Source: Kappaphycus alvarezii
Lineage: Eukaryota; Rhodophyta; Florideophyceae; Gigartinales; Solieriaceae
DNA: 64,000 nt
Assembly: GCA_002205965.3 (NCBI GenBank)
Contig: NADL03000629.1
Span: 372,001-436,000, forward strand
Reading direction: 5' to 3'
Below are positions 1 to 64,000 of this stretch, one piece after another; positions within the stretch are counted from its first letter, which is position 1, and every line of letters begins with the position of its first letter. The translations under genes were made by a program, and so were the position numbers. Under the pieces are notes generated by a model. The model made no database searches, was not told the DNA's origin, and saw nothing but the letters and a program-made list of their open reading frames with translations.

Positions 1-1
1 G

Positions 2-431
2 GGTGCCGTTTTGTCCCAAAAAGATGAAAACGGAAGACTACACCCGTTCAATTCGCAAGTCGCACTCTGAATGATGCGGAAAGAGATACTCAGTCTGCAA
101 AAAGAAGCGCTAGCTGTTCTTCGCACTGAAAAAGTTTCGCGTGTACCTTTTATCACTCGAGAAATTTGTCTTGATAACTGATCACCAGGCACTTAAGACA
201 GCATTCCAAAAGAAAGATGTACATCACCGCTTGGCCCGATGGCTCGACATTTTCGCAGAATATCGGTTTGAAATTGTGTATAGGCCCGGACGCAATAATC
301 AGCCTGCCGATTACCTATCCCGCTTGAGGGATCCACTGATTCCAAATGAAAAAGCTTCCGAGACATCGTCGGAGTTGCCGAGGTGCAAGTGCCGAACAAT
401 AACGAGTACGAAGCTAATATTCACGGACTAA
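2..431 (+). pseudogene. gypsy RT C-terminus / RNase H fragment
   Basis: The first 22 codons (from base 2) read GAVLSQ-x-DENG, the usual entry to the RT-connected RNase H of gypsy elements, and end at a stop at 68-70. The domain resumes near 95 (QKEALAVL) and then in another frame at 141, with KFVLITDHQALKTAF and the closing motif YRPGRNNQPADYLSRL near codon 65. That closing motif is the RPG-x-N-x-xAD-x-LSR signature that ends gypsy RNase H. At least one stop and one frameshift separate the pieces, so no active enzyme is made. The window edge removes the upstream reverse transcriptase. Confidence 0.85.
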
Positions 432-483
432 TTAAATTCCTTGATGGACTAGAAATGAGAAAGGTTGATCTTGAACACAGAAA

Positions 484-1640
484 TTGGGTACGCAGGAATC
501 AAAAGGCTTTTACATATGGAATGGGAAACTCTTCCGACACACGAAAGCCGGTCCTCGACTAGTGGCCCCTTTGAAAGAAAGAATGAAGATCTTGAGGACT
601 TTTCATGATGAGTTAGGGCATTGGGATCTCGAAACAACCAAAAAATTACGAGAGATTCTGGTGGCCCAGTATCCATAAGGACGTCTATAATTCGTGAAAA
701 GCTGCGACAACTGTCAAAAATTCACTCCGATACGAAAGTATAAGACAACTCTAAGCTTTCCAGTTTCCGGTCTCTTTGAAACCTTCTCAATTGACTTTGC
801 CGGCCCATTCAAGGAAACCTCTTCCGGAAACAAATATCTCCTTATAGGGGTGGAACATCTTACTGGATGGCCAATAGCAGTTGCAGTTGAGGAGGCCAAT
901 GCTGAGGTGGTCCTGAGATTCATCGAAAAAGAAATAATTGAACCGTTTGGTCTTCCAAAAAGGATCATCTCGGATAACGCCCTTTGTTTTACTGCAACTT
1001 CACTGCTTCGTTTCTTGGAGAGAAAGGTATTCAGCTGAAGACAGTTCTCGCATACGCTCCTATGTCAAACGGGAAAGCGGAGAGGATGGTTGGAACCATC
1101 AAACGAGCAATATCGAAAACTATGTCGAGAATGAAATCCAGTGGGAAGATGCCTTACCAAAAGTGTTATACGGCTATCGTCGAAGAAGAGGAAGAATGGA
1201 CGGTCACCATTCGAGCTAATGTACGGAAGGGCTCCTAGAATGTTACAGAGAGACATGGAAACAAATATTATCGATGAAGAGAGTAGAGAAGTCGAACTAC
1301 TGGCCACCGAAGGCTGGAGATCACACCGCGCGCTAACACAGACAAGAAATAAGGATGAAGAGCCTCCAGTCCAAACTTTCAGTCGGCTCTAAAGTACTTG
1401 TAGTACACGGAAAAGCAATGCAGCAGGCTGTGAAGTGGCCGGCCTTCCAAACAAAGTACTCGAACCCTTGCATCGTCACGGAGGAAAGACACCCGCATTA
1501 TAAGCTCTGTTCAAGCTCAGGGAAGAGATCAAGGAGGGCCATCCATGCACGTCGTCTGGTCCCTTACCATCAGAGGCCTGAAGAATTCCTTCTCACACAG
1601 GACTATGCGCAACCACGGGGCATACTCATCTTTAACTATA
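484..1640 (+). pseudogene. gypsy integrase (HHCC, DDE core, C-terminal tail), broken
   Basis: The integrase would insert element cDNA into host DNA. The zinc-binding part shows FHDELGH (H-x4-H) near 600-620 and CDNCQ near 703. The core has catalytic Asp in FSIDFAGPF (about 790) and in IISDNALCF (about 965). The third acidic residue is in NGKAERMVGTIKRAI (about 1070). PFELMYGRAPRM (about 1213-1245) ends the core. A GSKVLVVHGK-type C-terminal tail follows from about 1385. All catalytic residues are present, but an in-frame stop at 676-678 and at least three frame changes (near 1030, 1190 and 1350) make it a pseudogene. Confidence 0.9.
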
Positions 1641-1699
1641 GAATGATTCCTATGGGAGGAAAAAGGGCCTGGGAATGGATCATCTCGATTACGCGTGAC

Positions 1700-2246
1700 T
1701 ACTACGAACTCCACGTAATCATCCATTTCTACATTAATATATGCCTATGTTTTCGTACGTTGAACGGACCATTGCTACCTCAAGAAGATTTCCGACTATT
1801 ATCAGAGTTCTATTCTCATTCCAAAACGGAAGGTTCACGGAAGCAGGTCCAGAGTTTGTGGAAGTCATATATCATTACTCTATAGGAAGGTATGGAATGG
1901 TAGCTATCGGAGACTTGTCGCAAACATATCTGAACATTATCCGTCCGTTTACGTATTTCTCAAGAACAACCAAGATGTGCGACTGAGAGGTTACAGCTTG
2001 CCCCCTGATATGGAATATCGACTGGTCCCGTATCCTCTATGGGAACCTTACGTTGCTCCGCTCAGAAACACAACCTCAGCTGAAGACCAAGATCCTCCCG
2101 AGACCGTGATGATGATACGAGCAGGACCATCAAGTGATCGGGGCGGATCATCGAAGAGGGCAAGGCGTCGGGAGCAGCGAGGAAGATCGCCAAGAAGATC
2201 GCCTCAAACACCGCCTAGTCTCCCAGGGGAAACTATGCATCCTTAA
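1700..2246 (+). pseudogene. Accessory module copy A with basic tail
   Basis: I do not recognise this family. The module starts in the frame of the integrase tail with INICLCFRTLNGPLLPQEDF (about 1730-1790). It moves by frameshift near 1800 into FSFQNGRF and EVIYHYSIGRYG, and its alignable part ends near 1965. The same pattern recurs in the ORF at 2285-2671. Another frame change near 1980 leads to a region rich in Arg, Ser and Pro (KRARRREQRGRSPRRSPQTP), ending at 2246, which resembles a nuclear localisation or nucleic-acid-binding tail. Position downstream of integrase suggests an accessory product of the retrotransposon. That role is inference. Confidence 0.5.
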
Positions 2247-2284
2247 TTATTGGACGACTACCAATTAGACGTTGGCTTCGCGAA

Positions 2285-2671
2285 ATGACAGAGGACCCTC
2301 GAGAAGCAGAAGTAATTTCCTTTTTTGCCATTAGTATTTGCATGTGCTTCCAGACCATTCACGGGGCGCACCTTACTCGTGAGGACTCAGTCCTTATGTT
2401 GCGAGTTTTTTTCTCCTTCAGATACCCGTTTCTGGACCCGTTGCCAGAAAAGTTTGCATACTACGTTTACTACCTCACATTTGGAAGGTTTGGAGAAGTG
2501 AAACGGGAGGAGCTCATTAGAGAACACTATGAAACCATACGCCGAATCTACGAAACTCTTGACCAAGGAGATGAGCCGGTCATCGCACGGTACACACTCT
2601 TCAACATATTGGAAATAAGCTACTACTATATCCTTTCAGTCAATCATAAACTCTCCCTGATGAATAGATAG
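2285..2671 (+). CDS. Accessory module copy B, 128-residue ORF
   Basis: This is an intact ORF beginning with ATG at 2285. Residues about 12-95 match copy A upstream: ISICMCFQTIHG, REDSVLMLRVFFSF and YYLTFGRFGEV align with the corresponding parts of copy A. It is aromatic-rich with regularly spaced Phe and Tyr. It has no clear signal peptide and no motif I recognise. The spacing to copy A is about 600 bp, so the two are a diverged tandem duplication. Whether it is still translated is unknown. It most likely belongs to the gypsy element because it follows the integrase on the same strand. Confidence 0.45.
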   Translation: MTEDPREAEVISFFAISICMCFQTIHGAHLTREDSVLMLRVFFSFRYPFLDPLPEKFAYYVYYLTFGRFGEVKREELIREHYETIRRIYETLDQGDEPVIARYTLFNILEISYYYILSVNHKLSLMNR

Positions 2672-4400
2672 AACTCCCACAAGAACAGCAAGAGCATTGA
2701 GGACGAGACGGGACGCTCGACCTAAGCCTGCTCTCGTGAGTCTCTATGAAATACTCTCTTGGTACAGGGGGGCATTTATTTGCATATTAAGGAACTTCTG
2801 TATCAAGAGTACTCTCGAATCTATGGCTTAACAGAAAACTTGGTACTCCAGGTGGTTGTGCAAGATTGTTCGCTATGGTAGCAATATACCCGCATGAACT
2901 GTACTAAACAATAAGATAAAGTTTGGCTCGGTCATTGTTTTGCAAGTAGAACAGTTGTTGAAGATTTTAGAAGAATATAAGTGCGGTAGCAGGAGTTGAA
3001 AACCAAGGTACCAGTAAAACCAGCACTAAAGTTTCCCTCCAAATATTTTTTCTGATGCCTGCACGCAAGTATTTGGAAAAATGCCATTTATGCAACTGTA
3101 AAAAATGTAAGACGCTTATTTTAATTGAAAAAACCGAGAAAAGCTCATATGTACTCCAAAAGTCTCACTTTTTTGATTTTTCTCAGGCAGAAGTACGTGA
3201 AGGAGTACTACACTGTAAAATGCAATAAATCTATGGATAACTAGCATTATCACTTTTTGTTCGCAGTTCGACATCACTTTTTCTTGTTCTTCGACCTTCA
3301 CATCCAAAAATAGGGTGTTTTTCGTTTTGCCTATAATTGGTGCACCTTATTTCAAGGTCACCGCAGCTTCATCATGAAGACTACCCGAACCCGGCGCAAC
3401 CAAACCTCTCCAGAGAATGGAGTCCTACGAGCAAAAACTGGAGAAGAGGAATGCTAGCGCGAGAACTGAAATGCAGATCCCCGCATCCCCGAGCCTCCCA
3501 AACAAGGACTTCTCGCCAATATCAGGAAATCCGGAAATATTGCAAGCGAATTAAATACCCAGTCTTCTCCGAAGAAAGCAGGCACTTTTAGACTTTAATT
3601 TTTAGCTAATGATGCTGCTACCCAAGGAGAGACGGCACTGGTGATTGAAAAGAAGGAAATATCTTAAGAACAAGAAGATGGTGAGTCCTGATGCAGTTGT
3701 AGGAAAACTATTTGACAGGAATAAATCTTTTATATGGTTCCAATTCAACAGTTTCAGATTCTGATAAGGATAATGACGATGTAAATGAAGAACTGATGAC
3801 GACAACGTTTCCAACAAGCGGTGATGCGACCATTACTGTACTACAAACTACACTTCTCTCCGCGGAGCATATTTTTTCTGATAATGAAATAGTTGAAAAG
3901 AGTGCTTTGATAGAGTTTTGGTGGGTTTTCACAGAGAGAATCACTAATGGATATTTTTTGGATGGACCTTCATAGTGGAGATGAAATGGGAAGGTCGAAA
4001 CTGCCGTGAATGGCGTATGGTGCTGAGTCACTGCCATTGATTTCCAGACCACCAAATGTCGAAAGGTTGAAGAAATTACTAAACTGTTTTAGTGAATAAA
4101 TTTACCAGGAGATTCGTTAAGAATTTGTTACTGCCCATCAAGAAGTCAGTATTGACCTTTCTTATCCGTGAAGGGTAGGTACGGGAACTTGATAAGAAGA
4201 TTAATACTGTTTTTTATGTCTCGGCAAGTTGGTCCGCCAAGGCTCAAAAATTTAAATCCAAGAAGAGGTGAGTTTATTTTCTAGGCCGTTATGTACTGTA
4301 CTCTTCCTTCTTTTTAAGTACTGAGAACTTCTATATTGTAACTGGTCACAAATTAAATTGCCTCATAAACGAAAGGGCGGGAATAAGTGAGACATCTGGG
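2672..4400. other. No recognised gene (possible retrotransposon LTR/flank)
   Basis: Only short ORFs occur here (for example 3337-3591 and 3712-3975, plus strand), and none has a family motif I recognise. Part of 2770-3300 may be the 3' LTR of the adjacent gypsy element, but its partner LTR is not in the window. Confidence 0.3.
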
Positions 4401-5830
4401 ATGGCTACTTTAGTGGCATCTGCAATCCTCACAATAGATTCCAGCCTTCTAATCGATAAGAAGAAAGATTTGCACCTTTTATGGAGTACATCTAGATCAC
4501 TGCTAATTTCCATTTTCGGTAATTTATGGTACAGTTTTGATGTTCATCACAACCACCTCGACAAATTTATCGAAAACCATGGATGTAGAAAAGTAGTCGG
4601 TACCGATACTTAAGGCCGTAAGCGTGTCGGTGACCTCGTGAGAAAGAAAGGACAACGCAGTGCTAACAGTAGAATCTCACGACAAACTTGGCTAAAAAAG
4701 GGATATCTCTGTAGTACTGACATAACAACAGCTCGTAAAATAGTTGATACGAGACATGATAGAACAAGACAGGAGAAGCTTAAGGAGGAACACTCCCAAA
4801 AAGCTCAAGAGACGTTTACAAACAGTTTCGTGCTCACCTGCACCAGTCTTTTGAGAAGGTTAAGGTAAGTTTTTTCACTGGTTCCAATCGGTTAACCCGA
4901 TTCCCAAATCTGATTTGCGATTCCCAAATCTGATTTGGAAATCGGGCTAACCGATTGGGACTGAACTTGAATCATGATCAGAGAAATGCTGAGATTTGCT
5001 TCATGATTGAGTACAATCATACATCTAGAGGGGAAATTACTTTAAGGCTTCAGTATCATAACATTGAAAACGCGCACGAGGGAAAGAGAATGGGCGACAG
5101 CAAGAAAAGTTATGTGAGTAACAAGAAAAAACTGGAGGATTTGAACACTCGACAAGGAGATTTCGTCATTGTTGTCTCTCATTATGTTACAGTGGCATCA
5201 GGGACTCAAAAGAACGCAGGATTGAGAGAGATACTGTACAAAGCTTGAAAAGGCTCATCAATCTTTTTGAAGTTGCCGCGAACTACATCAAACACTTGAC
5301 GAGAACTAAGTAATTGGAAGTCATGCTTTGTTTTGCCAAGAACTCTTTTAGTTCCGTGTATTCAGTTGCTGTTATATTTCTAGACCTTTTCCCTCGGTTT
5401 TTGGACGAATCTAAGCTCGAAGTTGGGATAATTGTACATAAAGACAGTATCAGATGCGGCTAGTGTACATTCGCGTCTTTCATGCTGCAGCCAAGGTCAC
5501 CTGCCATCCAAATCGCGACAAAATGCCTCAGATTGAACGGAAAAGAATTCATTGCCCTAAATCAGCAGGATGTCCGGTTCTCGAGAAAAGGGACAGGAAG
5601 TACTGAAAGCTAGCAAGAAAAATCAGGTATGGGCATTGTTTCGTTTGTCGAATATGGTATGATTCTACTTTATGGTACGCTTCGAGTTTATTTAACCCCA
5701 ATGATGAGGGATATGAGCAGCACTGCATTGGGTGAGGACAATAATGCTGTGTATTAAAGTTGGGTAGGAATAACATGAATATCGGAGGCATGTTAGGGAA
5801 GTGATTTGATGAGCTCAAGTATACTGCTTT
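4401..5830. other. Unassigned small ORFs around an inverted repeat
   Basis: Plus-strand ORFs lie at 4401-4613, 4638-4868 and 4955-5248. The middle one is Lys/Arg/Gln-rich and ends at aggtaagt (4863-4870), which resembles a 5' splice site. I recognise no family, and an intron into the next ORF is not demonstrable. The palindromic block at 4884-4958 falls exactly between the second and third ORFs. Confidence 0.2.
4884..4958. repeat. 27-bp inverted repeat with nested 20-bp direct repeat
   Basis: The left arm 4884-4910 and right arm 4932-4958 are reverse complements with two mismatches. Inside and overlapping them, ATTCCCAAATCTGATTTG occurs twice (4900-4917 and 4920-4937), and each copy contains the small palindrome CAAATC-T-GATTTG. 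The block could fold as a long hairpin or cruciform. It has no neighbouring transposase and no obvious target duplication. Confidence 0.8.
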
Positions 5831-5908
5831 ACCAATCTATAACATTGGCACGCCACGTGCTTTGTAATGAGCTCTTAATTCTAACAGCGATAGGGGTCGT
5901 AGTGTAGG

Positions 5909-6028
5909 TGTTAGTATTGGGATCTTCACGTTATAGGTTGCTGGTACTAGCTTATGGATCCTTACGTTGCCTGTTGCAGGTGTAGGCATACGGATCTTTA
6001 TTTTGTCTATTTCTGGTACCAGAATATT
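5909..6028 (-). repeat. 36-bp tandem repeat encoding a 12-residue unit
   Basis: On the minus strand three consecutive 36-bp units (6016-5981, 5980-5945, 5944-5909) encode PEIDKIKIRMPT, PATGNVRIHKLV and PATYNVKIPILT. A partial unit precedes them and another follows. The unit length is a multiple of three, and the P-A-T-x-N-V-[RK]-I core is kept while the DNA has diverged. It sits in a 66-codon ORF (5837-6037) of unknown function. It could be the C-terminal remnant of the decayed minus-strand coding region at 6.4-8.4 kb, but the frames do not connect. Confidence 0.6.
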
Positions 6029-6072
6029 GATCATCATTACTGGATTACGCGATCCAACATTTTCTTGACCGT

Positions 6073-6120
6073 GGAAAGTTTTGGGTATTTTACTCTTGGA
6101 GGATATATCCGATCTACCCC
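6073..6120 (-). mobile_element. Possible micro-retroposon copy (diverged)
   Basis: About 47 bases here match 11282-11332 with scattered differences, including the identical core GATATATCCGATCTA and a TTTTGGGT segment next to a G/A-rich end. The 11.3-kb copy has a clear 8-bp target duplication. I could not find one here, so boundaries are approximate. Confidence 0.4.
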
Positions 6121-6423
6121 GAAGTAGTGACGTCCTAATGCTACGGTACTATATACGTATCAGAGTAAGGATATTTTGACATACGAACACCGCTAGTAAA
6201 GTAGATTGTGATCTTGGCGGGATAGGGCTCAAGATCGAGGTATGAATTTTGAGCTACGGTGCCCTTGGTGTTGTATTCTCCTCTCTGCTGCGAACGAGCT
6301 GCACCTCGCATGTTATTCTAAAAATCTTCCCCGTTCGCCAAGTAATGAACATTGCTTCCTTGATCCCACCTGCCGTCCTTTTAATCACTATAATCATCAA
6401 TTGAATATCGGACATTGTCGCAT

Positions 6424-7373
6424 TTATACCTTTCCTTTGCAATCCCTGGTACAGAGGAATGGTATCCCGTACTTTCCTATCCGCACTGCCGTCCAGCGTC
6501 CCATGGGGTTGGCTTCTTGTCTCACATCGCGGTACGAGCTTGTTGTCCAACCGTAGTTGACAAGATATCCCCGCGCCATTTCATATAGCTTGGTGATGAG
6601 ATCTCGCACTTTCATTTGACCATCCCTTGATCAACAGTTCCGAACCATAGCCAGCGCATGTATTCTAGCGAAATGGTTCCATTTTTACTCCGTGTAGTAC
6701 TTGGAAAGATGTGGCATGACACTTCTCCTCCTACGCCAACCAGTTCCTTTCACCTTCAAACGAAATAACTTCCTTGTCATACTTACCGCCCACACTAGTC
6801 CCGTCGGTGCGTCATAATCGACCTCCAAAACAGAGTGGTCTCCTACCAGAACAACTCCCAAATCCCCATCTCCGTCAAAATTTACTGTTGCGATGAAGAA
6901 AGGTACCGGTCTCCACTCATGATCGAAATAAATCTTGCTTTTGTAGGAATTGTCTCATGACCCAATATCCTTCATGAATCTCAACACTTCTACTGCCGTG
7001 TGGTTGAACCTGAAGTCCACATGCTGAAAAACCTCTCCAGTTTATGTATTGTTGCGTGATCCATTATAATAACTGCCTGCTCCCCAATTATGCATTCACA
7101 GTACCATGATGCAATCATCAAAAGCATGTACTCCGTGCGCATTATCAACTTGAGTGCATCAACCTCATATTTTTCCCAGTCGTCCATGTCCTCGTAGCGC
7201 TTTTGCAAGCGGCCTATTACATCATTACAGAATCGCATTACTGGTGGCATACAAACGGGGATTGGTGTTGATTGTTCAATGTCAATGTCCAGAAACATTA
7301 GCCAGTCACTCCACAGATCTTCACTTTGACAACCATTGCTCTGAGGATGGAAATTTCGTGATGGCATCAACAT
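6424..7373 (-). pseudogene. Decayed coding region with FG-GAP-like Asp-rich motif
   Basis: Reading the minus strand, a stretch with helical character runs from 7373 (EDMDDWEKYEVDALKLIM and EQAVIIMDHATIHKLERFF). It shifts frame near 7020 into VDFRFNHTAVEVLRFMKDIG, meets a TGA near 6958, and continues in the same frame to TAA at 6685-6687. That last piece carries FIATVNFDGDGDLGVVLVGD near 6850-6910. The D-x-D-G-D-G-D-L pattern resembles the calcium loop of FG-GAP/VCBS repeats. Another open piece (6615-6424, LITKLYEMARGYLVNYGW) follows. A single decayed gene is the simplest reading, but GTAAGT after GLVWAV leaves room for an intron. I cannot name the protein. Confidence 0.4.
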
Positions 7374-7573
7374 GCCATTTTCCTGACAGCAGTGGTGCGG
7401 ACAAAAATGATAATGCCTTACACATAAAATATGAAAGGATCGAAATTGTCATGAATCAACCAAGATCAGCATATTCTCAATTGCCATCTGGTCAAGAGAA
7501 GTTCTATTGTAGCCTTGCATTGTGTCAATGTAATAGACATCCCGAAGATAGGTAATGAATTTAACTGCCGATA

Positions 7574-7870
7574 TCAGGCCTTAGGGTTTATGGTAGTGCA
7601 TTCTTTCTCGAACAACTTCCCACGCCTCACGAGCTGCAGCGGGATCACGGTCATTTGACTGTGATCCAGCAATATCTTTGAGAACCGTTTCACATCCCTT
7701 CCCATCCTTCCTTCTTTGACTTTTCCCAATTCAGCTTCCAAGGTACCTGGAAATTCAGAAGAAATTTTCCAGTCAGCGTAGGAGGCCACCCGCCTAGGGT
7801 CTAGATCACCTCCTAGGTTAACGTCCCCATCCTTGATGCCGGCAACCGCCACAGGAGATCTGGTTGTGGT
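7574..7870 (-). pseudogene. Unrecognised ORF next to minisatellite
   Basis: The minus-strand reading frame is open across 7870-7574. It begins in a Thr-rich stretch (VPLSTTNTTTRSPVAVAG) directly beside the 51-bp minisatellite. It continues as GIKDGDVNLGGDLDPRRV and SQMTVIPLQLVRRGKLFEKE before a stop. It may be the globular part that followed a Pro/Thr-rich repeat stalk, but the repeat ORF at 8079-8408 is in another frame. No family recognised. Confidence 0.3.
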
Positions 7871-8720
7871 GTTGGTAGTTGATAGGGGAACGGAGCGGTA
7901 ATAGGAGCGGTGGTTTTTCTGTTAGCAAGCGGCGGATGATGGAGAGCCGGAACAGTAAGAGATGTGTTCTTGTTGGTAGATAGGGGAGGGATTAGAGCCG
8001 TAACAGCAGCGGAAGTGGTTGTTGGTGTTTTAAGTCAGAGGGGGGACAGAACGATAAGAGAAGGGTTGGTGGTGTTGTTTACAGGTGGCCGGGGGACGAA
8101 GCCAGAACAGCACAGATAAATTGGTTCTGTTTATGGCAAACAGGGGGGAGGACGGAGCCAGAATAAGAGAGTTGGTATTGTTGATGGTAGTCGGGGGGAC
8201 CAAGTCCGAACAGGAGAGGTGGCGTTGTTCTAGTTTTAGGAGGTCTTTGTGTTGTCGGTAGGCGGTTTGGAGGTGTAGCTGGATCCCGCGTTCGAACAGG
8301 AAAGGTGGCGCTGTTGTTAGTATGTGGCAAGGGGTTGGGGCGGGAACAGAAGAGGTTCTGTTGTTTCTGGTAGATGGAGGAGGGACGGAGCCGGAACAGG
8401 GGAGGCATTTTCGTTGTTCTGAGAGTTGATGTTTTTGTTCATTTAGGCGGGTGTGCCGACTCCGGAGATGAGGTATTGCTGTTCAAAAAAATTCATTCCG
8501 GGGATTTGGAGATTAGTGCCAGATGTAATGTTTTGATTTGCTAGTAGTACAGAGGGGTCAGACCAGAAGCAGGAAAGAAATTGCGGTTATTGGATGGTGG
8601 ATCGTGGACGAGAAATGGACCAGGCGAGACGGTGTTGGTGTTTTTTTGAGGGAAAGGAGGCTACGAAGACGTGAAGAAGGCGTAATAGGAGCGGAACAAT
8701 AACAAGAAAGATGGAAAATG
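7865..8720. repeat. Degenerate ~51-bp minisatellite
   Basis: A dozen or so diverged units of about 50 bp run head to tail. On the plus strand each carries a variant of GGGACGGAGCCGGAACAGG followed by a GTTGTTGGTAG-like spacer. Good examples lie near 8140, 8205, 8290 and 8390. The first and last units are the most diverged. Strand composition is skewed, with the plus strand G-rich. Confidence 0.75.
8079..8408 (-). CDS. ORF translated from the 51-bp minisatellite (17-residue repeats)
   Basis: The minus-strand ORF of 109 codons lies wholly in the minisatellite. Its product repeats with a 17-residue period: PLFRLRPSSIYQKQQN, LFCSRPNPLPHTNNSAT, PPLLFGLGPPDYHQQYQ and LSYSGSVLPPVCHKQNQ. Each unit has a hydrophobic start, a Pro pair, and a Gln/Asn end. 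Because the period is a multiple of three, the frame survives unit gain and loss. This fits a Pro/Gln-rich stalk of a surface protein, but it may equally be a by-product of a noncoding satellite. Confidence 0.35.
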   Translation of the reverse strand: MPPLFRLRPSSIYQKQQNLFCSRPNPLPHTNNSATFPVRTRDPATPPNRLPTTQRPPKTRTTPPLLFGLGPPDYHQQYQLSYSGSVLPPVCHKQNQFICAVLASSPGHL

Positions 8721-9620
8721 GGGGGAGTTAACGCATTTTTGGAGTGTTTGCGCGGAAATAGAGAAATGCAAGACGCAAACTTGTGACCGCGGTAGAGATT
8801 TACTTTGACCTTGACTAGTTACTTCATCGAACTAGTGGAAGTCGCTACACTTGGAGGTGGAACACTTAAGAAATTCTTTCTATCTGCACTGTGTACACCT
8901 TTTAATTCAAATTTTTGTACAGTACTACCCAGAATGCCCATTTTAACTGGTACCAGGAATCAAGTACTACGAATAGAAAGAAGTTAAATAGCTCTGTAGC
9001 GATAAATGTTTTAATCTGTTACTATTCTACCGTCACCAGTAGTTTCCGATCCAACGTCTGCCATGTGAATTTGAAATAGATCCGTATCTCGGTCTCGATT
9101 GATTTTTAATATCCGTAATCATCGAAAATATTACTACTGGAATAATCTCAAAATGACAATCTGAAATAAACTTGACAGCAGCTATTAGTGTAGCAACCCA
9201 CAAAATTGTTAACAGGTGGAGTAAATAGCAATAGTCGGCTACAAGTAATCAGCTGTATCCTTAATCAGCACAGTTTGTTGAATGGTATGCTGACATAACG
9301 ATTGCCCTTTGATGGAGTCAATTTCTCTTCTCACAAAGTACCATTATCCACGGAAGCCTCTGGCAGCTCCATATTTTTCGCTTCAATGCTGCGATCTTGG
9401 ATAAGTGGTATGGGAAAAATTTGTCATGCAAAATACTCAGCATCAGATTTGTCACCGCAAGCGTGGATTGCTACCATAAGCTATATTCAAAAGCAATAAA
9501 TTGAATCAGTCGAGTTCATTATGTTTCTAGTCAGTCGATACAGTCGCACTATAGTCATGCAGTACTACATCGTTAATGATACGTGGACATTGTTGGGGTT
9601 CCTTGACCTTCTCTGAGAAT
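8721..9620. other. No recognised gene
   Basis: Short ORFs only (for example 8805-8987 and 9302-9499, plus strand). No motifs, repeats or RNA genes that I can support. Confidence 0.3.
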
Positions 9621-9627
9621 TGCGCAA

Positions 9628-10122
9628 TTGCCAACAGCAATCTTTCTGTGTCAAGATAATGCGTGTCACTTGAATGGGGCAAACGTCTGTCCATGTTTAA
9701 ATTTCCACTTGACTGGTATCGTATTGCATTCCTTGCGGAGCACTGGATTACGTAATTTCTTCGCAATCTGGTACCGTATCAAATGTATTCATTTTTCCGC
9801 AGAATACGTTCTACGCTTTGAGTTTATTCTTCTTAAAAGTACCAGAGAGAACAAGGAATATTTTCGATTCAATTTTTCTGGAAGCTCTTCGAAAATTGAA
9901 AAAAGAATGACTGCAATTTTTGAGAGTATTATTCAGGAGCCAAGTGGAAGTGCATACAATCCACTTGAAAATTCATTACAACACAATGAATTGATCTGCA
10001 TAGGTTCAGTACAAGGGTTGAACCAGGAACTGGTAAAAAATGTTCAGTCCTTCTCCGTCAGGAGTTGTGACGATATGGTTGGGGAACAAGATATTCTCGA
10101 GGAACAAGATGTCTATGATTAG
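9628..10122 (+). CDS. Hypothetical protein, 164 residues
   Basis: The ORF is open for 165 codons on the plus strand. The C-terminal half is more protein-like, with SKIEKRMTAIFESIIQE, LENSLQHNELICIGS and an acidic end MVGEQDILEEQDVYD. The N-terminal part has the composition of noncoding DNA, so a true start could be internal. It is the first of three plus-strand ORFs (with 10574-11092 and 11456-11887) of similar composition and may be one decayed or intron-split gene. I recognise no domain. Confidence 0.3.
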   Translation: MPTAIFLCQDNACHLNGANVCPCLNFHLTGIVLHSLRSTGLRNFFAIWYRIKCIHFSAEYVLRFEFILLKSTRENKEYFRFNFSGSSSKIEKRMTAIFESIIQEPSGSAYNPLENSLQHNELICIGSVQGLNQELVKNVQSFSVRSCDDMVGEQDILEEQDVYD

Positions 10123-10573
10123 CTGGAACCATTCTCATCGAATGAGGACCGAGTACTAGTTTCAAACGTTGAACCCTTTGTAAGAGCAATGGGGACATAC
10201 GGGACGGCTCGAGCGGTTTTAACCCAGAACAGCAGCAGCAGTTATGTCCAACGCATCATGCCTGCTGCCAGGCTTTGAACAAGCCATTTAGGCATACAAA
10301 TGACATTACCCATTGTCCTGAACACGTCTAGCATACACTGGGGATAGCCGAACCCGCACTTTTCAAAAATTAAAGAACCAAATCGATTCACCCCTTGTAA
10401 GAGATGACACTCGCATTGATTTTGACAAACATAGAATCGAAGTTGATACTCATATTCATCAAGAAGAAGATATTGATGAAGATATTATTCCCGAGAACGA
10501 CACTTACGTAGCCCGAAACTCTTCCGCTCTCTGTTGCGGTTGGAAAACTTTCAAGTCAGTGACTGCGGTTTGA

Positions 10574-11092
10574 ATGGTATCTGAAAGCGTACACCTCACT
10601 GTAAAGCACTATAAATATATCAAGGATGTAATTAGTTTCGATTTTTGTAATATAGAAGTAATATTAGATACATTTCCGGTGCCTTTCGACATTGAGCTTG
10701 AAGCTACGGATCATTTCGATTCGCAACATGAAAATGCTATGCCAGAAAGGACTAAAATTCCGAGCTATAATGCAGTGACAAGATTAAAGTTCATGATTAT
10801 CAATCATTGCTTACCAACCAGTTTGGTCACTGCAGTTAATAACCCAGAAGAATCTCTCGAAGTACTCCGGAATGCGGAAGATCGAATACATTTCGCCGTG
10901 CTTAGTGAAGGCGAGAGTGACTTACAGGGAAACTTCAATGAAGATGGTGTCGAGCAATATCTCCCACAAACCACTGGTACAAATGATAAAGAAATTATTG
11001 GAGAAAAACAGGGAAAGGTTCCTGTTGGCATTGTTCTTCCCACCTCTTGGGCTCATTATCATGTCTTCAATCTAGTTCTGAAGACAATGTAA
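10574..11092 (+). CDS. Hypothetical protein, 172 residues
   Basis: Starts at ATG 10574 and runs to TAA at 11090-11092. The sequence is soluble, mildly acidic and without low complexity (NIEVILDTFPVPFDIELEA, NNPEESLEVLRNAEDRIHF, LPTSWAHYHVFNLVLKTM). No signal peptide, membrane helix or catalytic motif is evident. Base composition matches the ORFs on either side, suggesting a common origin. The micro-retroposon at 11282-11332 lies just downstream. Real coding is plausible but unproven. Confidence 0.35.
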   Translation: MVSESVHLTVKHYKYIKDVISFDFCNIEVILDTFPVPFDIELEATDHFDSQHENAMPERTKIPSYNAVTRLKFMIINHCLPTSLVTAVNNPEESLEVLRNAEDRIHFAVLSEGESDLQGNFNEDGVEQYLPQTTGTNDKEIIGEKQGKVPVGIVLPTSWAHYHVFNLVLKTM

Positions 11093-11281
11093 CTTGTGTC
11101 TTTGCTGAACCTTTAGAGTGGAGCTTCATATTCGTGACAATTTCTTGTCCATGGTGTCTGAATTCATCGTAAAAAACACATTTGATGGCTATAAGTCATG
11201 ATTAATTCTTGGGAAAACTCGGACGACACATGGTAGTCAGACCCGAACAACATCTGAAACCGTAGAAGTACCTCAACAGTC

Positions 11282-11332
11282 GGGGGAAAGTTTGGGTGTT
11301 TTATTCTTGTACGATATATCCGATCTATCCCA
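11282..11332 (-). mobile_element. 51-bp micro-retroposon with 8-bp target duplication
   Basis: CAACAGTC is repeated exactly at 11274-11281 and 11333-11340 and encloses 51 bp. Read on the minus strand, the insert ends in an A-rich then C-rich terminus (AAAACACCCAAACTTTCCCC). That end resembles the constant end of the insertions at 30.9, 34.0, 46.9 and 48.6 kb. The internal part matches 6073-6120. Confidence 0.65.
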
Positions 11333-11455
11333 CAACAGTCCAACTATATCGATGTGGGAACTTCAAAATAATTACCAAGTGTATTGAGTTCATTGCATGT
11401 CAGAGTATCCACTTCTCAGGGGAAGGGAGTATGCAAGGACTAATCTCAACAAGAT

Positions 11456-11887
11456 ATGAATATGGAGTCATTATTCAATCCTGGTGATATATGCACCGTA
11501 TATATTCCATCACGTCTTGGCCAACATGTAAGTGCCGCAAAAAGGGATCGCACCTCGGATATTGTCGATATCATATGCCATGATTCTGAAGATGTGAGCA
11601 GGATCACCATAACAAAAACAAACGTGGTTTCGTGTACATGCAATCAAGGCGAAAATTGCGTTTCTTTACCAAGAGATATTAATGTTTACTCGTATAATGA
11701 GATTATCTTAGATTCTTTCGTGCGCAAATCGTATTCGAAGTTAAACAAGTACTCATCCGAATCACAAGCTGAACGATATTTGGAGTCAGGCCAGGAGGAT
11801 GAACTTCTGCACCCTGTAAAATTGGCAAACCTTACGTTATCTGTCGTCTTTTGCGATACTGTGACGAACTTAATCCATCCTCGGTGA
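11456..11887 (+). CDS. Hypothetical protein, 143 residues
   Basis: Runs from ATG 11456 to TGA. The N-terminal third (FNPGDICTVYIPSRLGQHV, AAKRDRTSDIVDIICHD, SRITITKTNVVSC) has the look of a small beta-barrel domain seen at the C-terminus of some transposon proteins, where GD-x-V-x-V-x-IP is followed by a D-R-x-x-T/S motif. That resemblance is weak and from memory. The C-terminal half is Ser/Glu-rich. If it is transposon-derived, the whole 9.6-11.9 kb block could be a degraded element. Confidence 0.35.
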   Translation: MNMESLFNPGDICTVYIPSRLGQHVSAAKRDRTSDIVDIICHDSEDVSRITITKTNVVSCTCNQGENCVSLPRDINVYSYNEIILDSFVRKSYSKLNKYSSESQAERYLESGQEDELLHPVKLANLTLSVVFCDTVTNLIHPR

Positions 11888-12413
11888 TGTAACCGCAAGG
11901 TTCTGCTTGTGGTGTATATATGTTGCCTCTGTGTTTTCTATCAGAAGTACGTCGAAGTAACAAATCTGTTCAATTAATATCTCTCACACCCCTAGTAGTA
12001 TCCAATAACTGTGGTACCTCTTTCATTATTGATGATATAGTTAATGTTACCGTTAGCAGTATCGACATTTTCCTTCCGAATGGTGCTCCATGCAAAATCT
12101 TTTTGAGTATCGTTGCGTTGGTGACTACCCTGAAGCGGCAGGCACAATTTATAATCTAGGTCACAAAGCCAGTTTTCATATCACATTATGCATTTTTTGA
12201 AGGTTACTGATATAATGAAAATTTTGGATATTATTTGGCATGCTGCGCTTGTTGCGCTGGCATGCTGTGCTGTCACTGTACTTACAATTTTATTTTCAAT
12301 TATTTTGGAGGGGGCTTTGCGCCGTACTGTAGCGGTGCCAATAGGGCACATAGGTACTGTATTGGTGCTATGAATTGTGAGGGTTGAAAACTCTATATAA
12401 GGGGACGGAAAAT

Positions 12414-12581
12414 ATGGATCAGGTGATCCCGACTCTGCAACCAGATGGGGCCGTCCTCAGTGGTCTAGATATTTCCCAGGAGGCAATGGAGAATTCTAAG
12501 CCGTTCGAGGATATTTCTGTGGACTGCCTGGGTGGAATGGATATTTTGGGGGAATTGTTTGGCTCTGATCTAGACGACTAA
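12414..12581 (+). CDS. Small acidic protein, end of repeat-family ORF
   Basis: First ATG at 12414 gives 55 residues beginning MDQVIPTLQPDG. The C-terminus KPFEDISVDCLGG and MDILGELFGSDLDD corresponds to DPFNRTLRDYLGD and IDILEGSFRSDLKT at 54.2-54.3 kb. It also matches, more loosely, the DLEDRDVEE and NLEDEDFEE ends at 44.1 and 44.9 kb. A TATATAA at 12394-12400 is only 14 bp upstream, too close to serve this ATG as a promoter. Conservation of the acidic end across copies suggests a real ORF in the parent element; function unknown. Confidence 0.35.
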   Translation: MDQVIPTLQPDGAVLSGLDISQEAMENSKPFEDISVDCLGGMDILGELFGSDLDD

Positions 12582-12713
12582 GATATTTAGGAAGGAATCT
12601 AGATATTTATCCTGATGGTATGTGCTGTTAGTCTTTCTCGTTCACACGATTTCATTTGATGCATTTATGGTTCTTAATATGTTTCTTTGAGATTTTAGGG
12701 GTAGCCTAAAGTC

Positions 12714-12720
12714 TATATAA
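12714..12720 (+). promoter_or_regulatory. TATA-like box in repeat copy 1
   Basis: TATATAA in the context GTCTATATAAGCTGAGTAAA. The equivalent position is TCTATAAAAGCTAAG at 44.21 kb and CCTTATAAGCTACTT at 45.02 kb. Retention of a TATA-like word with the following AAGCT in diverged copies supports a core promoter of the repeat family. Confidence 0.5.
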
Positions 12721-12950
12721 GCTGAGTAAACTGCTTCCTCCTTATGAGATCAAGCAAGTTGGCAGACAACTTCAAGCCAAGTCCCGAGTAGTAGGAAGTT
12801 GAGAGTGAACTTCAGACCCAAGAAAACGTTTTCTTACGCTGGTCGCAGAGCGTAGGTGGTAGACCCTGCCCCTTTTTTACTTGCTTGTAATTCTCTTCTA
12901 TAAAAACTCCCTTTTTGTTCGTTCAACAATACCATGGTAGCACTTTTGTC

Positions 12951-15900
12951 GCTTGCAACACCTTCTTCTCACGGTCATTGGTTCTGAGGATCTCTTCCCC
13001 CGCCGATTTATCCCTATAAGTTACCAAAGAAGATTTCAACTGCCACACGATACGGGCACACAACATCCATTTCTTCAATACACTCATCCTCCTTACGTAA
13101 CGCTGCTAGCCATGAAGTACTTCGAAAAAGCTACATACCATCTCAGAACTTTAATTATCTTGGGATGAAAAGTAGTTACCAGGTATCAGTATCCAACTTC
13201 CCTTTACTTCAGCTACACAACCGCATCCATGGGATGAGTGAAAATATAACCATTAACGATAGAAAAATTCCGATTTTCCCTAGAATATTTGGTCCGTATA
13301 GATCAAATTTTGGTAGCTCCAGCTCATCTTTTGTCCGGTTTTGTTCAAAGCATTCCTTCATGTACGTATGGAGTACTCTAGACTGCTGATTTTAGAAAAA
13401 TGGCTAATATTGCTGTCGTTGATGCTTTGAGACGAAATGGGCATGTTTATCAGATGCTTGTTTTCAACGAGAAAAAAAAACTTTTTGGACAGTATGATAC
13501 TCTCAGGTATGTTCTCAATTCTCACTGTCTCCATTCCAGTTTATTAACAGTTAAAAGCATCTTATGAGAGTTGTATCATCAGAAAATGTGTTTCAGCAAT
13601 GAATACATTGCAATGTTTGGCTGGGTTCACCTATAGCTGGTCAGAGATAGAAGTATATGGTTAGGCTTACTCAGAGTTTGTGTCTGGAGCATCATGATTA
13701 TGATTAATTTCGGAACTTAGTACTAGGTCCAAGACATATGTGCGAGACGTCCATAGTTTATCCAAGGAATCAAAATACGCTATGTCTATTCTGGACAGGC
13801 CGAGCTTCACCAAACCCTTGAGTTATATGATTTCACAATTCCCGCTATGGAGCATCGTAGGAAGTTCATGAGCTTCTCTGAGGCAAAAAACCAACCTCTG
13901 AAACATTGCATCGCAAAAAAACCACCACCAAGCTCACATTCCGGCATTGTAACACTGCTTTTTACAGATTAGTTGTGTCGGGTAGCAGCGCTATAATCTA
14001 AAGTAACAGATAACATTGCAAAAACCTCTCAATATTGAGTAGCGCTGAGAGAAATCCTGCTCGGTAACGATATAGACCTGAGAGCTGGACGTGATTTAAA
14101 CGATGGGGTTGAAAAGCGGATATGATAATCACGAATATTCTCAAGACATCATTAGTTAAACGGTGGGCGAACGATATCCGTACGATATCATTTCGATTCC
14201 AATTATCGAATGTGTGGATGAGGAAAAAGGAATTCAACTAGTGTACCATACACTAATGAAGTATTGTGCGGAACTGTACCTTTGTCGTATATCGTACGAT
14301 ATTCCTCGGAAATTTACGAAGAAAAATCCCCGAAAATATATGCAAGATTGGAATGAATTTTCTACATGGAGGCTGGAAGTTACCGTCGAACAAAAGATGG
14401 CCGACCTATAGTAAGAAATATGGACTAAGCATCCTATCTTAAGACTGCGCACTACAGATTATTCTCAAAAGAGAGGATATTCAAATTCTTTATCGTTCCT
14501 AAGAACTAGATAAACCTTTTGGATGTGCAAGCTGAATAATTAGCACAATATTTCTCCTGTGAAGAGGAATGAGGAACTGGTTTGTTTTGCGTCGAGTGCA
14601 ATGTTCAGGACAGCGACAATGTTCAAATACCTGGCTGATCGGTAAGTACTGACCAGATTCAAATGGTGACTATGTGCGATAGTGCGAGAAGGGTTTCACT
14701 TTACCATTGTTGCAGCTATTATAGGAATGGAGGAAATACTGACAATTGCTGTCACCTTGAATCAGATTTGTCGTTGAAACGCGCAAGTTAGGTGCTTGGA
14801 GGCGGTTTGATGTTTGCCTACCAAAGACGTAATCGATATCCTCCAAGAATATAGTAGATTCAAGCCTTGTAGAAATGATTTTCCTTGTCTTCACATGGGT
14901 TGACGTCGTGGTACCACGATGAGTTAATCATCTAAAACCGATCTTCCAGATAAACGTTTTACACATTGATAATAACTCCTTAAAGTTATACTCCCTTACA
15001 AAACAGCAAAATGTATACGCAGAACTACATAAATTAATAAAAATATTCATTTACAGTAGGAGATGTAGATTGTTTGAACCATCCCTACAGAGTAAGGTTT
15101 TCATTTTGCAATCTCATTGGACGTTGATTGTGAGCCAATATCTTCTTAATCGCTTTTATCAGTCATAATTACAGATGGAATATTTTGAGCCATCGGTATG
15201 TCATCGAGGAAATTCTAGCGAAAAATTGAATGGAATGTAAAGACGGTATTTTTTGAAAATTGTCAAACCAACTTTTCGATGGTATTTGTAATTAGCATAA
15301 CGGCACAGGTCTACCAACTCAAACCCTCTCGCTGCCCTCTTATCCTCAATCACATTTGTTTGATGATATCAACCGGGGTCTTAACGCACTCCCTCACTCA
15401 TTGAGATGTAATTTTATCCCATAAGGGATGTGTCAAAACAATTGTAGCACTTTGTTAAATGTCAAAAATTTTGTAACAGGTCAATATCAAGCTTTATGGA
15501 ATAGTCCTCATCTTTCTTCATTACCCGTACGGGAGAAAGTTGACCTCGGCGATTAACACTTGTTCACTATCAACCGACACAGAAATCAAGGACAACAACA
15601 TAAGAAAGCCCTGGGTGTATATCGATGCATTTATACAAAAATCTAGCCTCGTTGATCTCTATCCCGCGTAAGGGAGAAACTATCACTTTTTGGAATATCT
15701 TTCTTGATTAGCGGTAATCAAGAATGATGGGCGCAATGAATTCGTAAGGGGAACGATCATAGGTCTACGATTGTCGTGTATCTATACTTTTTTTGATGTG
15801 GGCACTGGTAAAGGGTGAAATCTTTGAGCTAAAAGGGATTATCAAGAAATTTCCAGCTGACATGTGCTTTGATTGCAGTGCAGTCGCAGGTCCCCACTCC

Positions 15901-16600
15901 CACAAGGGATAGGGATCACTTTTTGTAATATTAATCTGGCCTAAAAAGTATTCAAACTGATGTAGCTACGTCCAGTACTGCTAAGAGATGCCTACAGGTT
16001 TCGCGCGGTTTTGTGAAACATGTTGAAGTACACAACTGTTTTCTTTATAGTACAGATTAAGATCTTATCAAACAGCTTGTTTATCACGCTGTGTGTTTGT
16101 GGCATCACTTGATGTAACCTATGACAGTTTTAGTATGCTATGATTATTACTTGGTTACAGTTTCCACAGCGACAAGCCTCGCATTCAGTACTGGTTGGGA
16201 TCATGTTGGCAAGCCAATTAAGCCATGTTAATGATTTTGTAGCGATTACCGTGCGACGAAGATCTTGCGAATATTTGAAACTCTTCATTCACGGCTTTTT
16301 GTATGGTATGGAATTGGTTCTCATTTGAGGTAAGTCAGTAATTGGTTTTCCCACCAGTTGTGGGTTGTGTTTTCATTATGTGGATCATAGTGGCCGGTGT
16401 CCTGTGCCCAAAAATTTGAGATACGAGAGCCACGTACAGTACTATCATGGCTCTGAGCCACAAGTGGCGCGCATGCACACAACAGTACAGTAGAGGCGCC
16501 TCAAAACAGGCAAATAGGAGGTTCTAGCGGCTACTGTTCATATTTTGCTAGGACTTTAGTACCAATTTGTACGTTTTAGAAATTGCAAATCTCTATATAA
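12951..16600. other. Unassigned region, small ORFs
   Basis: Plus-strand ORFs at 12953-13168, 13165-13389, 13400-13567 (MANIAVVDALRRNGHVYQML) and 14163-14411 have no recognisable family. The third contains CTCAG|GTATGT at 13506/13507, a donor-like site without a convincing acceptor. From 15410 to 15920 short CCC-n-GGG palindromes recur (near 15418, 15526, 15663 and 15897). Two of them are followed by similar text ending in ATCACTTTTTG. I see no gene from 14.9 to 16.1 kb. Confidence 0.25.
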
Positions 16601-16734
16601 AGGATGTTCGACTAGTAGGTGAGCCGCGACCGGCCGACCACAAACAGAACCACCCAAACCCAACACACCACCTCTCCACCACCACAAAAACCACGTTGCC
16701 CTGTCCTGTCTTCTGTCCTCAGAGCAGTGGCGTC

Positions 16735-16928
16735 CCTTGTCTCTTTGGACTTCATGTGTTCATTCCAAAGTTCAAAAGGATGGTACCCATTATGCTGCAG
16801 GTCTCTCTTCTCTTTAGACTTTCGGTGCTTAGCCGAAGTTCAAGGGGGTAATACTCTTAGTGACTGCTAAAATTTAAACCCTAACTAAGAAAACAGCAGA
16901 AAAACAAAACAAAAGAAAACAGAAAAAC

Positions 16929-16961
<33 letters not shown>

Positions 16962-17070
16962 AAAAATAAGAAAATAAAAAAAGAAAAAAAAAAAAAAAAA
17001 AAAAAGAAGAAAAGAAAAAAGAAAAAAAAAGAAAAAAAGAAAAAAAGAAAAAGAATAAATAAAATTTGAA
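16735..17070 (+). repeat. Two-hairpin repeat with A-rich tail, copy 1
   Basis: Two ~70-bp units lie in tandem. Unit 1 starts CTCTTTGGACTTCATG (about 16739) and folds via CTTTGGA with TCCAAAG. Unit 2 starts CTCTTTAGACTTTCGG (about 16809) and folds with CCGAAGT. Each is followed by GTTCAA and a G-rich run. The same two-unit arrangement is at 51805-51960. A 190-base stretch made almost only of A with some G (about 16881-17070) follows, like the tail of a retroposed transcript. C/A-rich leader sequence precedes both copies. Confidence 0.55.
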
Positions 17071-17099
17071 GCCCTCAAATTAAGGAGCAAGAAAACAGG

Positions 17100-18720
17100 A
17101 CCTCTTCAAGTGTCTATCAAATCACCATCAGTAGTTTTCTCACTAGTTGCGAATATGAAGTTTGAGCTTAATAGTCTTCATTTCAAACTATACCCTTGAA
17201 GCTCGTTTTCACCGTTTTCATAGAGTAACATAACAAAAGTATTAGGTTTATATATGCACATTGAAATATCTTTATATACTTTGGTGATCCCATGTACGCT
17301 TATTCGCGTGTAGTAAAGAATGGGCTACTACGTAGTGTAAATATATACACCGCTAAAGTCTTGATCGAAGTAAAACAATCTTCACTATTCCGCAATATAT
17401 ACCTTTTTTGTAGATAGCCATCGTTATTGTCAGCAATCTTCATTGATGAGTCCAGATGCTTCACATAAAATGCCACCATCCGTTGAAAAACGCTTTTACA
17501 AGCTCCAAAATGGCTGAAACAGTTGTATATAAATAATTATATCCAATGTAAGAGTTGTTGATAGAAATAGTTACATCTAACGCTGAAGATGATTTGTTTT
17601 AACTACAGAAGTAGTATACTGAGGCAGGAAACATTACGTATAATGCCCAAGTAATTTGATGTTCTTCAATGATGAGTTCATACGTGTAAAGGATATGAAA
17701 ATTCTGTTTGACAGTAATATGTATAATACATGTCCCGTGATGATTTTTGCGCAACAGATTATTATGTCGCTTTGGCGGTACATTAAAATGAGGATTATGA
17801 AATAAAAAAATGACAAGCTCTTTTTCGTCCGGGAACGTTTTGCAAGTGTATGGTACCGTCATGGACCAATACAAAATAACTTTTTCAATTGATTGGGGAA
17901 TCAAAATTAATTACTTTGCCCTTGCAAAAAAATAATTACATATTCGCACGCTTATCCAACCGTGACATCCCTTAGAGCCGTCGTATTGAAGGGTTTATCT
18001 GTGTTACTCTCAGGGCACTTTCAGGATGTAAGTTGGCGCCTCAATTACGGAAATTTGGTATACCTGATGATGTCTGATGTGTCGCCTTAGCGACATACAG
18101 CCGTTATTGTAATTAATTGACCATTGAACGGTAGCCCCAACGTCAGACCGTTTGTTTCTCACTAGGCCGAAATCATCCGAGTCTTCTGTGCTCGCACGAG
18201 CAGAACCGTGTGTTGTAGTCCTTCATACCCAACCAATACCACTGTGTTACCCTATCGACACAGCTGCTGTGCCATCCACTGATATCAAGTGAAGTATGGC
18301 TGCAATTAATGCGCTGATCCTGATTTTCAGAATCAGATCGCGCATGAAATCTACTCCTTGGACATAAAGTATCTGGTTGAAAAGACACTAACAGGAAATG
18401 GAATCGACCCAACTGCAATTAACCTGCTTCTTTCTTTCGCATACGCCGACATTCTCGTTGATGCAATTGAACATGGGCGCTTGTTTGGGTTGTCTACTGT
18501 TCTGTTTAGCCAGAATATATTTTTATTCTAGACCAAGATCGAAAACATTTTGCCAAAACAGTAAATTTGACTCTCGATGATGGCGCATTGGAAAATTTTA
18601 GTGTTGTCGTGAGCTCTACTCGCGAAGGTAATCTATCGAGAATCAACTAGAAAGTGGTTTGCACGTATCAAAAACTACGGATTGCGGAGTACTATACACT
18701 ATGCTATCTTGTCTAATGAA
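17100..18720. other. No recognised gene
   Basis: AT-rich with short ORFs only. A dyad GTGTCGCCTTAGCGACAT near 18079-18096 belongs to the motif family also seen near 20.7 and 25.0 kb. Confidence 0.3.
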
Positions 18721-18726
18721 AAATAG

Positions 18727-19251
18727 AGTAAATGGAAGAATGCTGAAATCTCGTTCAGTGATGTAAACGCGGCCATTGAGAAACTGGAGACTCAGTTCAG
18801 GGACCGCCAAAGAAAAGCAGCACCAAAAAGAGAGCAGCAAAAAAAAAATGTGTCGGTTGGAGAGAGCCAAACATCGTCATTTGCATTTCGATTGAAGAGA
18901 ATTGCACGCACTATGATGTCTTTAGGTTCAATATCTCCTGGGTTTTACCTACTCTTTTTTCATATTATTTGCGTTTTTTTAGGTTGTTTCTTGTTTATAG
19001 AGGGAATCGAGGTATGGGCTGATTCGGTCGGAATTGATTTTCAAGGAAGGTTCGGAAAAGAATTAATTAGAGGCTGCGTTCAATATTTGGCGTATCAGCT
19101 ACTAGATTGTGATCCTCTGTTTGTTGTCGAAGGTACTGTCAAAATTGGAAAGAGAAGTGCAGTACCTGCTGACTTTTTCGAAGACAGGACACAGTTATGG
19201 ATGAGGCATTTGGTTCTGCGAGGCGCCCATGGAACTTCTTCTACCACGTAG
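18727..19251 (+). CDS. Hypothetical protein with coiled-coil and hydrophobic segment
   Basis: The frame is open from just after a TAG at 18724 to a TAG at 19249. The N-terminal part (VNAAIEKLETQFRDRQRKA then KREQQKK) is charged and could form a coiled coil. A hydrophobic run of about 20 residues (FYLLFFHIICVFLGCFLFIE) follows, then a soluble part (QGRFGKELIRGCVQYLAYQ, DRTQLWMRHLVLRG). The hydrophobic run ends at TTTTTTTAG|G, so it may instead be the 3' end of an intron read through. No family recognised. Confidence 0.3.
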   Translation, partial: SKWKNAEISFSDVNAAIEKLETQFRDRQRKAAPKREQQKKNVSVGESQTSSFAFRLKRIARTMMSLGSISPGFYLLFFHIICVFLGCFLFIEGIEVWADSVGIDFQGRFGKELIRGCVQYLAYQLLDCDPLFVVEGTVKIGKRSAVPADFFEDRTQLWMRHLVLRGAHGTSSTT

Positions 19252-19387
19252 GCTCCCCAATTCGGAAAAAGAAGTAGAAAATTTTGCAATGTCCATTTAT
19301 GAATCTGTAAGCCTAGGTCAGTAAGGTAACACGTGGAAGTATTTCAGAGATAAAGCAAGGTTTGTAGAGTTATCCTCAAGTCGCGGC

Positions 19388-19738
19388 TTGCCGACGGCAA
19401 TTCGTTCGATTGCGCAACTTCTTCTATCTGTTATCTGCAGGGAATCAGCAATTACTGCTATGGAGATGGAGTGTTCTGAGCTTTTCTCACAATTGCAGGA
19501 GGGGGAGTATATCGCTGTTTCTGCATTGAAAGAAGAAGGGGAAGAATCAAATATCGTTTTGAATACAATTTTTGCCGGTTACAGCGAGAAAAGTAGGTTT
19601 AACTGTCATTTACAATGTCACGCAGCTTTCGTGCGGAAGTTGTGGTCGCAGATCGAGAGGCCTGGCTTGTTGCTGGAGGAATTGTACCGCTTTCATGTTA
19701 CTTTTTTGGAACAGGAGGTTCCATATGGAGAACATTAA
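19388..19738 (+). CDS. Hypothetical protein, about 116 residues
   Basis: Open on the plus strand just downstream of the previous ORF but in a different frame. It is alpha-helical in character (IRSIAQLLLSVICRESAIT, MECSELFSQLQEGEY, FVRKLWSQIERPGLLLEELY). The two could be parts of one decayed or spliced gene. No motif identified. First in-frame ATG gives MEMECSELF at about 19460. Confidence 0.25.
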   Translation: MPTAIRSIAQLLLSVICRESAITAMEMECSELFSQLQEGEYIAVSALKEEGEESNIVLNTIFAGYSEKSRFNCHLQCHAAFVRKLWSQIERPGLLLEELYRFHVTFLEQEVPYGEH

Positions 19739-19739
19739 G

Positions 19740-22110
19740 AGTGGTACCCATCAAGTGAAATGTATGTTCATTGCATAAGGTAGCTCCGACTCTCGCGCAG
19801 GTTCTTACTGTATTTCATCAAGTGTGTGACGACATTTTTGCCAACCTTCCGTTGTATTCCATGGTCGATATAATGGAATCAGCAAAGAAGTCAAAGATAA
19901 AGTCTAAGTTCTAAGTTCGATACTATCTGCGAAAAGCTTCGTTTTTAATAAGTAAGGGGAGCGCAGCCGCAAGCGGCGAAAAGATGAGGCCGAGAAAGTC
20001 GATGCCGGGTGTGAGTTTAATATTGGAGCAAGCCCAGAGCCATTTTCACGTTGCCGGATGATTACAAGTAATGACTGTATTGCTCAAGTAGAAACAGACC
20101 TACACAGGATGAAGTTATATCGATAGAGACCCAAGAACAGGACGCAACAGCAGAGTTGGGGCCAGAAGGAGTGCTTCAGACGACACAGGCGGATCAGCCG
20201 CAAGAATATAGAGAAAGACAATTTGTATGCCGGTTTATTAGGTGTAGTTTGATGTCACGCTGTCGATGATATTGGGATTGTTTGCTTGATTATTGAATCA
20301 GAGGAGCTTCCTGAGGTTTTCAAGTTCTCAAATGCGCACGAACAAGGAAAAGAGGACAACTAAAGGGAGAAGCAGAAACAGAAATAGAGGGGCAAAGATT
20401 GGGCTCCCCCCCTGATGAGGAGGATAGCAAAGTGATTAGTAGCTTGAGCTCAATTTTGAAGACTTGGTGAGTCATGATACTTGTTGAATATGTGACAGTC
20501 TCCAAATAAATAAAGGTTTTATTGTTTGTGGTAGGTTATTTTGTCAATTCCAAGACATTAAGTTGACCTGAGTGTGTCTGGCCAATGTTATAGGATGGCG
20601 ATACATCAGAAATTGTGTGCCACCCTCAGAGTGCATGAGGCTCATGCAATAGGCGCTAATATTTTTATTTTCTGGCAGTTCGACAAAGGATAAATTGAGT
20701 GGACCCAGCGACACAATACTTTTGTTTACTTTTGTTGGCAGTGCCTCACGGAATAAATTTTGTCGCCCCGGTGACACATACATGTGTTATTTGTTCGACA
20801 AAGGATAAATCGTGTCGACCCAGAGACAAATTTCACTTCTTTTTCTTCACAATGATCAATTTATACCCTTAACTAACCAAAAACATCTGAATTACAACTC
20901 TCACTCCAACTATGAGAGTGATTCTTAGAGTACTTCACTTCCCCCCCATACTGAGACCAATATTTTCCTCACCCTCGTTTTGCAGCAACCCTCTTTAAAA
21001 AAGACACCCTGGTATATGCATCCAACAAACATCCCTCCACAACACCGCGTACCTCAACGATCTTCTTCCACACTCCACCATGTCGACATGCACTCCCCAT
21101 GATGGCTTCTTCATAAGCCTCCAAAAATTTCACCGCATACCATCTTTATCCAAACAGATCCTCATGTACATGTCTGAACTGTGTGGGCTGTACAATAGTG
21201 GACCACTGCTGCCCTTGACGATCACCGGACTTGTACATAGCTGACCTATTCAATTGTACAATTGAGATCAATATTGTGGAACGGGTATATGATTTGTTAG
21301 CAGTGATGAATTTGCATTGTTTAAGGTACCAGATTGGGTGTCTTAATCTCACCTCCCTCGATATTATACATATATGTTACCGTATCAACACAGTTATTGT
21401 ACTTCTCTTCATTCACGCAGTAATTCATGCAGTCTATACGTCATATTTTTTCTCTTCATCTGCTCGTAATCTCACCATATATCCAACCTCTCGAGCATAC
21501 CAATCCGCAAATGTGTTCATTGGGCCTGATCTGCTTTCTGTAGACAATAATCCACACCATTCCCCATCGCAATCAGGCTTCCTTCCTTAGTATCCACCAA
21601 TCTCAGCTGTTTATCTTATTGCGCCTGCGTCCAGCTGGTCTTGTAGAGTTTTCCTGTTTTTTCTACCGGAAAATGTCCTTTTAAGACCAAGAGAGAGAGT
21701 TTGATCAGGCCTTCGAAGACTTTGTGATCACCCAGCTAGCTGCCCAACTGAACATAACTTCCTCCAAGGCTCTTAATAGCAAAGACTTGTTCCTAATATA
21801 TGTAAAGAAACATAGCATTATGACGAGCGATAATGAGCCGTGGGAGAACACAAATAGGGACTGGAAAAAGCTCGCAAAGGGGTTCACTATAAGACAGGAT
21901 CGTATGGGGCGGTTCATGACTCGTATTCACTAGTGAAAGATCGGAAATGTAGAACTAGAAAAAAACCCCTCATCGGAAAGATTACTGCCCAAAAGCGCCC
22001 AGGGTTTGTCACTGCTCTTTGCAATGACTTCGGGACGTTATGTGCGGCAATTGTGGTTTGTTATTTACCGACCTTGCAGGTTTTTTTTTTCGAGGTGCTC
22101 ATTCTACTCA
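19740..22110. other. No recognised gene; holds direct repeats
   Basis: Apart from the repeat pair at 20678-20832, only short ORFs without motifs occur (for example 21231-21590 plus and 21724-21933 plus). Confidence 0.3.
20678..20832 (+). repeat. ~40-bp direct repeat pair with GTGTCG/CGACAC motifs
   Basis: GTTCGACAAAGGATAAAT occurs exactly at 20678-20695 and 20793-20810 (period 115 bp). In both, a variant of G-ACCCAG-GACA follows (TGGACCCAGCGACACA versus TCGACCCAGAGACAAA). Between them is TGTCGCCCCGGTGACACA. These share the GTGTCG/CGACAC words with 24.98-25.1 kb. Confidence 0.7.
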
Positions 22111-22113
22111 CTC

Positions 22114-23700
22114 TCAATGCACGCCATGTGTGTTAATAAATAGATCGACACAATCACACGGCAATACGACGAAATTGGAAATAACATAAATGTTGTGTGC
22201 TTCAACTGCACTGTTGACTCGAAAGACGAAAAATGATTCATTCGCACAGCTACATGGCTTCTTCACTGTGTATTCTCTCACTTGGATTCCTCTTTCTGCC
22301 CTTATAAGCCTCTTAAATTCAACAATAGTCACGTTATCTTGATCGTACATCTCAATAAAAGCATTCTGTCCTAGTCTAATGTACTCCTCCGCTATTACCA
22401 TCCTATCATGACATTTAGACTTGAATGAGGATGTACGAGCTCTATCGGGCCAGTCCTCAAGAGCGATGACTAGATTCTTTTGGGACCATACTGACTCTCA
22501 GTGGACAATTACCTCCCTCCAGTTTTGCACTCTTGCTAGCGACGTGCATTTGTCGGGATTGTTGGTAAGCACCAGTTCTTCTCTGGCGCAATTTATAATC
22601 TCATTCCCGCCGCCCGCATTTGCTTTTACCAAGTTATTGATTTGACTGGCGGTAAATATAGGCAGCGTAAGTGACTCAATTTCTTTCACTGCTTCTGTGG
22701 CCTTGGCAGTCTGGACGGAAATGTAAAACTCGATCCGCTGTCCCAGATCATTAAACAACTTCCAAATCTCATCCCTGAATCCTGATTTTTCCTTTCTCAG
22801 CTCCTCACTCGTCTACATAGGTGCTCTCAAATACAACTGATTATCTCTCGTAAACAAATAATGGCTGTAACTCTCTTCGTATTTCCACGTTTCCTTAAGC
22901 AAATACCTCATGATACTGTTAACATTATCTCTTGACTCCTATCCACCCCAACACTTCACAACATGTAATGGAAACCGATTACGACCAGTTAGAAACATGT
23001 TTGGCTCCTTCTCGACGGAACCAATGCAAAGTGAACCTTCCAAGATCCTTAACAATACGAGGAATTTTGCTGCACCTGTCAACCCATATGTTTATCGTCT
23101 TCATGAAATTTTTTGTGGTCATTTTCTACCCCACATCCAGCTCTTTAATCAGATCGTCTGCTCAGGGAAACAATTGGGTCGTCTTCAGAGGAATCTCTGT
23201 TAAAAACTCTTCGATGCGTTCTAATCCAACGGTACAAATGTGTGAGGGCACATGTGCAGGGTTCGCCTTTCATTTCTTATAGTCCTTACAACTGTCCTCT
23301 GCTTGACTTCTCGAACTTGTGATTCCCGCATTACTTCAATATGGGGCACCCTTTGATAATTCATAGCGTCTAATTTCACATCGCCCCATCTAAATGATGC
23401 GAGCTCGCCTATTTTTAACCATACTGTGAAACACAAAGCTGCAGCATCCATGAAATACGTCGCTTCTAGCGATCTAGATCAAATTCTCGGTGCATACTGC
23501 ATCATCTTGTTCATGTGTTTGTATCGTAACAGAAGTGCTCTCTTGTAACAGACATATTCCTTTCGGAGCTTGTAATACTTCATACTTCCTTCGATTTCCG
23601 ACGCGTCAACAGTACTCCCCTCTCTCTTCCCCTGAAAAACGTCCTCCATCTTCCCCCCTTCCAAAACGTCGTTTGTAAACCATTTCTAATGCCCTCGTGT
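22114..23700 (-). pseudogene. Tyrosine recombinase (Crypton/DIRS-like), broken
   Basis: Tyrosine recombinases cut and rejoin DNA through a covalent tyrosine. On the minus strand WLKIGELASFRWGDVKLD (about 23.35-23.42 kb) matches the box I region normally written LR-x-x-EL-x-LRW-D; the catalytic Arg position reads Lys. After a frameshift comes FTLHWFRREGAKHV (about 22.995-23.036 kb), a good H-x-x-R box II. After another shift comes WGG-x-ESRDNVNSIMRYLLKE, whose MRY would supply the nucleophile. A ~200-residue C-terminal region (22758-22114, including NWREVIVHWESVWSQK) could be a DNA-binding domain such as the GCR1_C type found in Cryptons, but that is tentative. No reverse transcriptase is nearby, which favours Crypton over DIRS. 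Several stops and frameshifts inactivate it. Confidence 0.65.
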
Positions 23701-24980
23701 GTGTTACCTTCTTAATCTAGATCGCACCCTAGCTCATATACTTTGTAATAAAAAAACTCAGCTTTTTTCCCAACTATCGCTTCGCTGGGTTGCTTTGGAC
23801 CATCAGGATCAACTACATGACTTGTTCCATCCTTCATTCTTTAATTCAAACAAAAAGATCGAAACTGGTTCCCTTTTTGATCATAAACAGACTGATTCGA
23901 CTCTCGTAGGAACGTTTTTGCTGTAATTTCGGCTTCATATCGACGATCTTCAGCTTTCATCACTCTTAATCGCGTTTTAGATGGAACCATTTCCCATTCA
24001 GCGATACTAAACACATTAAATACTCATTTCACTGGCCTTGTGGCATAGAAAGTTAAAAAACGTTAGTTTGAGGTTTATTTTGCTGTATGGCTTGTGGTTG
24101 ACTGAGAATATTGGTGGAGAAACAATAGGAGGTATCGTATTTTGAGCGCATTGAAGCAGTCAGTAAAAGCCCTGGAAGTGATCAAGTGGAAGTGATGCAG
24201 TTTTGGATTGGAGATATGAGCATGGAAACTGGTAAAAGCTTTTTTTCTCAAAAATATAAAGAGGCGATTGGTAAAGACATTAAATATGGCAAGTGGATGT
24301 TTCAGTGGCGTGAAACAGAAGTCTTTCTGGCAGTAAGCTCTAGACGACGTGGTGAGAGAGGTGACAGAACGAGTCCGGTGATGAAATATGCCGGCTTAAG
24401 TGATTGAATCAGTGATGCGTCTTAGCCGTGATGATGGGAGAAGTAAGGGAATGAAAACGGCAACGAATGGGATGCTATGATAAGGCAGGGGTATTGATGA
24501 CCTAACAGATGGGGGCTGAACAATATTTGGTTTTTGTCAGCGAGACCGAGATCACGGTTGGGAGCAGGAACAAGGTAGAATCTAGTTGAAAGTCAGGTGG
24601 CTGACTAGATGGAGACAGGGTGGGAGCCAGAGCGAAACGATGAGCGACAACGAGAGCGGGAGCGGACTGAGACCAGCCTGTTGATTTCATGCGAGTTGAT
24701 GTAAAATAGTTCTTATCGTTTACAGAAATGTAACTTCTAAAATACGATGATGTGCGTTGGTGTTCTTTGATGTTAAAGGGAAGTAGAGGTGTAGGTTGTA
24801 ATTATAATCGGGTGATAATAACAGGAGAAAGAGTGATGTAGGCAATCGGTGTGAGGATTATTCTAATGAGGATGTCCACGCTTTCTGATTAAAAAGAAAA
24901 CACCTGCCTTTTGTGACTCTATAAAGACACAAGTGTATAGAATCTATTGTGCTGTATGAACCCCTTTTCTACAATTATAA
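23701..24980. other. No recognised gene
   Basis: Short ORFs only (24186-24407 plus is the longest). The segment next to the recombinase (23701-23900, minus) contains MKDGTSHVVDPDGPKQPSEA, possibly the N-terminal part of that element. Confidence 0.25.
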
Positions 24981-24983
24981 ACT

Positions 24984-25110
24984 GTGTCGTACCCCGACAC
25001 CGTTTGTGTCGCACCATCGACATAATTGTAGATTTCTGTTCCCTCCCCGACACATTTCCAGAACTGTGTCGCAACTGCGACACAGTTCAAAAAAATGTCG
25101 ACCCTTCGCG
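24984..25110. repeat. Cluster of GTGTCG...CGACAC hairpins
   Basis: In about 125 bp there are three dyads: GTGTCGTACCCCGACAC (24987), GTGTCGCACCATCGACAT (25010) and a perfect 13-bp inverted repeat at 25061-25088. The last has arms GAACTGTGTCGCA with a 2-base centre. A further CGACACA lies at 25048 and TGTCGACCC at 25097. Loop bases resemble each other (TACCC, CACCAT). Related dyads occur near 18.08 and 20.76-20.83 kb. Confidence 0.75.
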
Positions 25111-26650
25111 ATCATACATACTTATCACGGTGGAACTATCATAGCATTGTCGTGAGTCGTAGAGGGTATCAAAACTGCGTACATACGAGAGGTTTGGTAC
25201 AGTACACCACTTTTCCTATGTGTCATTACTCCTTGTTCATGTTTTACATCCTAAACAATACTTGAACATCTTCAACGTGTCGCAATGAAATTAATATTGG
25301 TTTTATTGCTATTACGAACGACATGATATGGTTTTTATTCATGTAACATGAACATTAAAATGAAGTTGATTCGAAATGGTGATAGGGTTAGGTTCTACAA
25401 GTATGACCCTTAAAGCTTAATATTCTTCTCAATTTTAGCCTTTTCGCGACTCACATTGTTTCCAAACCCCCAGTAAACCCAATATCACCATCACTTATAT
25501 CTCCAAAACTAGGTAAATACTTTTACCTTTCAATTTTTTATTTATACGCACTCAGAAAACCACCTGTACTTGCACATCCATCATATAAAGAAAGCTTATG
25601 TTACTCTACACTATATAATGCTGATTATCCTTCCTCGCCTTGAATGAGTTACACGAGTTCAAAAACAACACTCAAAGATAGGATGTATCATGACAAAGGA
25701 ATGCATTAAAACCTGTTTTTTTCTGATTCCCGGGTGCCTGCAGTGGACCTTTCACATTTATTCATATCGTCAACCAACTTTTTCGCTTGCTCCTCTGCTA
25801 TTTATGATAAATGATGATAAAATCAATGAATAGATCCGCTTTTTATCGAAAACTGTTAGTTATCTCCAACCCCTTTGCTTGTTCAGTGCAGTTCAATTAT
25901 GAGTTGGTGTTCATATGACAACCACCATAGCAGTGATATGGGAGGGACTAAAAATTTCTCGCCGCATGTTTTTAGACCCGTTCCCCTTCCCCTTCAACAA
26001 TTCATACAATTTTTATAACCATTTTTATTCATTCACTCAACCTTATCATATTTGCAGTTCGGCAATGTATGACATACTCTACCTCAGAGTACACAGTTAA
26101 TAACACATTTAGTTGGAGTGATACACAATTTCATCTTCACTGTTAGATTTATCCTATTATGCTCCCAGAACCTCCACTTTAATACTCTTTGTAATTCCGA
26201 GTATAACTCCTACGCACTACTGCTAAGAATCGTGACTAAAAAAAGGGATTAGCTACATCGTATTGTGAATTAAGCTCTGTTTCCCTTTGAGTTGATTCTT
26301 TATCAATCACGCCTCACCGTAAAGATTTCACATTATAAGAACAAGTATTTTTGGTTCTATTCTAGATAGCGTTGGTAGAAAAGTCAAAGAAATAAGCAGC
26401 TCTGAAGAGCATCAGTATGCTTCGATTATGATGTTTACGTCAATTCATTCGCACAGTTTAATCTCATTGTTTAAATAATATGTTTTGGGAGGCTCTTGGT
26501 AAGTACAAAAGTATCAATAGCTAGGTCGTATTCGATTTCGAATATTTTGCAGTGTACCCCCTGGCAGTAGCGAAAATTCCGCTTCTACATTCATGCCCTC
26601 TGTAAGACTTGAAAGGTGACATGATACGACCATGTAAATATAGAATTCTC
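25111..26650. other. No recognised gene (AT-rich)
   Basis: Only short ORFs without motifs. I can support nothing here. Confidence 0.3.
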
Positions 26651-27062
26651 AAAAAAATGGCTTGCAAGCGTGACGATTTAGGCGGCCCGCCGGACCAGCT
26701 TCGTGCCCACCCCATAAAAATTGGTGACGAATGTACATACGGCCATTCTAGGCCATGTTGCGCTAAGTGGTAAAGTATGAGCCGGAGGCTCGCAAGCTAG
26801 CCTTTGAATTCAATGGATTGCGTATAGACACTAGTCCTCGCCTAATGAATCTCGGCTACGAAAGCTATTCCCACTGCTGTGGTGAAGATATAGCTCCAAT
26901 TAAAACCGAGACGGTTCATCAGTCTAGAACTAGACTCCATACAACAATCCCTTGTTTCGTCTGACCCACACGTATTTGTGTGGTTCTAGCATTCACATGT
27001 CGGAATCGAACCGGAGGATGTATCCTGTGAAATAACAGTTGTTGCAACTAGACCACGGGGCC
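26651..27062 (-). mobile_element. tRNA-headed SINE-like unit
   Basis: Read on the minus strand, GGCCCCG (27062-27056) is followed by a box A-like TGGTCTAGTTG (27055-27045) and, 32 bp later, an exact box B GGTTCGATTCC (27012-27002). ATTTCAC in the middle resembles a Glu-type (UUC) anticodon loop. The acceptor 3' strand does not pair and the T stem is only partly paired, so it is not a functional tRNA. The first long T run downstream is T7 at 26657-26651, a pol III-type terminator, giving a possible transcript of about 410 nt. Target duplications were not found. A lone degenerate tRNA gene is the alternative. Confidence 0.5.
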
Positions 27063-30000
27063 TAGTGCTTTGATACAAGTACATGTCATGATTTAACTGT
27101 TTTTAGAGTGTACCTATTACATGGCCGTTTTTTCTCCGCACTTGCCCCACTTTTTTTTTATTTGCCAATGGTACATGTTAATTTTGCGTTGTTTATGCCC
27201 ATTTCATTTTAGTTATTTGTGGTCAAATTTATGTGATTGACCTTTCAAATTTTTATTTGCATGTACCAATGCCCTGCAAGCATTTCTATTTTGTATACAT
27301 CCCATGTTTCTTGTACCTGGTGGAAGTTTTTTTTACATGCCTGTCACAGCTCTAGTTGATACTCTCCCCAATAACGCTTACTTATCAAATAAAGTACCAA
27401 ACAGCGGAAGGAGAGGGGAGCATTGTAAAAGAATAATCAGACAAGTTGGACATTCCGACACTAGCTGTCTCAAAACGTACATTGGAAAGAATGTTTCATA
27501 ACATTCCTATGCAACTAATACTCCAAAACTCAACCCCTGTAATGTACAATAATATACTTTGCTATTACAATACACGACTCTGTAGGAAACAGATATTTTT
27601 ATTATGTCCACTTCACCAAAGGATACTGCTGAATAGCTCTGTGCAAAGTATTACAGAATATCATGCAGATTTTCAGGCAAGTTTTTATTTACTGTACTAC
27701 TCGATACCTATAGGAAGGGTCAGATTTTGGTAATCACTTTCAATATGTAACCAAGGAGAAGTACCGGGGAATTTCGAAACTACATTGCAGCGGTTAGACT
27801 ATTTCCTCATTCATGCAGTCAGGCTGCCTTGTGGCTTGCGAGTAAAATATTCCTGAGCCTGCTTTGCTAAATAATCGGAAAAAAGAAGAAGGAATGCCAG
27901 TTTCATAAAGGGATGCACTTTCAAAGAAGTCTTGACACAGCGTCATGCCGCAGCAGCAGCGATGTCCAGTGCAGCGTTCCTGCTGGCCGGCCTCTAGTCA
28001 GTTTTCTAGCGTTTTGACGGCTTCCCGTAAATCCTTTACATTGTAAGCCTTTACCATCACGACATCCTCAGGGAACAGCTGACCATATTTTTCATGCATT
28101 AAAAACACCTCAAATTTCCCCTTTTATCTTCCCTACGTTATTCTTTGTCTTAAGTATGTAAAACTTTTACGTTACTAGATCCCACGCCAAAATGGACGAT
28201 TTCAGTAATTATGAATATTTTGCTTGACAGCTGGAAAGATGGCACCCATAAGTGACAATTATTCAAGTTTGAAAATCAAAAATGTACACATGAGCATCAA
28301 CATGAGATTTAATCAAGAAAATTCAGCCAATATCTCTATAGAGTTCCTATCGCTAGTCACCAAAATTAATTTGAAATTTTCATACAGTTTAAGGCATAAG
28401 CTAATATTGAAGACTCATAGCATTGAGTTACAGGAATTCAACATGCAGATATCTTTATCCTCCATTCTTTCCAAAAAAAAATTCGAAAATTCGTTAACAT
28501 TTCGAGTTAATCACTCAAACAACTTATTATTCATTTATGTCTTATGAAATTATAATTTCATCGCCTATAACATCCTAGCATGTCCCTGTACCAAAGTTGT
28601 AGTGAACGAAGGAAACATTCTGTTAAAGATGTAATTTTAATCTAGCACGTTTACTCCTCCCGAAACGAAGACTTTTATCGTGTTCATTGAAATTACTCAT
28701 AGCTTTGCTACTTCATTGAAAATAAAAGAGGTCATTTCTCTCATTTATTGCTGTTTCCTCTTCATCATACGTAGAATTAGTCAATTATCAACAAATTTAC
28801 ATACATTGTGTTTTCAAATGGTTTATGTTAACAACAGAAAGATTTATGGTCTTTTTACTCCACATTACAAATTTTAAAATTCAAATGAGTAAGTATTACA
28901 GAAATATTTGATCAATTTTTAGATTAAATATTCCATTGATCACAAAAACTTGAAGTTTGCGCTTATATGTATTTTCTATAATTTAATTTTTTAACTTAGT
29001 GTTTATGATTCAAAAAAGTTTCAGAAGTTCCATTGCAAAAAAGGCTATTAGGAAACAAAATATGGAAATTACTATTGAAATCAAACTCTTGTTTACTTTA
29101 CTTAATCATTTTGAAGTATTGTGTCTCCTTTTTAAAAAAATGATTCCATTTTTTCACGTAAATTTCTGTGTAGTTTTCTTCTAAATTAACATAATATAGA
29201 TGAGAGCAGAATTATTTTCTCAGCATTTTATGAAATGAATTAGCTTTAGAGTTTTATCAGCCTTTTATAGCGGATTATAGTCAAATTGCGAACAACTTAA
29301 TGGGGGTTATCATGAAAATTTACAATAATACAAAACTCAGAAGAACACTTTGCGGCTTGTTTTACTTGTATTTTCTAGAAAAAGGATTCAAAATGACCTC
29401 TTCAAAGCTGAATATTGACAATTCAAATAGATTCTTTTTCAATTTCAGTAGTAAGGCTCATTTCTTTCAATAAGCATTAATTTCTATGAATTTTTATTTT
29501 GATTGGCGCGAACCGAACGCACTTCGAATGAATTCTTTGTGTTTTATATTTTAATTTCGATCTTTTAACGAGCGAAAGACTTCTTGATGTTTAAACAGGT
29601 TTCATTAATGTCGATAAGGATAGAAGCACTTAAAGATGGATATGTTAAACTTATTTTCTGCCTAACTGGCAGGATTTGACTCGGGCGCCACGAATTTGAG
29701 CTACCAGAAGTGAAGCATTATCGCAGAGTATGAGCCCTATACGAGATACAGAAATTATTTTCTTGTAGCTCAAGTCCTGATATGATCGAGGATGACAACC
29801 AAGAGAGAATTTATATGTAGTAAAACGAACGCAGATCGGTGTGTTCGAAGCAATTTATAGAAAGTTTCTGGAGAAGTAATTCGCGAAAGCATGAGCAGTG
29901 AATGCGGACTTTCTTATGAAGGGTTTTAAGGTCATATAGAGCAGGACTACCCAAAAAAAAATTTACGTGAGAATATTGGAGCAAATTTACCTTCAAAAGG

Positions 30001-30879
30001 GAGCTTACCGCAATGTTTAGAAAGAATAGGACAATGGGGAGAAAGGGAGGATATAATATGTTCCCAAAGTGAGAACGACTGAAGGAACGCTGAAGATCTG
30101 TCGGACCAATACTTTGGAGAATACATTAATGACGTTTCTATGGTGCATAGGTCGAAATTTGAGGTCAAATTGCTTGTAGTTAGAATTTCGTTGTGATCTT
30201 TAATTCTTTGGTAAAAGAAAAAAAAGCAAGTTGAGACTTATTAGGATAAATTTAATAACACAGAAAATAGCGAGTTATGAGTCCATTTCACAGGCTTTTT
30301 ATACGTAATACGGACTTATGGGGTATTACTTAGGTCTCACACTTAGTATCAAATATGGAGTATGTTCGATTTAACACCCAGGAGCAGCAAGCAAGTTTTA
30401 CAAGCTCGGTACAGTGCCTTTTTACGAGACAAAAAGAACAATCCGGTAAAATTCAGGTGTACCGCAGTTTGAAGTCAACTTCAGACTGCTTAAGAGTATT
30501 AGGAATATTTATCTGATTAGAACGAGAAGAACAGCTTGTGCCTTGTCAAGAGATTCGTTCGCCGACAGTCCTTTATCCCTCTTCCTTCCACTTCTAGATT
30601 ACGAGAGCTCTTTTTGTTGTTTTTCGTATCATATACTTGGAGTCCTACATTTTGCAATTTTCTCCGTTTGGAGGGATAATAGATCAACAACAAGATGTAG
30701 CCAGGGATTGTACGAAAAAGCCAACGAGGATTGAGGCGTTCGGTTCTCGTTTCTCTACTAAGGAACTAAGCAGGGAGCGCAACAGTATTCGTTACAGACG
30801 AAAGTACTTTTGCGGTCTAGCAGAAGTCCAGCGATTGGTTATATATCTGTCTCTGTACTAGATTACTGGCGTTAAAACA
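27063..30879. other. AT-rich region without recognised genes
   Basis: Longest ORF is 28224-28547 (plus, 107 residues, Ser/Asn/Lys/Leu-rich), with composition expected from AT-rich noncoding DNA. A short GC-rich island with GCAGCAGCAGCG lies at about 27940-28010. Near 30385-30490 the text AGCAAGCAAGTTTT followed later by TTTGAAGTCAACTTCAGAC weakly resembles the leader of the acidic/TATA repeat family. Confidence 0.3.
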
Positions 30880-30891
30880 TTTCAAAAAAGG

Positions 30892-30972
30892 GGGGATTTT
30901 TGGGTTATTTTAATGCATGGAAGATGTGGTCGGTTATATCCACGAGGCTAATACGTTGCTCGTATTAGCAAC
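30892..30972 (-). mobile_element. 81-bp micro-retroposon, longest copy, 12-bp target duplication
   Basis: TTTCAAAAAAGG is repeated exactly at 30880-30891 and 30973-30984 around 81 bp. On the minus strand the insert reads from a stem-loop (GCTAATACG/CGTATTAGC, 30947-30969) through TATAACCGACCACATCTTCC to the constant end AAAATAACCCAAAAATCCCC. This is the longest of the copies with defined boundaries. Length varies only at the end opposite the C-run, as for 5'-truncated retroposed copies. Confidence 0.75.
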
Positions 30973-31535
30973 TTTCAAAAAAGGTGCTCGGACCACTGAC
31001 GCTACGCGGAATATGGCGAAAACTTCCTGCGCGTAGGTTCCAGAAGTGCTCATGAGGCCAGGCACTGAGTCGCAGAACACGGAACTTAATGGAATTTACT
31101 TGCCACCAGAGAAAGTTTCAAATTACCTCTAGTGCGGATCGAAGAAAATCTCTCTCTTCCTCCAATTCAGCGGACGTTCACGTAGTCATGAGCCGATGAT
31201 TCCTTCCAAACGGCAAGCCGCCTCACAATTTCACGATTCTCTTGAACCAAAAAGGATCGGTCACAACTCAGATGTACCACAAGGGCTATTGTAACTCCTA
31301 ACCTCGATTAACACTGTGTCTGAATGCCAATGCCCAGGCGCTGTGGTGTGGCAACCGTCCAGCTAAAGGCAGCACCGTTCTCAGTAACATGGCCGAGTCC
31401 TGGGAACTCCTCATGAAACGAGAGGACGAGGTCTCGTCGCCCGCAGCCCCGCTTAAAAGCCGAATCCTCGTCAGGTAAGCTTGATCCTCATCAGACTCGA
31501 CGAAGAAGGCCCTCCGGGTTCTCCAACTGGTCCGG

Positions 31536-31659
31536 CTTTTCAACACAGGAATTGGAATTACAGTTTCGGACGTGCAACGTTAGCAGCTGTCAGATTGTGT
31601 GTTCAGGTTGAGAAAAGGATTTGAGTCTCACCCGTTTCTGTTTGTTGGAGAGGACGTAC
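31536..31659 (-). other. Spliceosomal intron 2 of the MBL gene
   Basis: Begins GTACGT (31659-31654), carries TGCTAAC (31585-31579), and ends TTGAAAAG (31536). This is 124 nt in phase 0. It joins GDSWVTK to PDQLENPE, as expected for the family after the metal-binding Asp. Reading through instead gives a stop within about 20 codons. Confidence 0.75.
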
Positions 31660-31853
31660 CTTTGTGACCCAAGAATCACCTGTGATGAGCAGACGCTCAC
31701 CCCTAGAAGAGACGCGGATGGCTACGTGCCCTGGACTGTGCCCCGGGGCAGGTATGAACTTAATACCGGGAAACGGGGAACCACCTTCAGGAACCAGGAC
31801 TAAGCGATCAAGATATGGCTCGATATTTCTCAGATAGATGTCCTGAAGCACGG

Positions 31854-31956
31854 CTGCGCAGTGCGAAGAGGGCAAGATGTGATGGTGTTAGTAGAACAGA
31901 ATAATGACAGGGCACTGCGGCTAATGCAAAGTAAAGCGATAACGCATACAACGTAC
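31854..31956 (-). other. Spliceosomal intron 1 of the MBL gene
   Basis: On the minus strand it begins GTACGT (31956-31951), has a perfect TACTAAC branch site (31893-31887) 33 nt before the acceptor, and ends GCGCAG (31854). Removing these 103 nt joins GTT-G to CC-GTG and continues the hydrolase as NEIVAVLQDIYLRNIEPYLD. Confidence 0.85.
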
Positions 31957-32499
31957 CAACAATCTCGTTTGAGAGGGTAGCCGGCTTGAAGTTCTCTAGG
32001 GGCATAGTGGACCAGAATTCGTGCTCTGCTTGCGGAACGTAGATCTTTGCATTTGGAAAGGCTCTATTCCCTTCCGGAGTGTTGATACCTGAGATATGGT
32101 CGCCATGTCCATGGGTTATTAAGACGGCATCAATAGTTTCCGGGGCAATGCCTGCAGCTTTCATATTGCGAAGAAGATTTCCAGCTTGTTCAAAAAAGGG
32201 AAGCTCTGGTATATTCACGGCGCCGGAATCAACGAGGATACGGGCGGACGGGGTGTCGATAAGGAGTATGTTGAGGCCGAGGCGGGCAGGAAATACGGGG
32301 CGGAAGGACGCGCGATAAGAGCGACGAAGGGCAGCATCGGGGACTGAGAATAAGTTTGAATCGAAGATGACGTTGCCGTCAGAGATGACTGTGAGGTTGA
32401 GAGAACCCAAGGAACGAGTTTGAAAGGAGGGATTGAGGTGCAGGTTGTGGCGAAGGATAAGGATAGGATACAAGATAAGAAAAACAAATGCGAAAGCAT

Positions 32500-34023
32500 G
32501 GTTGCAAGAAGAAATGAGGCGAGACGGGCGGGGACTAGAGCAAAGTAGAGAATTCTGGATGTGGATTAGTGCTGTGGGTGTAGCAGTGGACTAACGTAGA
32601 GGTCTGCACCAGAAAGAAGTGAGGTGACCGGGCGAGTGCGATGTGGGGTTGCATCTTAGGCCAGATACGTCGGTGCGGCACGGCATCTATGTATTGAGGA
32701 GATGGTGGTGATGTATTGGTTTTAATGTACGATGTCTTGGGCAAGGATGGTATTGCCAACGTTTCTATGTACGGAATATTGATAGAGAGGATGACCTAAC
32801 TGCAGTTTTGTCGGACATTAATGTTTTTGGCAACACAGGTAATCGATGTGCGTATGAATATCCAATGCATCGGTATGTAGCTTGCGTGGCAATCAGTTTA
32901 TGTAAAGGTGGGAGAGACGGAAACATCCCGTAAAACTTGGTCAAACCTGTAATCAACTGGATTCTGCAAAAGCGTTGGAATGTCATGTGCACTCTACATG
33001 TGTATCACTATAGTGTCATTTGGTAGCATACATTGCAGATGCGATTCGATCCTTATTATTCCAGGATGGGTGCAGGTGGGTGGAAATCTCGAACATGTCT
33101 CTTCGGCCGAGATGCATAACGTTCAAGTGCCCTACAGCGTGTGGTGGGCAAATCTACTTGAAATTATCATAACCATGTGAACATTGTTTCCCTCAGGGTT
33201 GTTTTTTTGGCAGGTGCAGAAATCTGACGACGCTATGACAGCTACAGTATGTTCGATGGCGATGGAGACTGCTGTGGTCACAATTTCATGCAACACCATT
33301 CGCATTGGCAAATAAGATTCGCCAAAGTTCGGCTTCAAATGCGCATACATTTTCTTGAAAAAATACAAAGGGCAAAAAACGAAATAAGATTTTTCATAAA
33401 TTTTCGAGCCAAGTGTAACATTATTGCCGTCTTGGGGATCCAGGAATCACAGTATATTGTACAACATAGTCAGCAAGAGGTACTGTGCGTGTAATTAAAG
33501 CACTCATGCCATGCCCAAAAGAGGACCATTCGAACCAATAGGGTGCGCTTTGATGTCCTCAAACTAGCGAGAGCACATGGAAATCAAATACCTGAGTCAA
33601 AACTTCCAAAACCAATATTGCAGCAGATCCAAAATGGCAACATTCCCCACACCAAAATCCACAACGGATGCCAGCTGTGCACTCTGCAGCGAAAGCTATC
33701 AAGGCAAGTGGAATCAAATGCACAGCCTCTCGTCTTAAACAGCATCCAAGTTCAGAACCTTGCACGCTTTTCGCACTGCCGCTAAGCCTTTGAGCTTTTG
33801 GCCAACCCAACCCGTAATGACCGTGGCGCGTGGCGCTTGGAGCACGAGCATAGCTATTCTATCCCGTCAAAGGCGCGGAAACTGTGTTTATCTGTAAAGA
33901 TGTAGATCAGACTGCGTTGAATACCAGCAATGCTTTGCCGTCTGTAACATTTAATTTATCCCAATACGGAACCGCTGTGTCGAAAGCAAAATTCTACCAC
34001 AGTTTCGGGCACACCTTTGGTAC
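32500..34023. other. No recognised gene upstream of the MBL gene
   Basis: Contains the probable promoter of the hydrolase gene but no clear TATA box. ORFs at 33543-33785 (plus) and 33559-33810 (minus) overlap each other and show no motif. Confidence 0.25.
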
Positions 34024-34063
34024 GGGGAATTTTTGGGTTATTTTAATGAAAGGAAGATGTGGT
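34024..34063 (-). mobile_element. 40-bp micro-retroposon, shortest copy, 10-bp target duplication
   Basis: CCTTTGGTAC is repeated exactly at 34014-34023 and 34064-34073 around 40 bp. The insert holds only the constant end of the family (minus strand: ACCACATCTTCC, then AAAATAACCCAAAAATTCCCC). Confidence 0.75.
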
Positions 34064-34073
34064 CCTTTGGTAC

Positions 34074-34661
34074 ATAATTTGCCGTTGAGAATGTGAGGCC
34101 AGTTTCGCCGAAGGCATCCCCGATACTAATGCAGTATTATTATTATTATCGAACAAGCGCGCGGCATCGAGCATCACAGCCGCTGCGCGCGCCTTTCCTA
34201 TCAGGCCTTGTTTGAACATTCCATACCCATGTGGCGTTTGATGTCGCCCACCCGCATGGACGTCCGAACGCCGACCTCCGCCCGGAGCATGTTTACTCGT
34301 TGGGCCTGTCCACAGTAAAATACCCTTGCACCCGTCCTGTGGCCATGTCGGACTGCATGTCGTTCTGTCAGAACACTACGTCTTCGTTGCGTTTCCTCGG
34401 CGACAGATGTGAGTCAAGGTCCTTTTATGATACTCAACTGTACCCTGCAAGAGTATGGGATAGATCGGCAAAACACCCAAACAATTCCTCTGCAAAACAT
34501 GCGCAAAAATTCTACGTCCGACTACAAACCGAATGTTTCCATTCGTGGTTATCCTTTTTTCGGTCACGCTTGACGTATCTGTCTGCTCTACTGCTTTCAT
34601 CTTATCATATCATCACGCTCGATTTGTATTCCATGACCTTTGTTTCTTCCCCGCTCTCGAC
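34074..34661. other. Unassigned; plus ORF 34231-34737 runs into LTR
   Basis: The plus ORF of 168 residues has no recognised family, and its 3' end lies in the copia LTR, so it is probably fortuitous. (TAT)n microsatellite at about 34134-34151. Confidence 0.25.
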
Positions 34662-34666
34662 GCAGT

Positions 34667-35098
34667 TGCAGCATCACAGCCCAAAAGGTATGACACGTGT
34701 AGCACGCAGCAAGGTTGCTGGTGGAAGTCTACTGTAAGCCCTACAAGCCGAGCTTACAAAGTCTGACACAACTACTGACCGTTGTGCTCGACGGGTTGGC
34801 TTCCCCTTATTGCGGCAAGAACAAGTGTTTACTTCTTCTGTCTGATGGCTGATGATTCTTGTCTTGGACTTGCTCCGCTACTCGGTACGCAAGCCCTTAT
34901 ATAGACTTTTTTGTAGCCCGTCTGCACTGTATTTGGAAGTACAGTACAGTACAGTATAGAACTAGTCCACCATAAAAATTAAATCTAATGGCTACAGTAG
35001 CATTTGGTACTAGATTAATATCATAAAATATCTAAGCATTCCTGCTGAGCTGTCACAGGTGCTGCGCTGGCACTTTCGCACACCCTTTCTGTATAACA
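34667..35098 (-). repeat. 3' LTR of the copia element
   Basis: 432 bp, starting TG (34667) and ending CA (35098) on the plus strand. Contains a (GTACA)n-like stretch AGTACAGTACAGTACAGTA at about 34938-34956. On the element strand there is no obvious TATA in the usual place. Pairs with 39931-40362. Confidence 0.95.
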
Positions 35099-35111
35099 TT
35101 CCCGCCCTTTC
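35099..35111 (-). other. Polypurine tract
   Basis: On the minus strand GAAAGGGCGGGAA abuts the TG of the 3' LTR, the position where plus-strand DNA synthesis is primed. One C interrupts the purines. Confidence 0.7.
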
Positions 35112-35566
35112 AAAAAGCGAGGCAGGTGTGCCTTACTTCTTACGGATAATCCATTGCTCGATGAAGGTTTTGTCAATCCAGTCCGTAGAATATTTAGCAG
35201 AGGCTTGCAAACATTCGGCTTGGTTAGACCATCAGCAGGATTTGCAACACCAGCGATAAGTCCAACATTTGATATTTCGAACTTGTTGTAGGCTTCGCGA
35301 GCAGCAGCGATGTCTATCATTAAACGTTTCTCAGTTGTATGCGAAGCGCGGGTAATGACATCGAAAATTTGCTTCGAGTCTGTGAACATTTTCAGAGGTA
35401 TCTTACGGCGTAAGATGCGTTCCAAATCGTGTTTCAATATGTAAGCGACATCAAATGCGGCGGAGAATGCGTACACTTCTCCAGCCATGATAGACCGTAC
35501 GACGCGTCGAGACTTGCGGCTGCTATAGTTCAAAACATGGCAGCGGTCTGCGTCATCACAAAGCAA
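35100..35566 (-). pseudogene. copia RNase H
   Basis: Single open frame of 181 codons. It includes SRKSRRVVRSIMAGEVYAFS (first Asp/Glu region), KMFTDSKQIFDVITR with the catalytic DS, and GLIAGVANPADGLTKP, the copia end motif. It reads through the polypurine tract into the LTR. The last part (after about residue 120) is unusually long for the family. This is the least damaged domain of the element. Confidence 0.8.
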
Positions 35567-35750
35567 AATAATGAATCCTAACTGCGAAGTGAGATCTGTG
35601 TTTGTCGCAAACGATGCATCTGCGTAAGCACGAATATGAAGAGTGTTGAAATTGAGCGGGGATATTTGAGACGGATGTCTTTGGTATCTTTCACATAGCT
35701 TATGGAAGTATTAAGCTCGTCTATGGCCTTCTTTCCGAAACTTTCAACGG

Positions 35751-36724
35751 TTACTTTGCTGCACGATTGACTGCACAGCATATGTCTGGACGAGTGTGCG
35801 ATAGCCAACTGAATGCGGCTCGGGGACGAAAGAGTTCAAAGGTAGAATCCTTTGGTATTGTTCTGAGCTTGGCAAGATAGTCTGGTTGATGGGCGTAGAA
35901 AGTTCGCTGACCATCAATCGATCGTTTCAGTTTCAATATGGATGCCGACGAACTCAAGATTGTCATACTCGACCGGTTTTGACTCAAACGAACGAGCTGT
36001 GAGTTCAATGAGCTTATCAAAATTTTCATTTCCAGCAAACAAATTATCATCGACATAGGCTCCAAGAAGTCGGTACCCTCGTACCTTTTTCATGTAAAGG
36101 GATGGATCTCCGTCGAGTGGTAGCATTCCTAGTTCGTTTTGATGAAAAATTCGAGAGTAGCGCCCCAGTAGTCGCCAGAATCACATATACCATAAAGAGG
36201 CTTTTCAGCTTCAGTACTTGATCTCCCCGGATGTTGAAAAACTTTCGATCTGCCTCACGGATCTTAAGATATATATATCACGACTTAGCTTTTCTTTCGC
36301 TTGGAGGTAAGCTTGAACGAAATCAATCATTGCGAGGCGGTAATTAAGAATGGCAGATACTGAAAGGATTATTTTGTGGAGCTTTGGCGTAGCGTTGGGC
36401 AGCTATGCACTATAAACTCTTTCATGTCATCTTTGTAGCCTTGTCCAACGAAACGTGCTTTGGCCTTCTGACGGTCGGTACCTGGATTCTTTAGCGTAAG
36501 TTCAAATCTTCCACCGATAATGTTTGCCTTCGGGGAAGAGACGAAATATTGACGACTTCCCAGACTTTGCGATCAGAAAGACCCTGAATCTCGTTGCGTT
36601 TGGCTATTTCAAATGCTGCGGAGTTAGATCTTTTGTCAGCAGTAGGAATTTTCTCCATGATATACGTTAGGCTTGGAGTCTCGGACATCAGTTTTCCCTC
36701 TGTTTTGACCCGAACTTCAGCCAT
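35751..36724 (-). pseudogene. copia reverse transcriptase, broken
   Basis: Starts with AKRNEIQGLSDRKVWEVV, the conserved RVT_2 entry (copia W-x-x-A-x-x-x-E-x-x-x-L). The central part RLAMIDFVQAYLQAKEKL corresponds to the first catalytic Asp motif. LLGAYVDDNLFAG (about 36040-36080) carries the YVDD active site. FSWLSHTRPDICCAVNRAAK (35812-35751) marks the connection region. At least four frame changes split it. Confidence 0.85.
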
Positions 36725-37850
36725 TCTTTCTTGAACGGTTGCAAGAAATGTTTCGCCCGAGAATACTCGGTCAAAGACGTATCTATTTCGTCACGCTCAT
36801 TATCAGACAATTTTTCCTGTCCTTTCTGGTGATCCGGATCCGTTATATACTCACGGACTCTGTCAATCGAAACCCTTTTAAGTTCGTTATTGATACTGAT
36901 CCAAAGATTTTTTTCATCTCCTGCAACAACCTTGTATGGGCCTTCCCATGCTTTCAACTTTTCGCGATAGAATAGTACTTGAGATCCAATTTTAATCTCG
37001 CGGTCTGATGCAATCGGGACGTTACGATTAAGAGCAGTGCGGATGCGGGCAGAAGCAACAGCCTTAGACATTTCAGAGCGAGCATTTTGTAATGCTTTCA
37101 TTCGCTCACGCTGCTCGGGAAGATCTGAGAATCCTAGCGGAAATTGTGGAACGATTCCAAACACGAGAAGAGTGGGAGACAATCCATCTGGCCCGGCGGT
37201 GTTGTTCATGGCATGAACAGAAAGAGAAAGACAGTCATCTTTCGAAATCTTTGGTGCTCCATTCGTACCTTACGATAAATTCGTCGGAGGAAGTCATGGT
37301 ACTTTTCACCGACGCCAATAGCATTATGGCTTTCGATACCTGAGTCCAAGCGTTTATCCCACTCGCTTGCAGCAAGTGACGCCACCGGTCACTATCGAAT
37401 TGCGGTCCACGATCAGTGTGAATTTCTTTCGAGTAACCGACGTACTTTGTAACCCATTGACGGACGTAAGCTGTCCATACGTTGTTTGCCGACTCTCCAT
37501 CGAGGAATACTGCAGCACTGAACAACGTATCCTTGCAAACCATGTGTAGTACGGGCATGCTTTCCAAGTACATAAGATCCATAAGCACAGTTCGGTTAAA
37601 GACTACGTCTTCGCTTGGCAGTGCGACGCGGAAACGACCAGGTTGTTTCGAAATCCTTTGACAAACATCACAAGATTCAGTAACTTTTTCGAGTGCCTTA
37701 AGTGTCTCTGGTGTCGCTTGAGGATCCTTGGCCTGCTTCATCATTTTGTATATTCTCAGCGGATGCGGGTGATAAAAGTGTCGGTGGATCCTTTTCAATT
37801 CGGGCTCTGTATACATAACTTCGTAGTTCCATTCATAGTAGGCATGGCCC
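36690..37850 (-). pseudogene. copia integrase, broken
   Basis: Zinc-binding H-H in RIHRHFYHPHPLRIYKMM and C-x2-C in CDVCQR. Core catalytic Asp in VLMDLMYLE and in IHTDRGPQFDSD. The Glu lies in GVGEKYHDFLRRIYRKV (about 37260-37320), reached only after a frameshift near 37340. A C-terminal part from 37209 includes SQVLFYREKLKAWEGPYKVV, resembling a GPY/F-type end, which is less usual in copia. Length is normal for the family. Confidence 0.85.
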
Positions 37851-37859
37851 AGCTTTCGA

Positions 37860-38215
37860 CTGAGAGGTGCGCTCCAGACAGGATCTTTGCATCTGATACG
37901 ATTGTCCACGGTGTCTACTAGAAGCTTGTACTTATCAAGTACGTCGAGTCCTAAAAGAAGCGGTATTTCAATATCTACAACATCCAGAACGATCTTCATG
38001 TGACGGTTGTCGCCATATGGGATTCGAAACTTTGCTTTTCCGATGCTTTCCTTCCTGTTTCTCCAAATTTGTAGACCTTTGCTGCTGAGGTATGAGAGCT
38101 AGAGGGATTCCCATAAGGCGGTAGTATGCCTCAGCTTGACTCTTCCCTACTACGGATCTCTGAGCTCCAGTATCCAAACAGGCTCCATTGAACCTTTCAA
38201 TGCCTTTTGGGGCCG
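37860..38215 (-). pseudogene. copia aspartic protease, broken
   Basis: The active-site segment FNGACLDTGAQRSVVG lies near 38160-38200, with the catalytic Asp in DTGA. The flap/hydrophobic end IEIPLLLGLDVLDKYKL (about 37920-37975) lies in a different frame after a shift near 38060. It would cleave the gag-pol polyprotein. All expected landmarks are present but not in one frame. Confidence 0.8.
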
Positions 38216-38531
38216 AAGGAGAAGTAAGGTTGATTGTAGCGTCAGCTACAGATTTTTCATCATTGTGTCTCTGACATAATTAACAAGTGCATCGAAGAGA
38301 TCAAAGTCTGTTTTTCTTCTTCAACTTCATCGTTAACATGTCATCTGTTTCATCTGGTACTTCTTGACTCATTTCCTCTTTTGCTTCATTTACAGAGTCG
38401 AGCTGTTGACATAATTCAAACAATACAACCTGAGCATTTTGGGTGTTTCCATTTCTCTTCGACATGTACTCCATTTTTCGACGAGCGGCTTTAGCAAGTC
38501 AATCTTATGCGGACATGAACTTAGCATATGA

Positions 38532-39754
38532 TCAGGGAATCACAATTGAAGCATCCCATGACCGAAAGTGGTCCAGATGGATCCTTCCTACGGCCGTAAC
38601 TACGTGTATCACCGACACCACGATGTCGGTTTGCGTAGCGAGCAGGTCCTTGATAGAGTATCCAGGGACCTTTTCGTCCTCATCTGAAGTAGTACGTGAC
38701 CTAATTGCAACTTTATCTCTCATGTTTGCCAATTTGGCTTCCCTAGAGAGATGCAAGGCTGCTTCAAGTTCTCCATAGAGTTGCTGAAATGAGAGTCCAT
38801 GGGTAGCGACGCGACTTAACGGCTCCTGCCCATGCATAACCGACGGTAGCATTACGAAGAAATTCAATCTTGTGTGCCTCACTCCTGTGCGAAACAGGAA
38901 CTTGCGGTGAAAGCTTTGTTATCAGCTTGTACAGTTTTTCAAGTGCTGCAAGCTCATCAAGGCCTTCAGAAGTATACTTAGATAACCTAAGTCCACCGAG
39001 ATAGTTCTTCACTCGATTTTGACGAACCACGGAGTTGTATTCATTACCAATGAGGTTTATGGCCTCAGTAAACGAATTAACTTCGTTATCAATTCGTCCA
39101 GGTAAAATCTCTTAGCATCACCACGTAGAAGGTTATGAAGGTATTGCTTCTTCTGCAGCGCTGAGACCATAGTCACGAGCGACTTGTTGGTACTCGGCAA
39201 CATATTCCATCCATGACTCACCAAGGTCCCGAGAACTTTTGGTCCTTGTCACGGAATCTAGAGCCGATGTAGTACGCCAATTTGTCCTGATGCGTGGGGA
39301 CGGATGTAGCAAGAGATTGTCCATCTTCGGTGGCTGATTGCTCCTGGCCTCTTCGGGTTGTACGACGACCTGATTTCATTATGTCCTTTGTTATTTCTTC
39401 TGCAGCTAACTTGTCTTCGTCTTCGGTATAGAGATTAGCGGCTAGCTGGCGGATAACACGACGGGAGCTATGCGGCGGCATATTTGCACCACGGTCATTC
39501 AACCAGTCACGAAGTGCTTTATAAGCAATAGGCAGAGCTTGTATAGCAGGAGAGAACAATACAGCAGGTGGAAAAAGTTCGGCAACCTCATCGACTACTT
39601 GAGGTCCAGTCATAGACCGAGCGGAGACACGATTCTCGAGTATTCGAATTGAGTTGATGAATCCTAAAACCTCTTGAGAGACATTTTCCAGTGCTATCTC
39701 AGACAGAAACAAGTCCGATGTATCGGCAGTGCTTCCTTGATCCATGTTGATCAC
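38532..39754 (-). pseudogene. copia gag, broken
   Basis: Capsid-like ORF at the element's 5' end. It begins MINMDQGSTADTSDLFLSE (39754), runs 178 residues, and changes frame near 39260 (ESWMEYVAEYQQVARDYGLS). It is interrupted again near 39130 and 39080 (LLRGDAKRFYLDE, NEVNSFTEAINLIGNEYNS) and continues to about 38532. Position before the protease, length and helical composition fit gag. I saw no CCHC zinc knuckle. Confidence 0.65.
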
Positions 39755-39930
39755 TGACCTAGAAATTAGGATAAGTTCTGACTTGTTTCCAACAGAAATT
39801 TAGTGTGTGAGCAATAATACTCTGGTTCACGTTGACGAAGAGATTTTCAGGCTTTTGTTCAGTAGTAGTATGCAGTTGTAAGAACAAAGTGTGGAATAAA
39901 ACTGAGGACACTGTGAGGATAATTCGCGAA

Positions 39931-40362
39931 TGTAGTATCACAGCCCAAAAGGTATGACACGTGTAGCACGCAGCAAGGTTGCTGGTGGAAGTCTACTGTA
40001 AGCCCTACAAGCCGAGCTTACAAAGTCTGACACAACTACTGACCGTTGTGCTCGACGGGTTGGCTTCCCCTTATTGCGGCAAGAACAAGTGTTTACTTCT
40101 TCTGTCTGATGGCTGATGATTCTTGTCTTGGACTTGCTCCGCTACTCGGTACGCAAGCCCTTATATAGACTTTTTTGTAGCCCGTCTGCACTGTATTTGG
40201 AAGTACAGTACAGTACAGTATAGAACTAGTCCACCATAAAAATTAAATCTAATGGCTACAGTAGCATTTGGTACTAGATTAATATCATAAAATATCTAAG
40301 CATTCCTACTGAGCTGTCACAGGTGCTGCGCTGGCACATTCGCACACCCTTTCTGTATAACA
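39931..40362 (-). repeat. 5' LTR of the copia element
   Basis: 432 bp. It differs from the 3' LTR at two C/T positions close to its 39931 edge, one G/A (cctgctgagc versus cctactgagc) and one T/A (cactttcgc versus cacattcgc). The bases inward of it (minus strand TTCGCGAATTATCC) should contain the primer-binding site, but I could not match a tRNA. Confidence 0.95.
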
Positions 40363-40367
40363 GCAGT

Positions 40368-41080
40368 GACCTGTTTACCCTCGCCTAGTCTGCCTGCTTG
40401 CTACTGAACCGCAGCTCCAAATGGTTTCTACTTTTCATTGCCCTGTAATGATTTGCTTCTCTCAAAGTTTGCCTTTTCCAGTACCGTGTTTCATTTATTT
40501 TCCTACCAGTCACGACTAAATTGAATCCGCGCTATTCTTCTTGCTAGTTTTTGAATACTTCTCAAACTATACCGTGCTGCTTTGCACCATAAATCATTCC
40601 CCTGCTACCCACCGTACACAACCATGAGTTGAAGAATTAAATCTAATACTGTCACTGTATTCAGCGCTAAAAGAACTCTTGCAATCGCGTTCGAACTCGT
40701 ACGCTGAAACCGTAAAAAAGCGTTAGAACCCGCTCGTAGACTGTAATCAGCGCTGAAACAACCCCCAGAAAGGCGTTTCTAGGAGTTCTGAAGGGGTTTG
40801 ACATTGTGGAAAGGGGCCAAGGGGCAAGGGCGCTCGTCGATTCCGCCAGGTTTGGGGGAACGGTGCCAATTTTCATACGTCTGAAGCGTTCTATGTGTCG
40901 GGCTATGTACTCACGAGCGCTCTGTGGCCAAGAATTGCTGGTACTGTACCACGAGCCTAAAAAATTAAATAAGAAATAGCAGATTACAAGATAAAATGTA
41001 CTGTACGGTGGTCTATAGTAAAAACTTATCGCAGTGAGCACTAATACCACTTTAAATGCCGCGTTTCGTTCCAAAACGCC
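40368..41080. other. Unassigned; minus ORF 40667-41236
   Basis: A minus ORF of 189 residues starts inside the AT-rich insertion at 41090-41653, so its N-terminal third is not a natural protein. The part below 40960 (LGSWYSTSNSWPQSAREYIA, ERFRRMKIGTVPPNLAE) follows TTTTTTAG|GC and could be an exon. No family recognised. Confidence 0.25.
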
Positions 41081-41089
41081 GCATTCATT

Positions 41090-41653
41090 GCAAAATAATT
41101 GAGATAGGTAGATCCAAAAAATAAACAGTTCCAACTTGAATAAATAAATATATTCGACAATTGGGCTTAGAATGAATAATGAATAGAAAACTAAATTTAA
41201 TGATAGCTGATCGAGAGGAATATTTCGATGGTCCAAGGATATAAAAAAGTATTTCTAAAAACCTAAGACTACTTATACTCTACACCAGGGTGAATCTGCT
41301 ACAAATATCAGGTAAGTCGTACAATAACTTTAGTAGGCATTTTTCAGGCTCAGCAATAATTATTTTAGTATTTTCCAGGTAAGCACGCATCTAGACAATA
41401 ATTTGTTGGCAGCATAAATGCAATACTTATAGCTTGTATAATATAAAACACCAACTGTAGGATATACAAATTATTTCACACTGAATTCAGCATGAAATAG
41501 GGCCATTGTGAAATAGATAAAATTATTCCTGATGATTCACAATAAATATAAATTTTGGGCTTCAATAAAAATATTGCTCCACAATTAAGCATCACTGTAG
41601 GACACCGGGATAGAGATTAAAATATTTAGTCAATTTTCACATTTATATGCATT
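41090..41653 (+). mobile_element. AT-rich dispersed element, copy 1
   Basis: GCATTCATT flanks it at 41081-41089 and 41654-41662. The 564-bp insert matches 55580-56129 along most of its length (shared words: GATAGGTAGATCC, TTAGAATGAATAATGAATAG, ATAATTTGTTGG, CACTGTAGGACACC) and more loosely 42065-42769. No terminal inverted repeats and no ORF of note. Confidence 0.8.
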
Positions 41654-41923
41654 GCATTCATTCTTTTTGCGGCTCCGCAGTTAAGCCCGACCGACTGCAC
41701 CCTGCTCTTTCCTCTATTTGAGCTCATTCTACTCAAAGATCCGTCCAGAACTTGGGGACCTTTGCCGCAGGAGGAGTGAGAACTCGACTCCCGCGAGAAG
41801 CGTCCCCCTAAAGAGAGCAGGGCACTGTTCGCGGGTCCATCGTCAAGTCCCACAACCTTTTGTCGCTGCCCTTCTCAATCATCAGCAAGGCATTGGGAAC
41901 GTCCGCTTTCCGCCATAAGGCCC

Positions 41924-43127
41924 ATGTCCGCGCCCGATCCGCCTTCACACGGAGCACCTCCTGTTAATCCGACCACTGGTGCTCCGGTACCCCGTTGTGT
42001 CCCCGCGAACACAGAAGACCAGACCATCCACGGTGTGACACCCAAAGGAGGCAAGCGAGCTGTGTAGAAATTTAAATGAAATGCGTGGATCCAAAATAAT
42101 CAATTTTAAATAAATGATTACTGGATAACCTGAAAAGGACTGAGAATAATGCTCAAAAGAAATCCAACATTTATTGATCGACTGGGATAGTTCGATGGCC
42201 CGAGGTCTGCTAAAAGTTTCTAAAAGCCTACAGTAGGTCTCTTTACACTGTAGATCAAAGTAGAAAGGCTACAAGAGGAAAACGGGGGTTTCGCCATTGA
42301 GATGTAGGGATTTGCTGAAAAATATCTGGAGTTTTAAATCTGAATATCATATTAAATACATATACCGGTGGTCGAAGCAATGTACAAATCATTGCTGAAA
42401 AGCTACCAAGATGATTGCAGCAGTATGATAATTTTTGTAGAACAACGAAGAACGTGCCCCATAATAATTTTAGAACAATTCTTTAGGTGAACATTAATAC
42501 AAATAATAATTTGCTGGATACATAATTCCATTATTTATAGCTGTATGATTTAAAGCCCAACTGACAGGCATAAAAATTACTTCGCATGTACTACAGTATA
42601 AAATATGGGCCATGCAAAAATAGTAAAATTATCTTACGATGATTCACAATAAATAAAACATTTTGGCCTTTGATAAAATATTGTTCCACTATTTTTAGTC
42701 ATTTTATTTATTATGGAAAACAAAATAAATAGTTTTCCATACTTGTAAAAATATTTTCCTATTTTCACAAGCTGTGCCTCACCGCCCCACGTCACCTTCT
42801 CCAGATGTAATGACAGCTGGACCGACCTCTACCACGCCCTCTAGCCAGTCTCCGGGTTCCCCGTCGAAAGTGTCCAAGCGCCAATGCCCGGACCGCATCG
42901 TGCACCCGAACGCAAATCGAGACTATAATGACACCCAAACGACACGATCTCTTTCCAAGGCCTCAGAAATGACTACTGACCTCGAGCTGCTAACGGAAGC
43001 GCTCATGATACCTCCGGTCCTGCCTGCCACTCCGCGTCCACTGAAACAGGCAGTGAACATTGCTCAGCCTGCTGAGCAGCGTCTGCTAAGAGAGAAACTT
43101 GAGATGTTACATTTACGCGCCCTTTAA
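41924..43127 (+). pseudogene. Unknown Pro/Ser-rich ORF split by AT-rich element
   Basis: The 5' part runs from ATG 41924 to 42064; the frame is open further upstream from about 41780. The 3' part is 42777-43127. Taking out the insertion plus one copy of AGCTGTG joins GCT-GTG to CCT-CAC in the same frame and gives about 163 residues from this ATG. The protein is rich in Pro, Ser and Thr (HRPTSPSPDVMTAGPTSTTP) with a more ordered end (TTDLELLTEALMIPPVLPAT, EQRLLREKLEMLHLRAL). I recognise no family. The continuity supports a real gene disrupted by insertion. Splicing at GT-AG borders of the insert would not restore the frame. Confidence 0.5.
42065..42769 (+). mobile_element. AT-rich dispersed element, copy 3 (diverged), 7-bp target duplication
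   Basis: AGCTGTG is at 42058-42064 and 42770-42776. The 705-bp insert is a more diverged family member with the conserved 3' portion (GATGATTCACAATAAAT, TGGCC, AATATTGTTCCAC, ATTTTCAC end). Confidence 0.8.
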
Positions 43128-43970
43128 TTTTTCTACTCGCTCCCTTTTCCTTTGTTTCTGCCTTCAAATCATTTTTTAAGTCACGAATTTATTATTGCTT
43201 TGTACTCTTTCCTTTTCCTCGTTTCTCTCTTTATGAGCGAATAGCTTCCCCTTTCATGGTAATCCGTTTAGCCGTCTCCGTCTATTTGATCTTCTAGGTC
43301 CCTAAATGTATTTTTTCCTAGTCAATATCTCTTCACACGACTTCGCCTTACATCAACCTTTCAGGACGGTTCTCACTAATTCCCACCAAAGCACCAATTT
43401 CCGCCTACTTTCTTTATTCAGCGGCCTGTGAAACTGTATCGTTTGGCGCCGTTTAAACACGCCGGCGCGCCCCCTAAAACTTATCTACGTCCCTACAACA
43501 ACGAATACTAAACAATTCACATTGCCTTCGACAGCCATCATGAATTGATTAGCTCCTCTCCCCCCCATTGCCAAAGCCTGTCACCCTCGCCCATCATCGT
43601 CTTTCCCTTATTCCCCTCGGGCCTAACCGATTTCGAGGACCACCTCCGTCGCCGAACCAGAAAAAGTTTGATGGAGTCCATTGCTCGTCAACTGATGGAG
43701 ATCGACTCACAAGAATGGGAAGGGAGGGGTGTGCTTCGAGGAAGGGGTGACCCCCAAGCTGGGTCTACGAGATGAAAGAAGGGGAGGCCGAGGCGAATCA
43801 AGGGAGTGATAAGAGGAAAAGGAGACCGGGGAGGAAGTAAAGGAAGATGAGAAGTTCGCAGATGAATAAGGGGGTCACGAATTGGGTCATATTGAGGGAA
43901 AGAAATGAACCGGCTGACCCGGATGGTCCTGACCATGGACCTGCTTGGAGGATATTAAGGTGAGCTTTAT
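43128..43970. other. Pyrimidine-rich stretch without recognised gene
   Basis: 43130-43600 is C/T-rich and 43690-43880 purine-rich. ORFs at 43545-43775 (plus) and 43798-44139 (minus) are overlapping and compositionally biased. GTTTAAACACGCCGGCGCGCC near 43450 is a chance run of rare-cutter sites. Confidence 0.25.
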
Positions 43971-44480
43971 TCTTTGCAGGAAGTTGGAGACAAATGTGGG
44001 CCATCCACAGATATATTTGGGGAATATATGGGCACTTATGGTATCTTAAAGGAGGTGTCTGATCTAGAGGATAGAGACGTTGAGGAGTACATTCATTTCC
44101 TTTCTTGCGAGTATCTCTTGTCCAACTCTTTGCATCCACTTGAAGTCTTTTTCGTACCTTTTTTGATGCTTTTTGTATTTTTATCGAGATCCTCGTTTGG
44201 AAAAAAGTCTATAAAAGCTAAGTAAAATGCTGCATGCATGAGACGAAAAGCAAGTTGGCGCACAACTACAAGTCCAGTTCCAAATATTTAGAAAGTTGAG
44301 AGTCAACGCCAGACGCAAAACCCGTTTTTCTTACGCTAGCTACAGAGCATAGGTGGTAGAGCCTGCCCCATTAGATTTGATAATTTGAGCAGTCATTCAT
44401 CATTCACGCCCACTCTCCATCGCCATTCAATGTGTACTGTAGCAATTTGGTCGCTCGCAACGAACCTTTGTTGAAGATCC
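43971..44480 (+). repeat. Acidic-ORF/TATA repeat, copy 2
   Basis: ORF end with GEYMGTYGILKEVSDLEDRD from about 44023, spacer, TATA-like TCTATAAAAG (about 44209), leader AAGCAAGTTGGC (about 44251) and AGGTGGTAGAGCCTGCCCC (about 44351-44370). It ends at GGTCGCTCGCAACGAA (about 44450-44465). Copy 3 follows at about 800 bp spacing, so these two form a tandem pair. Confidence 0.6.
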
Positions 44481-44775
44481 CGATCCCTGTTTCGTATGCA
44501 CCGGATCTGTGCCTCAGCCTGCCTGTTCAACCACTTTTTCAAGCTCGTCGCATCAGTCAAAGCCTTTAGAGAAGAGAAAGGAAAGGGAAAGTTCGAGAAG
44601 AAAGACGGGGTGGCCAAACAAGAGTCCGCGGAGGAAGGACATGAATCTGAAGAGTCCGTTTATGAAGAAGAGGATGTAGAATAGAGTCATATAAGAGGGG
44701 AATAATGAATTAGTTAGACTATGTGGTCCCGGCAATGGAGCCGGTGGGAGGGGCTTAAGGTGTGCTGTGCTCGTT
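44481..44775 (+). other. Linker between repeat copies; acidic ORF 44496-44684
   Basis: The ORF ends in a highly acidic run (EEGHESEESVYEEEDVE). A similarly purine-rich stretch precedes copy 2, so this is probably part of the repeat unit. Confidence 0.35.
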
Positions 44776-45260
44776 GCAGGAAGGATTGATCGATCTCGAG
44801 CCATCAATGGGTATTTGTGGAGACTACATGGGTACTTTTGATGTCTCAAAGAAAGTGCTAGGTTCTAATTTAGAGGATGAAGATTTTGAGGAGTAGAATC
44901 ATTCAGTTTCTTTCAAGTATATTTTCCGTAACTCTCTCCGTCCACATGAAGTATTTTCCTACTTTTTATGGTGCTTCCTGTAGTTTTATTGAGATTTTAG
45001 TATAGAAAAAAAGCCCTTATAAGCTACTTTAATTGCTTCTTTCACGAGACGGAAGGAAATTTTACAGTCAATTGCAAACCAATTTCTTCAATCGGTTCCC
45101 TATCCTTCAAGGAAGGTGGTAAAATCTGCCACTTTTGAGTTGGTTACTACAAAGGTCACTCAACTTTTACATAAACTCCTCGCTATTGTCAATTAACGTC
45201 TGCTGTAGCGCTTTAGTCGCTCGAAACGAATCTGAATTCAAGTATTGAGCAGTTTCTTTT
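44776..45260 (+). repeat. Acidic-ORF/TATA repeat, copy 3
   Basis: Homologous to copy 2 from GTTGCAGGAAG onward: GDYMGTFDVSKKVLGSNLED then EDFEE-stop, TATA-like CCTTATAAGC (about 45016), and the end GTAGCGCTTTAGTCGCTCG. More decayed in the leader. Confidence 0.55.
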
Positions 45261-46913
45261 CCACTAACGCCATTTTATCCTATGAAATGGCTCGATAGAG
45301 TCGATATTCCTGTGCAAGTGATTCTTTGCGAAAATCTTGGATCCAACTGGGACGTTGACAAAAACTGCCTCGTAGGTGTACGCCTGCATAGTTCCCGAAG
45401 AATAAAGGTTATGAACTGGGCCCGTGGGACTACTAGATCACTATGTATACCATCCATGTGGTGAGCGAGAGGGTGAGACCGCGTTCCCTGGCACCTGTTT
45501 AGGAGAAAACATTAGCTGCCTGACGAAGCTCTTCGTGTGATCCATTGGTGTAGCCGTCATCTTGATTCCAAAAATAAAGTAAAATACTACGAAGATTACG
45601 ATCATCATCTGCATTCGATATTAGAAGCTTCTTTATTTTTAAGGCAATAGGATGCAGTACAAGATAGAAGAGAAGCACTCCTAGATTATCGCCCCGTTGG
45701 CTTCCTTGTATGCTTCTGATGATTTTGGATCCAAATTAAAAATTTTCAGTTTCTTTTTCACCTAGCAGTATCAGATTTATGGCAGCAGTTATAGTAATAG
45801 ATTATTAACTGCTTTGAGAATGCCAGGCCTGCTGCAGAAACTTAAATCATGCTTGAAACCCCTGATAGATACAATCAAATGCTTTTCCTCCAATGTGCTT
45901 TGCCTCCAATGTGCGACAGATAATATAGTCTGGATCTCATGCCAGATGAAAATATTTTATTGATTAAGAAACTTTTGGGTTTCTTAGCCTTGAAGATCGG
46001 AATTTTTGAAATTTATGGCGTTTTACTGCTCCCCTGTAGTGTATTTTGCTCGAACAAACCCCCCGCAAAAGACCTTAGTAAAAGCATTCCATGCTGCAAT
46101 ACAGGAGAGATCCCCCCGGGGACCAACGGGGGCAAGCTTGCTGATCTTCTATGGGACTTCCTCAAATTTCCCGGCACAACGGAATAGGTTTATTGTGCTC
46201 CGTGCACCTGCTTCAAGATCAATATTGACGCCCATTAATTCTCATTATGCCTGCATTTCTATCTCCAAGTCCCGCTTTTCGCCCCGCACACGCCATGCCT
46301 ACGATCAAAATGCCCTGAGATCCTCGACTGCTACGGGATCACCTCATGCACTGCTTTCATGGTGGTCATCAAGCCCGAGGATACGACCGCCAAGTCGTCC
46401 TCCTCGCTCAAGATCTGCAGAAGGCAGTCTGTCCCCCGGCCATCGAGCAACGACAGAGACTTCACCGTACAAGACCGGATATTCAGACAAAGAGTAGCAA
46501 CAGAGGAACGGAATTTTTGACGTCATGTTCGTCAGTCCTCTTGCGCCCTCTAATGGAAGAGTACGCACTTTCAAGCCACTCACCTCCCCCAACCCAGCCA
46601 TTTCCGCCAAGCGTAGAAGTTATGAACCTTTGCTCGCAATGGCTGCTTGAGGAAGTCTTATTCCTATCCAAATATCCACCTTGGAGGCTTGCAGCCTGAC
46701 GCGTACGAGTTGCTAACCGAGCTTGCATGGAACGTGGCCGTTCGAAGAATGGAGACCTATAGTAAGGTTAGATCGGTGCTTGTCCAAAAGCACACTGATG
46801 TGGCCTTCATGTATAACGCTGCATGCCAGCGAGCTTGCATGCAGCCTTCCTTTAAGAAATTTTATTTACTATTACCCATCAGTGACGACTTCTCCCACTT
46901 AACGCACTAGTGG
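45261..46913. other. Unassigned region with small ORFs
   Basis: ORFs at 46006-46497, 46346-46699 and 46647-46910 (plus) overlap in different frames. The last has a helical stretch (TELAWNVAVRRMETYSKVRS) but no recognised family. Confidence 0.2.
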
Positions 46914-46966
46914 CATGGACAAAACCGACCACATCTTCCATTCATTAAAATAACCAAATTTCCCCC
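46914..46966 (+). mobile_element. Micro-retroposon copy without clear target duplication
   Basis: About 53 bp matching the family: CATGGACAAAACCGACC, ACATCTTCCATTCATT, AAAATAACCAAATTTCCCCC. No convincing flanking duplication, so the insertion is probably older. Plus orientation. Confidence 0.65.
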
Positions 46967-48090
46967 ATGTAAGTACTGTCCGTCTAGAATGATCCGGATT
47001 AAGGTAGGACCTTCTATATCTCGAGGTTAGTCAACCCCAATTTAATATATAACCCGGTCGAGGTCAGCATCACTCATTTGGGGTAGGTAACCAGCGAATC
47101 CAAGATTTGCCTTTGTGCGCCTCGTCCCTAAACTGGTAGCATCGCAGGTTAGTTCTTTGCCACTGCCAGTTTTGCAATCCTCTCGCGGTTCAAAATCTCT
47201 ATTTGATTTGCCGGCCGTGTAGGTTTTTGAATAGAAACTAACCAATTTTTGACCCTCTGAACGTTATTCTTAACTTGCAGTGCCATAGATCCACCGATAT
47301 CAACGTCCCCCATCCTCCCCGTCCCAGTTTAACTCAGCGGAAGAGCGGTGCATGAAAGAGAATTGGCCGGATCTGCTCCCGATCGAATACGTCTACCATG
47401 ACGAGACATCGACATCGGCTTTTACCGCCTCAAAAACGCCGAAGACCCCAAGAAGCGCGCAGATCCCTCTCGACTTCGGTGATCTGCTTATATCGACCCC
47501 TTCGCCATGGTCAACCCAAAGGACTCCGACTGACTCCACTTTTCTCCTCATAGACGCTGTCGAGAAACCGAATACGCCACTGATTGCCAAATTAGCCAGC
47601 TGCGTTTCAGCAAGTCCCACGTCTATCGTTTCCGTCTTCTTTCTAGCTGTCTAGACCCCCTCGTGTTGGTTCTTCTCGCCCAACTAGCCTTCCCCGCGCT
47701 CGCGATTTGGCACCTTCTCCTTATGTACCCACGCTGTTGCCCGTCCCGTATCGCACATCAGCAACGATTTGGCGCACAGCCAATCACCGCATCCGAAAGC
47801 TTGGCCGCCTTCTGCGTCGTTAAATCATTCCAATGCCGAACAGTATTCCTACGAACTGTAATTCTTGTATAGTGACTTGCATCAGTCCGGTGCAGTGGGC
47901 AGAGAACCTTCGATCACGCCACCCTACTTGCCGTTACAGCGTAGTAACCTTCCCGTTTGACAGGTTAATTTAACTTTTCGTGCAAGGAGGACTTTGATCG
48001 ACACAAAGTCGGTTGTGCACAACCCCAAACTTCGACCTTCGCGCCGCCTCGAACAACTCGACCTCTTCTTTGCGCCTCTACAGTCCTTTC
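46967..48090. other. Unassigned; plus ORF 47352-47654
   Basis: The 100-residue ORF from ATG 47352 begins MKENWPDLLPIEYVYHDETS, is Thr/Ser/Pro-rich, and ends in a hydrophobic stretch (TSIVSVFFLAV). It could be a small tail-anchored or secreted protein or chance. No family recognised. Confidence 0.25.
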
Positions 48091-48099
48091 TTTTCTTCT

Positions 48100-49335
48100 T
48101 TATCACTTCCTGACATCGAATTTATAAATATACTTCCAGTCTTGACGCCATACTGCCTTCTTTGGCCTCGAAAAGTTTCGAAAAGAAGTCTGATATAGTG
48201 TGTGTATGGATACCATAATTATGAAAAAAGTTGTGAAAAATGTCGTTTCATTAACTACAGAGTTGAAATCAACTTCAAAGTAAACCAAGTGTTCATACCA
48301 GTTTGATTTGTCGAAGTTTAAAAATAAGCGAATTATTTTTTCAATTTACGATTCATTTTTTCCTTTGACCATCCAGTTTAGGTTGGTACGCAGACGATAT
48401 GGAAAGCTTGATACTTAGGATGGCAAAGAAACTTCTCCAGAATTTGCTCAAGAAGATTGGATCCTGTCTGATATGATATTCAAAGGAAATCCATGGATTC
48501 GATAGAATTGATTCTTAAACAAGTGGGAAGTTTTAAATACATCCATTTTTCGTCCATATGGAAAACCCCGTATTATTTTTGAGATTCTATCCACTATTGT
48601 AAACTTATTAGCCTCATGGATATAACCGACCACATCTTCCATGCATTAAAATAACCAAAAAATCCCCCCCTGTAAACATCCCGACGTTCCTATTCTCCGA
48701 TTTTTGTAACGGATTGATAAAGTCCGTAGTAATGTGTGTCCATTTCGATGAAAGCGGCTCTATTTGTTGTAACAGACTAGCCGGTTTCTGATTTCAATCT
48801 TTGCCCCTTTGTTACCAGCATAACATCATGTATTTGATAAAATTTGATCTCAAATATTTTCAGTAATATCTTGGAGCCATTCTTCTATTCTTCTTCGAAA
48901 TTACCAAGTATTCTGTAATTTCAGTGCAGTGTTGATGACATAACAGTTTTAAACGTAAATTTCAATTTCAATATCGTTCCAAATATTCTTTGTTAGAACT
49001 CTATAAGGTTTGATCTGCTTAGGAGATAGCTGAAATTTGTTCACTTCATAACTCTTCTTTTTGATTGCTTCATGTAGCAGAACTTTATTTTTTCGCTCTG
49101 GAGGGGTTCTCTCGAAAGGGCGTCTGCTACTATATTTGACTTTCGAGGTATCGGTATAATTTGCAAATTGAACTGAACGATAGTTTCGAGCCGTCTGGCT
49201 TGATTTGGAGACAGGTTTCTGCTTCAGTCTCTTGATATCGAAGTGGGTAATGATCGTTGTACACTACAAACTTCTGCCCATATAAGGATGGTGTCCACCA
49301 TTTTGAGTGAATCAGCGATAGTAAATAGTTCCTTT
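48100..49335 (-). mobile_element. Second decayed Ty3/gypsy fragment
   Basis: On the minus strand RNase H pieces appear first: KFVVYNDHYPLRYQ near 49.25 kb and RKSNIVADALSREP near 49.11 kb. Integrase then follows: TIVDRISKIIRGFPYGR and NQFYRIHGFPLNIISDR, 48.6-48.46 kb, the second carrying a catalytic Asp. Its end is NWYEHLVYFEVDFNS near 48.27 kb. Stops and frame changes are frequent. A micro-retroposon (48605-48670) interrupts the integrase just before its FTIVDR motif. Confidence 0.8.
48605..48670 (+). mobile_element. 66-bp micro-retroposon inside gypsy integrase, 7-bp target duplication
   Basis: TGTAAAC is at 48598-48604 and 48671-48677. The insert reads TTATTAGCCTCATGGATATA, then CCGACCACATCTTCC, then AAAATAACCAAAAAATCCCC. 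Removing it and one duplication brings the integrase sequence back to GTTTACAATAGTGGATAG (minus), the start of the FTIVDR motif. Confidence 0.75.
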
Positions 49336-49342
49336 TCGTGGT

Positions 49343-49950
49343 TTGGGTAGTTTTTTAGGGTTCCTGGCAGCTAGGACTCATTCCAAAATTTCAGCTGCAG
49401 TCGTAATAGTGAGTTGGCATGCCGCCGCTCCTCAGCAGTATCACTTGAACTCTCTGAAGCACATAGTACGCTATCTTCAAGGTACTAAAAGTTATTGCCT
49501 TCTTGTGAGTCCTGAAGGCGAGGAAAAGCTTCTTCGCTTGTGTGACTCAGATTTTCTGGGAGATAGAGCAGACGTAAAATCGACTATTTGGGTTCTTTTG
49601 CAGTTGGATCGAGTATCATTTTCGTGGAAGAATGTTAAGCAGTGGGTGGTTGAACTGGCCACAACTGAAGCTGAATTCTGTGGCTTGAGTGAGGGCGCCA
49701 AGCTTTGTGGATATGACACTTGCTATATGACTTAGACTGCAAGCCGATTGATAGCGATCCTTTTATAAAGTACAGTCAGGGAGTATTGGAATGGTCGACT
49801 GAGGGAATGATACATTCAAAGCATGTGTCTATTCGCTAAAAATTCGTAAATTAAAAGGTCCTTCATGGGGAGATCCAGCTTTTGCACTGCAGCACTGACA
49901 AGACGACAGCCATACTTTTTTGAGAAATCCTCCTCCCCGCATTAGTTTTG
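49343..49950 (+). pseudogene. copia RT/RNase H fragment
   Basis: Open from 49343 to 49735. It contains LNSLKHIVRYLQGTKSYCLL, the RT-to-RNase H connection, LRLCDSDFLGDRADVKST (catalytic Asp) and VELATTEAEFCGLSEGAKL, the TEAE motif. Past a stop come IHSKHVSIR and KVLHGEIQLLHCSTDKTTAI, the end of copia RNase H. It is unrelated in detail to the complete copia element at 34.7-40.4 kb. No LTRs found. Head-to-head with the gypsy fragment at 48.1-49.3 kb. Confidence 0.85.
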
Positions 49951-51430
49951 AGCGAAATCAGTGTAGGATTATCCTGAAAATGTTCACACTTAGTATTTGG
50001 ACTATCACGTCGCAAGAGCGGGATTTGACACACGTCCGAGAATGACTTGCTATTAGATATGCGACATTTCACCAGCACCTGAAGTGGGTGACGTCACTTG
50101 ACCTCGAGTAAATTTTTTGCCTATGATACTGTAATCAACTGATGTAATGTTTCAATCTTTACTTGCACAGACGGCATGTATTGGGATCGCAATTCTCTGG
50201 CGTATATTTGGAGCTGAGAGTGGCAGGCATTGGAGTCCGTTTTACTCCAAGATATTTCGCCCTACATGAAGTCTGAGGTTTTCTATGGTCTGGATTTGTC
50301 TTTTACAATTTCGTTGTAAATTATCCCCAATTAAGTGCTAGCTAACTTTAGGTAGGTTTGTCGGACTACTCTATTGTTTACTTAAGCTGAATAAAGAGAA
50401 GGGTGAGGAGGGAAAACTATCAACTCCATCACAAATTCTAATCTGTTCGACTTGCCTACGACCAAATTCCCCAAACATTTATGGTCAGTCAAGTTGGTTG
50501 AACTTGTGAGTGATGGCATCTCAGCTTAATCGGGGCCTTCTATTCAACCTTACGCTCATATGCTCATATAATTCCATCAGGTGTTTTAACTTGAAAACTT
50601 CTGAGTTTTGTATGGAACCCTTTCGAACTTGAAGCTTCCATCGATTCCAAAATCTTCCTGAGAAAATAGTCTTTCCCTTCGATTTTCTTGGCACCATCCT
50701 AGTTCTTAACTTGTCTTACTCTTGTAAACTGTAAAGAAAATCCCGACAGTAGTTTTATCTATACCTGGACGGCTCCCAAAGAGTGAAACCACATCACCAA
50801 AGCGCTTTTTTTGCAAAGCAGACCATTTTTTGTTTATCTGGTTCAGTTCGAAAATCTGAATTTTTCAGACGGATTTCGAGACTCGTAAAACACATTCTCG
50901 AGTTCGAAGTGATATGAAAAGAGCAGTGAGACGCAAATAAGTGTGTATGACTACTCGGCCTTTCTCTCCGCTGAAGAGGACTGCCTTTAATTTTGAGATC
51001 TCCTAAAACCTGACACAGCTCGCCGCCGGCGGTTCAACCGACTGCTCATAGCCCCACGTATACCCATTGGCTAGCCATGTATCATCCTCCGTATAAATTG
51101 GAGAATAAAGTTGTGGCCAGCCCAATCTACTGTTATCTGTGTGCAAAAATTTGTGACAAGATTAATGCTATAATTGTAGACAACACTAACGCCATATGCA
51201 GTTTCATTTTGACTTTACATGGGATCTTATTGAAAATTTGTTTAATTTTATCAACTCTAGGAGAAGTTTTATTTACAATTCAATTTAAAATTCTCGAGAG
51301 TTATTGAGTTAAGGCAGACAAATCTTTGGATTTATTGGAAAACAGCAGCATATATAACGAGAAAGAAACATATAAATTTCACCTTTACTCAGTTCTGCCG
51401 CCAACGAAGCGTACGATATTTGACCATAAA
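49951..51430. other. No recognised gene
   Basis: Short ORFs only (51077-51307 plus is the longest). Nothing supportable. Confidence 0.3.
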
Positions 51431-51639
51431 TTCTGCCCCGGAAAGCAATGTACAGTACTGTACTGTGTATTGCCTCGGGCCACGGATTTGTACGTCACAC
51501 TGTGACATAACTGTGAGGTAAGCACAAAAGCCGTGCAAAAATACTGTAGCGACTTCTTTGTATCTATATTATAGATTCTTAGTATTGTTTATCGAGCTTT
51601 TATATTTTTTCGTTGCTTATGTAAATAAATGCAAAGGAA

Positions 51640-51990
51640 TATTCGGGCCAGAACCAAGAGAGAATAAAAACCCCCAACCCAAGAGCACTGCCGAAAACCC
51701 CCGACCTAAAACTCCGACCAAAATCCCGAACACAAAACTTCCAAAACCACCCCAACCCCAACAAAACCTAATAGCCTCTATGCATTTGATCATCAAAGCG
51801 GTGTATCCCTTATCTTTTTGGCCTAGGTGTGTATATTGAAGTGCAAAGGGGTCATATTCGTCACACTGCCGGTGTCACTTATACCTTTGAGACTTTTGGT
51901 GCGTAGCTCGGAGTTTAAAAGGGCATCACACCTCAGTGAAAGCTTTACTCTAAGAGTCTTTCTGACTTACGAAGGGTATATTAGGAGGAA
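51640..51990 (+). repeat. Two-hairpin repeat, copy 2
   Basis: A C/A-rich leader (51650-51770; the plus frame reads Pro/Lys/Asn-rich) is followed by unit 1 (CTTTTTGGCCTAGGTGTG, about 51808). Unit 2 (CTTTGAGACTTTTGGTGCG, about 51885) follows, as at 16735-16865. AGTACTGTACTGT occurs upstream at 51452. No A-rich tail here. Confidence 0.5.
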
Positions 51991-54105
51991 TACTGACGCC
52001 TTCAAAGACATAGAGGATCAGAGCCGGTACAAGCAGTTACAGTTTTTGGAGGAGAGAGATGGACCGATCAACGAAAAAGCATAATAAATTGCATGCGATA
52101 ACCTCCGCGGTGTAAATCCTGTGACAAAGCCTTAACCGAAAAAATCGACCCGAATACTTATATCCGCAGCAGAAGCATCGTAGGAAGCTTGCCTTCCTCA
52201 AAGAGTTAAATGGGCCGTTAGAGCATCCAATATTGATTCTCTTTTTGTATCTCTTTAGAGTAAACTGAAATGGAAATAAAAAGAAAAGTGAAGGGAAATA
52301 AATACAAATAAAATCACTTCTAGTGCTTGCGGAAATCGTTAATCTCTCACTTCCTGAATACCACTGAAATCACTTCCAATTTGGAAAAGTTAAGGCAATT
52401 TTTACTGTATCGCGAATGGCGTATATCAAGTTTTGGTTCCCACTTCATTTACTGTGCTGCGTAAGCTAGAAGTTTATCACTGTATTTTTGCTCAACTTTG
52501 ACAATGTAAAGAACATTTTTCAACAGTTTCATCCTTTTAAAGTCAAATAGAATGTTTTAAAAGCATCATAGTTTTCGAATCATGAAAAGGATCAATTGGA
52601 GTTGTGGATAAGAATAGAAATTTATATTGGGACATCGCAGTTACTCCGCCTCTGGCGTGATTTATTCTCCCTACTTTGGTCACGCCCGCCCTCTCGAGTG
52701 CTCCTGCTTCGCCCAACCGCAGGGTTTTCAGTTTTCTGCTGTTTGTCTTCGATTTTCGTGATCTTGTTTTTCCTTTTCTTTTGCTTTTACTTGTCATGAT
52801 AAGTAGCTTTACAGTTTAATTTTTTAGTCTCCTTTATCCTTTGTTGTTTTTACTGCCTTTTTCTTCGCTCTCCTCGTGCAGTCACACTGTTTGCTTCTAC
52901 TAAGCGACAAAGTTTTTAATGAACCACTACAATTTCCTTTTCATGTTTTAATCATCCTCCGTCGCTCGCTCACCTACCAACTTCCTCAGCACCGACCAGT
53001 CTCCCTGTGCCGAGCTTGTGATAAGAATGACCTCTTCTTGTCCGTTAATCTGCTCAAATTTTCGCGCATTGAGATTTGTCCGTTGTTTTTCCTTCTATCT
53101 CCTTCATAGAATCAATTAGTTCCACAGCTCCCTTCGCTACCTTCCGCTCCCACAACTCTTCTATATAAACAAGATTTTGCGCGACCTTAACCCCATTTCT
53201 TCACGTTTCTTCTCTCTATAAGTCTCCATTGTGACGTTGGCTCACGAATCAATCGACCACATAGTAAAATGTTCTAGTTTGTTAATGAAAAACTTAGTCT
53301 CTCGGGCTATTCTTTTATTTTTCTTTTATAAAAGACCGCTCTAGCCCTCTGGTACTCCATCCCTCAATCAATCCCTTCAGAACAATCTGCAGTTCCGCTC
53401 TGTAATCAGCCTCTTCAACACCCTTGCTCATTAGGCCGTCACCTGATCTGATTCTCGTTCTGCTGCTAATGGAAAGGCAGAAGATGTTAAAAACGAGCGT
53501 TAAAGGACCTGCACCCTATCTTGCAGAGTGGCAAGAAAAACTTCATTTGTGCAACGCTTCATTACCTGCTAAATTGAGTTGGCCTTCCTTGCCACGTCAA
53601 AACTTCTAATTGCCCCCGAAACTTTGTCTGCCATACGAATGTTTTCGAAGCTGATGGATTCAGTCCACCGCACAACCGTAATATTTTCCAGAGGGAATCA
53701 AAACTTTTCGACTTGGCTAAGTTACCATCCAGTTCCGGTATTCAGGGTCCCAAATCCTCTCGTCGCGCAATCGCAAAAGGAAGCTTTTCTGGGTCCCCCT
53801 CTGTTATTCGATATTTATACACAAATGTTTTTACTCTTTACTGTAGATCATTAGCCAATTCCCCTACTTTCTGCATAAAAGAACCCTACAACCCATTCAA
53901 ATTTGTAATTTGTAATGTTTTGATCCTCTACACTTTAGTTTTACTCCCTGTAGACCTACACCAACACTTTTCGGATTCCAACTAGCCCAAATTCTGCCTG
54001 GGTTGCGTCACGAGTTAATGAGCTTGGAGTAAACTCATTGTAGCTAGCACCCTGCTGTTTCCCTTTACACCTCACTACGAGGGATAGACTCCGCGTTTTA
54101 TGACT
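51991..54105. other. No recognised gene
   Basis: ORFs at 53424-53609 and 53579-53854 (plus) overlap and have no motif. TTTTATAAAAGACCGC near 53323-53338 resembles a core promoter. Confidence 0.25.
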
Positions 54106-54189
54106 ATTTATGAGATTATTAATGTTTAAAATGATCCAAGAACGCCTTCTGGCCAAACTCCAACTTACATTTCTCCGTTTCCGCCAACA

Positions 54190-54710
54190 CTCATCGAAGG
54201 CGACGGGATTAGAGGACATAAATATACCCGAAGAGGCTTTCTACTATTCTGATCCATTCAATAGAACTCTTAGAGACTACCTCGGGGATATAGATATTTT
54301 GGAGGGTAGTTTTCGCTCCGATCTTAAAACCTAAGCTTGTGGGTAAAAGATATAGTTATTCGTTTTGAGAGTTTAGGCTGTACATTTTTCTTCTCCATAG
54401 TATTCTCTTGAATGAATTGTGTGGTATTTAGTATATATTTTTGGAAACTTAGGGCTAGCCGAAAAATATATACTGATAAAACGCTTCCTCTCCTCGAGGA
54501 AAGCAAGTTTGCAGAACACAACAAATAGTTGAGAATTTGAAAGTCAACTTCTAACCTAAAAAACATTTATTTCACGTTAGTTACTGAACAGATAGGGTGA
54601 TTCTGTCCCTGCTATACTCATTTGTAGCCTCTTGACCTCCGCCCATATCCAACTTTTCGTATTCCCACAAATATAATTTGGTGGCACTTACGTAGATTGC
54701 AATACCTTTT
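54190..54710 (+). repeat. Acidic-ORF/TATA repeat, copy 4
   Basis: ORF end DPFNRTLRDYLGD, IDILEGSFRSDLKT (stop at 54334), spacer, ATATATACTGATAAAACGC (TATA-like, about 54465), AAGCAAGTTTGCAG (about 54502), GATAGGGTGATTCTGTCCC, and the end GGTGGCACTTACG. It most resembles copy 1. Confidence 0.5.
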
Positions 54711-55574
54711 CTAGAATAGTGTGTTCCAAAAATACCATTATCGGTGATTTATTAGTATTAACTATGTGCGTCAACAAAATGACCGCCCCTAATTTCTCAT
54801 TCTTCCCTCTCCATCCTTGCTCACCTTCCGCTGCCTTCTTTCTACCAGTACCCTTGCTCTATCATAAATTCCAAACTCACTTCAGTCGGAAGTTTATAAA
54901 TATTGTTCAATAATATTGGAACTGAATTTGGAAGACAGATATGAGCTTCAGCCGGAAGACTTTTCTTCGAAAAAGGAGGACCAAATCATTAAAGATAAAC
55001 TTCTCTGTTTAGATTTTAGGGTCTCTTGTTTTGAAAGAAAAGGTAATACTCTTGCTTTAAAGAAGAAGAGGTCAAGGATGGCTCTCACGTTGACGGTAAC
55101 AGCAATTTGCGTAAAGGACCAGTTTCTTATCAACACATTGTATTCCACCAAACACAAATTTTCTGCACGTCAATGAAGCGTTCAGATCTGACACGGAAAG
55201 CTGAACATGTATGTGAACATCTGAAAAGTCGGGATCTGACGTACAGAGTTGCTCTTCTACCTTCATCGGCAGAGCGAAATGTGCACACCTCATATAGAAG
55301 TAAATGTGCGGATAAAGTTTGAAGTTTTGTTGTGCCGCGGACCTAACGCCCCAAGCGCTTCTGCCAAAGATTACGGTGAGTCTTCAAGGTCTTTGTACCA
55401 GTTATCTTCTTCTTCACAGTGACGATGGCGATAGCCATCATCAGCACACAAGTACGGCATTGAAAAGATTGATTAGGTAAGGATGCGCGGAGACGAAAAT
55501 TCGCGGCGAAGGCTCCACCGATGCCAATACCGGCGAAGGGGATGGAAGGAAATTCCAGTCATGAAATCTTGGCA
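54711..55574. other. Unassigned; plus ORF 54916-55176
   Basis: 86 residues starting MELNLEDRYELQPEDFSSKK, charged and Lys-rich. It follows repeat copy 4 and might be its downstream ORF. No family recognised. Confidence 0.2.
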
Positions 55575-55579
55575 AAGCC

Positions 55580-56129
55580 AAATAATTGGGATAGGTAGAT
55601 CCAAATAATAATAAATAGTTCCAAGTTGATTAAAAAAATAAATGGCACAATTGGACTTAGAATGAATAATGAATAGAAACCCAAATTTAATGATAGCTGA
55701 TCCAGGGGAATATTTCGATGGCCCGAGGATGTAATAAATATTTCTAACAACGTAGACTACTTATACTCTACACCAGGGTGAACCTGCTACAAAAACCAGG
55801 TGAGCCGTTCAAAAATTTTGGTAGACTAATTCAGGCTCAGCGATAATTATTGCAATATTTCCAGGGAAGCAATCATTCAGATAATAATTTGTTGGTGGCA
55901 TAAATGCAATAATTATAGCCTGTATAATATAAAAACCCAACTGTAGGACATAAAAATTATTTCACACTGAATTCAGCATAAAATAGCGCCAGTGTAAATA
56001 TATAAAAATATTACTTGATGATTCACAATAAATATAAATTGTGGGCCTCAATAAAAAATATTGTTCCACAATTCAGCATCACTGTAGGACACCAGGATAG
56101 AGATTAAAATATTTGGTCAATTTTCACAC
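55580..56129 (+). mobile_element. AT-rich dispersed element, copy 2
   Basis: About 550 bp closely matching 41090-41653 in the same orientation. Flanked by AAGCC at 55575-55579 and 56130-56134; the flanks are CAAAGCC and CACAAGCC, so the duplication may have been slightly longer. Confidence 0.75.
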
Positions 56130-57220
56130 AAGCCGAAATATGATCGGGTTGAAACCTGTATGGTTAAGCTGCCTGTGACAAGGACAGGATTTGGTGGTGC
56201 GGCCGGGTACACTAGATGTTGCAGAGCCTGATCGAGGAGGACGGTGTTCCTTGTATGGCTTTCTCAGTTGGACGCAATGTGGGCTGAGGGTGAGGATGCA
56301 CAAGCTAAGTGAAACGGGAAGAAGCAAAGTGAAACATGGTAGTCGCCGACGAGGGGACGGGCGACCTGTAGGACCTGATAGGACTTGATACGTCTGCGCT
56401 TGGCGCCGCGTGGCCCGGACACCGAAAGAGGGTAAACCAAGATTGGAAGGGACCAGTTGTAGAAGGTGGTGAAGTACTGTAGAATGTGGGGTTTCTATCG
56501 TCAAAGATCATTGGTGCAGTGCAGTATGTGGGGTTCAGCTGGAAGTTTCGGAAACGAGGGATACTTTGTAAAGAGACTTTTACACCAGGGAAGAGGAGGC
56601 TCTCTGGAACCAAATCGCCGTTTGCAGAGGTTGGACTTGTGTCGAAATACTGTACTGTACATACAGTACTGTATGTATGGGCTCGTTTGGGTACAATCAT
56701 TCATATTCGGAAGTGCGATTGCTGTCAATCGCCGCAAGTTGTAGCGCAATGTTTGCTGTATTCCTCACATGGGTTCTCATAGTCCAATAAAGTTTCTCTT
56801 CTTCTGGTTGTTTCCCTGGAAAAGAGGAGAATTCCGTACGTTTCATCCACAACGCACAGATTGTTTTATCCCGTAACCGAAAGTGCAGGTCACTTTACGG
56901 AGTTTCCGTCTGAACAATTGACCCAACAGTAATCAGTCCGGCTTGAGCCCACACACACACAAACGTCAACTGCACAACAAACTCCCCCCGTTCCTAGCCC
57001 TAGCCTATCTCGCAAGAGGTACACTTCCCCCTAGACAAATTACACATGTTTATAGCAGTTCATCCACCCCCCTCCCCTGTTTTGTTTAAGAATAGTGTAA
57101 GGACAGTCTGCGCTTGCGGCCCCACGTTGTTTCGTCACGAAACCAAACCTGTTTTAAACGACATACTGAATCACACTTTGATAATCACGGCAGCTCAAAT
57201 TCTCCGCAGTAACCCATACA
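56130..57220. other. No recognised gene
   Basis: Overlapping ORFs on both strands without motifs. AGTACTGT-type words cluster at 56646-56675. Confidence 0.25.
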
Positions 57221-57229
57221 GAGTACGCT

Positions 57230-59756
57230 TACGTTGTTCGAATTACGTCAGCATGATCATTATAATCAGCAGCACAAACCTCAAGAGCCCTCCCATGAAC
57301 CCTGCAGATATTTCTCCATGCTTCATGGTCCTTGTCGCCTTGGAATGGGCAGGCTGCTGGCACTGTTTCTTTCCTGCAGTTCCCCGCCACCTCGATAATT
57401 TTTTTGCTAATTGGCTTTCCCTGCCATAGCACTATGCGGTCTCTAGACGAACATTGACAACATTGGGGACGGCGCTCGCACAACCCGGCCTGCACATGTG
57501 ACGCCCTACGCGCAACTTGCAGCCCCCGGCATCGAAGTAGTACCGGCTCTACATCTTTGGCACGTCGCCGAGTCGATCCCACTGAAAAATCCGGGCGCAC
57601 ATCGACGACAATTACCCATTCTCATACCCCTCCCCACCGCATTTTCACCCCGACAGGAACATTGACTTCCGTCCTCACTATCCCTCCGACGTCCCCGAGA
57701 GCAAGGTCTACATCTCGTCGCCCTTCCTCCACGGCTCACCTGATCCACAGGGCATGGCGTGCAGATTCCTGAAGCAACGAGAAGGAATTCCCCAGCGGCG
57801 CAAGGCGGCCCGCCATTGATCCCGATGTCGGCCTCTGTCCGAAACTGCGCTCGCGTGGATCTCAGAAACGAAATTAGTCCGGAAACACGACTGAAAATGG
57901 CAGGGATGAAACGGTGTCGCAACCCGAGGATGAGGAAGTGATACCGACCAAAAGCGGCTCATCCGCTGGTAAATAATTAGCGGACCCCCACTGTCCCCGT
58001 CACTGTGACCACACCGTGCGCAGTAATCACGTAAACAAGTTATCCGGACATGTTAGTTATAAACCAGTGCGCTCTTCTGATGTGTCGCAGTTTGCTGAGA
58101 TGCCAACGTACCAAATTCCACATCTCTCGCGCGCGATTCTTGCGCATAGATGCAACGCAGGCCGAACCGTAGTTGGAACCACCTGAAGTTTACACTTTCT
58201 TGACACACGCAGTGCGATGGCCCTCAGGTCTACTTGTCTCAAGCAGACATCTGCGACATGTCATCCTCATTCGTTCGTCCGTATCCCACCGCTCTTACGG
58301 CTTGCCTCGTCCCGGTAGTCCCAGCGAGTGTTGACCGCATAAACTTGGCGCCCTCCGGAGCATCGGCAGACAGCTCAACGACGGCTATGTCAAACAAGTT
58401 TGCTCCTCAAAAGAGAACTGCGGCGGTTGAAACACCCGCCTTGCTCTTATAGCTGACCTAGAAACCGAAGACGGTATAGGGAAGAAAACTACAGCCTCGC
58501 CTATTAAAACTAGCGCACCAGTTGGGATTTGACAGTGCGCTGCCGATAGAACCCACCTCCTTCCAATCAGCACACCTGAACATATGGAGTCGCCAACACC
58601 ACAAGCACCATGAAAGGCCTCAAATTTCCGATGCTCGCAACCCGCCAATATCTTCACACTCTCCATCTGCTTTGCTACCAGCTGCGATCCCCTCGCATTC
58701 TTTCGTGTGCCGCAAATCGGGTGGTAAGCTGCGAATCAAGCGTCCCGCGAATCCACCTCGAAGCACTGTTATTTTGATTCAGTATTCGTGCCGTCGACAC
58801 CGCGGCCGGCAAGTCACGATTAATCAACACAGGGCAGGTATCATTACTGTCTACCTGCTGGACGAAATCAAACGCGTCCCTGGCTCCTATACTGACGCAC
58901 TCTGCGCCCTCCAAGACACCCCTTGCTGTGGCACAAACTTCTCCAGACACTCCACAATCGGCGACGCGACTACAAGTATCCACTACTGGCCTTAAACAAA
59001 GGCAGCCTGAACTGCCATTACATAAAGAGATACCATTTGGATCAATCACGTTGAGACATATTCCCGTCGATGCGCAGTCCGAGTCGGAATTGCAGGGATC
59101 AAGAGACAGGCCACGCGGGTTTGGGTAGACGACTTGGCGGAAACCGAGAAAGCGACCGGCCGCAAGGCGAGAAGCACAAATCGGGACACCGGAGAGTACA
59201 GAATTGACACAAACTTGGGCTGTGCTGCAGTCGTCATCAGCAAAGCAAAACTGGACATCGCCATTCCGCCGGGTGCATGCACAAGTAGGTGAGCCTAACG
59301 GACACGGGGCAGTGGATCGCGGGGTGGAGGTGCAGATGAAACCGCGGGCACAATCCGAGTTGAGTTGGCATTGATCAAAGGGGAGAGGGTTGTTCGGGGG
59401 GGTAAGAGGCGCGGCAGCGGGGCAAAGATGGATAGCTGACGGATGGCGGAGGGTGCGACACAGATGGAGGAAAAGGTGTCGGTTTGGGCGCAGACGAGAG
59501 GTGCGGGGCAGTCGGAGGTGAAGGTGCAAGTGGTGGCTTGTAGGGAACGAAGTTGGCAGAGACATGAGACGAGGGACGGAGTGCATAAGGAGTTGCGAAG
59601 TGGTGAGAGACAGCGCAGGGGGGCTTGACAGTCGGAATTCGAGCGACAAGAGGAGAATGGGAGACCTGTTGCGGTTGCTTGAGAAGTGAAAGGTGGTGGG
59701 GAAAGAAGCAGTGCTAGGAAGAGGGGAGTGATGATGAGATTGGCAGTGGCGGACAT
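57230..59756 (-). pseudogene. Secreted trypsin-like (S1) protease with Cys-rich modules, frame-disrupted
   Basis: Start chosen at ATG 59756 because it opens a signal peptide (TANLIITPLFLALLLSPPPF). Six Cys modules follow, as three pairs: type A has C-x4-DC...C...C...C-x-C, type B lacks the final C-x-C (FSSCRSNSDCQAPLRC, CTFTSDCPAPLVC, CQLNSDCARGFIC, CFADDDCSTAQVC, CNSDSDCASTGIC, CSRVADCGVSGEVC). The S1 domain keeps its triad: RRWVLSAAHC (58.53 kb), LFDIAVVEL (58.39 kb) and GHSDGDSGGPLII (57.99 kb). A C-terminal Cys-rich part (CTPCPVDQVS, CRRCAPGFFSG, CQRCRAGTTS; 57.86-57.51 kb) resembles GCC2/GCC3 or ephrin-receptor-like repeats. Frame changes lie near 59.43, 58.68, 58.40, 58.06, 58.00 and 57.92 kb, and there are stops. 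Hence a pseudogene, unless the sequence has indel errors. Confidence 0.8.
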
Positions 59757-60641
59757 GATTGCTGGGTTTAGACTGTGGGAATGCTTTGTAAGGCAGCGCC
59801 GCACGAGCGAGGGCAAGGGTTTCGGAAGACAACAATGATGGTTTTGAGGGTTTGGGGAGCGAAGAAAGACGAGGTGGAGGCAAGAGTGGCAGTTGGAGCC
59901 TAGTGTTTGTATGGAGTGGATGGAATAGAGTTGGCCTTAACGATATATGGTGAAATACAGTGGAGTAAATAGGAGTATAGTGAAAGTTTGCGTGCGTCAA
60001 GGTGGATGCGGGTGGAACATGACATTGGGGCGTTGTAGCAGTGGTTGCAGAATCTTTCCGACAGGTAGCATCAAGTCATTGTGAACAATTGGGCTGGTTT
60101 GTTGTGAGAATGGATGTGGGTAGAAGAATAGAAATTGTAGCAGGGGAGAATTCAGGTAGTGAATAAATGTGCGGACCTGTGTGATTCCGTGGTGTCATAC
60201 AGCTGGAAAGAAGCAAAGAGGTATCAGGAAACTGTTGTTGTTATTGTTGTTGTTGACTGCAAGCCGCGATGGATACATAATGTAGACGGTATGACCTGGT
60301 TTGCTTGTGTATGCGGGTGGTTTGGTTGTTGTGCCCCTGCCGAGTCCATTTCCAGTCGAAATAAAATAGGCGACGACTTGACAACACGTGGATTTTGGGA
60401 TCAATGGTTTTGGGTATCGAATCATTTCATAAACACCTTTAGAGAGCCATGGCTCTAGTTTCTTCAAATTGTGTATGCGTGGAGGATATTGAACAAATAA
60501 TTATGGACCTCAAGTGGTAACATTTGTTCTTGTAAAAGATAGGATGGATTTATAAAGGGGTTCATTGTATTCTTTCAACGACGTACTGTAGGTCAGTGCC
60601 TTCTTGTAAATATCACGATTGGTTAGCTTGCCAATCCGGTA

Positions 60642-60677
60642 TACAGTACAGTACAGTACAGTACAGTACAGTACAGT
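60642..60677. repeat. (TACAG)7 microsatellite
   Basis: Seven perfect TACAG units followed by TG. The same pentamer appears in the copia LTRs (about 34938 and 40203), near 51450 and near 56650. Confidence 0.95.
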
Positions 60678-63600
60678 GTACAACAAGCTCGCATGAAATG
60701 CCCTGGACTGTAATAAACCACCACACAATAGAGAGCGCGAATTTAGAATAGCACCGCCCCGAACTTGAGTATGCAGTTTGACTTGTGTAGAAAAACACAC
60801 CGACCACTAAGCCACATGCGCTGACATCTCAAGTGGTGCACTGAGGGAACACATAGCCCATTTCAACAACCTGGGACATAAAATTTACAGATTTTTAATC
60901 TGTGGAGGCATAAGCTCAACCTATGTGAAGGATCGGAAACTCAATTTCATAGGCTATGCAAACTATAAATTTTTACAATAGGGAAATTTGTTCCCGAGAA
61001 AAAGAATAGTACTATAATCTTTACTCGTCAATAAACAGGACAATTTAAATTTAATTAGACTGTTTAGTCTTTTCTAACCCTGCTTTTCTACCATACCTGC
61101 AAATTTCGCCAATTCACAAGGTGATTTTCGGACAAATTGTGACCCATTTTTGATCATACGCCCAGGACAATACTTTTCACCTCTTCAACCGTGCCCAACT
61201 GCCAATTGACAGCGTACACTGCCCGCGTAAGAAACCCCAAGACTTTTTCAATTGCATTCTACTCAGAATATTTTGCGATTCATGCCGCAAAGTGGTCCAT
61301 ATTTCATCACTTCACTCCACGGACAAATATGATGTGTGAATAGATGCAATATCTTGAATGAAAACCCATCTTAGCTGCATTTGATCATCTTTGTAAGAAA
61401 AAGCACAGTTTGTAATGTCACAATGTACCTTACATTAAACTGTGGTTACTACCTTGTGAAATATAATACTCATGAAAAATATGGGTAAAACCAACTCAAG
61501 CCATAAATTCTTCATGCCAGACATTTTAATACAAAAATACTTTCTCGTTTCATGTATCATCCCAATACGCACACTCCCTGTCCAGTCGGACGAGGATAAA
61601 TTTATTTTCATCAGATCGCAATATCGTATCCAATTCATGACGACTAGCTGTCATGAATTAGTCCTAGCCCAAGTCGGCTTTCTGGTGCTCTTTAGTCACC
61701 TTTGATTCTCTGTAAAATTTCAAAAAAAACCTTAAATTAGGAGATTGATGATGTATATTGAACTGCATGACTGCGATAAGAAGTTCCAAGTCAATTTTCA
61801 AGTTCCATGCTAGTTTCCTCAGTCTTTCATGCGCTCCAGATTAGTTTCAAAATTTCAGTTTCTGTGATATTTGTTTTTTCTTTGTTTTCAGAGTTATTTA
61901 AATAAACTTGTTAGTCCTTTAAGAATTTTCAAACAATTTTTTGCCTCCTTTCAAACGATCATAAATAAAACGTTTTGTTGGACTTTTTAAGGCTGCAATC
62001 CATGTGTTGTTTTTGTTCACCGATTTATTGCCCTTTTTTCATTTTTTGAATTCTTTCTCACTGTTTCTAGTGAGAATCTACACTGCTATCAATTGACATT
62101 GTAACATATCTTCATAAACCACTGTATATGTAAACATTACTCTTAACCAATTCATATGTTTTGAATTACAGAGATACCCGCTAAGCGAATAAAACTGAGC
62201 GGTCGCTTTCAAAAATGTTGTCATCATCCATAAAATCTACTACACTACAAATAGTCCTTGTCTGAACCCATACTTCGGACCACCAGATAGTGACAAACTA
62301 ATTTCATAAATGTTGTTTGTTTGTTTTTGAAACAGAATTGTTAAAAGAGTACATTCTAACAACAGTTTTGTTGTGTCTTCTATTGATTCAGAAAGTAGTC
62401 TGAATTATTAAAAAATTCTTAGGGGTTTCGATTCCTATTTAATACTAAACGACTTGCTGGTGTCTTTTTAATAGCCCAGCGAAATTTTGATTCATTGGTA
62501 ACAACTATTACTTTGAACCAATTGCTTCAGCGTTTATAAAATTTGAATGACATTAAATTGCTGCTTTTCTCTAGCAAATAATCGAAAAGATACACCTTCT
62601 GCTTAATGAACGGTTTTTTTTGATGTTGATTCTGTACTAAACTTTTGAACTTTAGCTCTATCCTGAAGAAATTCGAATAGATAAGAGAGAAAGAACTCTA
62701 TTCCTCTCCGGCATACCGTCTCATGTCAAGGATTATATATCTTCTAGAGTAAACTGTAATCCGAAGTGTTCTTCTGTATTTCGACCACCCATACCGATTA
62801 AGATGAAATAGAGCAAAAATTTTGAGCATAAAGCGATTATCTTAAACAGGATTTCCCTGGAAATGGCTAGACCGATATCCTGTGCTATAGAGAGTAAGGT
62901 ATAAAAGTCCAATACAGAGTCCCTGGCTGACCTAAGCGACGTTATTTTGAATAACTCCGGTTGGAAGCACGATGATTGCAGAAAGAGGCGACTAAGAAGA
63001 CAAGTAATCCGTATGGCCGAATTTGATAATATCCAGCAGACTCCCGAAACTCAGAATCTATTTAGGCTAATAATATACCCAAAAAAACTGTAGGACTGGG
63101 TGAGCGATGCAGAACTTGATAAAGGGAGAGGGACTTCCAAAAATGCGGCTCCCAGTTTGGGAAACTACACTTGCTGGGGGCCCAGTATATCATTACACTT
63201 CAATAGTTCATTGCACAAAAACATGAAAAAGAAAACCTGACGGTGGTAGACGAGCGATCTTTTTGACATACAAAGACCTGGGTATACGGGCTCACCCCTG
63301 ACTCGGCACGGGTACGGACTGCAGGGGGATGAGAATTGGATAAAAACAGCCGAAGTGGAAGAAGAGAAAAACAGAGAAGTCAAATGAGGTCGGATAGGCC
63401 TATGATGCGTCTACAGAATACTCTCGATGGAGTTGGAAAGGTTTGGTAATTCAGTATTAAAAATATATTTGTTTACATCTCAAAGTATTCAAGTCAAAAC
63501 AAATCAACTCAAAAGAGCATTCTGACATAATATTGAGAGACAACTACGCTCCCACCTTTAGAAACCCATCTAGACGGCCACACTGTTCATTATGGATGCT

Positions 63601-64000
63601 GCAGTAGGCCATTGGAAAAGGGGGATGTCTTTATTGAGATGTGATTGGGATTGATTTTTGCTCATTTTGAAGGCGAAAACATGCTGTGGGATGACACGTA
63701 GGCTAGAAAGGCGACTTCGACCCAGGAAGAGATATCAAATATAACATTTTTGCAATAATTGCTCCACATTGAGAGGAAAAGAGCAAAACAATCTTTTATA
63801 TCTGTACAGGATTCTACATCAAACGATATATATGTAGAGAAGTAGACACCTTGTCATAATCTATTTGCATAATTGTTAAATTTATCATTAAATGTTCTAT
63901 CCATTTGGACAAGCGTAACCTAACTTTTTCCACTGATAAGGTTAAATAGAACTAATTTGCGTACACTTTGTCATGTGAAACAGCTCGTTAAAGAAACTTA
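60678..64000. other. AT-rich region without recognised genes
   Basis: ORFs do not exceed about 80 codons. A (TTG)n stretch lies just upstream at 60231-60257. I see no repeat, RNA gene or element I can support. Confidence 0.35.

Follow-up and report, generated by a model that had tools for sequence, protein, structure and literature searches.

The short C-tailed insertions in this stretch of Kappaphycus alvarezii DNA are very probably 5'-truncated products of target-primed reverse transcription, derived from a dispersed R2-like LINE that probably encodes a restriction-like endonuclease. The sequence-based support comprises a shared 3' end, variable 5' ends with flanking duplications, one unoccupied site, a target bias among copies with long duplications, and a parent element whose reverse transcriptase is R2-like.

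Stubs and longer LINE copies in the window

In the window (the whole 64-kb stretch of DNA that was analysed), the first-pass annotation had placed three short insertions between direct repeats, and their coordinates and repeats were all correct. Copy A (30892..30972, 81 bp, LINE sense on the - strand) lies between 12-bp duplications, TTTCAAAAAAGG, at 30880-30891 and 30973-30984, copy B (34024..34063, 40 bp, - strand) between 10-bp duplications, CCTTTGGTAC, at 34014-34023 and 34064-34073, and copy C (48605..48670, 66 bp, + strand) between 7-bp duplications, TGTAAAC, at 48598-48604 and 48671-48677. These stubs matched the LINE element of locus L068 at 96% (copy A, for 30890-30957), 95% (copy B, over 41 bp) and 94% (copy C, over 65 bp). 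The last 15 bp of copy A (30958-30972) depart from the parent and form a hairpin with adjoining bases (9-bp stem); since these bases fold back on the element, snapped-back cDNA could be their source. Such stubs are easily overlooked, as the shortest here has 40 bp and contains no gene.

A profile built from the four copies noted in the first pass re-detected them in the window with E-values from 1e-10 to 5e-22, scored nothing under E=1 when the window was reversed, and added a fifth copy at 28068-28120 (E=3e-5). This copy E (28064..28121, + strand) is an older stub of the same family without a clear duplication. A repeat search of the window identified a diverged pair, namely copy G (11282..11332, - strand), a 51-bp stub of a diverged subfamily flanked by the 8-bp repeat CAACAGTC at 11274-11281 and 11333-11340, and its relative copy F (6072..6121, - strand), which has no clear duplication.

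The fourth noted copy, at 46914-46966, does carry the common C-rich end, but it is not a separate tiny insert. It is the 3' end of copy D (46025..46966, + strand), the 3' part of a degenerate LINE copy with the C-terminal coding part and the 3' UTR, which blastn aligned to the L068 element at 79% over 962 columns. Its place within a longer copy would explain the absence of a close repeat. According to tblastn, 46026-46853 corresponds to residues 778-1052 of P0011, and inverted reverse-transcriptase pieces that adjoin copy D (45285..45857, - strand) correspond to residues 448-636, in both cases with internal stops. The order of these parts, with the reverse transcriptase inverted ahead of the C-terminal part, would be compatible with a 5' inversion, as from twin priming. 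A scrap of LINE C-terminal coding sequence (72%) is also present at 10184..10278 on the + strand.

The longest exact repeats abutting the G-run in the seven window copies measured 12, 10, 7, 5, 5, 4 and 8 bp. At random window positions with the same geometry, the chance frequencies of repeats at least that long were 0.00065 (12 bp), 0.003 (10 bp), 0.017 (8 bp) and 0.046 (7 bp), so that the repeat of copy C is weak when taken alone. Repeats longer than 5 bp were not found at the 28121, 46966 and 6073 ends of copies E, D and F. Elsewhere in the window (2758-2846), CTTGGTAC repeats enclose a 73-bp insert beginning AGGGGGG, which differs from the stub family and may be a chance arrangement.

When the flanks of copy A were joined at the duplication, they matched contig C169 (L170) at 126 of 132 bases without gaps. 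Over 3.1 kb, C169 was 88% identical to window positions 29321-30891 and 95% identical to 30973-32540, and the two alignments overlapped on C169 by 12 bases, which are the duplication, indicating a paralogue that lacks exactly the 81-bp insert and one repeat. This agrees with an insertion event in which copy A duplicated 12 bp of its target. The unoccupied site is a single paralogue, and recombination between the two repeats could also have removed an insert from C169. The joined flanks of 29 duplicated genomic copies (described below) and of copies A, B, C and G were likewise compared with the sampled sequences, and no other unoccupied site was seen among the matches listed (the join of copy C lay 7 bases inside the insert).

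Genomic copies and their flanking duplications

The first-pass annotation had described a fixed 3' end, a variable 5' end and duplications of varied length, read them as marks of target-primed reverse transcription, and proposed a genome search with examination of the flanks. The window's own assembly (336,021,096 bases, 884 contigs; the window is G000:C625:372001-436000) was therefore searched with a 29-base pattern from the stubs, TTATTTTAATGNATGGAAGATGTGGTCGG, allowing up to 3 mismatches. The pattern had 3,494 matches (1,730 + 1,764), whereas its reversed version had none in the same assembly. A first set of 90 copies with an exact match (30 plus 60 of 70 other listed places) was then analysed. 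Most of these share the end GGGG(n)-A(n)-T(n)-GGG, and their other ends diverge at many points.

The G-run was unrecognised in 8 of the 90 copies, leaving 82 usable ones. An exact repeat of at least 8 bp abutted the G-run in 29 of the 82, compared with 3.7% when right flanks were swapped between copies; for repeats of at least 9 bp, the values were 22 of 82 and 1.2%. A second set consisted of 40 loci, 10 from the same list and 30 from a list favouring longer copies. Three had no G-run, and 9 of the 37 usable loci had a repeat of at least 8 bp, compared with 5.2% for swapped flanks. The 29 duplication-bearing sites of the first set are unrelated sequences on many contigs, which does not agree with specificity for the 28S rRNA gene.

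In the sampled copies, one end is thus common, the other varies, and flanking repeats are frequent, as had been described for the window. The excess of repeats and the unoccupied site of copy A both support target-primed reverse transcription. A long repeat does not, however, accompany every copy, as none of at least 8 bp was found in 53 of 82 copies of the first set and in 28 of 37 of the second. At least five of the 82 (L026, L069, L074, L088 and L092) were misanchored on an upstream G-run, which lowered the observed repeat count. Some copies are old, and others may be insertions with deletions. By eye, positions 1-250 of the L068 reverse complement appear to contain the 3' end of a further, diverged LINE, which also begins with a G-run, suggesting that several subfamilies may have such an end.

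The parent LINE and competing origins

The first pass had left it between stubs of a LINE and of a SINE with a C-rich 3' end, and had suggested looking for a parent with a reverse transcriptase. Such a parent was found. In L037 and L068, its frame ends in ...AGIEPAL, and directly after the stop codon follows the same 3' UTR as in the stubs. Intermediate copies cross the stop codon and reach, to different extents, into the coding sequence of the LINE, which identifies the source as a LINE.

A SINE with its own 5' part and a 3' end shared with the LINE would account for the very short size and the many copies, and LINE-like 3' ends are common among SINEs according to the excerpt of PMC5322556. 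This origin is nevertheless highly improbable, because the 29 duplication-bounded copies are between 43 and 199 bp long and share no stopping point, and because the longer ones continue into LINE coding sequence.

Slightly less probable still is an origin as tailless retropseudogenes, that is, cellular RNA 5' ends beginning GGGG and variably cut at the 3' side, inserted by a LINE as excerpted for mammals (PMC5322556). Like the stubs, such retropseudogenes are short, have no A-tail, are flanked by duplications, and have one fixed and one variable end, which is what the G-first strand of the stubs presents; the element-derived G-run also varies, being 2-7 long in all but one of the 29 duplication-bearing copies. 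However, their parent is a cellular RNA truncated on the 3' side, while the stubs have a fixed 3' end and come from the LINE itself, as the sequence is a LINE 3' UTR right after the stop codon in L037 and L068 and intermediate copies cross that codon.

5' truncation of LINE copies is the preferred reading, and the protein of the parent resembles R2 proteins. In the genome search with PF00078, at least 150 of 10,224 candidates were scored. The RVT_1 domain in the L068 frame had an E-value of 7.7e-10, which passes the cut-off, and two R2 proteins were the only matches at E up to 0.1 when PDB sequences were searched with the parent frame. A homologue with 46% identity was folded with a pLDDT of 80. 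In Foldseek, R2 chains ranked 1-7 against this predicted fold. The overall fold predicted for the homologue is like that of an R2 protein, with 720 residues aligned to R2 8ibw_C at 4.5 A; in VIA-align, human LINE-1 scored higher (Z 25.2) than R2 (Z 21.4).

A restriction-like endonuclease motif is defined by RHD/N followed by PD...D...K. In the parent family, a C-terminal zinc knuckle is followed by a motif of this type, and C866, C871, H881, C885, H895, E916, R925, P926, D941 and K971 are invariant in 13 aligned sequences. From these motifs, the endonuclease is probably restriction-like. The sequence CPLC...HLRTAH, a candidate N-terminal zinc finger, is present in L068, but in a neighbouring frame of that copy.

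Comparison with known elements was made with excerpts of the published descriptions. Dispersed elements of the R2 type are already known, namely R2 families that are not target-specific (R2NS, PMC5035012), R2-like elements of Blattella (PMC7650587) and the families described in PMC4640811, so the kind is not new. R2, R2NS and the Blattella elements share with the alvarezii LINE an R2-like reverse transcriptase, a C-terminal cysteine-histidine knuckle, an endonuclease-like motif, a constant 3' end and 5' truncation, and some of the families are free of rDNA. The alvarezii LINE differs from R2 elements in its C-run end, its dispersal with an AG|TG bias, the dominance of stubs of about 85 bp in the sample, and its host, a red alga and not an animal. 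In the excerpt of PMC4640811, a PD-(D/E)xK motif is also given for LINEs with restriction-like endonucleases, Utopia has N-terminal zinc fingers, a central reverse transcriptase and a C-terminal zinc finger with the endonuclease, and HERO includes many non-specific families; HERO, NeSL and Utopia were compared with the alvarezii LINE by description. The LINE thus represents a new family within a kind of element already known, R2-like by sequence matches, motifs and predicted fold. A limited literature search, covering parts of articles, retrieved no match to the family, the AG|TG preference or such a dominance of stubs.

Target choice, stub length and integration

Among the 29 duplication-bearing copies of the first set, the base before the insert was G in 23, positions -2 and -3 each held A in 17, and TG followed the second repeat in 21. 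TG occurs at 6.6% of window positions. This motif was first noticed in the first set, and the longest-repeat rule counts G's of the run when the second repeat also has them; the second set therefore served as a test. There, TG followed the repeat in 5 of 9 copies (P about 1e-4), and just 3 of the 9 had G at -1. The window itself contains four stubs with duplications, and copy A is the sole one whose second repeat is followed by TG. Insertion thus appears to prefer (A)AG|TG in copies with long duplications.

At the far junction, likeness to the parent entered the second repeat by 1-4 nt in 14 of the 29 copies and ended exactly there in 6; the duplication thus starts 0-4 nt inside the end of parent likeness in 20. 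In the other 9, a gap separated the end of the likeness from the repeat. It measured 1-4 nt in six copies and 14, 44 and 79 nt in the remaining three, so that chance may account for a few of these repeats. If pieces of DNA or products of telomerase had been captured where both strands were broken, as with vertebrate TERC-ITS, this would account for the small overlaps in the 14 copies and for the G-rich start, but the exact duplications, the AG|TG bias and the LINE parent make it the most remote of the origins considered, and random additions and deletions are reported at TERC-ITS sites in the excerpt of PMC8537989. A telomerase-RNA origin had been considered because GGGTTATTTTA resembles the red-algal telomere motif in the excerpt of PMC7046594, and was dropped once the LINE 3' UTR was found. 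Rfam had nothing at gathering score over the window, with only sub-threshold matches for 30880-30985 and 28000-49000. A viral-contig match, L001, had about 23 bases in common by eye and looks like chance.

Of the 90 copies, 69 resemble the parent over more than 60 bp, 41 over more than 100 bp, 20 over more than 150 bp and 14 over more than 200 bp, the median length of likeness being 85 bp; one copy, unaligned at the start, was counted as 15, and stubs shorter than about 44 bp are invisible to the search pattern. For copies that end inside the fetched stretch, lengths fall off with a mean near 53 nt, which predicts that 1.1 of 89 reach 278 bp, while 11 did. As this rate was derived from the shorter copies alone, two modes are hinted at, not proven. 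Pattern counts fell from 3,494 to 1,704 and 1,227 with growing distance from the 3' end, the third count being swelled by tandem arrays of a 4-kb unit carrying a LINE remnant; a pattern from the coding region had 1,522 matches, in which sister subfamilies may be included. In L129 (G000:C214:41350-45700), units of about 4 kb follow one another head to tail; they carry a 155-bp LINE remnant and a frame that looks SKP1-like by eye, and contigs C238, C316 and C359 show a similar spacing.

In the proposed mechanism, the LINE protein would nick a single strand at a site loosely resembling (A)AG|TG, and the freed 3' end, often G, would pair with the C-run that terminates the LINE RNA. Reverse transcription would mostly halt within about 100 nt. 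The second strand would then be cut some 7-15 bp away, in an order that we infer, and the ends joined, often with an overlap of 1-4 nt. We further propose, tentatively and at somewhat less than even chance, that there are two integration modes, a common abortive one that stops at about 2% per nt and yields 40-200-bp stubs, and a rare processive one that yields long copies, together leaving thousands of C-tailed tags at AG|TG through an R2-type endonuclease of relaxed specificity. The R2 resemblance of the parent, the preferred target, the dominance of stubs in the sample and the placement of one listed site within a longer LINE copy go beyond the first-pass annotation.

The stubs form a dense natural record of the points at which an R2-like enzyme, acting outside rDNA, begins and ends target-primed reverse transcription. 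Development of R2 proteins for RNA-templated gene insertion is under way, according to the excerpt of PMC11331408, and early stopping and target choice would be plausible practical problems there.

Other features were seen in the window. Direct repeats of 300 bp, 99% identical, at 34667-34966 and 39931-40230 surround a frame (37238-38098) that weakly matches an integrase, and the whole unit of about 5.6 kb (34667-40230) probably represents a young LTR retrotransposon. About 550 bp are repeated in pieces at 41090-41641 and 55577-56128 (85-91%), perhaps as solo LTRs. In line with a eukaryotic genome, a metallo-beta-lactamase-like frame in the window matched, over 66% of its length, a EukProt transcript at 76%.
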